A stretch of 64,000 nucleotides of DNA, taken from Hespellia sp. GTDB taxonomy: Bacteria; Bacillota; Clostridia; Lachnospirales; Lachnospiraceae. The stretch covers positions 37,561 to 101,560 of the forward strand of contig JAQVCP010000003.1 of NCBI GenBank assembly GCA_028689735.1. Direction: 5' to 3'. The notes below the pieces were generated by a model that did not search any database, was not told the DNA's origin, and saw nothing but the letters and a program-made list of their open reading frames with translations. Positions within the stretch are counted from its first letter, which is position 1. Each line of letters opens with the position of its first letter. A program made the position numbers and the translations under genes. Shown piece after piece: positions 1 to 64,000 of the stretch.

Positions 1-776
1 CCCTTTCCAAAGTTCCCCACCGGATCATTCTCTCCCGAGAGAAAGAACACCGGAAGATTCTTGGGAATCATGGCATAACCTTCTTTTTTCTTCGTCTTCA
101 GCATACCTGTGAACATCTGATAATAAGCATTGACCGTAAAGGTAAAGCCACAGAGCGGATCTCGTAAGTATTGTTCCAGCCGCTCTTCATCGCTTGTCAC
201 CCATTCATACTCCGAAGAACCCTGTCTGAACTTCTTGTTATATCCGCCTAGCGCCATCTCCGTCACCAGATTACTGCGATGATGCCATCCCCGGAAAATA
301 GATAAAATTCTGCAGATATGTCTGCCCATACGAAGCGTAGCCTTGTGATGTTCCACGGGACTCCCCATAATGATGACTCCCGACAGACCTTTCCCATACA
401 TCTCGATATACTGTCTCACGAGAGCAGATCCCATGCTGTGCCCGAGAATAAAGTATGGGACATTCGGATATTTCTTCATTGTCCGCTGTCTCAGGGTATG
501 GATGTCACCAATGATACAGGTATTACCGTATTTTTCATTAAAAAATCCTAACTCTGACTTACTCTGAATGGATTTGCCATGGCCCAGATGGTCATTTCCT
601 ACCACATAATATCCTCTGTCGCATAAGAAATTGGCAAACTCGTCGTAACGCTCAATGTATTCAACCATACCGTGGCTGATCTGAAGGACAGCACGCACCT
701 CTCCTTCCGGCTTCCACTCCATCGTATGCACTTCTGTATTGCCGTCCTTCGACGGGTAATAGAATTCATCTCTCAT
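1..776 (-). CDS. alpha/beta hydrolase (monoacylglycerol lipase-like), C-terminus beyond window start
   Basis: Reverse-strand translation from CAT at 774-776: MRDEFYYPSKDGNTEVHTMEWKPEGEVRAVLQISHGMVEYIERY...FILGHSMGSALVRQYIE; GHSMG nucleophile elbow. Truncated by window edge so absent from the ORF track. Confidence 0.85.
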   Translation of the reverse strand, partial: MRDEFYYPSKDGNTEVHTMEWKPEGEVRAVLQISHGMVEYIERYDEFANFLCDRGYYVVGNDHLGHGKSIQSKSELGFFNEKYGNTCIIGDIHTLRQRTMKKYPNVPYFILGHSMGSALVRQYIEMYGKGLSGVIIMGSPVEHHKATLRMGRHICRILSIFRGWHHRSNLVTEMALGGYNKKFRQGSSEYEWVTSDEERLEQYLRDPLCGFTFTVNAYYQMFTGMLKTKKKEGYAMIPKNLPVFFLSGENDPVGNFGK

Positions 777-792
777 ATGTCATCATGTCCTT

Positions 793-2208
793 CTATCTGT
801 CATCCAATTTGATATACTCTCTGTGCTCTGCCAGCGGTTTATACGCCGGTCTGATAATCTTATCTACGTTCTTAAGTTCTTCCAGTCTGTGTGCACTCCA
901 GCCCACGATTCTTGCCGTCGCGAAAATCGGAGTATATAATTCCGGCGGCAAATCCAGCATACCATATACCAGTCCGCTGTAGAAATCCACATTGGCATTG
1001 ACTCCCTTATACATCTTGCGCTTCGCCGTAATCACTTCCGGTGCCATATGTTCTACCTTCTCATAAAGAGCATATTCCTTCATACAGCCCTTTTCTCTTG
1101 CCAGCTGCTTCACAAACTTTTTGAAAATCTCTGCTCTCGGGTCTGAAACAGAATAAATCGCATGACCCATTCCATAAATCAGCCCCTTCTTGTCAAATGC
1201 TTTCTTATCCAGAAGGTCTTCCAGATACTGTCTCACCTCGTCATCATCTGTCCAGTCACTGAGGTTCTCCTTCATGTCCTTGAACATCTGAGTCACCTTG
1301 ACATTGGCTCCGCCATGCTTCGGTCCCTTGAGAGATGCCATCGCCGCAGTCATCGTCGAATATGTGTCTGTTCCGGAGGATGTCACAACGTGAGTGGTAA
1401 ATGTAGAGTTGTTACCACCGCCATGGTCCATATGAAGCACCAGAGCCATATCCAGAATCGTAGCCTCCAACTTCGTGTAATTCCGGTTCTCCCTGAGCAT
1501 CACCAGAATATTCTCTGCGGTAGAGAGCTCCGGAGAAGGTGCATAGATGAATAAATCTTCACCCATGCGATAGTTATAAGCATGATACCCATATACCATC
1601 AGCATCGGAAACTGGGAAATCAGATTCAGACACTGCCTTAATACATTGGGGATACTTGTATCATCTGCTTTGCTGTCATAAGTATACAGACTCAAAAGTG
1701 AACGTGATAAACTGTTCATCATGTCCTTGCTCGGAGCCTTCATAATTACATCTCTTACAAACGTTGGCGGAAGTGTCCTGCGCTCCGTTAATGTCTTATA
1801 AAAATCATGCAGCTGCTGGTCAGTTGGCAGTTCTCCAAACAACAGCAGGTAAGCTGTCTCCTCGAAGCCAAAATGCTTTGCCTCAAGAAATCCATTCACA
1901 ATATCCTTGATGTTGTAGCCACGGTAATAAAGATTACCAGCACATGGAACCCTTTCTCCATCTACTATCTTTGTTGCGCTGACATCCGAGATATTCGTCA
2001 GGCCGGCGAGTACGCCCTGTCCATTCAAGTCTCGCAGGCCGCGCTTTACTTCGTACTTTGTGTATAATTCTTTCTCGATTGTATTGCTTTCTTCGCACAG
2101 TTTTGCCAAGGCTTCAATCTGAGGTGTGTTTTCAAATAATATCTTTCCATCTGTTGCACTCGTCATAGCACACTTCCTTTCTTGTTTCTGGTAGGCTTCT
2201 GTTGTCAT
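793..2208 (-). CDS. gltA: citrate synthase
   Basis: Full-length ORF with citrate synthase character (GLTNISDVSATKIVDG, MDHGGGNNSTFT, LKGPKHGGANVKV, GMGHAIYSVSDPRA). A start at 2166 (MTSATDG) behind a GGAAG-type SD is also plausible. Confidence 0.93.
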   Translation of the reverse strand: MTTEAYQKQERKCAMTSATDGKILFENTPQIEALAKLCEESNTIEKELYTKYEVKRGLRDLNGQGVLAGLTNISDVSATKIVDGERVPCAGNLYYRGYNIKDIVNGFLEAKHFGFEETAYLLLFGELPTDQQLHDFYKTLTERRTLPPTFVRDVIMKAPSKDMMNSLSRSLLSLYTYDSKADDTSIPNVLRQCLNLISQFPMLMVYGYHAYNYRMGEDLFIYAPSPELSTAENILVMLRENRNYTKLEATILDMALVLHMDHGGGNNSTFTTHVVTSSGTDTYSTMTAAMASLKGPKHGGANVKVTQMFKDMKENLSDWTDDDEVRQYLEDLLDKKAFDKKGLIYGMGHAIYSVSDPRAEIFKKFVKQLAREKGCMKEYALYEKVEHMAPEVITAKRKMYKGVNANVDFYSGLVYGMLDLPPELYTPIFATARIVGWSAHRLEELKNVDKIIRPAYKPLAEHREYIKLDDR

Positions 2209-2472
2209 AAAATGCCTGCCGCAATTCTTATCATCACCACCTACTGGAGGTGGAATCTTATCTTCACAAAAGATAGATTCAGTTCCATATATATTCTGTC
2301 ATTCTGTGTTATGAGACATCTGAGGTCTTTGTTCCACATTTGTCCGACTATTTAATTATACTAAATTCGGTATCTTTATACAACGAATGAAGTATTAAAA
2401 ATTTATGAACACTTTATAACCTTGAACTCGTTTTCTTCGTAAAGCGCACCTCCTGCTTCATCGCGCAGTGCT

Positions 2473-3372
2473 CTACACACTTGAAATGGGAGTTTGCTTA
2501 CGTGCGAGCGAAGAAAATGAATTGGAAAGTTTTGCGAATTCCCCAAGCGTGAGGGCCTCCCCACGGATGCTCGCCCCTCTTCCAAGCTCCTCGATTGCCG
2601 CAGTAATCTGCTCTTTTGTAAAATCCACCTCCGGCGAATTGTTCAGTCCATTAGAAAGGGTCTTTCGTCTCTGGTTAAAGGAAGCACGAATCAGACGGAA
2701 CAGCAACCGCTCATCCTCTACCTGGACCGGAGGATTCTCATAACGATCCAGGCGGATGACTGCCGAACCAACCTTGGGTCTCGGCATAAAGCAGTTTGGC
2801 GGTACATTTGCCACAATATAAGGTCTGGAGTAATATTGAACCGCCAGCGACAATGCGCCGTAGTCCTTGGTTCCCGGTCCCACCTGCATACGGTCTGCGA
2901 CTTCCTTCTGTACCATCACTGTGATGCTTTTGATGGGCACATGGCTCTCGAAAAGTCCCATGATGATTGGCGTGGTGATGTAATAAGGCAGATTTGCAAC
3001 CACCTTGATTGGCTGGTTGTTGTTCTCCTCCCGTGCCAGCTTCCCGATATCCACCTTCAAAACATCATCATTCAGGACTGATACATTGTCGTAGGCGGAC
3101 AAGGTATCTTCCAGAATCGGAATCAAAGCCTTATCAATCTCCACCGCAACCACCTTGCCGGCTGCCTGCGCCAGATACTGGGTCATAGTCCCGATTCCCG
3201 GTCCAATCTCCAGAACAAAATCATCCTTGGTAATCTCTGCCGAATCGATGATCTTATCCAGTACGTGGGCATCAATCAAAAAATTCTGACCGTATTTCTT
3301 CTGGAAGGAAAAATTGTATTTCTGCAGAATCTCTATGGTATTCTGCGGGTTTCCTAATGTTGGTTGTGTCAT
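2473..3372 (-). CDS. rsmA: 16S rRNA (adenine1518-N6/adenine1519-N6)-dimethyltransferase
   Basis: KYGQNFLIDAHVLDKII, VLEIGPGIGTMTQYLA, NLPYYITTPI: KsgA/RsmA motifs. The ORF-track start (3471) overlaps tatD; MTQPTLGN at 3372 is the better start. Confidence 0.93.
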   Translation of the reverse strand: MTQPTLGNPQNTIEILQKYNFSFQKKYGQNFLIDAHVLDKIIDSAEITKDDFVLEIGPGIGTMTQYLAQAAGKVVAVEIDKALIPILEDTLSAYDNVSVLNDDVLKVDIGKLAREENNNQPIKVVANLPYYITTPIIMGLFESHVPIKSITVMVQKEVADRMQVGPGTKDYGALSLAVQYYSRPYIVANVPPNCFMPRPKVGSAVIRLDRYENPPVQVEDERLLFRLIRASFNQRRKTLSNGLNNSPEVDFTKEQITAAIEELGRGASIRGEALTLGEFAKLSNSFSSLARKQTPISSV

Positions 3373-3412
3373 GTTCTCTCCTTTTGGTTCTATGGTTTCC
3401 TGTGCTGCTCTT

Positions 3413-4174
3413 CTAAAATCGATAAAACTCCCGTGCATTTTTTTCTGTCTGCTCCAAAACCTCATCTTCACTTACGCCTTTCAGCTGTGCGATTTCCGCA
3501 ACTACGTAAGGCAGATTCCGGGAAGAGTTGCGCTTTCCTCTATTGGGTGCAGGTGCCAGATAGGGACTGTCCGTCTCCAGCAAAATGGATGTCAGCGGAA
3601 CCGCCTTTACCACCTTCTTCAGCTTCTTTGCATTTCCAAAGGTCACCACTCCGCCGATTCCAAGATAATATCCCATTCCTGTATATTCCAGCGCCTGATC
3701 CACAGAATAAGAATAGCAGTGAATATCGCATACCAGGTCCTTCCCCTGTTCCTTTAGAATTTCCATGGTGTCCGCCGCTGCGTCTCTGCTGTGGATGACC
3801 ACCGGAAGTCCCAGCTCGCGCGCCAGCTGCAGCTGCCGGATGAACCACGTTTTCTGGACGTCGTGGTGCTCCTTATCCCAGTAATAATCCAATCCGATCT
3901 CGCCCACCGCCAGAACCTTCTCCTGCCGGCACATTTCCCTCAGCTGCGCAAATGTCTCCTCATTCAGCTTGCCCACCTCATCGGGATGGATGCCGATGGT
4001 TCCATAGACATCCGGGTACTGCTTTGTAAGCTCCAGCGTTCTTTGACATCCCGCCAGAGATGCCCCGCTGTTCACAACTGCCGCAATCCCATGCTCCTTC
4101 AGCGAAGACAGCAGTTCGGCTCTGTCCTCGCCGAAGGATTCGTCATCATAATGTGCATGTGTATCAATAATCAT
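3413..4174 (-). CDS. TatD family hydrolase (DNase)
   Basis: MIIDTHAHYDDESF, GIHPDEV, GEIGLDYYWD, LLETDSPYLAP: TatD motifs. Confidence 0.92.
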   Translation of the reverse strand: MIIDTHAHYDDESFGEDRAELLSSLKEHGIAAVVNSGASLAGCQRTLELTKQYPDVYGTIGIHPDEVGKLNEETFAQLREMCRQEKVLAVGEIGLDYYWDKEHHDVQKTWFIRQLQLARELGLPVVIHSRDAAADTMEILKEQGKDLVCDIHCYSYSVDQALEYTGMGYYLGIGGVVTFGNAKKLKKVVKAVPLTSILLETDSPYLAPAPNRGKRNSSRNLPYVVAEIAQLKGVSEDEVLEQTEKNAREFYRF

Positions 4175-4212
4175 GTCTTTCTCCTTGCTTCTTCTCAATC
4201 AATTTCTGAATA

Positions 4213-6672
4213 CTATTTCCCATTGGAAATGTATCCGATGAATGTATTTCCTCCAGTCGCTGCCATCTGAGTGACCGCATCCATGGCTCCCTGATTCTCC
4301 AGTCCGGTGGCGGGGTCGATATACGTTACCGTGGAAGTGGTATATCCTGTCAGAAGTATCGCCTGATCCACCCCGGTCAGTGCAATTACCGGAAGTCCCT
4401 TGTTAATTATATAGAGCACCTGGTCCAGTGTGCATCCGGTCAAATCCACTTTGGTCGCATCATAACTGCTCATCACACGCTCGCAGGCTGCCTTTGTGGT
4501 CTCGCCTTCCTCCGTGCCAAATATGCCGACGCCGGTTTCAAAGGACAGATCACGATTTCCTTTTTCCCATAGATACGCCTGCTCCGAAGAAATCACAACA
4601 CCAGAGACTGCCTCGGCCTTTGCGACCGCGTAGCCTGCCTTGTCATACACACCTTCCAACCGTCCCATGCCGTAGACGTAGAACTTATTTTCCTCCGCCG
4701 CACCGTCCAGTGCAATGGTTGCCGCCTGCTCATAAAGCACCTGCCGCGGTCTGAGCACCTTTGGTGACGGGTCGGAGATTCCTTCTGCATACAAAAGACG
4801 CATCTGCCGTTCCATTTTCTCAGAGGTGTAGGATTCCAGCGAAATATTGCTCTCCGCCTTTTCCTCATTATTCGTCACGTAATCCTGAGCGATTCCGGTG
4901 TAGATTCCCTCATTCTTCTGCAGTCGGTTCACGGTAAGCATGCCGTTCTCCACCAGGACATCTTCAATATAGATGCTATCCTGCTGGTAAGTCTTGACCA
5001 CTTCACCCTTGCTGTCCTGAATTTCCATGACATACATCGGAAGGATTCCTTCCCCGCCCACAGTTGCTCCTGCATCCTCTGGCTTTGCAAATCCATAGGC
5101 AAAGTCGCTGAATACGAACCCAAGAGGGGTGATGGATTCTCCCTGTGGTGCACTGACTGTCCGCTTTTGGGCTGTATTCAGATTGAGTACCGTCACCTCG
5201 GTAAACTTTCCTTCAGAAGATGCACTCACAAATGCCAGCAGATGCCCGTCCTCCGACACAACATATTGTCCGTCCTTCAGATTCTCTGCAATCACATTCT
5301 GCTTCTGGTCTTCCACATTGATCTCGTAGAGCGATCCGCCCGTCAAAACATAGAGCAGATGGCTTTCATTGTGGTAATACACCAGTCTGCCAAGCTCTTC
5401 CTCGGCGATGGCAAATGATTTGTCACTTGGAATGAATGCTTTTTCTTCCACCGAGTTCTTCTCAATATCGAAGTAGAAAATATCCACACCGACCATTCCT
5501 TCATGAGCACCCCGGTTCATATATCCATAGACTGCAAATGTAGTGCTGCCATTTGCATCCACACTGATGATCCGCACGGCATGCTGACTGTTGCGATTTC
5601 TCGGGTCCGTACTTCCGGTCCCTGAGAAGCTATATAGCAGAGACAGCTGATCCGCCTCCTGATTGTAATTCCAAAGCTCCCGCTCCTGTACAAAAGACAC
5701 AATCGTACCGTCATCATTTGTCACATATGGGATATCCGATGGGACGATTCCAAGCAAGATTCCCGATTCACTCATCACCTTTCCACTACCATTGAATTCC
5801 TGGTTCATGGTCCGGTTATAGTCCAGAAGGAAAATCTGCTCGCGGGCATAACGAACCCGGAAAAACTCTTCTATGTTGTAGGTCTCGGTTTGTGTATCCC
5901 CCTCACAGGTTACCTGATAGGATGCCTGTACCGAAGTGTACATGCTGTTGCTCTCCTTGATGCTCCACTGCACCTCACTTGCAAGCTGCGGAGCCAGACT
6001 CCCCCACATCACCTGGTCTGCCGAAGAATTGATGGTCACCCTCTGGTACGTGCTGTTGTCTCCGTCACTGTTCGGCTCCAGATACGTTGTGAGCTCGCTC
6101 TGTGCCGATTTTTCAAAGGTCTTGTTGTGAAAATCCTGTACGAAATCCAGACACTGCTTCAATGACAGGTCATCCGGTTTCTCCACCCGTGTATAGTACG
6201 AAACTGTTTTTTTCCCAATCTGCAGTTTCAGCTCCAGGACGCCTTCTTTGGCTTCTCCCAGTGCGTTTCCGACACGAATTGCCACCTGGTTGTTCTCGAT
6301 TGCCGCTTCATCCTCCAGATATTTTGTTTCTCCGTCCAGAGAATATACGGTGTAGCCCACCTCGGTAAGCTCATTTCCATAGTCTTGAAATGTTGTCTCC
6401 AGAGTTCCGTCAGCGTTAAGCGGTGTAATTGTATCCCGCATGGCAGTAATGTCCATCTCGCTCACATAGCCGACTAAGGTATTAACTGTTGTTCCTTCCT
6501 CTGTAAAGGATACCGTAGGCAGAGAAGCCTCCGCCATGTCGGAGGTCACATCCTCTACATTTCTATTTGTAATCACACTGATGACAACCAGCGACAGCAG
6601 AAAAATAACGCTGAGCACGCTGATTTTTATGATTCTCCTTCTTCTCATTTTTACTCCCTTTCTTTCAAACAC
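4213..6672 (-). CDS. large membrane-anchored protein, repetitive (possibly beta-propeller-like) body, C39-like C-terminal segment
   Basis: 819 aa, N-terminal TM (IIKISVLSVIFLLSLVVISVI), C-term GLPVIALTGVDQAILLTGYTTSTVTYIDPATG resembling a C39-like fold. A start at 6648 is also possible. Confidence 0.6.
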   Translation of the reverse strand: MFERKGVKMRRRRIIKISVLSVIFLLSLVVISVITNRNVEDVTSDMAEASLPTVSFTEEGTTVNTLVGYVSEMDITAMRDTITPLNADGTLETTFQDYGNELTEVGYTVYSLDGETKYLEDEAAIENNQVAIRVGNALGEAKEGVLELKLQIGKKTVSYYTRVEKPDDLSLKQCLDFVQDFHNKTFEKSAQSELTTYLEPNSDGDNSTYQRVTINSSADQVMWGSLAPQLASEVQWSIKESNSMYTSVQASYQVTCEGDTQTETYNIEEFFRVRYAREQIFLLDYNRTMNQEFNGSGKVMSESGILLGIVPSDIPYVTNDDGTIVSFVQERELWNYNQEADQLSLLYSFSGTGSTDPRNRNSQHAVRIISVDANGSTTFAVYGYMNRGAHEGMVGVDIFYFDIEKNSVEEKAFIPSDKSFAIAEEELGRLVYYHNESHLLYVLTGGSLYEINVEDQKQNVIAENLKDGQYVVSEDGHLLAFVSASSEGKFTEVTVLNLNTAQKRTVSAPQGESITPLGFVFSDFAYGFAKPEDAGATVGGEGILPMYVMEIQDSKGEVVKTYQQDSIYIEDVLVENGMLTVNRLQKNEGIYTGIAQDYVTNNEEKAESNISLESYTSEKMERQMRLLYAEGISDPSPKVLRPRQVLYEQAATIALDGAAEENKFYVYGMGRLEGVYDKAGYAVAKAEAVSGVVISSEQAYLWEKGNRDLSFETGVGIFGTEEGETTKAACERVMSSYDATKVDLTGCTLDQVLYIINKGLPVIALTGVDQAILLTGYTTSTVTYIDPATGLENQGAMDAVTQMAATGGNTFIGYISNGK

Positions 6673-6718
6673 CAGCCTGTCTCAAATTTGTCTTCGCCTG
6701 ACAGACTAATGCTGCATG

Positions 6719-7969
6719 TCAGATTTTTGTAGAAACCTTGTGGGTATTCAATAACTTCCCAAGTGTCGGTTCCACATGCAGATAAGTCTCACATGCGTCA
6801 ATTTCCTTCTGGCTCGTTTTGCATTTGCCACTCATCTTATCCTGCTTCACTCCCCGAATCAGGATGTTCTTCGGTGTGTGCTCCATGTCGATAAATTCCA
6901 GAACCTGAGTCTCATAGCCCTGACTCTCCAGATATTCCGCACGCAAGCCATCCGTCACCAGTGCCGCCATACGCTCCTTCAAAAGACCATACTTGAGCAC
7001 TGGGCGCAGCTCCTCGCTCTGAATCTGCCGATTCACTTCATGCTGACAGCACGGCACCGACAGAATGACTCTGGCATTCCAGCCGATGGCCTTGGCGAGG
7101 GCAAAATCCGTTGCCGTATCACAGGCATGCAGCGTCACTACCATATCTACCTCATCTACGCCTGTGTAATCTGCAATATCCCCCTCCAGGAACTTCAGCT
7201 TTTCATACCCATATTTCTCGCTCAATTCATTGCAGTGACGAATCACATCTCTCTTCAAGTCCAGCCCGATAATACGAATGTCATATTTCTTCAATTCGTG
7301 CAGATAATAGTACATGGCAAATGTAAGATAGGACTTGCCGCATCCGAAATCCAGAATCGTCACTTCACGATCCTTCGGAAGCTGTGGCAGAATATCCTCA
7401 ATGAATTCCAAAAAACGATTGATCTGACGAAACTTATCAAACCGGGAGCGAACGACTTTTCCATCCGGAGTCATCACGCCAAGATCCTTAAGAAACGGAA
7501 CTGGTCTCCCTTCCTGCAAAATATATTCCTTCTTGCGGTTGTGAGAAAGACTCACTTCGCGAGCCGTCCCCGACTGCATCTTTTTCTTGATTGTAACCTT
7601 GCCCTTTTTACTGACCAGCACATTTGCCTGAAGATTCTTCGTCTCCAGCTGCATCTGCTTGAATTCCTGCATCAGCTCTGTAAGCCGCTCTGCAGCCTCC
7701 CCGGCTTTTAAGTTCTCGTGAAATGCCTGCGTCTTTGTAAAGGATTCCAGCTGAAAAAACAGCTCCTGCCCTTTCAGAATCGGACGAACCTTGATACGCA
7801 GCACGTCTGCCGCACCTTCCGGCCCGTTTTGTGTAGTTTGTCCGGTCTGTTCATTCTGCTCAGTTGGGGCAGTCTGTCCGGTCTGTTTTCTGCTTCTCGG
7901 GCTGCTGAGCGTGGCGGTGAGGAAAGCCGCATCCAGCGTCTGTTGTAATAATTTTTTTAATTCCTGCAT
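6719..7969 (-). CDS. class I SAM-dependent methyltransferase
   Basis: VTILDFGCGKSYLTFAMYYYL SAM-binding motif; GLDLKRDVI; VVTLHACDTATDFAL; SVPCCQHE. Confidence 0.8.
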   Translation of the reverse strand: MQELKKLLQQTLDAAFLTATLSSPRSRKQTGQTAPTEQNEQTGQTTQNGPEGAADVLRIKVRPILKGQELFFQLESFTKTQAFHENLKAGEAAERLTELMQEFKQMQLETKNLQANVLVSKKGKVTIKKKMQSGTAREVSLSHNRKKEYILQEGRPVPFLKDLGVMTPDGKVVRSRFDKFRQINRFLEFIEDILPQLPKDREVTILDFGCGKSYLTFAMYYYLHELKKYDIRIIGLDLKRDVIRHCNELSEKYGYEKLKFLEGDIADYTGVDEVDMVVTLHACDTATDFALAKAIGWNARVILSVPCCQHEVNRQIQSEELRPVLKYGLLKERMAALVTDGLRAEYLESQGYETQVLEFIDMEHTPKNILIRGVKQDKMSGKCKTSQKEIDACETYLHVEPTLGKLLNTHKVSTKI

Positions 7970-8244
7970 TTATATTCTCCAATTGATTTTTATGATTCAT
8001 TTGTAGGTAAGTAGCTTCGCTTGTAAGTAAATGGCTCTTTTCTCAGCTAATTTAGTTCCTTTGACAGGTGCACAAAAAAACGTACACCTATCAATATTAT
8101 AACAAATGTACACAATTTATGATATACTATTTGAAAAGTTCGTATTAGAAGCCCATCTGTGTGTTACTGTTTGCGCCTATGCAAGGGGTGCCACGAGCAG
8201 CGCGGACAATATCTGATTTGTAAGTTATAACACGGAGGTACCAC

Positions 8245-8496
8245 ATGAATTATACCTATATGATCAAATGCAGTGACGGAAGTCTCTACACCGGCTGGAC
8301 CAACAATCTAGAAAAAAGAATCGATGCACATAACAGTGGTAATGGCGCCAAGTATACGAAAGCCCGACTCCCGGTAACGCTCGTCTATTATGAAAAATTT
8401 GCAACAAAAGAAGAGGCGATGAAGCGCGAATACGCCATCAAACACCTCTCCCGTGCGCAAAAATTAAAACTGATAAAAGCCGACACTGCTCAATAA
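8245..8496 (+). CDS. GIY-YIG nuclease family protein
   Basis: 83 aa: MNYTYMIKCSDGSLYTGWTNNLEKRIDAHNSGNGAKYTKARLPVTLVYYE, UPF0213/GIY-YIG type; SD cacggaggtaccacATG. Confidence 0.9.
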   Translation: MNYTYMIKCSDGSLYTGWTNNLEKRIDAHNSGNGAKYTKARLPVTLVYYEKFATKEEAMKREYAIKHLSRAQKLKLIKADTAQ

Positions 8497-9339
8497 TTAT
8501 CCTTCTACATACTCGATTGGATTCACTGGTTCGCCATCTTTCAGCATCTGAAAGTACAGGCTGACTCCTTCTACACTATAGTATTTTGTCGGTGTTGTCA
8601 GGTAGCCAAGCAACTCTCCTGTTGCAAGATAATCTCCCGCTTCCACCTGGACATCCTTCAGTTGTCCATAGACCGCTTCGTAACCATTCCCCATATCCAG
8701 TTTCACTGTCATCCCAGTCTGTGCAGAATCTTCCACGCTCTCCACGATTCCCGATGCTGCTGCCAGAATCTCCTCATCTTCTTTTCCGCCGATAATCACT
8801 GCCGGATTGTAACGGTACTGCTGCAATGTAGAGTAGTAAACCATCTTGTCCATACTGTAGTTCAGCAAAATTGCACCACTTGCAGGCCACACTAATGTAC
8901 TGTCCTCGTCAAAATAAACTTCTGCCGCTGTACCTTCTGTGGCAACACTGTCTTGTGCTGCACTGCCATTTTCAATGGTAGTTCCTGTGTCTGATGTACC
9001 ATCCTGACTCCCCGATACATCGCCATCCTCTGCCTTTGTTCCGTCTGTTGAATCGCTTTCATTTGCTGTATCTGTTGAACTGGTCCCGTTTGGATCCTCA
9101 GCACCATTTCCCTCTGTGGTGTCGGATGTATCCGTCTCCGGCAGAAGGATATCATTGGTCGTCGCCTCTTTGCTCTGTTCCTCGGCTTTCGCCAGTTCAT
9201 TTTCCATCTTCTGTTGATAATTGTGGAATGTATAGGCACCTACCATAGTGACCACTGCCACAAAACAGACAACGATTCCAATCGCTGCGCCCTTCCCCTT
9301 TAGGGAAAATTTCTTTTCTTCCTTTTTCATGTTCATCAC
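8497..9339 (-). CDS. M23/LytM-like (SpoIIQ-like) membrane protein with degenerate active site
   Basis: N-term TM, Thr/Asp/Ser-rich linker, C-term LytM-like fold (ILAAASGIVESVEDSAQTGMTVKLDMGNGYEAVYGQLKDVQVEAGD...LYFQM). YGQL and LYFQ replace YGHL and LHFE-type motifs. Adjacent to spoIID. Confidence 0.7.
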   Translation of the reverse strand: MMNMKKEEKKFSLKGKGAAIGIVVCFVAVVTMVGAYTFHNYQQKMENELAKAEEQSKEATTNDILLPETDTSDTTEGNGAEDPNGTSSTDTANESDSTDGTKAEDGDVSGSQDGTSDTGTTIENGSAAQDSVATEGTAAEVYFDEDSTLVWPASGAILLNYSMDKMVYYSTLQQYRYNPAVIIGGKEDEEILAAASGIVESVEDSAQTGMTVKLDMGNGYEAVYGQLKDVQVEAGDYLATGELLGYLTTPTKYYSVEGVSLYFQMLKDGEPVNPIEYVEG

Positions 9340-9468
9340 CTCTGACTGTATTTTTGCCAGAAATATAACTGGTTATACATGAATTATATTTTTCAAAAAA
9401 TTATTTTACCAACTTCTCTCTTGTACAACTTCTCTCTTGTACTATATTGTAAACCATTCCTTGTAAGG

Positions 9469-10518
9469 TTATATTTCGTCCACCTCCACCCCCTCAAAGA
9501 AATAACCCAGAATCTCCTGCATACTTTTTCCCTCTTTTGCCATCTCGTTTGCTGTCCACTGGCTCATCCCAAGTCCATGCCCGTTCCCTACCGTTGTAAT
9601 CTGCAGCTCCTCCCCCCTTTCCTGAAAAGAGATATTACAGGAAGCAAGACCCAGCGCCTGGCGGAATTCTTCGCCGCTGCAGGTGGTCCTTCCGACCCTG
9701 ATCTGCAGGGCATATCCTGCAGAATCGGTCTGCACGACCTCCAGATCTGAAAACTCCAATTCTTTCTGCTGTGTCTCCTGTGCCTTTTGATTCTCCAGTT
9801 CTGCCTCCGCTGCCTCCGCTGCTTTCGCCTCCTTTTCTTCCTCCCTTTTCTGCATCTCAGTTTCCCCAGCTTTCTCCTCCTGAGCTTCCTTCTCTGGTGC
9901 TTCCGCCCCTGACACTTCCACAGCCACCAGGTACGGATGACACGCGTGCTGCACCTCCTGATAAGAATATGTACCGATATGAATCGCCGCATCTGCCTCT
10001 TTGTCCGTCTCACATGCCACCGCTTTCAGATAAGGGTAGGCTTCACTTTTCAGGACTTCCTGCCCGCTGCGGGTGCTGCCGTTGTTGGACTGGTGAAATG
10101 GTGTCAGTGCGTATGTTCCGTTGTATTTCAAGACCGTTTTTCCAGTTTCCTCCACAGCCGACTTGATCTTTTGATAGTTTTTCTCATAATTGTCCGCTCC
10201 CCATTTATCCGCCATCTGCTCCGGTGTCAGCGCTTCACCGCTCTCTTTTTTTCCTTCCCGGAAATATTCTGTCCGCAGAAGTATCGCCTGACATTTTAAT
10301 GCTTCCGCCTCATAGTCCGCAGGCATAGAAGCTGCCAGCAGACCAATCAGGTACTGGTTCTGGTGCTCTGCATCGCTTGGTCGCTCTGTCCCGTGTAAGA
10401 AAACAGTAATGACATAAGGCAGGAGAATCAGAATCAGGAAAAAAGATCCGATAGACTGCAGACGCAGCTTTAGTTTTATTAGGAATATTGGGAAACGATC
10501 CGGCATTATTTGCAGCAT
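9469..10518 (-). CDS. spoIID: SpoIID/LytB domain protein (stage II sporulation protein D-like)
   Basis: LIGLLAASMPADYEAEALKCQAILLRTEY...YKGT-like repeats, GHGLGMSQWTANEMAKEGKSMQEILGYFFEGVEV. Start at 10518 has SD GGAGGG with 7-nt spacing. Confidence 0.88.
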   Translation of the reverse strand: MLQIMPDRFPIFLIKLKLRLQSIGSFFLILILLPYVITVFLHGTERPSDAEHQNQYLIGLLAASMPADYEAEALKCQAILLRTEYFREGKKESGEALTPEQMADKWGADNYEKNYQKIKSAVEETGKTVLKYNGTYALTPFHQSNNGSTRSGQEVLKSEAYPYLKAVACETDKEADAAIHIGTYSYQEVQHACHPYLVAVEVSGAEAPEKEAQEEKAGETEMQKREEEKEAKAAEAAEAELENQKAQETQQKELEFSDLEVVQTDSAGYALQIRVGRTTCSGEEFRQALGLASCNISFQERGEELQITTVGNGHGLGMSQWTANEMAKEGKSMQEILGYFFEGVEVDEI

Positions 10519-10521
10519 AAA

Positions 10522-10556
10522 AGAGCCCTCCATATATTATCTATATGGAAGACTCT
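10522..10556 (-). promoter_or_regulatory. 14-bp hairpin that includes the Shine-Dalgarno of spoIID
   Basis: Plus strand AGAGCCCTCCATAT-ATTATCT-ATATGGAAGACTCT. On the minus-strand RNA all 14 positions pair, two of them as G-U wobbles; GGAGGG SD lies in the 3' arm. Confidence 0.6.
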
Positions 10557-10669
10557 TCTATGTTATTAATGTAAAATATTGTTTTCTTAAGTAAGATGAT
10601 TCCATCAGCTCTGACTGCTGTCAAATGTCGTCCTTAACCCATATCAGTCCACGCCGACATCCCCATAAA

Positions 10670-11659
10670 CTACTCAGACTTCTGATCCTCATGGAATTCA
10701 TAGGACTCTGTGGGTTCGGCTTCAACTACTGCCTGGGAAGGCTCCTGCACTGCCTCATCTGTTCCACTCTGCTCTGTTGTCTGTATCGGCACATCACTGC
10801 TTACCGATATCACTTCCGGCTCCTGCACTGGCACCTCGCCTCCCGGTACTACTGGCTCCTGCACCGGCATCTCTTCACCTTGTTCTTCCGGCTGCTGCGG
10901 ACTTGCCGTCATCGGAGGTATCTCCTGAAAGTCCTGGTATCCCTGCGCCGGGTCATACTTCGGAACCGGACGGTTAAAATATTCTTCAAATTCCGGATGG
11001 AACGGCTTCCTGCTCATCACAAAGAGACAGATGGCCTCATAACACGGAATAAAGATTCCCAATATTGCATGGACGAGTGCCATATTATTGGTAGTGATTC
11101 TGCCGTAAATCTGATAATCTACCAGCAATTTAAGTCCTTTATAAACCGCCTGGTACAATATGCTGATCAGCACAAAGAGAATGATCCAGATAACCATTGC
11201 GCCCAGCGCTCCGCCGGAAATGTTCATATGAGGACCTGAAAGTCCCATAGTCAGACCAAACATCGCCCCGAAGATCATCACATACGAAATCCCAAAAAGT
11301 ATATTCCAGGCAATCGGAAGTACAATCAGCCAGATTCCCGGATTTTTGATACTTTTATTCTTCAGGCGGATATCGTCTGAGACTTCACCCTGCAGGTAGT
11401 ATCTGGCGAACGGAATAAATGCCAGCCATGGATATTCTACCTTCTGGCGCTTCGCCAATTTGTACATTCCCACACCCTTCAAAATATAAAGGACAAGCTT
11501 TGCCACCAGAACCACCAGCAAAAAAATCATATAAACGGCAACAAATGTCAATATGCCGGATCCAATAGAATCCTCCAGCATCGCACTATCATAACTATAT
11601 GTATTCAAGATATCCAATCTCCTTTCAAACTCCTGTATCCAATTACAGCAAACGTCCAC
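10670..11659 (-). CDS. multi-pass membrane protein with Pro/Glu/Val-rich C-terminal tail
   Basis: Several hydrophobic segments (ILTFVAVYMIFLLVVLVAKLVLYI, MVIWIILFVLISILY); tail EVPVQEPEVISVSSDVPIQ. True start may be 11581 (MLEDSIG). Confidence 0.55.
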   Translation of the reverse strand: MDVCCNWIQEFERRLDILNTYSYDSAMLEDSIGSGILTFVAVYMIFLLVVLVAKLVLYILKGVGMYKLAKRQKVEYPWLAFIPFARYYLQGEVSDDIRLKNKSIKNPGIWLIVLPIAWNILFGISYVMIFGAMFGLTMGLSGPHMNISGGALGAMVIWIILFVLISILYQAVYKGLKLLVDYQIYGRITTNNMALVHAILGIFIPCYEAICLFVMSRKPFHPEFEEYFNRPVPKYDPAQGYQDFQEIPPMTASPQQPEEQGEEMPVQEPVVPGGEVPVQEPEVISVSSDVPIQTTEQSGTDEAVQEPSQAVVEAEPTESYEFHEDQKSE

Positions 11660-11714
11660 AAACAGCCGGCACTGCCGGTTGTCTGTGAACGCCCCCTGTT
11701 CCTAAAAACACCTC

Positions 11715-14183
11715 TTACTGCTCTGGTGTCACTGTTACTTTCTTTAGTTTCCAGATATCAGAAACATATTCTTCAATGGTTCTGTCCGATGTAAACTTAC
11801 CACAGCAGGCGGTATTCATCATCGCGATCTTAGACCACTTGTTCTCATCACGGTACGCTGCTTCAACGCGTCTCTGTGCGTCTGCATAAGAACGGAAGTC
11901 CTTCAGGATGAAGTAGGTATCCGGTCTGTCTGAACAGTTTATATTCAGAAGAGCATCGTAAAGATTCTTGTACATGCTGTGATCGCCGTTGGAGTAGGTT
12001 CCATCCATCAGCTGATCCACAATGCGTTTGATATCCCAGTCATTGAAGTAGATATCTGTCGGGTTGTAGCCACCATTCTGCTCGTAATTGATAACCTCGT
12101 CAGAACTCAGTCCGAAGATAAATGCATTCTCAGAACCAACCTCTTCCACGATCTCTACATTTGCCCCGTCCATAGTTCCGAGAGTCGGTGCACCATTCAG
12201 CATGAACTTCATGTTACCTGTACCGGAAGCTTCCTTAGATGCTGTAGAAATCTGCTCGCTGACATCTGCTGCCGCAAAGATCAACTCAGCATTCGATACA
12301 CGGTAATCCTCGATGAAGACTACTTTGATCTTGCCGTTGATGCTTCTGTCATTGTTCACGACATCTGCAACCGAGTTGATGAGCTTGATCGTCTCTTTCG
12401 CTCTCTGGTATCCGGCTGCGGCCTTCGCTCCGAAGATAAATGTTCTTGGATAGAAGGACATCTCCGGGTGCTCTTTAATCTGGTTGTACAGATACATTAC
12501 ATGTAAAATGTTAAGCAGCTGACGTTTGTACTCATGCAGACGCTTTACCTGTACGTCGAAGATAGAACGTGGATCTACTTCGATACCATTGTGTTTTAAA
12601 ATGTATGCTGCAAGACGCTCTTTGTTCTTATACTTGATCTGCATGAACTCACGGCGCGCGTTCTCATCATTTACCAGTGGCTTTAAGTTCGCCATCTTAG
12701 AAAGATCTGTAATCCAGCCGTCACCGATTCTGTCTGTGATCCAGTCAGCAAGCAGTGGATTGGCATGCATAAGGAAACGTCTCTGTGTGATACCGTTTGT
12801 CTTATTGTTGAACTTCTCAGGCATCATCTCATAGAAATCTTTTAATTCCTGGTTCTTTAAAATCTCTGTGTGAAGTCTTGCAACTCCATTGACAGAGTAT
12901 CCTGCTGCGATCGCAAGATGAGCCATCTTCACCTGTCCGTCACGTAAAATTGCCATCTTTGCAACCTTCTGTTCGTTGCCCGGATACATTTCTCTGATCT
13001 TGTTCACAAAGCGACGGTCGATTTCCTGCACGATCTGGTAGATACGTGGAAGCAGTTTGGAGAAGAGGTCGATTGGCCATTTCTCAAGTGCTTCTGCCAT
13101 GATGGTATGGTTTGTGTATGCAACCGTTTTTGTTGTGACATCCCATGCTTCTTCCCATGTCAGACCTTCCTGATCGATAAGAAGTCTCATCAGCTCTGCA
13201 ACGGATACGGTTGGGTGTGTATCGTTCATCTGGATGGTAACTTTTTCGTATAACTTTTTCACATCAACGTGTTTCTTTTTATATTTTACAAGCATTGCCT
13301 GTAAGCTGGCAGAAATGAAGAAATACTGCTGTTTGAGACGAAGCTCTTTTCCTGCGTAATGATTGTCGTTCGGGTAAAGTACCTCAACGATATTCTTTGC
13401 AAGGTTCTCCTGCTCTACTGCTTTGTGGTAATCTCCACGGTCAAATGAATCCAGCTGGAAGTCAGTGATTGCCTTTGCGTCCCAGATACGGAGTGTGTTG
13501 ACTACATGGTTGCCGTAACCAACAATTGGCATATCATATGGGATTGCAAGTACGGACTCGTAGTTCTCCTGGATGAACTTATCCTTGCCAGTTACCGGGT
13601 CCTTCTCGAAACGGATGTCTCCGCCGAAACGTACTTCCTTCGCATATTCTTCTCTGCGCAGTTCAAATGGATTTCCCTCTTTTAACCAGTTATCCGGTGT
13701 CTCGATCTGATAACCGTTCTCGATCTTCTGTTTGAACATACCGTAACGATAACGGATACCACAACCATATGCAGGGTAGTTCAATGTTGCAAGAGAATCT
13801 AAGAAGCAGGCAGCAAGACGGCCGAGACCTCCGTTACCAAGTGCTGCATCCGGCTCTTCATCCTCGATGACATTGAGGTCGATTCCCATCTCATCCAGTG
13901 CTTCCTGAACCTCTTTGTAAGCTGTCATATTGATCAGGTTGTTGCCAAGTGCTCTACCCATAAGGAATTCCATTGACATGTAGTAAACAGTCTTCGGATC
14001 CTCTTTGTCATATGTCTCCTGTGTAGCAAGCCAGTCATCAATGATGGCCTCCTTTATCGCATAAGACACTGCCTGGAATAACTGCTGAGGTGTTGCCTCA
14101 TCCACATTCTTTCGGTACAGTCTTCTTACGTTCTTCTTCACATCACTCTTAAATGCTTCCTTCTCAAATCTTTCGTTATACAT
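11715..14183 (-). CDS. glgP: glycogen/starch/alpha-glucan phosphorylase
   Basis: 822 aa; KTVYYMSMEFLMGRALGNNL, ALGNGGLGRLAACFLDS, EASGTGNMKFMLNGAPTLGTMDGANVE (PLP site). Confidence 0.96.
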   Translation of the reverse strand: MYNERFEKEAFKSDVKKNVRRLYRKNVDEATPQQLFQAVSYAIKEAIIDDWLATQETYDKEDPKTVYYMSMEFLMGRALGNNLINMTAYKEVQEALDEMGIDLNVIEDEEPDAALGNGGLGRLAACFLDSLATLNYPAYGCGIRYRYGMFKQKIENGYQIETPDNWLKEGNPFELRREEYAKEVRFGGDIRFEKDPVTGKDKFIQENYESVLAIPYDMPIVGYGNHVVNTLRIWDAKAITDFQLDSFDRGDYHKAVEQENLAKNIVEVLYPNDNHYAGKELRLKQQYFFISASLQAMLVKYKKKHVDVKKLYEKVTIQMNDTHPTVSVAELMRLLIDQEGLTWEEAWDVTTKTVAYTNHTIMAEALEKWPIDLFSKLLPRIYQIVQEIDRRFVNKIREMYPGNEQKVAKMAILRDGQVKMAHLAIAAGYSVNGVARLHTEILKNQELKDFYEMMPEKFNNKTNGITQRRFLMHANPLLADWITDRIGDGWITDLSKMANLKPLVNDENARREFMQIKYKNKERLAAYILKHNGIEVDPRSIFDVQVKRLHEYKRQLLNILHVMYLYNQIKEHPEMSFYPRTFIFGAKAAAGYQRAKETIKLINSVADVVNNDRSINGKIKVVFIEDYRVSNAELIFAAADVSEQISTASKEASGTGNMKFMLNGAPTLGTMDGANVEIVEEVGSENAFIFGLSSDEVINYEQNGGYNPTDIYFNDWDIKRIVDQLMDGTYSNGDHSMYKNLYDALLNINCSDRPDTYFILKDFRSYADAQRRVEAAYRDENKWSKIAMMNTACCGKFTSDRTIEEYVSDIWKLKKVTVTPEQ

Positions 14184-14186
14184 AAA

Positions 14187-17100
14187 TTACACCCTTTCCA
14201 CACCAATCATTACATGCTCGCCATTGATGTTCCACTCTTTTGTAAATCCAGTTGGATTTCCTTTCGTTACTGCTTCTGCCAATACTTCACTGCCGATGTC
14301 ATCTCCATGTGCTGCAAAGACTGCTTCCACCTTGTCGCTGCCCTCATGGGTAATTCTGATCTTGTCCATTACCTCAAATCCGGCCTCTTTTCTCATTGTC
14401 TGAACCTTGCTGATAATTTCTCTTACGAAGCCCTCTTCCAGAAGCTCTGGTGTCAGGTTTGTATCAAGCACAACGGTAATTCCGTTGTCGTTCTCTGAAA
14501 CGTAGCCCGGCATCTGTGCGGTGTCAATCAGAAGGTCTTCCTTGAGAAGTACTACTTCCTCACCATTCACCGACAACTTAAGCTCTCCGGTCTCATTGAC
14601 CTCATCCATGGCGGTATTTCCGTCGAGAGAATCCAGCGCCTGCTTGATGCCTCCTAACAGTTTACCATATTTTGGTCCAACTGTCTTCAATTGTGGTTTA
14701 AAACTATATGAAGTAAATGTACGGACATCATCCGTAAAGTTAACTTTCTTTACATTCAGCTCTTCTGTCACAATTGCCTGATAGAACTCAGAGAGTTCAA
14801 ATTCAGCCTTCACGAACATCTGGCCAATGGGCTGGCGGTTCTTGATATTCGCTGTGTTACGGCAGGCACGTCCCATAACAACAAGCTTCAATACATTTTC
14901 CATGTTCTCTTCCAGCTCTTTGTCGATGTGTGATTCATCAGCAACAGGGAAGTCACAAAGGTGGATACTTTCCGGAGCTTCCTTGTCAATGGAGCATACC
15001 AGATTCCGGTAAATCTCCTCTGTCATAAACGGAATCATCGGTGCTGCCACCTTGGAAACGGTTACCAGCGCAGTGTAAAGTGTCATGTAAGCATTGATCT
15101 TATCCTGCTCCATTCCCTTCGCCCAGAAACGCTCTCTGCTTCGGCGTACATACCAGTTACTCATATCATCCACAAATTCCTGGAGTGCTCTTGCCGACTC
15201 CGGAATCCGGTAGTTCTCCAGATTATTGTCCACCGTCTTGATCAGCGTGTTCATCTTGGACAGTAACCATTTATCCATAATTGGAAGCTTGTCATAATCT
15301 AATGTATATTTTGTTGCATCGAATTCATCGATATTTGCATACAGTACGAAGAATGCGTAGGTGTTCCAAAGGGTACCCATGAACTTACGCTGCCCTTCCA
15401 TCACGGCTTTTCCGTGGAAACGGTTCGGCAGCCATGGAGCGGAATTCACATAGAAATACCAGCGGATTGCGTCTGCACCATATTCGTTCAATGCTGCAAA
15501 TGGATCGACTGCATTTCCCTTGGACTTACTCATCTTCTGTCCATTTTCATCCTGCACATGTCCGAGAACGATAACGTTCTTATAAGGTGCTTCGTTGAAA
15601 ATGAGTGTCGAGATCGCAAGCAGTGAGTAGAACCATCCGCGCGTCTGGTCCACCGCCTCAGAAATAAAGTTGGCCGGGAACTGCTGCTCGAATAACTCTT
15701 TATTTTCAAATGGATAGTGATGCTGTGCAAATGGCATGGATCCCGAATCGAACCAGCAGTCGATTACTTCCGGTACCCTGTGCATCTGCCCGCCACATTC
15801 CGGACAAGTGATGGTCACGTCATCGATGTATGGGCGGTGAAGCTCAATCTCGTCCGGACAATTATCCGACATAGACTTCAGCTCTTCAATGCTTCCGATG
15901 GAGTGCTGGTGTCCGCATTCACATTCCCACACATTCAGAGGAGTTCCCCAGTAACGGTTCCGACTGATTCCCCAGTCCTGAACGTTCTCGATCCAGTCAC
16001 CGAAACGTCCTTTTCCGATGCTCTCCGGAATCCAGTTGATGGTGTTGTTATTGGCAATGAGGTCATCCTTTACTTCTGTCATCTTGATGAACCAGGATTC
16101 TCTTGCATAATAAATCAGTGGTGTATCACAACGCCAGCAGTGTGGATACTCATGCTCGAATTTCGGAGCGTCAAATAACTGGTTGTTCTTCTCCAGATCA
16201 GCCAGAATCAGCTTGTCTGCATCTTTTACGAACACACCTTCATATGGAGTCTCTGCTGTCATATCACCCTTACCGTCTACGAACTGTACAAACGGAAGGT
16301 CATAGCTGCGTCCGATTCGTCCATCATCCTCACCAAATGCTGGTGCGATATGAACGATACCGGTACCGTCTGACATAGTAACGTAGTTGTCACATGTTAC
16401 GAAATGAGCTTTCTTGCGCTGTTTCTCAGCGACTTCTCCGGCACATGCAAAGAGTGGTTCGTATTCCTTGTACTCTAAATCCTTGCCACTGTAAGTCTCT
16501 AATACTTCATAAGCTGCGGTTCCATTCTCCTTATCTGCAAGTTTTCCAAGTACAGTATCAAGCAGTGCCTGTGCCATATAATAGGTAAATCCGTCTGCTG
16601 CCTTTACCTTGCAGTAAGTCTCGTCCGGGTTCACACAAAGTGCGGTATTGGATGGCAAGGTCCAAGGTGTGGTTGTCCATGCAAGAAAATATGCATCCTC
16701 TCCAATCACCTTAAAACGGACGATCGCGGAACGTTCTTTGACAGTCTTGTAACCTTGGGCAACTTCCTGTGCAGAAAGCGGTGTCCCACAACGAGGACAA
16801 TAAGGAACCACCTTGAAGCCTTTGTAAAGAAGTCCCCTGTCCCAGATCTTCTTCAGTGCCCACCATTCAGACTCGATAAAATTGTTGTCATAGGTTACAT
16901 ATGGCTCGTCCATATCTGCCCAGAAACCAACGGTACCGGAAAAATCTTCCCACATCCCCTTGTATTTCCAGACACTCTCCTTACACTGATCGATGAATGG
17001 CTCCAGACCGTATTCCTCAATCTGATCCTTTCCATCTAAGCCAAGAGCCTTCTCAACCTCCAGCTCTACCGGAAGTCCGTGGGTATCCCATCCGGCCTTT

Positions 17101-17342
17101 CTCGGAACCATGTACCCCTTCATGGTACGGTATCTCGGAATCATATCCTTGATAACACGGGTCAGAACGTGACCGATATGCGGCTTACCATTTGCTGTCG
17201 GAGGACCATCGTAAAAGGTGTAAGTCTCTCCCTCTTTGCGGTTATCCATGCTTTTCTTGAAAATGTCATTGTCTTCCCAGAACTTTTCTACTTCTTTTTC
17301 TCTGTCTACGAATTTTAAATCTGTAGATACTTTGTTATACAT
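14187..17342 (-). CDS. ileS: isoleucyl-tRNA synthetase
   Basis: DGPPTANGKPHIGHVLT (HIGH), DENGQKMSKSKGNAVDP (KMSKS), VEVEKALG; start MYNKVSTDLKF at 17342. Confidence 0.96.
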   Translation of the reverse strand: MYNKVSTDLKFVDREKEVEKFWEDNDIFKKSMDNRKEGETYTFYDGPPTANGKPHIGHVLTRVIKDMIPRYRTMKGYMVPRKAGWDTHGLPVELEVEKALGLDGKDQIEEYGLEPFIDQCKESVWKYKGMWEDFSGTVGFWADMDEPYVTYDNNFIESEWWALKKIWDRGLLYKGFKVVPYCPRCGTPLSAQEVAQGYKTVKERSAIVRFKVIGEDAYFLAWTTTPWTLPSNTALCVNPDETYCKVKAADGFTYYMAQALLDTVLGKLADKENGTAAYEVLETYSGKDLEYKEYEPLFACAGEVAEKQRKKAHFVTCDNYVTMSDGTGIVHIAPAFGEDDGRIGRSYDLPFVQFVDGKGDMTAETPYEGVFVKDADKLILADLEKNNQLFDAPKFEHEYPHCWRCDTPLIYYARESWFIKMTEVKDDLIANNNTINWIPESIGKGRFGDWIENVQDWGISRNRYWGTPLNVWECECGHQHSIGSIEELKSMSDNCPDEIELHRPYIDDVTITCPECGGQMHRVPEVIDCWFDSGSMPFAQHHYPFENKELFEQQFPANFISEAVDQTRGWFYSLLAISTLIFNEAPYKNVIVLGHVQDENGQKMSKSKGNAVDPFAALNEYGADAIRWYFYVNSAPWLPNRFHGKAVMEGQRKFMGTLWNTYAFFVLYANIDEFDATKYTLDYDKLPIMDKWLLSKMNTLIKTVDNNLENYRIPESARALQEFVDDMSNWYVRRSRERFWAKGMEQDKINAYMTLYTALVTVSKVAAPMIPFMTEEIYRNLVCSIDKEAPESIHLCDFPVADESHIDKELEENMENVLKLVVMGRACRNTANIKNRQPIGQMFVKAEFELSEFYQAIVTEELNVKKVNFTDDVRTFTSYSFKPQLKTVGPKYGKLLGGIKQALDSLDGNTAMDEVNETGELKLSVNGEEVVLLKEDLLIDTAQMPGYVSENDNGITVVLDTNLTPELLEEGFVREIISKVQTMRKEAGFEVMDKIRITHEGSDKVEAVFAAHGDDIGSEVLAEAVTKGNPTGFTKEWNINGEHVMIGVERV

Positions 17343-17420
17343 AGCAATTCTCCCTTTCTTTTTCGATATCTGTAACGGGGTGTTGTTTGTGCTTCGTTTC
17401 CATATCCCCCACACCTATAA

Positions 17421-17453
17421 AAAGAGCTCCCGTCCTGTAAAAGGACGAGAGCT
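17421..17453 (-). terminator. T-box intrinsic terminator
   Basis: Minus strand CAGCTCTCGTCCTTTTACAGGACGGGAGCTCTTTTT: long GC stem plus T run. Confidence 0.85.
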
Positions 17454-17680
17454 GAAAAGTCTTCGTTATACCACCAATTACAACATACCATCATATGTGT
17501 TCCCTGTAACGGTGGAATCCCGGCTAACGCTTACACATTGAAATTGACACCAAACTGCTTTCAACTTTCAGCATTGCAACTCGGAAGTGATTTTTGAACG
17601 GAACTTACTCGTATCAGGCTCCCACCATCCCTGACTCGCTTAAACTTTCTGAAAGGCTCTACTGTCTTCGTCATCGTTTT
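17421..17680 (-). ncRNA. T-box leader (Ile, specifier AUC) upstream of ileS
   Basis: Minus strand: CGATGACGAAGACAGTAGAGCC (5' stem I region), AAATCACTTCCGAG (specifier ATC at 17589-17591), AATTGGTGGTATAACGAAG (T-box-like bulge region), then GAGCTCTCGTCC-TTTTACA-GGACGGGAGCTCTTTTT terminator. Confidence 0.85.
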
Positions 17681-17868
17681 TATCATATGCATGAGTCCCA
17701 ACGAAATAAATCAGGACACATCTTGTGTATCTGCTGTCTGGAAAACCGGAAAAAAAGAATCATTCCCATGTCCCTGATCGGCATACTACATGCTCTGATA
17801 TTATAGATAAAAACTGTCTGAAAGTCAAGGATAAAGCTTATTTATACACTAAATAGACCAAAACCGGT

Positions 17869-17920
17869 CAAACGGATATCTGCAATCCGCTTCGTTGCTT
17901 ATTGGATAAGATTAAACCCT
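17869..17920. repeat. dispersed palindromic repeat copy 1
   Basis: CAAACGGATATCTGCAATCCGCTTCGTTGCTTATTGGATAAGATTAAAC. Confidence 0.7.
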
Positions 17921-19459
17921 TCCAGATGCCACATCATCGAATTCCTGCAGCATCTCCTCAGAAGGCGCCTCTGTACAAAGACTCACCACCACAATCAGAA
18001 TAAGGCTCAGGAAAAATCCAATCAGCAGCGAATAAATTCCAGTCACTGTCCCCAGTGTCTGACCGCCAACAATCGGCAGATAATCCCAAATCAGCACCGT
18101 TACCCCACCGGACACGATACCAGTAACCGCGCCCTTTAGATTCGTCCGTTTCCAGAATAGAGACATCAGAACAATCGGTCCAAACGCTGAGCCAAGGCCT
18201 GCCCACGCGTCCGATACCAGCGTCATGATGGAACTGTTCGGATCCCATGCAATCAGATAAGCCAGAACTGCAACGACCGCAACCGTAATACGGCTGACTA
18301 CCAGAACCGTCTCCTCCTTCGCATCCTTCTTTACTACACCCTTGTAAATATCCTGGGACACCGCCGATGCAGTCACCAAAAGCTGCGAATCTGCAGTAGA
18401 CATAATCGCCGCAAGGATTCCGCAGAGGAAAATTCCACCGATAAACGCAAGCTGATAATGCTCTGTAAATACCTTCGTAATCATCGCCATAAAGACACTC
18501 TCTGTAGAAGCCGCACCCTCTGTTCCAAGTACAATCGGATACATAAACGCACGTCCGATGACACCGATAAAGATTGCCATTCCAAGGGAAACCGCAACCC
18601 AGATAATTGCAATTACCTTGGACTTCTTCAATTCCTTCTCATCACGGACTGCCATAAAACGAACCAGAATATGTGGCATACCACAGTAGCCAAGTCCCCA
18701 TGCAAGCTGTGACAGAATACTGATAAATGACAGTGGCTCCCCGTTGCTCTCCATAAGGTTCAGGAAGGATGCACTGCCGCCAGTCACGCCACTCTGATCC
18801 AGAATAGAGACCAAATTGCCGGAACCAACAATGCCAAATGCAAGGATCGGCACGATCATCAGTCCTACCAGCATCAGAAGTCCCTGGATAAAGTCTGTCA
18901 CGCACACTGCCATGAATCCCCCCATAAATGTGTAAGCCAGAATTACAAACGCACCGATTGTCAGCGCGATATGATAATCAAGACCGAATACTGTGTTAAA
19001 CAGTTTCCCGCCGGATGCCAGTGCTGATGCAGTATATACCAGGAAGAAAATGGCAATTACAATAGAAGAAACCAAAAGCAGAATATTCTTCTTATCATGA
19101 TATCTGTTACCAAAGAATTCCGGCAGCGTCAGTGAATTGTTGGCACGTATCGTATATTTTCTAAGTCTTCCTGAAATCACCACCCAGTTAAATACCGTTC
19201 CAAGGAACAATCCAATGGCGATCCATGCCTGTCCTGTTCCCATCGCGTACACTGCTCCGGGCAGTCCCATCAGCAGCCAGCCGCTCATGTCAGAAGCCTG
19301 CGCCGACATCGCAGCCACCCATCCACTCAGTCCACGTCCTCCAAGGAAATAATCCTCTGTGTTACTAGTCTTCTTCATATAGATGCCACCAATCACAATC
19401 ATCAGCATAAGATAGCAGACAAATGCAATCAAGATAGCAATAATATCCGAGTTACTCAT
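17912..19459 (-). CDS. putP: sodium/proline symporter (SSS family)
   Basis: MSNSDIIAILIAFVCYLMLMIVIGGIYMKKTSNTEDYFLGGRGLSGWVAAMSAQASDMSGWLLMGLPGAVY, PutP-type. Confidence 0.93.
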   Translation of the reverse strand: MSNSDIIAILIAFVCYLMLMIVIGGIYMKKTSNTEDYFLGGRGLSGWVAAMSAQASDMSGWLLMGLPGAVYAMGTGQAWIAIGLFLGTVFNWVVISGRLRKYTIRANNSLTLPEFFGNRYHDKKNILLLVSSIVIAIFFLVYTASALASGGKLFNTVFGLDYHIALTIGAFVILAYTFMGGFMAVCVTDFIQGLLMLVGLMIVPILAFGIVGSGNLVSILDQSGVTGGSASFLNLMESNGEPLSFISILSQLAWGLGYCGMPHILVRFMAVRDEKELKKSKVIAIIWVAVSLGMAIFIGVIGRAFMYPIVLGTEGAASTESVFMAMITKVFTEHYQLAFIGGIFLCGILAAIMSTADSQLLVTASAVSQDIYKGVVKKDAKEETVLVVSRITVAVVAVLAYLIAWDPNSSIMTLVSDAWAGLGSAFGPIVLMSLFWKRTNLKGAVTGIVSGGVTVLIWDYLPIVGGQTLGTVTGIYSLLIGFFLSLILIVVVSLCTEAPSEEMLQEFDDVASGRV

Positions 19460-19644
19460 TTCTCATCCTCCTTTTTTCTCTGGCATCATCCCTCCTCAAA
19501 TTTGCTTTAGCAAATGGTCTGACGCCGCATGTCAAGTTTTCATTGAGAACCTGACACAACCTTTCTCTCACTTTACTTCTCTAAATCATTAAAATATTAA
19601 CCCTTACATTATCTAGGAAAACGTCCATTTTGTCAACCTTGAAA

Positions 19645-19702
19645 GTAAAAGGCCAGCCCCTGCCAGTCAGCTTTTCCATACCAACTCACAGGGGCCAGCC
19701 CC
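19645..19702 (-). terminator. putative intrinsic terminator downstream of the D-Ala-D-Ala carboxypeptidase gene
   Basis: Minus strand GGCTGGCCCCTG ... CAGGGGCTGGCCTTTTACTTT. Confidence 0.6.
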
Positions 19703-19720
19703 CATTCATATTTTCCTTAT

Positions 19721-21325
19721 TCACTTCCGTGTCGTTCTCTCTGGGTGGTCCCGACGCTCTGCTTCTCTTCTCTTACGCATCTGTGCTCTTCTTCTCTGCC
19801 TCATTTTTCGTTTTCTGTAACTCACATACCGAATCCAGATGAACAACAGTACTGCCAACACAACCACCGCTGCCAGAATCACCTTGACAAAAAGCGGCAG
19901 CTCGAATCCACTGCTTTTTGTATCGGAATCCGCACTTTTTCCTTCGGTAGGGGTAAAGTTCGCACTGGTCAGCTTTTCATAATAAGAATCACTCAGCACG
20001 ATATCTGCTGTCCCGACATTCTGTCCCTCATACGTATAAGAAATCGTTCCCTGCTTATCCTTGCTGTTCTTGTTGTACTCGATTTCTGAATCCAGACTTG
20101 AAAAATCTACACCATTTGGCACGACAACATAGGCATCCTGATTCACGAATTCTTTGATCTTATCTGACTTCTCCTGATCTTTTAGAGTTATCTTGCTAAA
20201 ATTATTAAAAGCATAATCCATCATCGCCGCCGTATCTGTGTAGGTAACCCCGCCATAAGACCTCAGGTTCACCGCAACCAACTGAAGTTCATTGTTGTCG
20301 GCCATGGTCACCAGCGTCGTATGCGCCTGATCTGTATAACCGGTCTTTCCACCGGTACAGTTCGCATAATAGTACTGATTTTCAGGCCAGAGCATCTTGT
20401 GGTTCTGTTGTACCCACCGCGTCTCAGCCGTCAGATTCGTTGCCGGAATCTCATAGCTCAAAGTCTGGGTGATTTTCCGAAACTCATCAAACTTATATAC
20501 TGCTGCCCCGATTCGTGCCATATCATGTGCAGTTGTATAATGGTCCTTGTCATGAAGTCCGTTCGCATTCATCCAGTGTGAATTTTCACATCCGATTTCT
20601 TCTGCCGTAGTATTCATTGCATCGATAAATGTCTGATATCCCCCGTTTAACCGGGTCGTTCCGACACTCTCAGCCACCGCATAAGAGACCTCATTTGCAG
20701 AAGCAAGAAGCACACCGTAAAAAGCATTTTCCAGAGTAAGCTCTTCTCCCGCTTTCATACCGATGCTGGCGTCTCCAGACTCCAGAAAGGAGATGCAGTC
20801 ATCTGTAAAGGTAACCTTATCCGTAACCTCTGCATTTTTCAATGCAACCAACACTGTCAGAAGCTTGGTAATACTTGCCGGATAGTGCTTCTCATCGATA
20901 TTTTTTCCAAACAGTACCGCCCCACTATTCATATCCATCACAATCGCTGATTGTGCATAAACCGATGGTCCCTGCGGCCAGTTCTCAATTGAATTTGTAT
21001 TAATTGGCTCAGCGTAGACATAATCCTCTTCCGCCTGCCGCTGCTCCGGCGTCTGCGTCAACACAGTGTCATCCAGCTGCGAGGGATCCAGGGTCACAGT
21101 GCTTCCATCTTCAATTGTGCCCGTCACGCCAGCTGATGATGATGTTCCGCCTGCCGCGGCTTCTGTCCCCGCCGCTCCCGTATCTGTTGCAGTTGTAGAG
21201 TCTGGAGTGCTTCCGTCCGTTGCAAATGCTGTCGTCCCCGACCCCATACTTACTATAGATGTCACTAACAATCCAAGGAGTGCATGCTTCAGATGCCCCC
21301 GATATCTTCTCGAAAAATGATTCAT
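19721..21325 (-). CDS. serine-type D-Ala-D-Ala carboxypeptidase (S11, DacF-like)
   Basis: SITK (SxxK), SAN (SxN), KTGYTDQA (KTG); signal peptide, C-term TM with very basic tail (YRKRKMRQRRRAQMRKRREAERRD). Confidence 0.93.
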   Translation of the reverse strand: MNHFSRRYRGHLKHALLGLLVTSIVSMGSGTTAFATDGSTPDSTTATDTGAAGTEAAAGGTSSSAGVTGTIEDGSTVTLDPSQLDDTVLTQTPEQRQAEEDYVYAEPINTNSIENWPQGPSVYAQSAIVMDMNSGAVLFGKNIDEKHYPASITKLLTVLVALKNAEVTDKVTFTDDCISFLESGDASIGMKAGEELTLENAFYGVLLASANEVSYAVAESVGTTRLNGGYQTFIDAMNTTAEEIGCENSHWMNANGLHDKDHYTTAHDMARIGAAVYKFDEFRKITQTLSYEIPATNLTAETRWVQQNHKMLWPENQYYYANCTGGKTGYTDQAHTTLVTMADNNELQLVAVNLRSYGGVTYTDTAAMMDYAFNNFSKITLKDQEKSDKIKEFVNQDAYVVVPNGVDFSSLDSEIEYNKNSKDKQGTISYTYEGQNVGTADIVLSDSYYEKLTSANFTPTEGKSADSDTKSSGFELPLFVKVILAAVVVLAVLLFIWIRYVSYRKRKMRQRRRAQMRKRREAERRDHPERTTRK

Positions 21326-21366
21326 AGTCCTATTCTTCTCCTCAATTATGATATACTCCGCATCTT

Positions 21367-23262
21367 TTATCTAATCCTTGAAATCAACTTCACACTTTTC
21401 TTTTCTGGTATCGCATCTTCAATTTCAGACAGTGGAGACTGTACAAGCTCTATTACTGATGATTTTTTCTCCTTGCGGACAGTCAGCTTCTTGTCATAAC
21501 TGATATTTGGCTTCACGACTGTCACCGTCTTCTTATTCGTCGGCTGAGGAATCTCCTCGGCAGTCTCTTCCACGACCGGGACCTCGTTTTCCGACTCTCC
21601 GTAACAATAAGGCCGTCTTACATACCGAAATCCTGCACCATATGCAGACTCTACGACAACACCATCATCATAATCATTACAGTGGGCAACAACCAGATCT
21701 CCCTCGCTGCCTCTTCCCACCACAACACCTACATGGTTAATACCAGAACCCGGAACCATCAGGAACACAAGATCTCCCGGCTGTGCATCTTCTTCAGCTA
21801 TATTTTCTGAGAGTCCCCACTGCGAAGTCGTTCCCTGACCTATACTTCCTCCAAATGACGTATCCTGAAATCCATTGATAAATGCCCAAGTTACAAATCC
21901 ACTGCAGTCCAGTCCGTATAATTTTAACTGTCCACTATCATCACTTCCCTCAGCCGTAATAATCTGCTGAGAGCCCCATCGATTGTCCCAACCGATTACA
22001 TTGGACTTGCCGCCCCAGAAATAGGCAATCTTACCAACCAGGCTATACGCTGCGCGCACCACTGCTGCTCTGCTCGCTGAGACCTCATCTCCCAGACTTT
22101 CTGTGATAAATCCATCTGCATCCGTCGCAGCGGCACACAAAATCGTGCAATCCACACCTGCGTATTTCTTAATCAGATTCTTCTCTTCTTCTGTCAGAGC
22201 CTCCTGCTTCTCCTGAAGATAAGTGTCCGCTTTCGTATTCCTATAAGTAATCACCTTTTCTGTCTCGATCGGTGCATTCATTTCTGCAAAGGCTGCTGCA
22301 AGATCAGCCTTTGCATTCCGATCCAGAGTATACTCTGTGACACCTTTTCTGCTCTGCTCCAATATGTAAACTGCAAGTACATCCTGCCAGTTCTTCACAA
22401 CAAGATTCTCATCAACCTTCGCTGCCTCAATCTCGACTTCCACATTCCCAGAATCTGTCGGCTGTGCTGCCTGCTCTTCCTGCATTTTAGCCTCTGCCTC
22501 GGCTTTGGCCTCTTCCTCTGCCTGCGCCGCAACCTGTTTCTGGGCCTTTGCAATTGCAGCTGCCTCCGCTTCCGCATTCATACGGTCTTTATATTCTGAT
22601 TCAATCTCCTGCATCACCGTTGCAAAATCCTCTGAAAATGTAATCTTATAATCAGAAGAGAGCTGGTCACTATATAATGATTTTCCCGCAATAATATTCT
22701 TTCCCGGATCAAATACCGGTATAGCCTTTGCTGCCTCTTCCGCCGCTTTGGCTTCCTCTTCCGCCTTCGCCGCATCCTCCGCCGCTTTGGCTTCCTCTTC
22801 TGCCTTTGCCGCATCCTCCGCCGCTTTGGCTTCCTCTTCCGCCTTTGCCGCATCCTCCGCTGCCTGTGCATCTGCTGCCGCCTGTGCATCCGCTGCTGCC
22901 TGCGCATCTGCTGCCGCCTGTGCATCTGCTGCTGCCTGTGCATCTGCCGCCGCCTGTTCTTTCGCTGCCAGGAATGCAGCCTCCTCTTGTGCATTGACAA
23001 ATGTGCCGGAAAACTCATAAATACCAACGGTAGACTGGTCTGGTAAAGTAACTACATCCCCCTCCACAATAACAGTCACAACTTCGTCCCCGTAAATTGC
23101 ACGCTTCTCTACAGGTCCCTCCGCAGCTTCCTCAAGAACTGCTTCAATCTTACTTTCTCTTGACTGTGCCATGTCGGTTGCAAATGTTGTGCTGGTATTC
23201 GTTGCAAGCATCGCTGATACAATTGTAATACATAATATTCTTTTTACTGTCTGTCGCTTCAT
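21367..23262 (-). CDS. NlpC/P60 (C40) cell-wall hydrolase with Ala-rich coiled-coil-like linker
   Basis: Signal peptide; YGLDCSGFVTWAFING (Cys), GSGINHVGVVVGR (His). Paralogous to 23480..25837. Confidence 0.9.
   Translation of the reverse strand: MKRQTVKRILCITIVSAMLATNTSTTFATDMAQSRESKIEAVLEEAAEGPVEKRAIYGDEVVTVIVEGDVVTLPDQSTVGIYEFSGTFVNAQEEAAFLAAKEQAAADAQAAADAQAAADAQAAADAQAAADAQAAEDAAKAEEEAKAAEDAAKAEEEAKAAEDAAKAEEEAKAAEEAAKAIPVFDPGKNIIAGKSLYSDQLSSDYKITFSEDFATVMQEIESEYKDRMNAEAEAAAIAKAQKQVAAQAEEEAKAEAEAKMQEEQAAQPTDSGNVEVEIEAAKVDENLVVKNWQDVLAVYILEQSRKGVTEYTLDRNAKADLAAAFAEMNAPIETEKVITYRNTKADTYLQEKQEALTEEEKNLIKKYAGVDCTILCAAATDADGFITESLGDEVSASRAAVVRAAYSLVGKIAYFWGGKSNVIGWDNRWGSQQIITAEGSDDSGQLKLYGLDCSGFVTWAFINGFQDTSFGGSIGQGTTSQWGLSENIAEEDAQPGDLVFLMVPGSGINHVGVVVGRGSEGDLVVAHCNDYDDGVVVESAYGAGFRYVRRPYCYGESENEVPVVEETAEEIPQPTNKKTVTVVKPNISYDKKLTVRKEKKSSVIELVQSPLSEIEDAIPEKKSVKLISRIR
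22728..22955 (-). repeat. in-gene tandem repeats: 18-nt (AAADAQ)x5 and 39-nt (AAKAEEEAKAAED)x3
   Basis: Direct reading of DNA and protein: QAAADAQAAADAQ..., AAKAEEEAKAAEDAAKAEEEAKAAED. Confidence 0.9.
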
Positions 23263-23424
23263 TCTGTATATCTCCCTAATCTAAAAACGCTCCCCCTGTG
23301 TAAACGTACCTATTAATGTTTTACTACTTTCCATCGAATTTGTCTAGCTTTTCCAACCAAAGACGCTAAATTGCACAAAAATCTATTACTTATCCTCTCA
23401 TTCTTTTCCCACACAAAAATAAGA

Positions 23425-23460
23425 CATCCCCCATTTCCAAACGGAAACAGAGGACATCCC
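23425..23460 (-). terminator. putative intrinsic terminator after the second NlpC/P60 gene
   Basis: Minus strand GGATGTCCTCTGTTTCCGTTTGGAAATGGGGGATGTCTTATTTTT; inner stem TTTCC/GGAAA plus T-rich tail. Confidence 0.45.
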
Positions 23461-23479
23461 TTCTATCATTATCGTTTAT

Positions 23480-25837
23480 TTAATTTGCGGATGATTTCTG
23501 TGAAAGCTTCCACGCCAGCGGATCATCATTGTCAGATTGCGAAATAGCCGCATCACTGGACTTGTCCGATGTGCCAGCAGGATTCACTGTATTTACAGTG
23601 GTATCTGTGGTAGTAGTCGTTGTTATACTATATGTGACCATCTTCGCTGCGGTTGTTCCCGCCACACTCTTATTTGACTCCGCAATCTCGTCCTTGATTG
23701 CCTGAAGCTGTGCTCTGGTATCCGCAAAGTTCTGTTCTTCCCCGGCGCCGTCATCATATGCCAGTGGCCTTCTCACATACCTAAAGCCCGCCTGATAAGC
23801 AGATTGTACAACTACGCCGTTGTCGCTGGCATTACAGTGAACCGCGATCAATGATCCATCTTCATTACGTCCAACTACAATTCCCACATGATTGATTCCA
23901 GAAGACCCCGGTTCCTTCAAGAACAACAAATCTCCAGGCATTGCCTCTTCTTCCGTAATCTCTTCGGACATTCCCCACTGTAAAGAAGTTCCATGTCCAA
24001 TCAATGCCGATGCTGCTGAATTCTCATATCCATTGATAAATGCCCACGTAACAAAACCGCTGCAGTCCAATCCATAGCTGCTGATACTTCCACTATCATT
24101 CGAACCAGCCGCTGTAACCTGCAGTGGAGTTCCCCAGCGGGAGTCCCATCCAACCGTTGAGGACTTGCCGCCCCAGAAATAAGAAATCTTTCCGACCAGA
24201 CTATATGCCGCCGCAACAACCTGTGCCCGCTCCAGTGATACATTCTCGCCAAGGCTTTCAACAATAAAGCCTTTCACTCCGGTAGATGCCGCACACAAAA
24301 CCATAAAATCCGGGGAAGTATATTCTTCCAAAAATGCCTTGTCGGACTCTGTCAGAGTTGACTGATTCTTTTCTACATAGTCCGCGATATACTGCGGCTG
24401 GCAGACCAGATTTGCATCCTCTGTCTTTGCTGTATTCATGCTGGCAAATATCTTCGCCAGTCCGTCCTTTGCAGAAGCGTCCAATGTAAATGTTCCGACT
24501 CCGGCCTTTTGCTGACTCAGCAGATAAACTGCAAGCACGTCCTGCCAGTTGCTTGTCTTAATTACATAATTTTCCGGATTCAGAGTCTCAACTGTAACCG
24601 TTGCCGCAGTCTCCTGACTGTTCTGATTCTCCTGAGTTTTCTGAGGATCCTCTGCGTCCCGGGCCGCCTGCTCTTCCTGTTTCTTACGTTGTTCCTCTTC
24701 CGCTTTTTTTACATTATCTGCATTAATTTTGTCGATAGCACTCTTCACGTACTCTTTCTCTATCTCACTAATCACATTTGCAAAATCATCTGAAAATGTT
24801 ACGTTGTATTTTTCTTGCAACTCATCGACATAAAAACCAATACCGGCCGAAACTGACGGCGTAATGATATTCATTTGCGGATTATTCTGATCTGAGCTTA
24901 CGATCTCGCTGATGTCATCGGAAAGTGTTGGCTCTTCCTCCACAATTTCCTCAGTTACAAGACTTGGCTCCTCTGTCACATCTGTCGACTCGTCAATTAT
25001 CTCATCATCCTTCTTATCCGTGGACTCATCACCCTTCTCATCCGTGGATGTATCGTCCTTCTTGTCTGTTGACTCATCTTCCTTCTTATCCGTTGATGTA
25101 TCATCCTTCTTGTCTGTGGACCCATCTTCCTTCTTGTCCGTGGATGTATCGTCCTTCTTATCTGTTGATCCATCGTCTTTCTTGTCCGTGGATGTATCGT
25201 CCTTCTTATCTGTGGACCCATCGTCCTTCTTGTCTGTGGATGTATCGTCCTTCTTGTCTGTGGACCCATCTTCCTTCTTGTCTGTGGATGTATCGTCCTT
25301 CTTATCTGTTGACCCATCTTCCTTCTTGTCTGTGGATGTATCGTCCTTCTTGTCTGTTGACCCATCTTCCTTCTTGTCCGTGGATGTATCGTCCTTCTTG
25401 TCTGTTGACCCATCTTCCTTCTTGTCCGTGGATGTATCGTCCTTCTTGTCTGTTGACGTCTCTTCTTTCTTGTCCGTGGACGTCTCATCCTTCTTGTCTG
25501 CAACGTCTCCAGTCGTATCTTTATCCCCTTCTGGAGTCTCTGCAGGTACTTCCGGAACAGGCGCCATCACTACAGGTTCTGCCACAGGCTCCGGTTCCGC
25601 TGCTACAGGTTCCGGTTCCGGCTGAGTATTCTCAATCACCTGGCAGTCATTGACTGAAATTTCCTGACCATCTTCCAGGATCACGGTATCTCCCCATACC
25701 TGACCAGTCATATACTGACCATCATAAATTACTGTATGTTGTCCATCCTCTTGTGCAAACAATACTGGCGCATTCGTAACAAGCATCGCCGACACAATTG
25801 TTATACACAGCAGCCTCATTACCAGTTTTCTCTTCAT
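23480..25837 (-). CDS. NlpC/P60 (C40) cell-wall hydrolase with STDKKDDT/STDKKEDG repeat linker
   Basis: YGLDCSGFVTWAFINGYE, SSGINHVGIVVGRNED; same signal peptide and pre-catalytic region as 21367..23262. Confidence 0.9.
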   Translation of the reverse strand: MKRKLVMRLLCITIVSAMLVTNAPVLFAQEDGQHTVIYDGQYMTGQVWGDTVILEDGQEISVNDCQVIENTQPEPEPVAAEPEPVAEPVVMAPVPEVPAETPEGDKDTTGDVADKKDETSTDKKEETSTDKKDDTSTDKKEDGSTDKKDDTSTDKKEDGSTDKKDDTSTDKKEDGSTDKKDDTSTDKKEDGSTDKKDDTSTDKKDDGSTDKKDDTSTDKKDDGSTDKKDDTSTDKKEDGSTDKKDDTSTDKKEDESTDKKDDTSTDEKGDESTDKKDDEIIDESTDVTEEPSLVTEEIVEEEPTLSDDISEIVSSDQNNPQMNIITPSVSAGIGFYVDELQEKYNVTFSDDFANVISEIEKEYVKSAIDKINADNVKKAEEEQRKKQEEQAARDAEDPQKTQENQNSQETAATVTVETLNPENYVIKTSNWQDVLAVYLLSQQKAGVGTFTLDASAKDGLAKIFASMNTAKTEDANLVCQPQYIADYVEKNQSTLTESDKAFLEEYTSPDFMVLCAASTGVKGFIVESLGENVSLERAQVVAAAYSLVGKISYFWGGKSSTVGWDSRWGTPLQVTAAGSNDSGSISSYGLDCSGFVTWAFINGYENSAASALIGHGTSLQWGMSEEITEEEAMPGDLLFLKEPGSSGINHVGIVVGRNEDGSLIAVHCNASDNGVVVQSAYQAGFRYVRRPLAYDDGAGEEQNFADTRAQLQAIKDEIAESNKSVAGTTAAKMVTYSITTTTTTDTTVNTVNPAGTSDKSSDAAISQSDNDDPLAWKLSQKSSAN
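25008..25500 (-). repeat. 24-nt/48-nt tandem repeat encoding ~20 STDKK(D/E)Dx octapeptides
   Basis: Direct reading: alternating STDKKDDT/STDKKEDG units. Confidence 0.95.
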
Positions 25838-25955
25838 AAACTCAACCTCCGTATTGAACCCTATGTCTTACTCTAAACCCATAGCTTCTTTTCTCATTAT
25901 GATTACTTACATCTTATACTAAAAAGGTCATATCCCGGTCGCACGCTGAATCCTC

Positions 25956-26540
25956 CTACCGCACAACTCCGGCACTAAACAGCACCTTCCCTGTAATCCG
26001 CTCCTCGATAATTGTCCCAAAGGCACGGGAGTCATTGGAATTCTCCCGGTTATCGCCGAGAATAAAATACTTTCCATCCTCCACCGTAAGTGGATACTCG
26101 ATATTCCCTTCTTCTTCCTTCGTTACACCAAATGCATAATTCTCATCTGCTTCATTCCCATTGACCGTCAGCCTGCCATTCTTAATGTCTACCTCATCTC
26201 CAGCTGCTGCGACAATACGCTTGACATAGAACTTTCCCGAGGGCATCCTGACCGAAATCACATCTCCAGCCTCATAAGTATGATTCATCCGGGTATAAAA
26301 TACAACCTGACCATTTCTCAATGTAGGATACATGGAGTTGCCATCTACCAATGCAATTCCTACCACAAAATGAAATAGCAGATAAACAATCAGAATCACT
26401 GCCGCCATAACCACCAGATCATAGGCAATCCGCTCCTGGGTTGTCCAAAACAATCGGCGGCGATACCACGGAATCCGAGGCTCACTTATCGATAAATCAC
26501 TCTTGTGAGCTTGTCTTTTTTTCTTTCCTTCGTGCTTCAT
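25956..26540 (-). CDS. lepB: signal peptidase I (bacterial Ser-Lys type)
   Basis: VDGNSMYPTL (Ser), GKFYVKRIVAAAGD (Lys), FILGDNRENSNDSRAFG. Confidence 0.93.
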   Translation of the reverse strand: MKHEGKKKRQAHKSDLSISEPRIPWYRRRLFWTTQERIAYDLVVMAAVILIVYLLFHFVVGIALVDGNSMYPTLRNGQVVFYTRMNHTYEAGDVISVRMPSGKFYVKRIVAAAGDEVDIKNGRLTVNGNEADENYAFGVTKEEEGNIEYPLTVEDGKYFILGDNRENSNDSRAFGTIIEERITGKVLFSAGVVR

Positions 26541-26728
26541 CTTTTTTCCTTAATAATCATTCATTTTTTACAATTTACAATATCAATAGTATATCACAAA
26601 ATGCTTTTATTTGTGCTATACTGTTCTTATTATTAAGGAAAAAATAATAAAAAAACATGCTGCTTTTTCAAAACGGTTTCATTGATAGTCAATCCGGTCA
26701 CTTCGCAGCCCATGGAGGAATCACACAC

Positions 26729-27433
26729 ATGAAAAAAATGAATTTTTATAAAACGATACAACTCATTCTATTTATCATAATTACGCTGCTTTCTCTGTTC
26801 CTGATTCTTCTGGATCCCGACACCCGCAGCTTTGTGGCCAAGAACAGCCATATCCTTGTCATCTGCGTGATGCTGTGGATTACCCTGGTGCTTGCCTTTG
26901 TTTTTCTGTTTCTGGATTTCTACCTGTTTTCACATTTCCGACGCAATGTCAAGCAGCTGAATCAGATTGCACACGCCGACTCCATTGCGGGTATTCCCAA
27001 CCGGTTCAGCTGTGATTCACTGATTGAAAAATATATTGGCTCACCACTGCCCCCGAATATGGGATGTATTATGATTGATTTGACCAACATCATCGAGATC
27101 AACAAAATCGCCGGCCGGAAAGAAGGCGACCGTGCCATCCGTCTTTTCTCTGACACCCTCCATCTGGCAGCTGCCGGACAATGCTTCATTGGAAGAAACG
27201 GCGGCAACAAGTTCATCGCCCTGTTTGAGAACTGCAGAGAAGACCAGCTGAGAACCTTCATGGAACGATTCAACGATCAGATCAACCAGGTCAATGCCAA
27301 AGAAGTCATCACTCCCATTGAGTACAAATACGGTGCTGCATTCCATAGCTCCGACCCAGCCGAAGCACTGGTTGGAATCACCGATTTGATTGCACACGCC
27401 AATAACCGCATCTATAAAAAACCACACAGGTAA
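26729..27433 (+). CDS. two-TM protein with degenerate GGDEF-like domain
   Basis: IAGIPNRFSCDSLIEKY ... GCIMIDLTNIIEINKIAGRKEGDRAIRLFSDTL ... IGRNGGNKFIALFENC: GGDEF fold signature with GGNKF in place of GG(D/E)EF. Confidence 0.75.
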   Translation: MKKMNFYKTIQLILFIIITLLSLFLILLDPDTRSFVAKNSHILVICVMLWITLVLAFVFLFLDFYLFSHFRRNVKQLNQIAHADSIAGIPNRFSCDSLIEKYIGSPLPPNMGCIMIDLTNIIEINKIAGRKEGDRAIRLFSDTLHLAAAGQCFIGRNGGNKFIALFENCREDQLRTFMERFNDQINQVNAKEVITPIEYKYGAAFHSSDPAEALVGITDLIAHANNRIYKKPHR

Positions 27434-27450
27434 AGAAAGGAGCTACCTCC

Positions 27451-28392
27451 ATGATAGAACTCAACTATCAATATCTGGATGTACTGATCAAGCGTACCGT
27501 CGATGGTGATAGTGATTCCTTCGCAGAACTCTACGCCGCAACCTACGAACGCCAGTATCAGTTTGCTTACTATTTTTTAAAAGATATCTACCTCGCACAG
27601 GATGCCATCCAGCAGGTATATTCCTACACGCTGGAGCATCTCGGAACAGTTCGGGACACGCCCCGGATCATCCAGTGGATTGATCAGATTAATTACCGGA
27701 TCTGTTATAAAATATTATATCAGGAACCATCCTCTCAGACAGCGAAGCTCATCTGGAATCTTCCATGCCACGAATCCGCCGTGTTCATCATGTACACCTA
27801 TCAAAGCATGTCCGTTCGCGATATTTCACTGGCACTTGGAGAGTCAAAACAAGTGGTGACCCATCTGTTCCGCCAGGCGCAGAAGAAACTGCAAAAGCAC
27901 AATATTCCAACGGAAGCGCTTCAAAAGACGGTCCGCCTAAAGCCTTCCCGGATGGACACCAAAAGTGCCGATATCCTTTTGGATAATGTTCTGGAACAGT
28001 GCGGATATGCTCCCCACGGCCTCTCTGTCTCAGCCATCGTGACCAGCCACCTTTTCAGACGGGAGAACTACGCACTTCAGAAGGTACTGGCAGGCCTGAC
28101 ACTCTGTGTCCTGCTCCTGCTTCCGCTCCTGTTTGTAATTCCATCTGCAAAAGTCAGCTCTGCGCTGGATACGAACAATGGTCGTCTTATATATAACGTA
28201 AAAGTCAGTTCACTGCTGCGAGTCAAGAGCGTATCGGCAGAGATCAATGGTCAGCCAGTTCCAGTCTATGAAACAGCGAAAAAAGTCTACACCATCGAAC
28301 CGGATACACCTGGCAGTGCCTCTGTAACCATCACACTGGAGAACGGTCAATACAACACCGAGAGCTTCAAAGTCGATACAAACAGAAGCTGA
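27451..28392 (+). CDS. sigma-70/ECF-like sigma factor with fused C-terminal TM and ectodomain
   Basis: N-term DSFAELYAATYERQYQFAYYFLKDIYLAQDAIQQVYSYTL (region 2-like), MSVRDISLALGESKQVVTHLFRQAQKKLQKH (region 4 HTH), then VLAGLTLCVLLLLPLLFVIP (TM) and ~90 aa tail. Confidence 0.75.
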   Translation: MIELNYQYLDVLIKRTVDGDSDSFAELYAATYERQYQFAYYFLKDIYLAQDAIQQVYSYTLEHLGTVRDTPRIIQWIDQINYRICYKILYQEPSSQTAKLIWNLPCHESAVFIMYTYQSMSVRDISLALGESKQVVTHLFRQAQKKLQKHNIPTEALQKTVRLKPSRMDTKSADILLDNVLEQCGYAPHGLSVSAIVTSHLFRRENYALQKVLAGLTLCVLLLLPLLFVIPSAKVSSALDTNNGRLIYNVKVSSLLRVKSVSAEINGQPVPVYETAKKVYTIEPDTPGSASVTITLENGQYNTESFKVDTNRS

Positions 28393-28464
28393 TTATCCTC
28401 TGCTTCTCACATCCGCCTCAGCATCTGCCAGCCACGCTGCTTCCCACAGTCAACTGGCAGTTTC

Positions 28465-28989
28465 TCAGTCTTCCTCTCTCTCACGCCCCAGCACTGCCGC
28501 AACAATCTCCAACAACACTGCGATCCCGATACAACAAACTGCAAGCAGTCTGCCCCATCCCTCCGTAAACGTCTGGGCAATCCCCCCGACCACTGGCACG
28601 GACAACACTACCTTGCCGATATAATTATCATATTTGACTGGATTCATATCCTTCTCTTTATTCGCATCACCCTTTGTGATAAACTGCCCCATGTTCTTAC
28701 TGTTTGAGACCACACGATGTGTGATGATTGAAGTTGTATCCATCTCCCCATAAAATGCAATGACATCCTCCTTCTGAATGTCATCTGCCGGCAGATTCTT
28801 GATATATACAAGACTCCCTGTGGGGATTGCCGGCGCCATACTTCCACTGATTACCGTGTAAATGTGATAGCCAAATACCTTTGGAACTGTCAGTGGAATA
28901 CATGCCAAAACAAGTATTACTAGTAAAACAGTGCCCAGTACACTGCAAATCGCAGCAACTGGGCTCTTTCTATTTTTTCTTCTGCTCAA
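28465..28989 (-). CDS. SipW-type (ER-type, Ser-His) signal peptidase I
   Basis: VISGSMAPAIPTGSLVYIKN, SIITHRVV (His instead of Lys), FITKGDANKEKDMNPV, TM segments at both ends. Confidence 0.88.
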   Translation of the reverse strand: MSRRKNRKSPVAAICSVLGTVLLVILVLACIPLTVPKVFGYHIYTVISGSMAPAIPTGSLVYIKNLPADDIQKEDVIAFYGEMDTTSIITHRVVSNSKNMGQFITKGDANKEKDMNPVKYDNYIGKVVLSVPVVGGIAQTFTEGWGRLLAVCCIGIAVLLEIVAAVLGREREED

Positions 28990-29009
28990 AATCAGGTTTC
29001 CCTTCCGTG

Positions 29010-29999
29010 TCAGATATCGTCACCGTTTTTCATTTTTTTCATGCCAACCAATAATGCTGCCAGAGCGATCAATGCTGCCACTCCGATAATAATACCAATT
29101 ACCAGTGGGGAAGTCCCCTGACCCTCATCCGCATCTATATTAGATGTCGGTGTATCTTCATCCAAATCCTGCAGTGCCTGAGGTGTCTGCTCGTCCGGAT
29201 TCGCTACCGTTGTGTCTCCACCTGCAATGGCATCGGCTGCAGCTGCATTTGCATCGGCTGCTGCGGCCGCCTCTGCTGGTGTCGCTGGTGTTTCCGGTGT
29301 CGCTGTAGTTCCAGCTGCAGCTCCCCCAGTCGTCCCTGCCGTTGTTCCCGCTGTAGTTCCAGCTGTAGTTTCAGCTGCTGCAGTTGTTCCTGCTGCCGGA
29401 GTCCCTACGGTAGTGACATTGGTAGTCGTTGTTGTGATTACAGTACCAGCCTCACCCGGTGTATATACAAATGTAAATACATTCTCTGCTTCATTCGAGC
29501 TGAGTGTTCCGGTCATCGCCGTTGCCTGTGGTACATATCCATCAATATATCGATATGCCACCACCGGTCTGTCTCCGATATCTCCGTAATAAGTGTTGCT
29601 CGCCTGCAAAGCATTGCCGTTTGCATCCTGATAATTTACAGTATATGCAACTCTGTTCGCTGCAATACCATAAGCAACTACATAATCTGCATCGCCTGTC
29701 ACTGGAAAGGATGAAACTGAATACACTGCATCATTGTCACGTCCGCTGAGACGTACACCCTTCACATAGTATCTGTCATCTGTCACTCTAACATCGCTTG
29801 CATCAACTGTGATCACCGCACCTGCCGAAAGACCTGACTGTACAGTTTCCGTACTTCCATCACTGAATGTACCCTTATTCCCTGTGTACAGCTTTATTGT
29901 ATACGTATAAGGCGCTGCTGCCATCACATTACCAGCCATAAGACCAAGAAGCATGCAGATTGTAAGAAATGATACGAACATCTTTTTCCATTTATTCAT
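29010..29999 (-). CDS. surface protein with MucBP-like domain, Thr/Ala-rich stalk and C-terminal TM
   Basis: YTVNYQDANGNALQASNTYYGDIGDRPVVAYRYIDGYVPQATAMTGTLSSNEAENVFTFVYTPG; low-complexity TTAGTTAGTT; TM VIGIIIGVAALIALAALLVG. Confidence 0.65.
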   Translation of the reverse strand: MNKWKKMFVSFLTICMLLGLMAGNVMAAAPYTYTIKLYTGNKGTFSDGSTETVQSGLSAGAVITVDASDVRVTDDRYYVKGVRLSGRDNDAVYSVSSFPVTGDADYVVAYGIAANRVAYTVNYQDANGNALQASNTYYGDIGDRPVVAYRYIDGYVPQATAMTGTLSSNEAENVFTFVYTPGEAGTVITTTTTNVTTVGTPAAGTTAAAETTAGTTAGTTAGTTGGAAAGTTATPETPATPAEAAAAADANAAAADAIAGGDTTVANPDEQTPQALQDLDEDTPTSNIDADEGQGTSPLVIGIIIGVAALIALAALLVGMKKMKNGDDI

Positions 30000-30004
30000 C
30001 TCGC

Positions 30005-30751
30005 CTACTCCCCTTCCTCATAACTATTTTTTCGTTTTTTCAAAGAATAGAATCCTAATACCAGAAGCACCACTCCACTTACAAGTGCGATTGCACTCAG
30101 CAGGAGGATTCTTGTGTTATCTCCGGTCTTGACTGTCTGTACCACATTTTTGACTACATTCTGTGTTGTGGCTGCCGCAACCTTCTCCACTGCGAAATTG
30201 ATCTGCAGCTTTGCAAGTGTCTGCTGGTAATTGTTTCCCTGAGTCTCACCGTCTACGGTAATCTTCAGATGAACCGAACCACTCTGGTCCTTGTTCAGTC
30301 TGTCCAGATAAAAATAATTCTCCAGAGAGCCTGTTGCCTGATGGAGTCCGGTACCATTCTCACTGGTTCCATCTCCGCCGACTGTGGTGCTGTCATACAA
30401 TACAGTCTCTGTATTAGAGCTGTTATAATATGTCAGTCTGTACTCATATCCACCGCCCGAAGCAGATGTCTTTGCATCCTCCAGTGACTGGATAACCTCA
30501 TTGGTCATATACCAGTCTGTCTGGTCCGAAGATGAGTTCTTAATCTGTACCTTCAATTCAATACTGTCACCAGGCTGGATATTCGATGCCTCATCCATCA
30601 AATCTGAAGAAGCAAAGTTCGTGTCGATCTCGCTTCCTTTAAATTCGGCAAGCCATCCGTCTTTTCCCTGGTAATCCTCTGCAAATGTTGTCATTGACAT
30701 GCCTACAACCATGATCGCTGTCATGGCAAGGCACAAAATCTTCTTTTTCAT
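30005..30751 (-). CDS. secreted surface protein with C-terminal KTGD-TM-basic tail
   Basis: Signal peptide MKKKILCLAMTAIMVVGMSMTTFAE; C-term TVKTGDNTRILLLSAIALVSGVVLLVLGFYSLKKRK. Confidence 0.65.
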   Translation of the reverse strand: MKKKILCLAMTAIMVVGMSMTTFAEDYQGKDGWLAEFKGSEIDTNFASSDLMDEASNIQPGDSIELKVQIKNSSSDQTDWYMTNEVIQSLEDAKTSASGGGYEYRLTYYNSSNTETVLYDSTTVGGDGTSENGTGLHQATGSLENYFYLDRLNKDQSGSVHLKITVDGETQGNNYQQTLAKLQINFAVEKVAAATTQNVVKNVVQTVKTGDNTRILLLSAIALVSGVVLLVLGFYSLKKRKNSYEEGE

Positions 30752-30765
30752 ACTTTTGTACCTCC

Positions 30766-31524
30766 CTATTGTAAGCTCAGAGTAGAGCCGTCCGATGTCA
30801 CTGTAACGCCCCATGCGCTCTTGATTGCATCCACTGCGTTATGTGTCTGAACTGCATCCACCTCTGCGTCCATTGTAAATGTGTATCCATCATAATCATA
30901 TACATATTTGATTGTATTGCCGTCCACTATCTTAGATACCTTCTCAGCAATCGAATTGTCAATTCGGATGCTGTCTGTAAGATCATTTGTTGTCTGTCCC
31001 GCTGTCAGTGCATTGGTATAGTAGAATACCTGGCGCTCATCGGTAGAAGCTGATGAATCTTCCACCCATCCACTGTTACCTGCCAGCTTCAACTCGATCA
31101 ACTCCGGCGAAAGGTCTGTATTCTTTGCGTTATCCTTCTGCCAGCTCTTTGTAATCACGACTCTTACAAATGTATCGATATTGCCACTGTTTAAGACACT
31201 CAGTTTCTCTGTGTAAGTCTTCCCCGGTACAATCTTCTCGCCATCTGCTAACATTCCGCTGAGAAGCTCGCCGTCCTGCGTCTCATCCCATGCACCATCA
31301 TCCTGATAATTCCGGTGGCTGACTGCCTTTGCCTCGCTGTCCTGCGCACCTTGTTCCATCAGTGTAACACCGATGCTGGACATATTCATCTGCGCCGTAT
31401 AATTTTCACTGTAATATGTAAGCGCCGCCCGCGCGCTTCCGACAGTACTTCCAATCAGCAGCATTGCTGATGCTGCAAGAAGCAGGGTCGGTTTTACAGG
31501 AAATGATAATTTTTTCTTCTTCAT
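30766..31524 (-). CDS. TasA/CalY-like secreted protein (SipW-type signal peptide)
   Basis: MKKKKLSFPVKPTLLLAASAMLLIGSTVGSARAALTYYSENYTAQMNMSSIGVTLME...VLNSGNIDTFVRVVI. Confidence 0.65.
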   Translation of the reverse strand: MKKKKLSFPVKPTLLLAASAMLLIGSTVGSARAALTYYSENYTAQMNMSSIGVTLMEQGAQDSEAKAVSHRNYQDDGAWDETQDGELLSGMLADGEKIVPGKTYTEKLSVLNSGNIDTFVRVVITKSWQKDNAKNTDLSPELIELKLAGNSGWVEDSSASTDERQVFYYTNALTAGQTTNDLTDSIRIDNSIAEKVSKIVDGNTIKYVYDYDGYTFTMDAEVDAVQTHNAVDAIKSAWGVTVTSDGSTLSLQ

Positions 31525-31545
31525 CTTCTCTCTGCCTCCTACCTG

Positions 31546-32058
31546 TTACTCTGTACCGTCTGTTCTAATTACATGTTCCCAGTCTGGCATCGCATTGCCT
31601 TCATCATCATAGACAACCGGTGTGCATTCTTGTACGACCATAATTTCAAATGACTCTGTTGTCTGATTCTCATCATTGACCGGATATTCAAATCCTACCT
31701 GAAGCTCGGAAGGAGTTGTTGCTCCTGCTGCAAGCACCGGTCTGTAATACCAGTATCCGTCTCCGCCATCTTCCCAACCCTCTCCGGCTGTGTATGTCAC
31801 ATCAATAACCGAGAAGACCCTGACTCTGACGAAGCAGTCATAATCGCCTGTATTCTCGATCGTGATATGCTTTCCGCCTGTGTCCACATCCTCATGTGGA
31901 ACCGTCTCCGTAAATCCCATTTCCAGTGGTTTTCTTCCGCTTGCCGTAGAATACGTGGTAAAGTAAGCCATCGCACTTCCTACCGAAAGGGATGCAGTGA
32001 GCGCAAGCGCTGCGGCTGCCAGAAAAATCGGTTTTTTATTCAACTGTTTTCTCATCAC
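31546..32058 (-). CDS. SipW-substrate-like (TasA/CalY-type) secreted protein
   Basis: MMRKQLNKKPIFLAAAALALTASLSVGSAMAYFTTYSTASGRKPLEMGF...ITIENTGDYDCFVRVRVF; AYFT after signal peptide is typical of SipW substrates. Confidence 0.7.
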   Translation of the reverse strand: MMRKQLNKKPIFLAAAALALTASLSVGSAMAYFTTYSTASGRKPLEMGFTETVPHEDVDTGGKHITIENTGDYDCFVRVRVFSVIDVTYTAGEGWEDGGDGYWYYRPVLAAGATTPSELQVGFEYPVNDENQTTESFEIMVVQECTPVVYDDEGNAMPDWEHVIRTDGTE

Positions 32059-32071
32059 TCATTCCCCCTTT

Positions 32072-33073
32072 TTATTGTGCTGCTCCATCTTGGTACCACT
32101 GATATTGATTGTTCTCATCCAGTCTGAAACTGTTCTCAACTCCGTGTCCGCCATTTGGTCTGCCATCGTGTGTATTGGTAAATGCAACCGATGCACTGCC
32201 ATTCGCCGGAATCAGGACTGTCTGACCGTCCACTTCACTGACTTCATAACTTGCACCACTATAAATCTCAGTTACGGTTACCGTTGCTCCTGCAGGAATT
32301 TTTTCTATGGTAACTGAATCGTTTCCTGCGCTGTTCATAGTAATCATTGCCTGTTTCTTATAAGTCTCACCTACCAGCGGAGTAATGACTGCCTCAAATA
32401 CGAAAGAAGCACTCTCACCCATTGTGATGTTCTGGTTCACCAATGTCTTATTGATTACAAGGGATCCAAACCGTGCTGTCTGCTCCGGCTTCAGGCTCAG
32501 TGCGTTCTCACCGGTAAGATGGTAGATCCACTCATCACTGCTGCTCCCAGAAGCCACATTATAATAATTGTTCGGCAGTGATACAAGATATGGTGTGAAG
32601 CTGTACTCAAAGCTTGGTGACATTGCATTCTCTGCATCCACCAGATACAGTCCCGGCTTCAAGTCTTGGATCGACGCCATTCCATTCTTGATTGTCGCTG
32701 TAATGTCTGTTGTCATCCCGTTGTCCGCCACGATCTTTGCTGCTGTCTCTGCTTTTTCACTCCAGTCTGCTGCACTCGTTTCGCTGTTTACTGATTCGAC
32801 ACCCAATTTAGAGAATTCACTCTCTGCCATATAGTTGCCAGAAGCATCAATCGATGCAACTTTGTACATCTTCACCGGTACGCTGACCGTTCCGTCATAC
32901 AATTCTTTCAAAGCCCCCGCCGTCTGGCTGCCGGCTATTGTGAAATCGATAGAACAATCCGCATCGACATCTACCGCATTCGCCGCCTGCACCTTCGGCA
33001 CTCCAACCACCGAAGCCACCAACACAAGTGCCAGTAACAATGCACTTCCTATTCTTCCTCTCTTCTTCATCAT
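32072..33073 (-). CDS. FctA/Spy0128-like pilin domain protein without an obvious sorting signal
   Basis: Signal peptide; LVINKTLVNQNITMGESASFVFEAVITPLVGETYKKQAMITMNSAGNDSVTIEKIPAGATVTVTEIYSGASYEVS; C-term ends NNQYQWYQDGAAQ. Confidence 0.65.
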   Translation of the reverse strand: MMKKRGRIGSALLLALVLVASVVGVPKVQAANAVDVDADCSIDFTIAGSQTAGALKELYDGTVSVPVKMYKVASIDASGNYMAESEFSKLGVESVNSETSAADWSEKAETAAKIVADNGMTTDITATIKNGMASIQDLKPGLYLVDAENAMSPSFEYSFTPYLVSLPNNYYNVASGSSSDEWIYHLTGENALSLKPEQTARFGSLVINKTLVNQNITMGESASFVFEAVITPLVGETYKKQAMITMNSAGNDSVTIEKIPAGATVTVTEIYSGASYEVSEVDGQTVLIPANGSASVAFTNTHDGRPNGGHGVENSFRLDENNQYQWYQDGAAQ

Positions 33074-33131
33074 CGCATCGTATCCTCCTTCAGAATCTTA
33101 TTCGCTGGCTTTCCCATTCTTTGCTTCCCTT

Positions 33132-34037
33132 TTAATTCCTGTCATCCGTCTTTGCCTTATCCACTTCATCCAGCTTCTTATTCTTTCTGTTAAACAGGAA
33201 CCTCATTAATAGTATCACTAAAAGTGTAATTGCTAATCCAAGTATCAGATATAACATGTAATAATTCTGGACTGCTTTCAACATAGAATTCGTAACGGAA
33301 GCAGATTCTTCCTCCTCGCCATTATACGGAACCCTGATCCCCCGGACCAGAAGTCTGTGTGAGTTCACACCATAAGGAGTGCAAGTGAACAACGTCACAT
33401 AATCCTTTCCTTCTTCTATCTTAAGTGCATTTTCCAAAGTCGCGTGATCATCCTTCTCCACCATCGGGAGAATCTCATCGATCTGATAGGCAAGCACCTG
33501 ATCCAGCACATGAATATAAAACTTATCACCCTTCTCCATCTGATCAATATCAGTGAAAAGTCTCGCACTCGGGAGTCCTCTGTGTGCTGCTACCACACTG
33601 TGGGTACTCTCTCCTCCAATCGGTAAGCTGGTTCCATTGAGGTGACCAATCCCGGTCTGGAGAACCGTATCTCCTGTCCCATGATAGATGGCAAGCTTGA
33701 TGTTGATCTTCGGGATGGACAGATATCCCATGACTCCGTCCCCTGCTACATTGAGGACTTTCCAATATTCTGTTCCGGTGAGTTTATCCTCCTCGGAAGC
33801 TCCAAACACATCCGCGTAAACATCATTCTGCGTAATTGTGCTGTTAAATGCATTTGCCAGATTCCACTGCTCGGTAAAATCCTCCGGCTTCATATCGCTC
33901 ACGACTTTCTCATAGTTGCTGATCAGTTTACTCTGGCGATAGGTGTTCCATTGATTGGAAACAGTCGGATAAATAAGAATTCCAAAGCCTATCAGAAAAA
34001 CCAGACCAAACAGGATCGATGGTAGCTTTTTCTTCAT
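33132..34037 (-). CDS. class C sortase
   Basis: MGYLSIPKINIKLAIYHGTGDTVLQTGIGHLNGTSLPIGGESTHSVVAAHRGLPSARLFTDIDQM; YVTLFTCTPYGVNSHRLLVRGIRV; C-term TM. Confidence 0.93.
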   Translation of the reverse strand: MKKKLPSILFGLVFLIGFGILIYPTVSNQWNTYRQSKLISNYEKVVSDMKPEDFTEQWNLANAFNSTITQNDVYADVFGASEEDKLTGTEYWKVLNVAGDGVMGYLSIPKINIKLAIYHGTGDTVLQTGIGHLNGTSLPIGGESTHSVVAAHRGLPSARLFTDIDQMEKGDKFYIHVLDQVLAYQIDEILPMVEKDDHATLENALKIEEGKDYVTLFTCTPYGVNSHRLLVRGIRVPYNGEEEESASVTNSMLKAVQNYYMLYLILGLAITLLVILLMRFLFNRKNKKLDEVDKAKTDDRN

Positions 34038-34039
34038 AA

Positions 34040-34942
34040 TTACTCCTTCTTTGGTTCTTCTAATTCTTCCGTAACCGACTGCGCTGCTGCAGCGATACGT
34101 CTCTTCTTATCATGCAGATATAAAACGAAGATAAATCCTCCGGTAATGATAAGTCCTACAATCACCCATAACAGATAACTCGTATGAAGACTCACGCCTC
34201 CAAGTGGTGACTTCTCATCCTCCAGTGCGGTCTCTTCATATGGTACTCTGTGACCTCGCACCAAAAGTCTCTGTGAATTGACTCCGTAAGGAGTACAGGT
34301 AAGTAATGTAACCAGGTCCTGCCCTTCCTCAACTGCAAGAGCATCCGTCTCGTCTGGCTCTACTACGGAAATCTTATCGACCTGGTAGCATAACGTCTCA
34401 TCGAGAATGTGCAGCAGGAAGTGATCTCCCTTTTTCAGTTTATCCAAATCTGTAAACAGAGCTGCACTTGGCAGTCCTCTATGTGCAGAGATAACCGCAT
34501 GTGTGTTCTCGCCGCCAACCGGAAGCGAACTTCCTTCCAGATGGCCTGCTGCCTGCTGCAGTACCTTGGTGTCTGTCGTATGGTAAATCGGAAGCTTGAT
34601 GTTGATCTTCGGAATCTCCACGATTCCCATGGTTCCATCATCCGTGATATTCAGACATGACATATATGTCTGATCCTCTTCCTCACTCGCCTCTGCTATA
34701 GCAAATGAATCAGGAAGAATACTCGGTAAAAGTGCTGCGTTGTAAGCCTGCGCTTTCTTCATCTCGGCCTCGTAATCAATCTCACCGGCTGCTTCCTTAT
34801 CTGCTACTACCTGCTCGTAATTGCTAATCAGCTGCTTCTGTCTGTAATTATTCCACTGATTCGCTACGAATGGATACAGCAGTAAGGACAAACCGGCTAA
34901 AAACACTATGCAAATGATTAATGTATTTGTCTTCTTTTTCAT
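34040..34942 (-). CDS. class C sortase
   Basis: MGIVEIPKINIKLPIYHTTDTKVLQQAAGHLEGSSLPVGGENTHAVISAHRGLPSAALFTDLDKL; LVTLLTCTPYGVNSQRLLVRGHRV. Confidence 0.93.
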   Translation of the reverse strand: MKKKTNTLIICIVFLAGLSLLLYPFVANQWNNYRQKQLISNYEQVVADKEAAGEIDYEAEMKKAQAYNAALLPSILPDSFAIAEASEEEDQTYMSCLNITDDGTMGIVEIPKINIKLPIYHTTDTKVLQQAAGHLEGSSLPVGGENTHAVISAHRGLPSAALFTDLDKLKKGDHFLLHILDETLCYQVDKISVVEPDETDALAVEEGQDLVTLLTCTPYGVNSQRLLVRGHRVPYEETALEDEKSPLGGVSLHTSYLLWVIVGLIITGGFIFVLYLHDKKRRIAAAAQSVTEELEEPKKE

Positions 34943-34995
34943 CCGGACTCTCCTTGTTGTTGTATCTTGAAATCAATTTCTAGTTTTTATATGAA

Positions 34996-35018
34996 TCCGG
35001 GGTGTTACCCACCCCGGA
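34996..35018 (-). promoter_or_regulatory. perfect 9-bp intercistronic hairpin between backbone pilin and sortase genes
   Basis: TCCGGGGTG-TTACC-CACCCCGGA; no T run follows on the minus strand. Confidence 0.7.
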
Positions 35019-35060
35019 CCAATATGTATTACTTTGAGTCAAAGACTCATACTCAACTAA

Positions 35061-36620
35061 TTACTGAGTTTTTTTGCGGCTTCTGAAGTAAAGGAATGCT
35101 GCAATGATCATGATCGCACAACCACCGATTGTGAAGATTGTTGTACCGATACCACCTGTTGATGGAAGGGAAGAAAGCTTGGTATTCTTGATTTCTGTCT
35201 CTGCATTATCCTTACCTGGTACAATGTTAGTAATCGTCTTATTCGTTGTTGGGCCATCATAGGTTGCTTCATAGGTTGATGTTGCCTTACCATCTACTTC
35301 GATTTTATAACTCTTTAATGTTCCGTCTGTGTTATACTCTGCTGAAATAACAACCGGAATCTCTTTTGGATTAACAGAATATCCTTCTGGAGCTTTTGTC
35401 TCGACGAGTGTATACTCACCTGCATCCAGTCCTGTGAATGCTAACGCACCATTCTCATCTGATACTGCGGTGTAAACTTTCTTCGTTGTTTTATTTGTCA
35501 GTGTAAATGTTGCGCCTGGAAGTGAAGTTGTTTTAACAGTTTCGCCTGCTTCGTTCTCGATTTCTCTCTCTTCACCAGTCTTTAACAATTCTTTTGTAAT
35601 TTCATTCCATGTTTCTGATGAACTACCAAACAGTTTACTGTCAATACCGAATGTGTAGGTATAAGTTTTGTCATCTGTTTTCTTCGTTTCATCTGCTTTT
35701 GACGGATTGTTTGAATACTCTAATGTTGCTGTATTTGTGTTAGGATCGAAGTTGATACCTGCCTGATCATTCAGTACTGCTGAATAAGTTACATATACAG
35801 TATCGTTTCCATGAGCAAGTGCATAGTCAGAGTTAATTGTGATTTCAAAACCTGATGCTGATTTTGTAATTGTATAGCTGTCCTCCGGAAGATTTGTTGC
35901 AATACTATCCTGAGTTAATGTTAAGCCAGTGCTTAAAGCATCAGAAATTTTAACGACTACTGTTGTATATTCTTTGCTGTATGAAGGGATTGCTGTATCG
36001 ATGCGGAATTTGACTGTATCGCCGATTGCCACATCATCACCCTTATCGCCATTGCCGCCATCAACAATGGTCTTCTCGATAGAAGGAGTTGTTGATTTTG
36101 CATATGCATCATTTGTTACAAGTGTCCAGTTAGAATTAGCATCTACCGGATCTGCGCTCATTTCGCTGTCACTACCGCTTACTGTATAAGCAACACCGAG
36201 TAACATCGGATTATAAACTTCGTTAACTGTACCATTTACTAATACCATCCAATAGCCTGGGTTTAAGTTAGCTGTGAAGCTTGCAAGCCCTTCTGTGGCA
36301 GTAGTTGTCATTGACACTGTTTTTAATCCATCTTTATTTCCTTTTGCAATTGCTGTAATCTCATCTGATGTCGGTGCGAGCGGATCTGCAATTGTAACTC
36401 CGTCTACAGTAGTATATCCTGTAAAACCTGCATCATTATAGTTCGCCTTTACTACCTGATATGCCGTTACTGTTGCTGTCGCCTCTACATTGTTTACCGT
36501 TGCTTCTTTTACGTCATTTTCTGTAGGTTTTACACCTGTTGCTGCGAATGTAGTCATGCTCATTCCCAGAACCATTGCCATAGATAAAACTAAGGCTAAA
36601 ATTTTCTTTACTTTACTCAT
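35061..36620 (-). CDS. SpaA-type isopeptide-forming backbone pilin, LPSTG-anchored
   Basis: Signal peptide; SLPSTGGIGTTIFTIGGCAIMIIAAFLYFRSRKKTQ; LPGATFTLTNKTTKKVYTAVSDENGALAFTGLDAGEYTLVETKAPEGY (SpaA/Cna-B). Confidence 0.9.
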   Translation of the reverse strand: MSKVKKILALVLSMAMVLGMSMTTFAATGVKPTENDVKEATVNNVEATATVTAYQVVKANYNDAGFTGYTTVDGVTIADPLAPTSDEITAIAKGNKDGLKTVSMTTTATEGLASFTANLNPGYWMVLVNGTVNEVYNPMLLGVAYTVSGSDSEMSADPVDANSNWTLVTNDAYAKSTTPSIEKTIVDGGNGDKGDDVAIGDTVKFRIDTAIPSYSKEYTTVVVKISDALSTGLTLTQDSIATNLPEDSYTITKSASGFEITINSDYALAHGNDTVYVTYSAVLNDQAGINFDPNTNTATLEYSNNPSKADETKKTDDKTYTYTFGIDSKLFGSSSETWNEITKELLKTGEEREIENEAGETVKTTSLPGATFTLTNKTTKKVYTAVSDENGALAFTGLDAGEYTLVETKAPEGYSVNPKEIPVVISAEYNTDGTLKSYKIEVDGKATSTYEATYDGPTTNKTITNIVPGKDNAETEIKNTKLSSLPSTGGIGTTIFTIGGCAIMIIAAFLYFRSRKKTQ

Positions 36621-36743
36621 TCTTAATCTCCTTTTCTTTTTTGCGTTTTTGGTTGTAAAGTTTTTTGCTTGTTTATAATTTCTTTTTGCTACTTGTTACC
36701 TCTTTTGCGGTGCTTAAGGCCGCTGAAATGTCTTTTCATATTC

Positions 36744-39700
36744 TTATTTTTTCAGCACCCCCTCGTGTTTCTTGTTTCTATATAGAATTAGTGCTGCTGC
36801 CATCATAAGCAGTATGCCGCTAATCATATACCAGTAAATGCCAATACCGCCGGAATTTGGCAAATCATACAACGGAGTATTTTCAAATACATAGGTATAA
36901 ATTCCGTTTGCATCTCCTGAAGTGCCTTCAATTGTTTTGTCTCCACTTGTAATCGTTGGCTTCGCACCTTTGTAGGAAATTACAATATTCCATTCCTCTG
37001 TGCTCAAAGCATATCCTCCAGGTGCTTTTATTTCTTTTAGTGTATAAGTGTCAGCTTCAATTTCTGACGAAGAAACAGCCTTGTCTTTCAAGCTCCAGCT
37101 AATTACACCATTTTGATCAGACTTGCCGGTATAAACAAGTGTTTTACCATCTGTTCCTTTTTTAGTCTGTGCAGTCAATGTAAATTCGGCATTTTCAAGA
37201 TAAATAGGTGTCTGGCTAGATGTTGAACTCTCTTTTAATATCTGCCAATTGTCCACTTTTCCATTTGTAAACTTCGCAACGCCTAATGTTCCGCCATCCT
37301 TTGCGCCATATGCGTAGCTATCGGAAATAACATCTACACCTTCTTGATTCATCTTATTGCCAAGTTTAAATGTTGCAACTAAGTGGTCTGATGATAAACT
37401 GTTTTCTGTATTTGTCTCATTCTCACCAGCTCCAATAGATGCACTCAACAGTGTATATCCATCACTCTTGCTCTCTGAAACCCGATACTCACCACGCTCC
37501 AAGCCAATTAACTCAGCTAATCCTTCTTCTGATAATCCAACTTCCGTTCCTGCGTCTGTATTTGCCGGGACAACAATTGATACCGTCTTTAACAGTGAAT
37601 AAGTCCCATCGCCATTCTTCTTATCTACATCAAAGTTAAATTTCTGTTCTGTTTTGGATGTTTGCTGTAACTTCTTTGTAATCTGAATAGCACCAGAAAT
37701 TACTTTTACAGTGTAAGTGCCTGTTGCCTCAGCTAAGTTGTTCGACACATTTTTATCATCTTCACCCGCGTGATGTATCTTCCCATCAGAAGTTGTTGTG
37801 TTGTGGTTACTATCAGCTGTTGGCTCACCTGCGTTGTAAGTTACTTTCAGATAATACTTTGTATTAACATCTGTTGTAACGCCTGCCATGTCAACTGCAT
37901 TGGTACAAGCTTCGTCAGAATACCATTTGAAGATAAACTTGTCTAAAGTCACTCCTTCATACTTATCTAACCATATTCGAACATCTGCCATCTGACTCTG
38001 AATCGTTGTCGTTCCAGTCTTTGTTGTATTGGTCGGTACACTGTCGCCTTTATAGATTGTAACCTCGTAAGGTTTTACCTCTAATGTGGCTTTTACGTTA
38101 ACCGTCGGCTTCTCGAATGGAATGGATACACCATCCACCGAAACTCCCGAACCATCTCCATTGGTTGTAACCGCGTTCCCACCAATGTAATCCGCCTTGG
38201 CCTTAACCTGGAAAGTCTTGCTCCATCCTGGTGAATCATCTGTCTTTGTATATAATGTCTGATTTGTCCAAATTACATATTGACGATCATCTGAGTCGGT
38301 ATGCAGTGTACCGCCTGCTGCTGCAACGCTTACTTCATCTGCTACAAATCTCGGATCAATATAATCCTTAACAATAGCATTCTTAACGGGCACGCCATTG
38401 ATGGACTGGATGATACTCTTAAAAATACCAGTCAATGAATCAGCATCATCTGCAGTGTATGCATATTTGCTTCCGTTTTCTGCCTCTGATGCAGCCTTCT
38501 TTAATGTATTCTTTGCATTTTCCAGATTCACGTCTTGACTTACACCTAATCCCACAGAAACAGTCATTACTGTACGATTGCCCTTCTCACTAGAAGAATC
38601 TTTAATAGCAGATGCTGCATTTTCTATATCGCTAAGATCACATTTATTCGGACAACCATCTGTCAGCAGAATTACAAACTGCCTTCTCGACTGATCACTT
38701 TGATTTTTCAGCATCGTCTGTGCCGCATCCAAACCTGCTTTTTGGTTTGTTCCACTGGTTGTCTCAATGTTTGTAATTTTGCTATTGAAATCAGCTAAAT
38801 TGTTTCCCTTACCAATTTCCTGCAAATCAAAATCCTGTGAAGCTGCTTCCGAGAAAGTCACCAGTCCAACTCTGCTCTCCGGTGATGTTTCTGCCAAATC
38901 AGCGGCAAATTGCTTCGCTGCTTTGTCAAGATAGTAAAGTCTGTCATGATCATCCTTAGCTGTGTAGAAAGTGTAATCTGTATATGAATTTAAAGTACCC
39001 TTCGCACCATCTTTATATATAGCTTTAGCTACATAATCCCAACAGGAATCATCAACGTATTTCCACTGACTGTCTTCATAATAAACCCGCATAACCGTAG
39101 CCGATGCACCAGGTGCCACATAATAGTACACCTTGTTCTTATCAAGCTTTTCGATTGTACCTGTGTCATAATAGGTCAATCCGCTCCGAAAATTCATGGA
39201 ACAGGACTTATCGAAAACTAATACCACATCTACCGGTTCTACTATCGTGCTTGTCGCATTGGAGCTTGCATTCAGTGTGATATTGTATGTTCTTTCATTC
39301 CAATCGACCACCTGTGCTGTCTTGCCGGTTTCAACTGTTGAAGCCAGATTCGTATAATAATTGGAAAAAGCAAACGTCGCTGAATCTTTTTCCTTTACAC
39401 TCGTTGACACCTTATCATCCTGAACCGTTCCACCGATTACCTTCAAATCATTTTGCAGATGGTAACCTTTCACCTCTGTACCCGATTCTTCTACTTTATA
39501 TATATAGGAATCTCCATCATTCTTTATCTTCTGATTACCATATATATAAGATCCGTTTGCCGATATCGTACCATTCGCATTTGTTGTAATCGTCCAGTTC
39601 ATGTCAGATGCTTTCAGTACTGTGCCATTTTGCGGTGCATCGCTGGTTGTCGACGTAATCTTAAACTTTAAATTTGCTTTAAGTGATTCAAATTGTGCCT

Positions 39701-42700
39701 GTGTCAAGCCCTCGACACGTTTAGTAACCTGTAATGTAAACTCTCCTTTATTTGCCGGTGGAAGTTTCTGTCCGAATCCTACGTTATCAAGGAAGTTACC
39801 ATATGTGTAGGCATTTGCAGTTGTATTATTATCGTGTGCTGTAGGTCCTGATACAAAGAAGAAACGTGACATATAGCCGGTAGGAATGTAGGCATTTGTC
39901 TCTGAATAGTTACCCCACTTCTGATCATCGTCTGTATATTCTTTTACATACACGCCATTTGCCGTCTTGAAAGCTTCGTCCTTTGCCATGAGTGCTTCTA
40001 CTTCTACCTGTGTATCAATCGGATCCCCATCGTTATTTAATCCGTTTTTTGCCAGACTTGTCGGGATGATAACAACATACATGGTATCATATTCCGGATT
40101 TTTGTCAGAAACATCTCCTCTGGCCCTATGAGACAGCCAATAGTTCAACGGTGTTCCTCTGATCGTAACAACATCCTGATATAGTGCTCCCTCTGCTTCG
40201 CAATTCAGCTCTGCAAATTGAGTTCCATCCGGTATTACCTGATCACCATACCATGCATATTGCCCAAGACTTTGACCATCATTTTTACTTACGATCTCGA
40301 TATCCCATCCATCTTCCGCATCAACATTAGTCTCATACCGTGGTTTCGAAGTAGTCTGCCATACACCGCCATTCTCTCTGTACCATTTGTTTGATGTATG
40401 GTTCCAGGAATTCTTGCGATGAAATTGCGGTGTCTCAAAACTTCCGTTCTGGAGCTGATTCCAATATGTAACATTATATTCATCTGATACTGCCGCTTCT
40501 GTCTCTGTACCCTTTGCAAATGCTTTCACTTTGTATTTCACACTGGTTTGATTTTCATCACTGTTCAGTGCTCCATCGTCAAGTGCAAGATTCAACCAGG
40601 TTCCTTTTTCATCAATATTGTAATCATCTCCGGAACGTGTTCTTGTCACTTCTTTGAAGTCACGGCCATTGACACTCTTATACCACTTGAAGTCATATGC
40701 GGCTGTGTCGGTTAAACCTGCAACCTGTAACTGACCGGAATTTATGATGTCATCCGTGATAGAGATGCTTGCGGCATTTTTATTGTAGACCATGTACAGG
40801 TCAACCGTTCTTTCCTTCTTATCTTTGCTGGTTGTAACCCATTCCGTCCATGAATCTCCGGAAGTATTTTCACTATATTGAATTTTTAGATTTTTAGTAC
40901 CATCGTTCTGATATTGCAATCTTTTGATTTGAGTTCCATCATGGGCATCCTTCTTTGCTCCAACAAAGGTATAACCCTTGATTTCTTTCTGATAAGTACT
41001 CAAATTAATCACATCATTGTTGTTTGTTGTGCCTGTTATATTCTCCTGTTCTACCAGTGACTCAGAAATTTCCTTATTCTTTGTGCCATCCCAGTAATGC
41101 ACTGTTGCAACAATCTTTCTGCTGCCTCGTGTCCAGGTGATTGTAAAAGTAGAAAAACTGTCTGTTACGAATTCTGCTTTTGTAACCTTCGTAGCATCCG
41201 TGGTTTCTACCGTAGCTTCCTGGGTATCATCGGCTACCATATCAACTACATCTTTGACCTCGCCCTTTTTGTTTTCCTCCAGGTGCATAACCGTTACATC
41301 CAGGCTTGCATCCTCGGATGAATCAACTTCCTCTGGAATCGCTTCTTGCTTGTAGTCGATGACTACTTTTACATTTCCGTTTGGTTCTACCTTGTTACCA
41401 TCTTTGTCGATAAAGCTGATATCATAAGCGAGGAAACCTGCGATGTCGTAATCTTCATTCTCTGCTTTTTCCTCCAGCTGAGTTTTTACTTTTTCATACT
41501 CATCCGCTGTACTTTCTGGTGTAATCACTTTCGCTTCTGAGGTAGCTTTGCCAGTTAATGAAATGTCTGTTGCTGCTTTCCGCTCCGGTACTGCAATTGT
41601 TGAAGCAGATGTAACATCTGACTGTGTGTCCGGTAAGATTGGAATAACCTGAAGTGTTGCTCCCTCTGGAATAATTCCTTTCTGATCTGCACTTACAGTT
41701 ACGGTTACATCATCATTTTCATATTTAAGTGAATCTGTTGCTTTTGCAGGCTCATCTGTTGCTGCATTCTTACCTGCTGTATTTGAACCACCCTCCGTAA
41801 CAGTTTCATCTGTTGCCGGCTCTTCCGATGGCTGCTCTGTCAAATAACATCCGTAGATTGTGGAATATCTTCCTTCCATCTGAATCTTCTGTGCTGTGCC
41901 ATCTTCATTCAATGTGATCTCGGATAAATCATAATCGTTATCGATTGTGTCGATGCTCTGACCTGCGTTCTGAAGTTCTTCCACCTTGTCAGATCTCTGA
42001 GTGATTCCAACAATCTGTGCTTCGGCGTTACCTGCCGATGAGTTCGCTTCATTATAATAGAAAACTGTTGATTTCTTTGTATCGCCAATCTGAAAATCTT
42101 TCTGTTCAAATGTAAGCTTGATTTCTTTTCCAGGTTCTACTTGCTTGCCATTCACCTTGAAGCTTACATTATATAAGAAATAGCTTCCAAGAACTTTACC
42201 TTCTTCTAAGGATTTTTCCATCAGTGTTTTGACTGTATCTTCTGTCTCTTTCTGAGCTGCTGTTACTTCCATCGTAACTTCGGAAGTCTTTGCTGTGAAT
42301 GTTCCTTCCGGAACGTTCGCTGTAACTGTACTGATCACATTTCCATCAGTATCTTTAACATCCGCCTTAAGCTCTACTGCTTCCTGCTGGGTTGTTGTTT
42401 TGTCTTTATCTTCCGTCGTGTAGATGGTTTCGTCTTTCTTGCCGCCATCTGTTACGGTCTCATTTTCCGCTGATTCATTTTCAGTCGGCTCACTTACTGC
42501 TGGCTCCTGTGGCTTATCTTCTGTAATGTAGCAGCCGTAGATCGTGCAGCGTCTTCCTTCCATCTGAATCTTCTGTGCTGTGCCATCCTCGTTCAATGTG
42601 ATTTCTGACAAATCGTAATCGTCAATATGCTCTGTGCTCTCTCCTGCATTTTGAAGCTGTTCCATCTTGTCGGACTTCTGTGTGATTCCAACGATCTCTG

Positions 42701-43406
42701 CTTCGGCATTGCCTGCCGGTGAGTTTGCCTCATTGTAATAGAAGGTTGTTGCTTTCTTTGTATCACCAATCTGGAAATTCTTCTGTTCAAATGTGATGCT
42801 GATTTCCCGGCCCGGCTCCACCTGCTCTCCGTTCACCTTGAAGCTTACATTATATAGGAAGTAACTTCCAAGGACTTTATCCTCTGCTAAGGATTTTTCC
42901 ATCAGTGCTTTGACTGCATCTGTTGTCTCTGTCTGAACCGCCGTAACCTCCATTGTCACTTCAGAAGTATTTGCTGCAAATGTCCCTTCCGGGATATTCG
43001 CTGTGACTGTGCAGATTGCATTTCCATCGGCATCAACGAGTACATTTCCATCAGCATCCTTGATGTCTTCCTTAAGCTCCATAGCTTCCTGATGCGGTGA
43101 CTCCTCTGTCACTGTCGGCTCGCTATGTACCTGAGCTTCTGCTGCCGTGTTATCTGTCGCTGCTTCATCTGTTGTTGCCGCTTCTGTCTCCGGTGTTGTC
43201 TCCGCTGTACCCGTACCTGTTGTTTCCGCTGTTCCAGCCTGTTCACCCGTAACGGTTGTCTCGTCCTGTGCTTCCTTGCCGGCTCCTTCACTGCTAATCT
43301 CATCTGCGTTAAAACTATCTATTAGAAGTGATGGGACGCTTCCGCCAAGCACGAGCACCATGCAAAGCACAAACGCTATGATTCTTCTCTTCCTACTACT
43401 TTTCAT
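36744..43406 (-). CDS. giant (2220 aa) vWFA-containing LPXTG-type adhesin, probable pilus tip protein
   Basis: VDVVLVFDKSCSMNF (MIDAS DxSxS), FVILLTDGCPNK; Cna-B-like APGGYALSTEEW; C-term YDLPNSGGIGIYWYMISGILLMMAAALILYRNKKHEG. Confidence 0.9.
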   Translation of the reverse strand: MKSSRKRRIIAFVLCMVLVLGGSVPSLLIDSFNADEISSEGAGKEAQDETTVTGEQAGTAETTGTGTAETTPETEAATTDEAATDNTAAEAQVHSEPTVTEESPHQEAMELKEDIKDADGNVLVDADGNAICTVTANIPEGTFAANTSEVTMEVTAVQTETTDAVKALMEKSLAEDKVLGSYFLYNVSFKVNGEQVEPGREISITFEQKNFQIGDTKKATTFYYNEANSPAGNAEAEIVGITQKSDKMEQLQNAGESTEHIDDYDLSEITLNEDGTAQKIQMEGRRCTIYGCYITEDKPQEPAVSEPTENESAENETVTDGGKKDETIYTTEDKDKTTTQQEAVELKADVKDTDGNVISTVTANVPEGTFTAKTSEVTMEVTAAQKETEDTVKTLMEKSLEEGKVLGSYFLYNVSFKVNGKQVEPGKEIKLTFEQKDFQIGDTKKSTVFYYNEANSSAGNAEAQIVGITQRSDKVEELQNAGQSIDTIDNDYDLSEITLNEDGTAQKIQMEGRYSTIYGCYLTEQPSEEPATDETVTEGGSNTAGKNAATDEPAKATDSLKYENDDVTVTVSADQKGIIPEGATLQVIPILPDTQSDVTSASTIAVPERKAATDISLTGKATSEAKVITPESTADEYEKVKTQLEEKAENEDYDIAGFLAYDISFIDKDGNKVEPNGNVKVVIDYKQEAIPEEVDSSEDASLDVTVMHLEENKKGEVKDVVDMVADDTQEATVETTDATKVTKAEFVTDSFSTFTITWTRGSRKIVATVHYWDGTKNKEISESLVEQENITGTTNNNDVINLSTYQKEIKGYTFVGAKKDAHDGTQIKRLQYQNDGTKNLKIQYSENTSGDSWTEWVTTSKDKKERTVDLYMVYNKNAASISITDDIINSGQLQVAGLTDTAAYDFKWYKSVNGRDFKEVTRTRSGDDYNIDEKGTWLNLALDDGALNSDENQTSVKYKVKAFAKGTETEAAVSDEYNVTYWNQLQNGSFETPQFHRKNSWNHTSNKWYRENGGVWQTTSKPRYETNVDAEDGWDIEIVSKNDGQSLGQYAWYGDQVIPDGTQFAELNCEAEGALYQDVVTIRGTPLNYWLSHRARGDVSDKNPEYDTMYVVIIPTSLAKNGLNNDGDPIDTQVEVEALMAKDEAFKTANGVYVKEYTDDDQKWGNYSETNAYIPTGYMSRFFFVSGPTAHDNNTTANAYTYGNFLDNVGFGQKLPPANKGEFTLQVTKRVEGLTQAQFESLKANLKFKITSTTSDAPQNGTVLKASDMNWTITTNANGTISANGSYIYGNQKIKNDGDSYIYKVEESGTEVKGYHLQNDLKVIGGTVQDDKVSTSVKEKDSATFAFSNYYTNLASTVETGKTAQVVDWNERTYNITLNASSNATSTIVEPVDVVLVFDKSCSMNFRSGLTYYDTGTIEKLDKNKVYYYVAPGASATVMRVYYEDSQWKYVDDSCWDYVAKAIYKDGAKGTLNSYTDYTFYTAKDDHDRLYYLDKAAKQFAADLAETSPESRVGLVTFSEAASQDFDLQEIGKGNNLADFNSKITNIETTSGTNQKAGLDAAQTMLKNQSDQSRRQFVILLTDGCPNKCDLSDIENAASAIKDSSSEKGNRTVMTVSVGLGVSQDVNLENAKNTLKKAASEAENGSKYAYTADDADSLTGIFKSIIQSINGVPVKNAIVKDYIDPRFVADEVSVAAAGGTLHTDSDDRQYVIWTNQTLYTKTDDSPGWSKTFQVKAKADYIGGNAVTTNGDGSGVSVDGVSIPFEKPTVNVKATLEVKPYEVTIYKGDSVPTNTTKTGTTTIQSQMADVRIWLDKYEGVTLDKFIFKWYSDEACTNAVDMAGVTTDVNTKYYLKVTYNAGEPTADSNHNTTTSDGKIHHAGEDDKNVSNNLAEATGTYTVKVISGAIQITKKLQQTSKTEQKFNFDVDKKNGDGTYSLLKTVSIVVPANTDAGTEVGLSEEGLAELIGLERGEYRVSESKSDGYTLLSASIGAGENETNTENSLSSDHLVATFKLGNKMNQEGVDVISDSYAYGAKDGGTLGVAKFTNGKVDNWQILKESSTSSQTPIYLENAEFTLTAQTKKGTDGKTLVYTGKSDQNGVISWSLKDKAVSSSEIEADTYTLKEIKAPGGYALSTEEWNIVISYKGAKPTITSGDKTIEGTSGDANGIYTYVFENTPLYDLPNSGGIGIYWYMISGILLMMAAALILYRNKKHEGVLKK
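41826..43095 (-). repeat. tandem ~190-200-aa intragenic duplication in the N-terminus of the giant adhesin
   Basis: Copy 1 (~42520-43095) EAMELKEDIKDADGN...KIQMEGRRCTIYGCYITE; copy 2 (~41826-42392) EAVELKADVKDTDGN...KIQMEGRYSTIYGCYLTE. Confidence 0.9.
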
Positions 43407-43614
43407 GGCTTCCTCCTTCTTTCCCTTCTATTACTTGATCTTTGTCTAATGCGCCATCAATCATCTTCAGTAGCTCCAAGGCGCTTCGAAAATACTGTTC
43501 CTTATGTTCATCGACCCATGTCACACTCCCCTGCCAGGTTGCATTTTGTCGTTCTAGAACCTTTACTATAAAAGTACCTGTTCTTTTTTCACCTGCGCTC
43601 ATACAGTTTTCCAT
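43396..43614 (-). CDS. small 'RQN-x-WQG' protein, overlaps start of giant adhesin gene
   Basis: 72 aa: GTFIVKVLERQNATWQGSVTWVDEHKEQYFRSALELLKMIDGAL; similar to C-terminus of 46952..47407; 11-bp overlap with the adhesin gene. Confidence 0.7.
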   Translation of the reverse strand: MENCMSAGEKRTGTFIVKVLERQNATWQGSVTWVDEHKEQYFRSALELLKMIDGALDKDQVIEGKEGGSHEK

Positions 43615-44250
43615 CGCCCCTTCTACTTCAATAATTTTACTGATTATAACTCTATCTTGAATTCATAATACAGCAGAGACAATTACACAAACCATTACAT
43701 TTCTTTCATCATATTACTTTTTTTTGATTTTTTTCTTATGTTGGTGTTTTTTGTAATGTTTTTGTTGAATTTAGTATTTTAAAGACGATTTTCTGATGGA
43801 TGTGGATTGGATCTGTATTGTATGCTGTTCTGTTCATTGTGCCAGTACGCTACGGCAGTATCCACAGCTTAACTTCAGCCATTTTATATAATGTCTCACC
43901 CAGCAGAATGATGTTAATTGACTGAGAATCTTCTTATTATAATATGGATTTTTTGCAAAAATTCTGTCCTTTTTGTATTTTGGTATTGAGTTTTTAATCT
44001 TGGAGTAGAGTCTGTAGTGTTATTTTTTGTGGAGTGTTTTATAAGATATGATTATAAATCTATAGAAATACCATATTTTCTAATCTCTGTATTTTGAAAT
44101 TATAAGCTTAATTAATTAAGTTTAGGATATCTTTTTTAGTAATTTGCTATTATCTAACAACTTTGCGTGGATTTACTACCAGGTGAGGACATCTGCTCTG
44201 GTATTTCTTGTGTAACCTTACTGGAGTGTTCAAAAATTCTCTGGACAACC

Positions 44251-44311
44251 AAAAAGCTCCTCCGGATCAATGCCACATTTTTCATTAGCATCTGCTCCGG
44301 CGGAGCTTTTT
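44251..44311. terminator. bidirectional-type terminator
   Basis: AAAAAGCTCCTCCGGA ... CTCCGGCGGAGCTTTTT. Confidence 0.65.
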
Positions 44312-44327
44312 CTTTATCGATTTCGCT

Positions 44328-45347
44328 CTAATTCTTTTTATTCTTCTGGTCCTGAAGTAACCGCAGAATTTCTTCCTGTGCTAAGCCTGTCGCTTCTGCA
44401 ACATCCGAAACAGCCATGCCTTTTTCGTGAAGTCTTAATGCGATTTCAATTCTTTCCAACTCTGCCCCCTTCTCAAGCCCTTCTTCAAGTCCCTTCTCAA
44501 GTCCTTCTTCGAGCCCCTTCTCAAGTCCTTCTTCGAGCCCCTCTTCCCTCGCATTCTTCGCAACAATATCCATATGTTTCTTCTTATCATATTCCGTAAG
44601 AATCAACTGTCTCACCTCGTTTCTATTCTTCAGAAGGAATTCTTTCAGTACATTATGATCGATGCAGTAAGCACTTGCAGCGTCAATTGCATCTTCCAGA
44701 GCATAACCTTTGCGCTGAAATATCCGAATCTGCTCGATGAATGTTGCATATTCCTCCAATAATTTGCACTGGTTCATTAACACCTTGTTATGTCCAAGAT
44801 TGATATTCAGCATAACCGCTGTGAACTCCATACAGCCACCTGGATTTTCAAAAGCATCGGATAATTTAAGCTCCACGCTGTCCTTAACATCATCTCCACC
44901 ATTATAGAACACAATATATTTTGGGGTGGGAATCTTAATCAATTTCTTTCCATAAAGATCTGCCTGGCTGACTGCCAGAAATCCCTGCAGCACACTTGCA
45001 AAATAGATCAGACCACGCAGCGGCATGTTGGGGTTAAAGGTGGACTGATGTTCGTAGAGATTCAGGTAATTGTCAATTAGGAACGAACAGTCATTTTTCA
45101 TGCCCATGTAGACTGCATCTTCCATGGTCGTGATCATCAGTTCATCCGGATTTGTATAGTTCGAGTGATTGACTGCGTTATACAACTCCAGCAAAGCCTT
45201 CTTATCACTAAAAAGCTTGATAAACAACTGGTCTTTGTGCTTACGGTTAACACGAAATATCCTGCACATAAAATTTGTCAGCCACGTCCTCTTTACCTTA
45301 ACTACCTTGCCTTCATAAATCATCTCAAGTACTTGTTTCTGCTTCAT
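44328..45347 (-). CDS. Rpn family / PD-(D/E)XK nuclease transposase-like protein, copy A
   Basis: NDCSFLIDNYLNLYEHQSTFNPNMPLRGLIYFASVLQGF...YIVFYNGG; C-term GLEEGLEK repeats. Start MKQKQVLEM behind GGAGGAAG. Confidence 0.8.
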   Translation of the reverse strand: MKQKQVLEMIYEGKVVKVKRTWLTNFMCRIFRVNRKHKDQLFIKLFSDKKALLELYNAVNHSNYTNPDELMITTMEDAVYMGMKNDCSFLIDNYLNLYEHQSTFNPNMPLRGLIYFASVLQGFLAVSQADLYGKKLIKIPTPKYIVFYNGGDDVKDSVELKLSDAFENPGGCMEFTAVMLNINLGHNKVLMNQCKLLEEYATFIEQIRIFQRKGYALEDAIDAASAYCIDHNVLKEFLLKNRNEVRQLILTEYDKKKHMDIVAKNAREEGLEEGLEKGLEEGLEKGLEEGLEKGAELERIEIALRLHEKGMAVSDVAEATGLAQEEILRLLQDQKNKKN

Positions 45348-45472
45348 GCTTTCTTCCTCCATTATAATTGAACGGTGAAGTAAACACAACAGAAACCACG
45401 TAAGATTCCCACTGTATTTGCTTCAAAAATAAAAGGGTAACTTCGGCGATATGCCGGAAAAAACTTAGATCC

Positions 45473-45490
45473 TCCGAATAGAACTTCGGA
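45473..45490. repeat. conserved inverted repeat upstream of Rpn copy A
   Basis: TCCGAATAGAACTTCGGA; identical at 46759-46776 and 58964-58981. Confidence 0.85.
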
Positions 45491-45575
45491 TGAATGTAAT
45501 TCAAACTATATCATATGTAGATATCTGTTGCAACGAAAGAATACTGCCATTTCAAAACTTTGCCCTTGCTTCAGC

Positions 45576-45637
45576 AAAAAAGCTCCACTGGAATGATGTC
45601 GCAACATTAACGGACATCCTCTCCGGCGGAGCTTTTT
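45576..45637. terminator. bidirectional-type terminator between Rpn copies
   Basis: AAAAAAGCTCC ... CTCCGGCGGAGCTTTTT. Confidence 0.55.
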
Positions 45638-45662
45638 CTCTTTTTTCTTTATCGATTTCGCT

Positions 45663-46634
45663 CTAATTCTTTTTATCCTTCTGGTCCTGAAGCAACCGCA
45701 GAATTTCTTCCTGTGCTAAGCCTGTCGCTTCTGCAATATCCGAAACAGCCATGCCTTTTTCGTGAAGTCTTAATGCGATTTCAATTCTTTCCAACTCTGC
45801 CCCCTTCTCAAGTCCTTCTTCGAGCCCCTCTTCCCTCGCATTCTTCGCAACAATATCCATATGTTTCTTCTTATCATATTCCGTAAGAATCAACTGCCTC
45901 ACCTCGTTTCTATTCTTCAGGAGAAATTCTTTCAGTACATTATGATCGATGCAGTAAGCACTCGCAGCGTCAATTGCTTCTTCCAGCGCATAGCCTTTGC
46001 GTTGAAAGATACGAATCTGTTCGATAAATGTTGCATATTCCTCCAATAATTTACACTGGTTCATTAACCTCTTATTATGCCCAAGATTGATATTCAGCAT
46101 AACCGCTGTGAATTCCATACAGCCATCTGGATTTTCAAAGGCATCGGATAATTTAAGCTCTACGCTGTCCTTAATATCATCTCCCCCATTATAGAACACA
46201 ATATATTTTGGGGTGGGAATCTTAATCAATTTCTTCCCATAAAGATCTGCCTGGCTGACTGCCAGAAATCCCTGCAGCACACTTGCAAAATAGATCAGAC
46301 CACGCAGCGGCATGTTCGGATTAAAGGTAGACTGATGTTCGTAGAGATTCAGGTAATTGCCAATCAGGAACGAACAATCATTTTTCATGCCCATGTAGAC
46401 TGCATCTTCCAGGGTCGTGATCATCAGTTCATCTGGATTTGTATAGCTCGAGTGATTGACTGCGTTATACAACTCTAGCAAAGCCTTCTTATCACTAAAA
46501 AGCTTGATAAACAACTGGTCTTTATGCTTATGGTTAACACGAAAAATCCTGCGCATAAAATTTGTCAGCCACGTCCTCTTTACCTTAATTACCTTGCCTT
46601 CATAAATCATCTCAAGTACTTGTTTCTGCTTCAT
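45663..46634 (-). CDS. Rpn family / PD-(D/E)XK nuclease transposase-like protein, copy B
   Basis: Near-identical to copy A by eye; 16 aa shorter, with fewer GLEEGLEK units. Confidence 0.8.
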   Translation of the reverse strand: MKQKQVLEMIYEGKVIKVKRTWLTNFMRRIFRVNHKHKDQLFIKLFSDKKALLELYNAVNHSSYTNPDELMITTLEDAVYMGMKNDCSFLIGNYLNLYEHQSTFNPNMPLRGLIYFASVLQGFLAVSQADLYGKKLIKIPTPKYIVFYNGGDDIKDSVELKLSDAFENPDGCMEFTAVMLNINLGHNKRLMNQCKLLEEYATFIEQIRIFQRKGYALEEAIDAASAYCIDHNVLKEFLLKNRNEVRQLILTEYDKKKHMDIVAKNAREEGLEEGLEKGAELERIEIALRLHEKGMAVSDIAEATGLAQEEILRLLQDQKDKKN

Positions 46635-46758
46635 GCTTTCTTCCTCCATTATAATTGAACGGTGAAGTAAACACAACAGAAACCACGTAAGATTCCCACT
46701 GTATTTGCTTCAAAAATAAAAGGGTAACTTCGGCGATATGCCGGAAAAATTTAGATCC

Positions 46759-46776
46759 TCCGAATAGAACTTCGGA
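46759..46776. repeat. conserved inverted repeat upstream of Rpn copy B
   Basis: TCCGAATAGAACTTCGGA. Confidence 0.85.
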
Positions 46777-46951
46777 TGAATGTAATTCAAACTATATCAT
46801 ATGTAGATATCTGTTGCAACGAAAGAATACTGCCATTTCAAAACTTTTCCCTTGCTTCAGCAAAAAAGCTCCACTGGAATGATGTCGCAGCATTAACGGA
46901 CATCTCCTCCAACGGAGCCTCTGCAATTTCAACTTCTTATAACACTACATT

Positions 46952-47407
46952 TTATTTCTTTTCTGTATATATTTCCAGGCTGTTGTTCACAATCTTAAGC
47001 CATTCCAGCACGCTGAGAAACTCTTCGGTACTGCCGCCTTCGATCCATTCTGCTTCACCCTGCCAGCAGGAATTCTGACGAAACTTTACATACAAAAGAA
47101 ATGTGGCAATCTGTCCACGTTTTTTCGCAATTTCCTCAGTAGTTGTCACTTTTATCCAGTCAATCTTTCTCTTTGGCTCCTGCTGAATAAATGTACGGGT
47201 TTTCGTCGATGCCTGAGGGAAAGAGATTCCATCAAAAAAATCTTCAATTATTTCAATTAGCTGAATGACATTTGCAAATGTCTGCGGTTTTTCATTGTAA
47301 CAATGAAAAATTCGTCCCGAAGCTTCCCCTGCATCGTATGCATCAATACAGACACTCAGAATATTCGGTGCGTGCAAAGCAGTATGTCTATTATCGTTCT
47401 GCTCCAT
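46952..47407 (-). CDS. small 'RQN-x-WQG' protein, long form
   Basis: 151 aa; IATFLLYVKFRQNSCWQGEAEWIEGGSTEEFLSVLEWLKIVNNSL aligns by eye with the 43396..43614 product; same strand just downstream of the SARP gene. Confidence 0.7.
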   Translation of the reverse strand: MEQNDNRHTALHAPNILSVCIDAYDAGEASGRIFHCYNEKPQTFANVIQLIEIIEDFFDGISFPQASTKTRTFIQQEPKRKIDWIKVTTTEEIAKKRGQIATFLLYVKFRQNSCWQGEAEWIEGGSTEEFLSVLEWLKIVNNSLEIYTEKK

Positions 47408-47539
47408 ATAATTCCTTCCTGTCTACTCGCCAAAAACTTCCATACAATATCTTTATTCTTGGACCTCTAACTACTATAATAGTATCTTTATTGTTCGGCC
47501 TTCCCCACCTGCGCGGTACCTTGTCTATCGTAGCTCAGG

Positions 47540-48784
47540 CTACCATATGGTATCTTTGTCATCAAACTGTATTTTGGAATCCTCACGCTCTACATCCGCA
47601 ATGGAAGATACGTAGAATTCAAGATACTGCGACCATGTTTTATGATCCCTGCAGAAATACTTGGTGATGCGATTATAAATAATCTGGCAGCTCTCTTTGT
47701 CTATTCCTGTAAGCAGCGCAAGAAATTGTGAAGCACTGTATTTTGTATAGGAATCACCTCTCCGAAGACAATTCTTAATTGTATTATTCAGTTCTCCAGA
47801 TAGCAGCTCCAACTTCTCGCCATTCTCTAAGGGCTGGCCTTTTCCGTTCGTCAGACTGCACATCATCAAAAATGCAGACTGACCATTCCGTTCCATCAGT
47901 CGTGCCATCAGACGATAGTTGTCCCGGAAACTGGGAAGATTACAGTAATATGCCCCCAGCCGGTCTTCTGTTTCCTTAAGATTACTCTTGATGTTCCGAA
48001 GTTCCTGCGGTTTAAAATTCATATGGCTACTCATGAGTTGAAACTGTTCCATCATCTTTTCTGACGGATTAATTCCAAGCTCCTCGAAAAACAGCTTCGC
48101 TGTGCATTCGTATTCCTTCATGGCTTCTTTGTATTTTTTCAGTGCAATAAAGCATTCTATGCGAACTGTCTGCCATTCATCGAAAGGATAAAGCTCACAG
48201 GCAGGCTTACAAACTTGCAGAGTTTCTTCATATTGTCCGTGTTCCATCTGCCACTTGCATACTTCCTTCAGTATCTGTGTATACTGATTCTTATAATGCA
48301 CAGCTTCCACTAATACCCAGTCTTCGCCTGATAGATCCGAGAGGAAGTCTCCACTGTATATACCACAGGCTTGCTTTAAAAGATTAATTTTCTTTTCTTC
48401 GTCTTTTTCTGTCTCGGACTCATTGACCAGCGTTTCAAATAGATTGGTATCCACCTCAGTCTCCATCGGTGCATTCCACTGATAGATTCCTTTTCTTATC
48501 GTAATGTAATCATTCTGAGGAAGTCCTGCGTCACTCAACATCTTTTTGAGTCTGTAAACCGTGACTCTCAGATTGTTCGCAACATCTGCCAATTCTTCCC
48601 TCCCATAAAGGGCTTCCAGAATACGCTCCCGTGCGATGCCATTGTTTCCAAAATAAAGTAAAAGTTGCAGAAGTTTCATTGCTTTCGTTGTATTATTCTT
48701 CCCAAAAGATATAGGTTTATCCCCATATGTAATCGTAAAGCGCCCAAAAAAATAAACCTTCAATACTTGTGATTTTTCGCCCAT
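47540..48784 (-). CDS. SARP-type transcriptional regulator (winged-helix + BTAD)
   Basis: LKVYFFGRFTITYGDKPISFGKNNTTKAMKLLQLLLYFGNNGIARERILEALYGREELADVANNLRVTVYRLKKML, then BTAD helices. Confidence 0.88.
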   Translation of the reverse strand: MGEKSQVLKVYFFGRFTITYGDKPISFGKNNTTKAMKLLQLLLYFGNNGIARERILEALYGREELADVANNLRVTVYRLKKMLSDAGLPQNDYITIRKGIYQWNAPMETEVDTNLFETLVNESETEKDEEKKINLLKQACGIYSGDFLSDLSGEDWVLVEAVHYKNQYTQILKEVCKWQMEHGQYEETLQVCKPACELYPFDEWQTVRIECFIALKKYKEAMKEYECTAKLFFEELGINPSEKMMEQFQLMSSHMNFKPQELRNIKSNLKETEDRLGAYYCNLPSFRDNYRLMARLMERNGQSAFLMMCSLTNGKGQPLENGEKLELLSGELNNTIKNCLRRGDSYTKYSASQFLALLTGIDKESCQIIYNRITKYFCRDHKTWSQYLEFYVSSIADVEREDSKIQFDDKDTIW

Positions 48785-48856
48785 CGCACTCTCCTAAAAC
48801 TTTCCATATTTCTACTTTTTGCATTCCTGAGTTTCTTAATGTATTTGCTTATTCTT

Positions 48857-48885
48857 ATTTTACCTTTGTTAATTTCATTTGTCAA
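48857..48885 (-). promoter_or_regulatory. SARP gene promoter (sigma-A-like)
   Basis: Minus strand TTGACA - 17 nt - TAAAAT. Confidence 0.7.
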
Positions 48886-48928
48886 ACATACCACGCTAAT
48901 ACTCACCTATTTATCACTATATTGCTGC

Positions 48929-48980
48929 TAAACCACTTGCTTCTGTGTTGATGCTTAACCACTTACTTCTGTGTTGATGC
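48929..48980. repeat. two tandem 26-bp direct repeats between divergent promoters
   Basis: TAAACCACTTGCTTCTGTGTTGATGC / TTAACCACTTACTTCTGTGTTGATGC, contiguous. Confidence 0.9.
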
Positions 48981-48993
48981 GCAACTATTTTGG

Positions 48994-49022
48994 TTAACAA
49001 GAATCTAAGCATGTGATATACT
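48994..49022 (+). promoter_or_regulatory. T4P-like operon promoter (sigma-A-like)
   Basis: TTAACA - 17 nt - TATACT, upstream of the ORF at 49060 with SD AAAGGAG. Confidence 0.7.
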
Positions 49023-49059
49023 TAATCATAGGATATTCTTATGAGAAAGGAGCACGCCA

Positions 49060-50019
49060 ATGATAAAACTCACACATCATTTTCACTATATTATTGTGCC
49101 CTTTTTTTTGGTCCTGTTCCTTTCTCTTATTATCTCCGGCTGTTCCTCCAGTTCCAATGCCGCAAAGGAGAACTCGGAGAAGAAGTCTGCACCGCCGCGT
49201 TCCAGCGCCGCTAAGGTACTCGTCCCTGAAGCTCCTGCCACAACAGTTTATGGGAATGATATTGTTTCTATAGATGTCTCTAACGTTTCCCAGGGATATA
49301 TCATGGTGAATTACAGTGGTTTCAATGACAAGGTCAAACTTCAGATTGAGACACCGGATGCGGTTGATTACACTTATCTGATCACGGATCTGAATCAGTA
49401 TGCCGTCTATCCGCTTAGCGGGGGCAATGGCAGTTATACACTTTCTATTCTGGAATCTGTTGATAGAGACAGTGATATGTACTCTATCGCATTTACACAG
49501 GCTTTTGATGTTACTCTTGCAGATGAGTTTCTACCTTATCTATATCCAAACCACTATGTCAATTTTACTGCTGATTCTGCTTTGGTCTCAAAAGGGGAAG
49601 AACTTGCTTCGGATTGTTATTCGGATCTGGATGTAGTAACCAACATCTATGACTTTGTTATCAAGAATATTACATATGACGAGGATAAGGCCAAAGATGT
49701 CCCCTATGGATACACCCCGGATCCCGATGAGACGTTGGGCAGCAAAACCGGCATCTGCTTTGATTATGCTTCCCTGATGTCGGGGATGCTCCGTTCCCAG
49801 AATGTCCCTACGAAACTGGAGGTCGGATATTCCGGAGATGTCTACCATGCCTGGATTAGTTGTTATGTGGATGAAGTCGGCTGGGTCGACAATATTATTG
49901 AATTCGATGGTAAGAACTGGTCACTTATGGATCCAACACTCGCTGCCGGTAATAAAAAATCAGCTGTTAAGAAATATATTGGAGATGGAAGCAAATATAC
50001 TGTAAAATATCATTATTGA
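49060..50019 (+). CDS. lipoprotein with transglutaminase-like domain
   Basis: SLIISGCSSSS lipobox; NITYDEDKAKDVPYGYTPDPDETLGSKTGICFDYASLMSGMLRSQNVPTKLEVGYSGDVYHAWISCYVDEVGWVDNIIEFDGKNWSLMDPT (Cys-His-Asp). Confidence 0.88.
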   Translation: MIKLTHHFHYIIVPFFLVLFLSLIISGCSSSSNAAKENSEKKSAPPRSSAAKVLVPEAPATTVYGNDIVSIDVSNVSQGYIMVNYSGFNDKVKLQIETPDAVDYTYLITDLNQYAVYPLSGGNGSYTLSILESVDRDSDMYSIAFTQAFDVTLADEFLPYLYPNHYVNFTADSALVSKGEELASDCYSDLDVVTNIYDFVIKNITYDEDKAKDVPYGYTPDPDETLGSKTGICFDYASLMSGMLRSQNVPTKLEVGYSGDVYHAWISCYVDEVGWVDNIIEFDGKNWSLMDPTLAAGNKKSAVKKYIGDGSKYTVKYHY

Positions 50020-50039
50020 ACAAGAAAGGACAAAAGTCT

Positions 50040-51074
50040 ATGAAACCACTTAGTAATTTGGAGACGGCGGCCTTCTGCAACCAGATGGCCATGATTTTAA
50101 AGTCCGGAATTTCTGCGTTGGAAGGTATTTCGATTCTGCTCGAGGATGCGGAAAGTCCGGATGAAAACGAGCTTCTGACACAGATATATGACGAGATGCT
50201 TGAGACAGGTTTTCTTGCCCCTTCTCTTAAAAAGACCGGGGTATACCCTGCATATTTGGTGCAGATGACACAGATTGGAGAGGAGACCGGGACACTCGAT
50301 GAGGTGATGGACGCGCTGGACTCCTATTACTCCCGGGAAGAATCCATCAAAAAAAGCATCCACAGTGCGCTGACCTATCCCTCTATCATGATTGTCATGA
50401 TGCTATTGGTTATTCTGGTACTGATCACCAAGGTCATGCCGATTTTTAATCAGGTATTTTTACAGCTCGGCAGAGAGATGACCGGATTTTCCAAGGGCGT
50501 CCTGAATCTGGGAACACTATTTTCCCGGTACTCTCTTGTATTTATCTTTATTGCTATTATCATTGTTTTATCACTTGTCCTTTTATTTAAGACCAAAAAA
50601 GGACATGATATACTCATCAATTTTTTATATAAGATGAGATTTTCTCAAAATATTTACGATAAGATTTCCGCCAGCCGTTTTGCCAGTGTCATGAATCTGA
50701 CTCTGCGAAGCGGAATGAGTGTGGAACGTGGCCTGGAGTTCTCCCAGAGCTTGATCGATAACCGTTATTTTTTAGATAAGATCAAGTCCTGCCAGGATAT
50801 GATTGAGAATGGAGAAGATTTCTCCCAGGCATTGCAGAGCAGTAAGATCTTTACCGGTGTGTATGCACGGATGATTTCTATTTCCAGCAGAGCCGGTACT
50901 ATGGATGAGACTATGGGCAAGATTGCTGTCCGGTACGAAGCCGATGTTGACACGCTGACCACGCAACTCATCTCGTCTCTGGAGCCGACCATCGTTATTA
51001 TCTTATCGGTCGTTGTCGGAGTGATTCTGTTCTCTGTGATGCTGCCGCTTCTTGGAATCATGTCAGGTCTATAA
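50040..51074 (+). CDS. type II secretion system F / PilC-like inner membrane protein
   Basis: QIGEETGTLDEVMDALDSYYSREESIKKSIHSALTYPSIMIVMMLLVILVLITKVMPIFNQVF; repeated GTMDETMGKIAVRYEADVD...LEPTIVIILSVVVGVILFSVMLPL. Confidence 0.9.
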   Translation: MKPLSNLETAAFCNQMAMILKSGISALEGISILLEDAESPDENELLTQIYDEMLETGFLAPSLKKTGVYPAYLVQMTQIGEETGTLDEVMDALDSYYSREESIKKSIHSALTYPSIMIVMMLLVILVLITKVMPIFNQVFLQLGREMTGFSKGVLNLGTLFSRYSLVFIFIAIIIVLSLVLLFKTKKGHDILINFLYKMRFSQNIYDKISASRFASVMNLTLRSGMSVERGLEFSQSLIDNRYFLDKIKSCQDMIENGEDFSQALQSSKIFTGVYARMISISSRAGTMDETMGKIAVRYEADVDTLTTQLISSLEPTIVIILSVVVGVILFSVMLPLLGIMSGL

Positions 51075-51199
51075 GATTTCTGGACTATTTGCCGTTGAGT
51101 GTTCAATCGGATTACCCGGCATTTCCAGAAATCCTTCGGAAACTGACGGATAACTTGTTTGCAGGTAACATTTTATGGAATTGAAGAAAGGTGAGTTGG

Positions 51200-51523
51200 A
51201 TGAAACGTTTTTATAAAGGAAGAAAAGAACATAATCTTCGCAATGCCATCATTTCCGTCTTATTGTTCTGCGCCGTATTTAGCTTGTTCTTTTATGGTAC
51301 AAATACTGTATCAGCAAAGACAGATGCACAGCAGGCACAGAGCCTCAACGAGGCAATCCACAGGGGAATCACTCACTGTTATGCAGTGGAGGGGCGCTAC
51401 CCTGAGAGCCTGGATTATCTGAAGAAGGAATATGGTATTTCCTATGATGAGGACAAATATTTCGTGGACTATCAGGTCCTTGGCACCAATCTGATGCCCG
51501 ATGTAACGATTATCAATAAATAG
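51200..51523 (+). CDS. single-TM pseudopilin-like protein
   Basis: NAIISVLLFCAVFSLFFYG TM; AIHRGITHCYAVEGRYPESLDYLKKEYG resembles a pseudopilin post-helix region. Confidence 0.55.
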   Translation: MKRFYKGRKEHNLRNAIISVLLFCAVFSLFFYGTNTVSAKTDAQQAQSLNEAIHRGITHCYAVEGRYPESLDYLKKEYGISYDEDKYFVDYQVLGTNLMPDVTIINK

Positions 51524-51535
51524 AGGAGGCATAGA

Positions 51536-52042
51536 TTGATGCAGAGCAAAAACGAGAAAAAACACGTGATAGATTTTCTGTTTCCAATTGCATTACTGTT
51601 TGTCTTTGCGGCATCTTCTTTTGTCGTCATTCTGCTTGCTGCTAATGTCTACAGCAAGACGACTGCCGCTTCCCAGGAGCATTATGAGACGCGTACACCA
51701 CTCTCTTATGTGGCTGAGAAGATTCGACAGGCAGATGAGGGCGGCGGCGTTGCCGTTGGAGATTTTAATGGATTGGATGCACTGATTCTTACCCAGAAAT
51801 ATGGAGGGCAGAAATTCATTACATATATCTACGCATACGAGGGAGAACTCATGGAACTTTTCATTCAGGATGGCGTGAAGGCAAGTCCCGCTTCCGGCAC
51901 CGGAATTATGGAAGTGGAGGCATTTCATGTTGGGGAGACAAGGCCTGGTATCTTCCAGTTTTCCTGCACATCTGCGGAGGGCAGTACCTTAACTTCTTAT
52001 GTGTCAGTTACCAGCCAAGGAGGTGCCGCCGATGAATTCTAA
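51536..52042 (+). CDS. DUF4860-like single-TM protein
   Basis: DFLFPIALLFVFAASSFVVILLAANVYSKTTAASQEHYETRTPLSYVAEKIRQAD; located within the T4P-like operon. Confidence 0.6.
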   Translation: MMQSKNEKKHVIDFLFPIALLFVFAASSFVVILLAANVYSKTTAASQEHYETRTPLSYVAEKIRQADEGGGVAVGDFNGLDALILTQKYGGQKFITYIYAYEGELMELFIQDGVKASPASGTGIMEVEAFHVGETRPGIFQFSCTSAEGSTLTSYVSVTSQGGAADEF

Positions 52043-52484
52043 TCCTTCCAAACGTTCCAGTCTGTTTCTGCTGGAGCTTATGATCGCGATTTTATTTTTC
52101 TGTCTCTGCTCTGCAATCTGTGTCCGGCTGTTCGTCCAGTCCCACGTGATCAGCAGCGACACACAGAATCTGAATATGGCAATGAATCATACCACCAATC
52201 TAGCTGAGATTTTCCGTGGAGTGGATAATTACCGTGATGCATTAAAAGAACAGTTTCCAAACGGAATTCTTTCGGAAGACAGAAATACATTTACACTTTA
52301 TTATGATTCTGATTGGAAGGAATGTTCCATGGAAGATGTAGAATATGCAGTGAGTATTTCTGTAACCGAGCGGGGAGACGGCATAACCGATGCCGACTTT
52401 CATGCAATTTCGCTGGATAGCAAGGATTCTATTTACCAATTTGAGACATCGAAGTATGTGAAGGAGGGAACGGAACATGAATAA
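52032..52484 (+). CDS. pseudopilin-like protein (S|LFLLE motif)
   Basis: MNSNPSKRSSLFLLELMIAILFFCLCSAICVRLF; Glu at +5 as in type IV pilins; start overlaps upstream gene. Confidence 0.6.
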   Translation: MNSNPSKRSSLFLLELMIAILFFCLCSAICVRLFVQSHVISSDTQNLNMAMNHTTNLAEIFRGVDNYRDALKEQFPNGILSEDRNTFTLYYDSDWKECSMEDVEYAVSISVTERGDGITDADFHAISLDSKDSIYQFETSKYVKEGTEHE

Positions 52485-52938
52485 AGAACGTGGTTCTTAT
52501 CCGGTCATACATATCGGAACATCTTTTCTTCTGGTCATCTTCATTATTCTCTGTCTGGTGACGTTTGCGGTTCTTTCGCTCTCCAGTGCACTGCGTGATC
52601 AGAATTATTCAGAAAAAGAGGCAGTGCGTACCACTGCCTACTACGCTGCCAGCGGCACGGCCCAGGAAAAGCTCGGTGAGATTGTAGAATCATTCCAAGA
52701 TAACAGTCTTGATAAAGTGGCGGATATTACTGTCACGGCCGACGACGATGATCAGAATATTACCGAGGTATTTTATACGGTTCCTGTTGATACGGATCAG
52801 ACTCTGGAGGTCACCGTGCAGCTAAGTGACCTTGGAAATCTTGACAGCGGTATCTATCAGATTTCCGGCTGGAAAAAGATCACATCCAGCGACTGGAATG
52901 CAAGTAGTACACTCCCGGTTCTTGACAGCAACAAGTAA
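52477..52938 (+). CDS. single-TM minor-pilin-like protein (PilX/TadE-like topology)
   Basis: HIGTSFLLVIFIILCLVTFAVLSLSSALRDQNYSEKEAVRTTAYYAASGTAQEKL. Confidence 0.5.
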   Translation: MNKERGSYPVIHIGTSFLLVIFIILCLVTFAVLSLSSALRDQNYSEKEAVRTTAYYAASGTAQEKLGEIVESFQDNSLDKVADITVTADDDDQNITEVFYTVPVDTDQTLEVTVQLSDLGNLDSGIYQISGWKKITSSDWNASSTLPVLDSNK

Positions 52939-53047
52939 AAAAGGAAATGAACGCTTAGAAAGAAGACGCGAAACGGATTCCAAATATCCGCTTTACATAG
53001 GTTTGGTAACTACAGAGAAAGAACAGACACAAAAGAGAGGTTTTAAT

Positions 53048-54100
53048 ATGAATTTAACACAGTTATTGGAAAAAGCAGTGCGCGAGCATGCCTCAGACAT
53101 TTTCATCGTTGCCGGGCTGCCTGCGTCATACCGGAAGAATGGAGTACTGGTTCATGTTGATGAAAACAGACTTATGCCTGACGAGACTGAGGATTTTTTA
53201 AAGGAAATCTACCAGCTGGCCAAAGAGCGGAATATGGATCTGCTGTATCAGGAGGGAGACGACGATTTCTCTTTTGCAATCCCGGGTCTGTCACGTTTTC
53301 GTGTCAGTGCTTACAAGCAGCGTGGAACATTATCTGCGGTCGTCCGCGTCATTACATTTGAGCTGCCCAGCTACAGGGAGCTTGGAATCACTGAGCAGAT
53401 TATCCATCTTGGAAACCTCTCCAAAGGTCTTGTACTTGTGACCGGACCTGCTGGAAGCGGCAAGTCCACAACGCTGGCCTGCGTGGTCAACCATATCAAC
53501 CAGAATTTCGAAAAACACATCATCACGCTGGAAGATCCCATCGAATACCTTCACAGCCATAAAAAATCCATCGTCAGCCAGCGGGAGATCAACGTGGACA
53601 CGGACAGCTATGTCACCGCATTACGTGCTTCCCTGCGCCAAAGTCCGGACGTTATCCTTCTTGGGGAGATGCGTGATTATGAGACCATTGATGTGGCGAT
53701 GACTGCTGCTGAGACAGGGCATCTCATCATTTCTACCTTGCATACTCTGGGTGCCGCCAATACGATTGACCGTATCATCGATGTGTTTCCGGCAAATCAG
53801 CAGCAGATTGCAGTCCAGCTCTCGATGGTCCTGCAGGCTGTCGTCTCACAGCAACTGGTTCCTGCAATTGACGGAGGCGTGATCCCGGTCTTTGAGATCA
53901 TGACTATCACACCAGCCATCCGCAATATGATCCGTGAAAATAAAATACCCCAGATTGATGGAATCGTATATTCTTCCAACCGCGAGGATATGGTTTCTAT
54001 GGATTTCAACCTGTTAAAGCTAGTGAATGAAAACAAAATCACTCCGGAGACTGCCATCGCCTATGCGACCAACCCTGAGATGCTAAAGAAAAAACTGTAA
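53048..54100 (+). CDS. PilT-like type IV pilus retraction ATPase
   Basis: VLVTGPAGSGKSTTLACVVNHIN (Walker A), HIITLEDPIEYLH, RQSPDVILLGEMRDYETIDVAMTAAETGHLIISTLHT; start MNLTQLLEKAVREHASDIF. Confidence 0.92.
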   Translation: MNLTQLLEKAVREHASDIFIVAGLPASYRKNGVLVHVDENRLMPDETEDFLKEIYQLAKERNMDLLYQEGDDDFSFAIPGLSRFRVSAYKQRGTLSAVVRVITFELPSYRELGITEQIIHLGNLSKGLVLVTGPAGSGKSTTLACVVNHINQNFEKHIITLEDPIEYLHSHKKSIVSQREINVDTDSYVTALRASLRQSPDVILLGEMRDYETIDVAMTAAETGHLIISTLHTLGAANTIDRIIDVFPANQQQIAVQLSMVLQAVVSQQLVPAIDGGVIPVFEIMTITPAIRNMIRENKIPQIDGIVYSSNREDMVSMDFNLLKLVNENKITPETAIAYATNPEMLKKKL

Positions 54101-54125
54101 ATGTCCCATTCCAAAAAAGAAAGTC

Positions 54126-54173
54126 AAAACGGATATTCGCAATCCGCTTTGCTGCTTCCTTGGTGAGGTTAAA
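54126..54173. repeat. dispersed palindromic repeat copy 2
   Basis: AAAACGGATATTCGCAATCCGCTTTGCTGCTTCCTTGGTGAGGTTAAAC. Confidence 0.7.
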
Positions 54174-54368
54174 CTTAGTTTCGTTACAGAACGTTCACAA
54201 TTACTTAATTTTTGAATCACATTATCAACATACTTTTTTTCTATACTGTATTTATCAACAGAGAACAAGTTGTTGATGAGTAAAAAAATCTTTTTCATAA
54301 TCGTGTCTGGAATGGCGGTATTACTGCTAAGATACCTTCCACTCCGGGCACTCTCCCTCAAATAGTTT

Positions 54369-54399
54369 CAGCCAGGCAAAATGCCTGGCTGTTTTTGTT
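54369..54399 (+). terminator. intrinsic terminator
   Basis: CAGCCAGGCAAAATGCCTGGCTGTTTTTGTTT. Confidence 0.7.
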
Positions 54400-54483
54400 T
54401 GGTAAATATTAACTGTCCTCGCTTCTATGTGAAACGAAAATGGTAAGTAACCGGTTTCTGCCGAAGTCTCATCCTCCGCACTC

Positions 54484-56226
54484 CTACGAATTCTCTGGCA
54501 TATCCCACGCATTATGATCTGTATGCAGAAGCCCATGCGCCGTGTGAGACAACGGTTTGTCAAAATAATCATTATAGAGTTTTAAAATGTCCGGATTCTC
54601 ATGTGAGAATCTAATATCCGCATTCTTGTCGAGGAAATAAAGGTTCTTTCCACGTTCAAATGCCAGTTCCTCGCCATCATGAATCGGCTGTCCGCCGCCG
54701 CCGACACATCCGCCCGGACATGCCATGACTTCCACGAAATCATACTGTGCTTCCCCGCGCTCAATGGCATCGATCAGCTTTCTCGCATTGCCAAGTCCGC
54801 TGACAACTGCAGCCCGCACCGTGGCATCCTTCATCGTAACCGTCGCCTCCACAAGCTCCTGTCCGAACTTCTGGCTCCGCACCACCGAAAATGCGTCCGG
54901 ATCCGGATTTACACCGGTCACAAGATAATATGCGGAGCGCAGTGCCGCCTCCATCACGCCGCCCGTCGCACCAAAGATTACACCTGCTCCGGAACCTTCC
55001 CGCATAAGCTCGTCACATTCGATGTCTTCCAGGGTCTTTGGATCGATATGTGCGCTGCGAATCATCCGGTTCAGTTCTCTCGTTGTCAGAACCGTATCCA
55101 CATCATGTCCCGCATATTCTTCATGGAAAAGTTCCATATTGCATTCCCCCTTCTTGGCCACGCAAGGCATGATTGAAACAGTGTAGATATCCTCTGGATT
55201 TGCTCCGATAGATTTTGCAAAATAGGTCTTCATCACCGCACCGAACATCTGCTGTGGTGATTTCGCTGTGGATAACTGCGGCACCAGATGCGGATACTGT
55301 GATTTGATGAAACGAATCCAACCGGGGCAACAAGAGGTGAACATCGGTCTGGTATTCAGTTGTCCGCTGCCAAGTCTCTGCAGGAATTCATTTCCCTCTT
55401 CCATAATCGTAAGGTCCGCTGAAAATGTGGTGTCAAATACATAGTCGACTCCCATGCGTTTGAGCGAGTCCATAATCTTGCCGATGGTCGCCTCTTCTCT
55501 GGAAAGTCCCAGTGCCTCGCCCCATGCGGCGCGGACTGCCGGTGCCACCTGAGCCACGGTAATCTTCTTCGGATTGTCAATTGCCGCCCATACTTTGTCT
55601 GTATCATCCCGCTCCCTGAGTGCTCCCACCGGGCAATGCGTGATACACTGTCCGCAGAGTGCACAGTCGCTCTCCTCGATGGTACGCTGCTTTGATACAT
55701 GGACGGTGGTTCTCGAACCGGTGCTCTCCACATCCCAGATATGTAATCCCTGTACCTTGTCACAGATCTGGATACAGCGCATACATTTGATACATTTTGC
55801 AGAATCACGAATCAGTGGAAACTTCTTGTTCCACGGTATTTTTTCAATTTTCTTCTCATAGGGAAGATCAATCATGTTCAGGTCATTGGCTACCGTCTGG
55901 AGTGTACAGTTCCGGCTTCTCGCACAGACTGCACATTCACAGTTGTGCTGAGAGAGAAGAAGCTGCACCGTTCTCTTGCGGCTCATGCGCACCTTGGGGC
56001 TGTTGGTCTTTATGACCATCCCTTCCTCTGCGCAGTTGTTGCAGGACGTCACAAGACGTTCCTTGCCCTCAATCTCTACAACACAGACGCGACAGGCGCC
56101 GATCTCATTGATTCCCTTCAGATAGCAGAGCTTTGGAATCGGAATTCCGGCCTGTCTGGCTGCTTCCATAATGGTCGTTCCTTCCGGAACAGAAAGTGCT
56201 TTATTATCAATTGTAAGATTTACCAT
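54484..56226 (-). CDS. [FeFe] hydrogenase catalytic subunit, group A
   Basis: N-term 2Fe-2S, CIKCMRCIQICDKVQ / CALCGQCITHCPVGAL, H-cluster TSCCPGWIRF, MPCVAKKGE, MACPGGCVGGGGQP. Confidence 0.95.
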   Translation of the reverse strand: MVNLTIDNKALSVPEGTTIMEAARQAGIPIPKLCYLKGINEIGACRVCVVEIEGKERLVTSCNNCAEEGMVIKTNSPKVRMSRKRTVQLLLSQHNCECAVCARSRNCTLQTVANDLNMIDLPYEKKIEKIPWNKKFPLIRDSAKCIKCMRCIQICDKVQGLHIWDVESTGSRTTVHVSKQRTIEESDCALCGQCITHCPVGALRERDDTDKVWAAIDNPKKITVAQVAPAVRAAWGEALGLSREEATIGKIMDSLKRMGVDYVFDTTFSADLTIMEEGNEFLQRLGSGQLNTRPMFTSCCPGWIRFIKSQYPHLVPQLSTAKSPQQMFGAVMKTYFAKSIGANPEDIYTVSIMPCVAKKGECNMELFHEEYAGHDVDTVLTTRELNRMIRSAHIDPKTLEDIECDELMREGSGAGVIFGATGGVMEAALRSAYYLVTGVNPDPDAFSVVRSQKFGQELVEATVTMKDATVRAAVVSGLGNARKLIDAIERGEAQYDFVEVMACPGGCVGGGGQPIHDGEELAFERGKNLYFLDKNADIRFSHENPDILKLYNDYFDKPLSHTAHGLLHTDHNAWDMPENS

Positions 56227-58061
56227 AATTTTTCACGACCTCCTTTAAATATACCGAAGCCGAAATGGTCACAGCGCAGGCATCTTGCCGCCTCCTGCAT
56301 GGCCTCTTTTTCTGTCATTCCGATCTCCACGCCATCAAAATCTTTCACCCGTTCACACGCTTCTCTCTCTGTCATTTCTACCCTTCCGCATGGTACACGG
56401 TCATCCAGTCTTGGTTCCGGAATCTCCACATCACTGGAAATATTGTGGTGGAAGCCCAGATATTCATCGATATTTGCTGCTATGACTTTTGCCGCACCGA
56501 TTGCCCTGATAACCGAAGCCGGACCGGTAGCACAGTCTCCGCCTGCAAACACACCCGGAATATTATCAAATCCGCCGAATTTCTCTGTGATGATCTTACC
56601 GCGGGACACCGGGAGTCCAGCCTCCTCAAAATGATCCGACTCGATATTTTGTCCAATAGCGACAATCAACGTAGAACATGGCACAAAAATGTCCTTCTCG
56701 CCCGTCGGTTTCACGCTGGCTCTTCCGTCTTTGATCTTGCTGATCATCTGTGGCGTTACATAAATGCCTTTGATGCGTCCATTTTCATCTTTCTCAATGC
56801 TTGACGGAGCCTTGAGAGTGCGCACTTCGATTCCTTCTGCGATGGCACCTTCGATTTCTCCCGGAAGAGCCGTCATATCTGCGATTCTTCTCCGGTAAAG
56901 GATGCTGACTTTCTTTGCGCCCATGCGGATTGCGGTACGCACGGCATCCATCGATACATTTCCACCGCCGATGACTGCAACCTCCTGGCCGGACAAATCT
57001 TCAATAATGTTCTTTCCTACATTTCTGAGGAACTGTACTGCGGACAGTACGCCCTCTGCGTCCTCGCCTTCAATACCAAGCTTCTTATCCGTACTGGCAC
57101 CGATGGTAACCAGAACCGCGTCATACTCTGCCCGCAGGCTCTGAATCGTCATATCCTTGCCTACACGGAGCCCGTACTTCACTTCCACACCGGTGGACAA
57201 AATGGCATTGATATCATCATCTAGCCTATCCTTCGGCAGACGATAGTTGGGAATGCCATAGCGGAGCATCCCGCCAAGCTCTGGAAGCATCTCAAAGACA
57301 GTCACCTGATGCCCCATCAGCTGCAGGTAGTACGCAGTGCTAAGACCTCCCGGACCTCCGCCTACGATTGCCACTCTCTTTCCTGTGGATGGTGCACACG
57401 GCGGCTGGGATACATCTCCCGCAAAGTCTGCTGCCATACGCTTGAGTCCGCGGATATTGATTGCATCATCAATCATATTCCTGCGGCAGCGCGCCTCACA
57501 CGGATGCTCACATATGAAACCACAAGTCGTTGGAAATGGATTGTCCTTGCGGATCAGGCGGATTGCATCTGCATATCTTCCCTCACCCACAAGTGCCACA
57601 TATCCTGGAATGTCCACCTTTGCCGGACATTGCGCCACACACGGAACCGGATGCTTATACTTACAGGTACAGCGTCCCTCCCTGATATGCTCCTCATAAT
57701 CATCGCGGAAGCCAATCAGTCCTTTATATACCATATGTGCGGCTTCGTATCCAATGGCACAGTCTGCGGAATCCATAATAGAAATGGCAGTCTCCTCCAT
57801 CAGGTCCAATGTCTCCATAGTTGCTCTTCCATCCAATACATCTGTAATCAGATTGTTCAGTTGCCCCAGGCCAATGCGGCATGGGACACATTTCCCACAG
57901 GTCTGTGCATGACACAGCTCCAAAAATGCCCTTGACATATCCACCGGACATAACCCCGGAGGACTGGCCTCAATACGACGCTCTAAATCCTTATAGAGCC
58001 CTTCCACAACAAGCTGCGCTCTGTTGGGAGTAACAATTTCCAGTCTACTCATCTCTTTCAC
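56220..58061 (-). CDS. NAD(P)-dependent oxidoreductase: NuoF C-terminal 4Fe-4S-like segment fused to GltD-like flavoprotein
   Basis: CHAQTCGKCVPCRIGLGQL (NuoF C-term), CVAQCPAKVDIPGYVALV, VAIVGGGPGGLSTAYYLQLMGHQVTVFE, VAVIGGGNVSMDAVRTAIRMGAKKV; overlaps hydrogenase gene by 7 bp. Confidence 0.88.
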   Translation of the reverse strand: MKEMSRLEIVTPNRAQLVVEGLYKDLERRIEASPPGLCPVDMSRAFLELCHAQTCGKCVPCRIGLGQLNNLITDVLDGRATMETLDLMEETAISIMDSADCAIGYEAAHMVYKGLIGFRDDYEEHIREGRCTCKYKHPVPCVAQCPAKVDIPGYVALVGEGRYADAIRLIRKDNPFPTTCGFICEHPCEARCRRNMIDDAINIRGLKRMAADFAGDVSQPPCAPSTGKRVAIVGGGPGGLSTAYYLQLMGHQVTVFEMLPELGGMLRYGIPNYRLPKDRLDDDINAILSTGVEVKYGLRVGKDMTIQSLRAEYDAVLVTIGASTDKKLGIEGEDAEGVLSAVQFLRNVGKNIIEDLSGQEVAVIGGGNVSMDAVRTAIRMGAKKVSILYRRRIADMTALPGEIEGAIAEGIEVRTLKAPSSIEKDENGRIKGIYVTPQMISKIKDGRASVKPTGEKDIFVPCSTLIVAIGQNIESDHFEEAGLPVSRGKIITEKFGGFDNIPGVFAGGDCATGPASVIRAIGAAKVIAANIDEYLGFHHNISSDVEIPEPRLDDRVPCGRVEMTEREACERVKDFDGVEIGMTEKEAMQEAARCLRCDHFGFGIFKGGREKLW

Positions 58062-58077
58062 CTCTCGCGAAAATTTG

Positions 58078-58157
58078 TAAAGCGGACATAGGGAATCCGC
58101 TTCGTTCCTTCTTTATAATCGTTCGACAGCTTCGCTTACGGACGATTATGTTCAGTC
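58078..58157. repeat. dispersed palindromic repeat copy 3, with second hairpin
   Basis: AAAGCGGACATAGGGAATCCGCTTCGTTCCTTCTTTATAATCGTTCGACAGCTTCGCTTACGGACGATTAT. Confidence 0.7.
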
Positions 58158-58360
58158 ACATGTGTTCATTGTAATATATGACGAAAAAGGATGCAATAAA
58201 TGATATTTTATTGTCAGGTTTGATTTATTTCTGACAATTTTTTACATGTATTGCATCCTTATGTTATATTGGAAAATGTTTCATTTTTTTACTCTGACTT
58301 GTCCCCGGATTTCCTCTTGCCTGCACATTCCTTGTGGCACCTCATACCTGTCCCCGGATC

Positions 58361-58819
58361 TTACAGCACTTCATATTCCTTATAAAGTTTCTCCCGATAT
58401 GCCTTATCCTTTGCCGCCTCCAGAAGCTGGTCATTCTTCCCTGCCTCAAGCAGTCTCTGCGTAAGAATTGCAAAGCGGGTTTCCGCCCTTGTAATCTCTT
58501 CCTCCGCTGCTTCTTCCGCTGCTTTTATTGCCTCTTGTTTTTCCTTTTCTACCGCCTCGAATTCCTCTGCAAATAGCTCTCGCAACGCATCACACATTTT
58601 TTTCTCCTCCTCCATCTTTTCCCAGTTTCCACGGGTAATTGCATCCATGACCGACTGATACCGCCTGGAATGTTTATTTTTCTCATATTCGTTAATAATG
58701 TGGTCAATCTCATCCAACCTCAACTCTGTCCGCAGACTTCTAAGCCATAGATTCTCATCCGGCGAGAGTTCTTTTGTAACCAGCAATTGAATGGGAATCG
58801 GATTTTTTTCTTCTGTCAT
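58361..58819 (-). pseudogene. C-terminal portion of an Rpn/PD-(D/E)XK-like protein (5'-truncated or short variant)
   Basis: MTEEKNPIPIQLLVTKELSPDENLWLRSLRTEL...HSRRYQSVMDAITRGNWEKMEEEKKMCDALRELF; no nuclease motif; carries the same upstream inverted repeat as the Rpn copies. Confidence 0.5.
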
Positions 58820-58963
58820 TCATTCTTCCTTTCATTATAAATACAGAACCATCTTATTGCAACAGTATTTGAAACTTCTGCATCATCTCCCCTTTATGAA
58901 TTTTTCTTGCATTGAATTCGCGGCGAATGGCCATGAATAAAATAAATAATAGATAATGAATTC

Positions 58964-58981
58964 TCCGAATAGAACTTCGGA
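58964..58981. repeat. conserved inverted repeat (third copy)
   Basis: TCCGAATAGAACTTCGGA. Confidence 0.85.
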
Positions 58982-59045
58982 TGAACGTGCTGATACTATA
59001 ACATAAGCCTGCCCAAATAGCAAACAAAAGGCTGGAATATTTCTC

Positions 59046-61118
59046 CTACAAATATTCCAGCTCACTAAATGCTTTCACAAACTGTTTCTTCCCATAATTT
59101 TCAAATTCCGCTTCCACCATAGTCTCATCCTCGGAAGTAATGATGCCCACGCCATACTTGGAATGCCGCACCTTTCTCTCCTCCGGTTCTCCATTCCCCA
59201 TGCTGTTTCTCTCACTTAGACTGCTTTTCCCCTGTTCATCCGCAACACCAAACAGCATCGCAAGCGGCTGCACCATCGAAGACTTCTCCACCTCTTTGCG
59301 CATCTTCTGCAAATCCACCTTTTCATGCACTTTTTTCTCACTCTGTACCAGCTCCTCCGGAATCATTCGCAGATACCGGCTCTCTCCCGGCATCACACGG
59401 ACCTGCTCCGGGCTCGTATAATAAGAAAGCTCCAGGTAGTCCTTGGCCCTGGTCATTCCGACAAAGAACAGACGGCGCTCCTCGTCCTCCTCCTCAAAAT
59501 CCTTCGTCTGAAGCGGAATCAGACCGTAGTTGACCCCAATGATAAATACATGGGTAAACTCCAGCCCTTTCGATGCGTGCAGTGTCATCAGCTTTACTGA
59601 ATCCGCTTTCATATCCACTTCCTTTTTCAAAATCTGAATTCCATAAAGTGCGGAAGAATTAAGAAACTCTCGGAAGCCTTCTACCATTCCAAGCTTTTTC
59701 TCCAGCGCAAATGCAATCATCCGTTCAATCATATCAAGCACCAGCTGACGCTCCTGCTCATACTTTGCCGAGGTGGGGCGCAGATTGCGGTCCAGATCAA
59801 AATAATCATAGACAGCCTCCCCATCCACGATTTTATTTTCCAGATTTTCAGCAGAAAATTCTACAGAAAACCTCTTTATCTTTCCGGCAAGTCCTTCCTG
59901 CTTCTCTCCATATGTCTTATCCCCAAGTGCTTTACGCTCTGCCAGCACATCCTTCTCGTTACAGGCGGCGCGCATGACACAAAGAAACCAGCTCAGCACC
60001 GGAACATCCTGAACCGTCTTCTTCATTGACACCTCAAAGGCAATCCCCTCCTTGGCAAATGCTTTCTCCAGCTGCTCCGACTGACTCTGGAGACGGTAAA
60101 ATACAGCGATCTCCCGATAAGGAATTCCTTTCTTATGTATCTGTTTTATTTCTTCTGTCAGATACTGAGCCTCCACAAATGCGTTATAATGATTCTTAAT
60201 GACAATCCGTTCACCGCGTCCTCTGCTGCCGCTGAGCTCATCCGGATTCTGCAGAAAGCAACTTGCCGCCGCCAGAATCGCACCGCTGGATCGGTAGTTA
60301 ATCGGAAGTGTCATCTCCTTTGCTCCAAATTGTGCCTTCAGTTGGTAAAAAATACTACTGCTGCTGCCTCTCCAGCTGTAGATAACCTGATTGGGATCGC
60401 CCACTGCAAAAAACTTCACTCCACACCCTTTCAGGTTCTCCATAAATTCCATCTGAATACCATCACTATCTTGTACCTCATCCACAATAATCCACCTTGG
60501 GGAAAAATTTGCACATCCTTTTTTCAACAGATAATTCGTCACCCGCAGCAAATCCCGGAAGGTGAATTTGTTCTGCCTCAACTTTTCCTGCCCCAGCAGT
60601 CGCATCAATCGGAACAGGTCATCCTTATACCGCGGCTCCTTCTTTCCCTGCTCATAGGCAGGCCGCTCCTGTTCCAGCCTCTTTTTCAGGCGGTTCTTAT
60701 ACTTGATGCTCAGACTATTTTCATCCATCAGAAGAAGCCCAAGCTCCACTTCCTCCTCCGGTGTGATGACTGTGAACCCGGGTTCATACCCCAGCGTCTC
60801 AATCGGAAGCTTTTCCCTAAGAAGATACAGTGCCACACTGTGAAATGTTCCGAAGCCTTTCATCTGCTCTTCCCGTACACTCTCATCCTGCACAGCAAGC
60901 CGCTCCTTTATCTCATCCGCAGCTTTGTTGGTAAAGGTCAGCACAATCATATCCTCATAAGGGATCTGCTCGTGATAATGCAGATAAAGAATCTTTGAAA
61001 TCAGTACCGTCGTCTTCCCACTGCCAACCTTGGCGTTGAGAAGACACGCATCACTCTCATCCACAACCGCCGCCCTCTGATATTCATTTAACCGTATGAA
61101 TTCCTGTTCCAGATTCAT
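59046..61118 (-). CDS. UvrD/PcrA-like ATP-dependent helicase
   Basis: LNEYQRAAVVDESDACLLNAKVGSGKTTVLISKI, VLTFTNKAADEIKERL, FFAVGDPNQVIYSWRGS, VKLMTLHASKGLEFTHVFIIGV. Confidence 0.92.
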   Translation of the reverse strand: MNLEQEFIRLNEYQRAAVVDESDACLLNAKVGSGKTTVLISKILYLHYHEQIPYEDMIVLTFTNKAADEIKERLAVQDESVREEQMKGFGTFHSVALYLLREKLPIETLGYEPGFTVITPEEEVELGLLLMDENSLSIKYKNRLKKRLEQERPAYEQGKKEPRYKDDLFRLMRLLGQEKLRQNKFTFRDLLRVTNYLLKKGCANFSPRWIIVDEVQDSDGIQMEFMENLKGCGVKFFAVGDPNQVIYSWRGSSSSIFYQLKAQFGAKEMTLPINYRSSGAILAAASCFLQNPDELSGSRGRGERIVIKNHYNAFVEAQYLTEEIKQIHKKGIPYREIAVFYRLQSQSEQLEKAFAKEGIAFEVSMKKTVQDVPVLSWFLCVMRAACNEKDVLAERKALGDKTYGEKQEGLAGKIKRFSVEFSAENLENKIVDGEAVYDYFDLDRNLRPTSAKYEQERQLVLDMIERMIAFALEKKLGMVEGFREFLNSSALYGIQILKKEVDMKADSVKLMTLHASKGLEFTHVFIIGVNYGLIPLQTKDFEEEDEERRLFFVGMTRAKDYLELSYYTSPEQVRVMPGESRYLRMIPEELVQSEKKVHEKVDLQKMRKEVEKSSMVQPLAMLFGVADEQGKSSLSERNSMGNGEPEERKVRHSKYGVGIITSEDETMVEAEFENYGKKQFVKAFSELEYL

Positions 61119-63634
61119 TCTGCCAACTCATCACCTTTCTGTCCAGAAACTGGGTTATGCTCTGCCTCCGGCTTCCCTGGATGAATCTGCTCCAGCCTGC
61201 GCTGCAGCTTTCCTGCCTTGTCCTGTTTCTCCGCCCGGTTTTGTCTGACAGCCTCAAAATACGCCTCCCAGCTCTCCGGAAGATCCGCCTCCGGCCGTCC
61301 TGCCACCGGCATCTGCGTTTCCACATATTTCTTCACAGACGCAGGTGCCGGTGACTCCTTCAGCAGATTCTTCAGTCCCCAGAGTACCACCTGCTTATCC
61401 AGCGTATAATCGCCGACACAGGCAGGACAGCCATCTGTGCAGGCACACCCTTCCACCAGCTCGATGGCGTTGTGGATGATCGTCCCCACCACATCATAAA
61501 TCTTCTCCGAATACCCCAGTCCACCCACATATTTATCGTAGAAGAACAGACAGACATCCCCCTTCATCTCTCCCTGCGGAATCACAGCATCATTGGATAC
61601 CATCACATCCACATCCTCCGCAGATGCCATCGTACTCATCATCGCCGCACTCCGCAGCGCATGGCACAGCCCGTCAAAATGATTGTTCAAAACCCACTGC
61701 CCCGCGGAGTTGGCCTCCAGTAGATTCCGGTACACCCGGGTTACATTTTCCGGAATCGTAATCCACGTACTCTCCGTGTCGTAATCCTTCTGAAGCGGCT
61801 GTTCAAGCTGTACATATCCAAGATTCTGATGATTGTGGAACTGCAGCTTTTTAAACATGGTCACCCACTCATTGACATTGATATCGCCAAATGCGATCTC
61901 CGTCCGTCTGTAATCCTCTGACTTGAACTTCCGAAGAATCCGGCTCTCACCGTCTCCCCCCGGCACGGTATAGTAATTCCCGTCAAATGGCACCGCCTGC
62001 GCCGTATGACTCACAAGATTCAAACTCACCACCTCATAGGTTGTGCCATCATGCATGTAAATCGCACCCGGATGCAGTTCCTTGTACGCCTGGGACTCAT
62101 CCATTTCCGTAATCTCCCTGCCATCCTTCTGGTTCAGCAGTTTGTACCGTATCTTGTCAATATTTCTCAGACTATAATCTCCTGCCGGAAATTCACTTCC
62201 GGACCAGGCAAATCTGCCGCTCAAATTCTCCAACTCCTTTGCGGAGAGCAGCACCGGAATTACCTCCCCGAGATCCGGAAACCGCCTGGTATCCTCCAGT
62301 GACAGCGGAAGCTCCGCCGCAGCCGCACGGATATGGGATAGCTGAATCAGCAGATTATCCGGGTCCACAATGGCATGTTCACTCTCCGTCTCAAACAGCC
62401 AGTCCGGGTTCACCGCAATGTACTGGTCAAATGGCTGATTGTCCAGAATCAGGTAATTCCGGCACGCATCTCCACTTCGCCCGGCGCGCCCGCTCTGCTG
62501 CCAAAAAGAAGCCTTCGTCCCCGGGTATCCAGCCAGAACAGTGGTATCCAGCTTCCCGATATCAATCCCCAGCTCCAGCGCATTGGTAGAAACCAGTCCC
62601 GAAAGCTCGCCCGTCATCATCCGGTTTTCAATCTGCTTACGCTCCATGGGCGTGTAGCCGCCGCGATAACCGGCAATCTTCCCTGCATCTGCCTGACCCA
62701 GAAAGCCCGCCGACTCCATGCGGTCCCTGGCCTCCTTCAGGATAACTTCCACATTCCGCCTGGATTTGGCAAATGTAAGAAAGCTGTGATGTCCTTCCAC
62801 CAGCTGTGGAATCAAGCCCGCCGCCATCGTAGCCGGGGAAATGCGTCCGTACTCTTTCTCATCCTTACCCTTGACTGCTGGCGGCTGTGCCAGAATATAC
62901 TCCTTCCGGGGAGATGGCGCGCCATTACGGCTGACCAGGGAAAACGACTTTCCACAGATTTTCTCTGCCAGTTCCACCGGATTGGCTATAGTCGCCGAGC
63001 TGCATAAGAACTGAACCGAAGACTGATAGTAAGCACAGACACGGTCCAGCCTGCGCAGCACATTTGCCAGATGTGAACCAAATGCCCCGCGGTAAGAATG
63101 CAGCTCATCTATGACTACATATTTTAGATTTGAGAAAATGAAATCCATGCCATAGCTGCTGTGATTCGGAAGAAATGAGGTGTTGAGCATCTCCGGATTG
63201 GTCAGAATGATATTCGCACTCTTGCGGATTTCTCTCCGCTTATCAGGCGGAGTGTCCCCGTCATAGACCCCGGCGCAGATTCGTCTCTCCCCAAAGTAGT
63301 CAAGAAACGGCCGAAGTGCCCGGTACTGGTCGCTGGCCAGTGCCTTAGTCGGATAAATGAAAATGGACCTTGTTGCCGGGTTCTTCAAAATCTCCTGCAG
63401 CACCGGAAGCAGAAAGCTCAGAGTCTTCCCGCTGGCCGTTGCAGTAGTAATCACCACATTCTCCCCGTGCATTGCCCGGGAGAACATCTCCGCCTGATGA
63501 CAGTAAATCTCAGAGATTCCATCTGTCCGAAGGAACTCCCGGATCTCCGGATTCAGTTCCTGTGGGAACGGAGCGTACTCGGCCTCCCGCGTCTCTATTG
63601 TCTTTTTATATATCATCACATCTTTTAAATCCAT
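61115..63634 (-). CDS. DEAD/DEAH-box helicase with DUF1998-like C-terminus (MrfA-like)
   Basis: VVITTATASGKTLSFLLPVL, VVIDELHSYRGAFGSH, LCSSATIANP, QQSGRAGRSGD, CACTDGCPACVGDY. Start MDLKDVMIYKKTIE at 63634 preferred over 63817. Confidence 0.9.
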   Translation of the reverse strand: MDLKDVMIYKKTIETREAEYAPFPQELNPEIREFLRTDGISEIYCHQAEMFSRAMHGENVVITTATASGKTLSFLLPVLQEILKNPATRSIFIYPTKALASDQYRALRPFLDYFGERRICAGVYDGDTPPDKRREIRKSANIILTNPEMLNTSFLPNHSSYGMDFIFSNLKYVVIDELHSYRGAFGSHLANVLRRLDRVCAYYQSSVQFLCSSATIANPVELAEKICGKSFSLVSRNGAPSPRKEYILAQPPAVKGKDEKEYGRISPATMAAGLIPQLVEGHHSFLTFAKSRRNVEVILKEARDRMESAGFLGQADAGKIAGYRGGYTPMERKQIENRMMTGELSGLVSTNALELGIDIGKLDTTVLAGYPGTKASFWQQSGRAGRSGDACRNYLILDNQPFDQYIAVNPDWLFETESEHAIVDPDNLLIQLSHIRAAAAELPLSLEDTRRFPDLGEVIPVLLSAKELENLSGRFAWSGSEFPAGDYSLRNIDKIRYKLLNQKDGREITEMDESQAYKELHPGAIYMHDGTTYEVVSLNLVSHTAQAVPFDGNYYTVPGGDGESRILRKFKSEDYRRTEIAFGDINVNEWVTMFKKLQFHNHQNLGYVQLEQPLQKDYDTESTWITIPENVTRVYRNLLEANSAGQWVLNNHFDGLCHALRSAAMMSTMASAEDVDVMVSNDAVIPQGEMKGDVCLFFYDKYVGGLGYSEKIYDVVGTIIHNAIELVEGCACTDGCPACVGDYTLDKQVVLWGLKNLLKESPAPASVKKYVETQMPVAGRPEADLPESWEAYFEAVRQNRAEKQDKAGKLQRRLEQIHPGKPEAEHNPVSGQKGDELAE

Positions 63635-63686
63635 GAATTTTTCGTACTCCTTCAATAATGTATTATGCTCCCCATCCCCTGACAGT

Positions 63687-63730
63687 GTAAAGCGGACATT
63701 CGCAATCCCCTCTGCTACTTGCTCATGAAC
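63687..63730. repeat. dispersed palindromic repeat copy 4 (degenerate)
   Basis: TAAAGCGGACATTCGCAATCCCCTCTGCTACTTGCTCATGA. Confidence 0.6.
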
Positions 63731-63804
63731 ATCCTGATTGCATTTTTTTATTATACGCGTTATTATCAAAGTAAGAAATATACGATATCTGCTGCGACAA
63801 CACA

Positions 63805-63870
63805 GTAAAGCGGACATTCGGAATCCGCTTCACTACTTCCTCATGAGCGCAGACGGCTTCGCCGTTTGTC
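63805..63870. repeat. dispersed palindromic repeat copy 5, with second hairpin
   Basis: GTAAAGCGGACATTCGGAATCCGCTTCACTACTTCCTCATGAGCGCAGACGGCTTCGCCGTTTGTC. Confidence 0.7.
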
Positions 63871-63920
63871 AGTGGGGGATTGCTTATCTGCGTTCACAGT
63901 ATTTAGGATAGGAGGCTGCC

Positions 63921-64000
63921 ATGTCTTTTCACAATTTTTTTGAAACCCTCAGTAAAAAATATCTCACCAATCCCACCAGTCAAATAGAGATTCCGGCTGA
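63921..64000 (+). CDS. partial CDS, unknown product
   Basis: SD AGGAGGctgcc then ATG; MSFHNFFETLSKKYLTNPTSQIEIPA, runs off the window. Confidence 0.6.
   Translation, partial: MSFHNFFETLSKKYLTNPTSQIEIPA

Follow-up and report, generated by a model that had tools for sequence, protein, structure and literature searches.

A conserved operon of gut Clostridia with a PilT-type ATPase and pilin-derived proteins, probably a reduced member of the type IV filament superfamily

Four proteins make up the core of machines of the type IV filament type (PMC10191384): the platform protein (PilC/GspF), pilins with a prepilin signal, the extension ATPase (PilB/GspE/ComGA) and the prepilin peptidase. In the Tad system of Caulobacter, a single ATPase, CpaF, drives both extension and retraction (PMC11300603), and in the MSHA pilus of Vibrio cholerae, PilT promotes extension besides retraction (PMC9815625); PilT can, therefore, take part in outward work. 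Here, we describe an operon, occurring in dozens of genera, that comes without two of the four core parts of the superfamily, i.e. the extension motor and the pilin-cutting enzyme. In the literature that we have searched, neither a description of this operon nor a match for DUF4860, one of its proteins, has been found.

The operon is located at positions 49060-54100 of the window, i.e. the whole stretch of 64 kb that has been analysed, and consists of seven co-directional, tightly spaced genes, as had been reported in an earlier note on this DNA (Table 1): those of a transglutaminase-like (Tgase) lipoprotein, PilC, S1, DUF4860, S3, S4 and PilT. Family matches have been obtained for Tgase, PilC, DUF4860 and PilT, and none for S1, S3 and S4 in the family profile search. 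An alternative TTG start of the PilC gene, at position 50016, overlaps the Tgase gene; the PilT start at position 52826 in the mechanical list of open reading frames is an artefact, and the start has been taken at 53048. The PilT score to TIGR01420 lies over the cut-off, versus 141 bits to ComGA (cut-off 300), and its Walker A/B motifs, H232 and I295-R296 (AIRNxIR motif) are invariant or nearly so in the operon alignment. In the Tgase proteins, the catalytic triad is invariant in 57/57 and the N-terminal Cys28 is aligned in 48/57; the kept Cys-His-Asp triad points to the transglutaminase/thiol-protease fold, with a predicted enzyme activity.

Table 1. Features of the operon and of its upstream region, in window coordinates.
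Feature	Coordinates	Strand	Match or remark
SARP/BTAD-type transcriptional regulator	47540..48784	-	divergent from operon; BTAD 4.4e-16, Trans_reg_C 2.8e-7
Pair of direct repeats of 26 nt each, 81% alike; candidate SARP operator	48917..48968	.	
Promoter-like site TTAACA-17-TATACT, extended -10 TG, 38 nt 5' of Tgase start	48994..49022	+	consensus match only
Transglutaminase-like (thiol) lipoprotein, triad C233-H263-D291	49060..50019	+	PF01841 (Transglut_core) 3e-17
PilC/GspF membrane platform	50040..51074	+	PF00482 (T2SSF) 2.5e-41
S1, pilin-derived single-TM protein, prepilin signal apparently lost	51200..51523	+	invariant Y..G.YP...Y motif
DUF4860, pilin-fold protein	51539..52042	+	PF16152 3.1e-30; Asp at Glu5 position, Lys at -1
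S3, pilin-derived protein	52032..52484	+	Glu5 (E15) invariant, residue -1 variable
S4, GspK/PilX-like pilin-derived protein	52477..52938	+	Gly at -1 (G14) invariant, no Glu5
PilT-family hexameric ATPase	53048..54100	+	TIGR01420 410 bits (cut-off 319); T2SSE 5.5e-47

The operon had also been described as being under apparent SARP control: the regulator does adjoin the operon, and may control it. SARP-profile matches occur in 19 of the 60 loci from other genera that have been compared, and a flanking cluster of SARP-type regulators is found in 12 loci, at a median distance of 202 bp from the operon. With a period of 26, the upstream repeat has 17/18 matches, and shuffles reach 15 at most; in locus L099, the operon is likewise preceded by a 26-bp repeat, of another sequence (15/18, shuffle maximum 14), and none clearly above shuffles occurs in the other loci tested. 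The regional number of promoter-like sites is not above that of shuffles, and the conserved flanking genes besides the SARP regulator, read by eye, give no clear functional hint. A defence system has been considered and rejected, PADLOC having given only generic AAA-type matches.

The comparison of neighbourhoods, proposed earlier as a check, has revealed a five-gene core, PilC-S1-DUF4860-S3-S4, that is invariant in content and order throughout the 60 loci, and the operon is, thus, not a chance arrangement; Tgase accompanies the core in 56/60 loci and PilT in 48/60. The operon is found in about a third of the gut-type Lachnospiraceae genera that were sampled and, outside this family, in about a dozen others of the Clostridia. 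In the tree, the operon PilTs group together (support 97), and the operon PilCs are located outside the group of T4P-locus PilCs, which makes up one side of a branch (support 99); in both trees the operon forms come together, apart from the T4P-locus forms. The loss of PilB, PilD and the cleavage signals looks reductive, as would be expected if the operon were the decaying, non-functional remnant of a T4P locus that has been lost, but we regard this reading as very improbable: the operon is conserved, with six to seven intact genes in fixed order across the 60 loci of different genera and with invariant catalytic and structural residues, and its PilC and PilT forms are separate lineages across several families. 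This conservation argues against a relic.

The four small proteins had been proposed to be pilin-like, with the reservation that they might prove unrelated to pilins; this reservation is contradicted by their homology to canonical prepilins of related loci and by the model of DUF4860. Homologues in other Clostridia families have G|FTLIE-type signals beside PilB-PilT-PilC. The S1 profile (L050-L109) matches the canonical prepilin of locus L177 (E 1.3e-14), the DUF4860 homologues of L175, L177 and L172 are canonical prepilins, S3 homologues with a canonical G|F...E signal occur in L164, L166, L167, L169, L172, L173 and L175, and S4 has been aligned with the homologues of L173-L175. The signals form a series, from canonical (L175 and L177, with PilB), through part-canonical (L161, L164, L166, L167, L169 and L172-L174), to decayed (the window). 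The decay differs between the proteins: E5 alone is left in S3 (E15 in 61/61, with S in 28, G in 12, R in 6 and N in 3 at position 10), G-1 alone in S4 (G14 in 61/61), DUF4860 has Asp at +5, and S1 has neither residue. The complete signal, G-1 with Glu5, is found in none of the four window proteins and in about 12/61 of S3; these S3 proteins, and the invariant Gly at -1 of S4, leave room for cutting by a Tad-type A24 peptidase.

The AF2 model of DUF4860 (pLDDT 93) has a pilin fold; its best Foldseek matches by probability are TTHA1219, a type IV-like pilin, and the XcpV/XcpW pseudopilin complex (E about 0.1-0.2, TM about 0.37), which is modest support. For the S1 model (pLDDT 91), several type IV pilins are among the top Foldseek rows, none with a significant E-value. 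Against the sequences of solved structures, the S3 profile matches 7tgg, a geopilin domain 1 protein (E 0.0013), and after it other pilins, and the DUF4860 and S1 profiles give nothing significant. By homology, the four small proteins are descendants of prepilins, each of which has apparently lost its cleavage/assembly signal partly or wholly, and the operon, as judged from the related loci, arose from a locus of the PilB-PilT-PilC-prepilin type.

The platform PilC/GspF is present in 60/60 loci, the extension ATPase (PilB/GspE/ComGA) and PilD are found beside the operon in none of the 60, and PilM/PilO of contig C54, used as queries, have no match in these neighbourhoods. PilB, PilD and PilM/N/O are likewise absent from the window, as the earlier note had stated; this does not hold genome-wide, as contig C54 of the same genome has a full T4P locus (pilin, PilD, PilC, PilM, PilO-like, PilB and PilT), whose parts could be shared with the operon, and contig C160 has a Tad locus. 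These two loci, the presence of PilB in 32/71 operon-positive genomes and the CpaF-like ATPase that lies close to A24 peptidases in most of the PilB-less genomes inspected would agree with the operon being an accessory to a canonical T4P or to Tad, to which it gives an extra platform, minor pilins and a retraction motor, and in which PilB/PilD or CpaF/TadV come from another locus. We find this quite unlikely: PilB is absent from the whole genome in 39/71, several of these genomes being closed or nearly so, and 38 of the 39 are without an N_methyl prepilin. The complete T4P locus elsewhere, which had been named as grounds for viewing these genes as accessory duplicates, thus exists in the window's genome, but the argument fails generally because of these counts, and the PilB-less genomes rule out duplication of the C54 T4P as a general explanation. 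The Tad system comes with a platform pair and pilins of its own, and neither PilC nor PilT belongs to its components; as the ATPase and platform families differ, a Tad member has been rejected.

PilT is over the cut-off in 71/71 operon-positive genomes; among PilB-less genomes, it is found in 39/39 operon-positive versus 2/37 operon-negative ones (Fisher 1e-19), the latter two PilTs being truncated (287 and 314 aa). A dedicated prepilin peptidase is nearly always lacking: the bifunctional A24_N PilD is absent in 37 of the 39 PilB-less operon-positive genomes, at least 17 of these have their only A24 peptidases within about 10 kb of a Tad-type ATPase (compared by eye), and their A24 peptidases are otherwise mostly Tad-linked. 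A24 peptidases of about 240 aa, with no Tad link assigned, occur in a few PilB-less genomes (e.g. L197 in G232). Tad CpaF coexists in PilB-less genomes wherever ATPase matches were assignable, and might conceivably work in trans. With PilC as the predicted platform, PilT is the only recognisable T4P-type ATPase in 39/71 genomes, nearly all of which have no dedicated bifunctional prepilin peptidase.

In six PilB-less genomes with a pilT-less operon, a single PilT occurs elsewhere, from the T4P-locus PilT group. PilT genes outside the operon are located in a conserved lepA-hemW-(sigK)-(HD-GYP)-pilT-yifB/comM-dprA region, with yifB and dprA near pilT in 14/18 such loci. This context, and the resemblance of the operon minus PilT to ComGB with ComGC-GG, would suit a competence-like pseudopilus of gut monoderms, with PilT retraction pulling DNA to ComEC. 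The context is weak in this respect, because in Clostridia yifB-dprA and lepA-hemW stand together as housekeeping genes; Com pili work with cut pilins and the extension ATPase ComGA, and no com gene has been noticed among the shared flanking genes, read by eye. We consider such a pseudopilus doubtful.

The reading that we prefer, and hold to be probable, is that of a type IV filament superfamily member, conserved and secondarily reduced, in which PilT works a membrane-anchored, short pseudopilus through PilC; the proposal of a reduced T4P-like operon with a PilT motor is borne out. The charged N-termini of uncut subunits would stay in the cytoplasm and, thus, the subunits would be anchored, as a short stump rather than a long filament. 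The stump would be located on PilC, like a minor-pilin priming/tip complex, with DUF4860 in a roughly GspJ/ComGF-like role, S3 GspI-like, S4 GspK/PilX-like and S1 as the former main subunit. ATP hydrolysis by PilT would make PilC and the stump pull or rotate in cycles, where membrane and wall meet, and the extracellular Tgase-fold thiol lipoprotein would process or crosslink a substrate or surface partner. We lean, by a narrower judgement, towards a filament-derived device in the membrane that is driven by PilT and does not extend. It would be widespread among gut Clostridia, be coupled to a thiol enzyme outside the cell and work with only PilC, an ATPase of the PilT type and four pilin-fold proteins that are left uncut, without an extension motor or prepilin peptidase. 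As for its task, envelope or secretion work is a tentative suggestion, and DNA uptake is unlikely. A PilT-only operon would allow the action of PilT and PilC alone to be tested, i.e. whether PilT can push or is limited to pulling, or turns the platform, as well as the need for pilin cleavage in any such work; the hosts include culturable gut species, e.g. the putatively PilB-less Faecalicatena contorta ET52.

Compared with known systems, the operon shares with Tad the single ATPase per system, but the ATPase and platform families are others and the window's genome has a separate Tad locus; MSHA, in contrast, has a dedicated extension ATPase. The T2SS pseudopilus (GspE-F, GspG-K) is short, as the stump would be, and S3, DUF4860 and S4 resemble its GspI/J/K tip set in signal and fold, not by family match; however, the operon is without GspE, GspO and GspC/L/M/D, and its host is monoderm. 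The Com pilus (ComGA-GG) has the same economy of one platform, one ATPase and few small pilins per operon, with no PilM/N/O, but the operon ATPase is of the PilT type and not of the ComGA/PilB type, neither the ComC peptidase nor complete prepilin cleavage signals are present, and Tgase is added. T4aP likeness consists of the PilC platform, PilT with its AIRNxIR motif, the pilin-fold subunits and the apparent descent from a PilB-PilT-PilC-prepilin locus (L175, L177), whereas the operon has no PilB, PilM/N/O or PilD alongside, its subunits are without a complete prepilin signal and the Tgase lipoprotein is a standing member. The operon matches none of the canonical T4P, T2SS and Com systems, in agreement with the earlier note.

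The seven genes of the operon lie where the earlier note had placed them, with three starts revised (see table), and their proteins match the families Transglut_core, T2SSF, DUF4860 and T2SSE/PilT; S1, S3 and S4 have no match in the family-profile searches. Residues C233, H263 and D291 of the Tgase are invariant (n=57), and PilT retains Walker A, the glutamate of Walker B and the arginine of its AIRNxIR motif. A SARP/BTAD regulator gene is divergent from the operon; since a 26-bp repeat comparable to those upstream occurs in only one of the other loci tested (L099), with a different sequence, SARP control is weakly suggested.

Features of the window and of contig C54 of the same genome (G000)
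Feature	Position	Remark
NlpC/P60 protein	23480-25837	long TDKKDDTSTDKKEDGS-type repeat
Sortase-type pilus/adhesin island	32072-43406	
Two sortase-like genes	within island; one at 33132-34037	PF04203 match for the gene at 33132-34037
LPXTG backbone pilin	within island	
VWA/SpaA adhesin	within island	2220 aa
Adjacent near-identical paralogues	44328-45389; 45663-46676	353 and 337 aa; no Pfam match; reminiscent of PD-(D/E)XK transposase-type proteins
Two 26-nt direct repeats	48917-48968	between regulator and operon
Promoter-like site	48994-49022	between regulator and operon
PilC, revised start	50040	
S1, revised start	51200	
PilT, revised start	53048	
T4P-locus pilT	L012:11230-12429 (C54)	split by an in-frame TAG into frames of 137 and 252 aa
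Giant open frame	L012 from about 12350 (G000:C54:48535)	3857 aa; after T4P motor genes; starts with canonical prepilin signal NKG|FTFVEL

DUF4860 is present in 86/250 Lachnospiraceae genomes, almost always in single copy, and in the 60 family loci taken for neighbourhood comparison the order PilC, S1, DUF4860, S3, S4 is constant (60/60), accompanied by the Tgase in 56 and by PilT in 48; PilB, PilD, PilM and PilO were not found beside the operon in any of them. A class-wide draw found the operon in 42/391 genomes, nine of them from the window's own family, and it reaches about a dozen other families.

The absence of PilB and PilD, which had been noted for the window, holds there, but not for the genome (3.69 Mb in 174 contigs, 97% complete): contig C54 has a canonical T4P locus (L012) that encodes a pilin, PilD, PilC, PilM, a PilO-like protein, PilB and PilT, and all three N_methyl prepilins of the genome lie on this contig. 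A Tad locus (L013) lies on C160, and C97 carries a third ATPase of the T2SSE family (L014), a shorter one whose adjoining genes look conjugation-related. The operon pilT is intact, whereas that of the T4P locus is interrupted by a TAG, which may be genuine or may stem from misassembly. Prepilin-led frames about as large as the giant one on C54 occur in other genera (e.g. 4540 aa in G026, 3039 aa in G015).

Co-occurrence was examined in 71 genomes that carry the operon, each from a different genus apart from G036 (same genus as the window), all listed at ≥90% completeness. PilT is above the curated cut-off in 71/71, and PilB (a T2SSE match >380 bits) is present in 32 and absent in 39, the latter including single-contig (G085, G232) and near-closed genomes (G138, 7 contigs; G102, 5 contigs). 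N_methyl prepilins occur in 32/32 PilB-positive versus 1/39 PilB-less genomes (G214), and A24_N (PilD-type) peptidases in 26/32 versus 2/39 (G214, G223); some kind of A24 peptidase is found in all 71, and in at least 17 PilB-less genomes (G028, G031, G037, G041, G049, G056, G079, G080, G081, G095, G096, G103, G153, G168, G208, G221, G230) only within about 10 kb of a Tad-type ATPase, positions being compared by eye. Among 80 operon-negative genomes, where PilB was called with profiles other than those used for the operon-positive set and an ambiguous fragment in G045 was scored as PilB, PilT and PilB co-occur: 37 are PilB-less, and PilT is found in two of these, both times truncated (L116, L117). 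Fisher tests of PilT-operon co-occurrence assume independent genomes, which is only roughly true.

In quick trees with SH-aLRT support only, 39 operon PilTs (25 family, 14 other) fall on one side of a branch (97), separate from the T4P-locus PilTs; those of L173 and L174 join the T4P-locus PilTs of L175 and L177 instead. Where a genome with the operon encodes a PilT outside it, that PilT falls in most cases among the T4P-locus PilTs (99), and T4P-locus PilCs form one group (99), with the operon PilCs outside it. Six PilB-less genomes (G221, G031, G208, G037, G041, G080) combine a pilT-less operon with a single PilT elsewhere, of the T4P-locus group, a natural hint that the operon can work with a canonical PilT of the retraction type.

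The neighbours of non-operon pilT are housekeeping genes, the usual order being lepA-hemW-(sigK)-(HD-GYP)-pilT-yifB-dprA. Across 18 such loci (L110-L128 minus the T4P locus L121; L116 and L117 from operon-negative genomes), yifB/comM and dprA are near pilT in 14 (L111-L118, L120, L122-L125, L128), lepA-hemW alone in L110, and none of these genes in L119, L126 and L127; the yifB/comM-dprA neighbourhood is the only contextual hint of DNA uptake.

Profiles of the four small proteins, made solely from the window and 60 family loci, match proteins of two loci with PilB-PilT-PilC: canonical prepilins of L177 (S1, E 1.3e-14; DUF4860, E 6e-16) and L175 (DUF4860, E 3e-13; S3, E 1.6e-7), and a GspK/PilX-like protein of L175 (S4, E 1.5e-8). 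The aligned homologue signals (G|FTLIE, G|FSVVE, G|FTLVE, G|FSLIE) coincide with the TM-helix start of the window proteins. In the window family, S3 has Glu5 in 61/61 and Gly-1 in 12/61, S4 has Gly-1 in 61/61 without Glu5, DUF4860 has Asp at +5 in 42/61, and S1 has neither Gly-1 nor Glu5; the prepilin signal has thus degenerated in a different way in each subunit. In intermediate loci (L161, L164, L166, L167, L169, L172-L174), S3 is canonical in most and DUF4860 in some. The predicted structure of DUF4860 (pLDDT 93) has a 62-residue helix and an eight-strand sheet, its best matches by probability being pilin and pseudopilin (E about 0.1-0.2); that of S1 has a long helix and a small sheet, with weak pilin matches.

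We infer that the pilin-derived subunits may form a stump, and all later steps of the mechanism are equally conditional. In the literature searched, DUF4860 is not mentioned, and no paper combines three of pseudopilin, Lachnospiraceae, PilT and transglutaminase; papers on 'lacking PilB' and like phrases, as far as their visible text goes, apparently deal with mutants or with different systems. In a survey from 2011 that covers type IV pili of Gram-positive bacteria, the key-term passages describe pilT-containing pil operons and no PilB-less pil operon (PMC3244431). The type IV filament superfamily has four core proteins (PMC10191384), and PilB is found in all families (PMC6668835).
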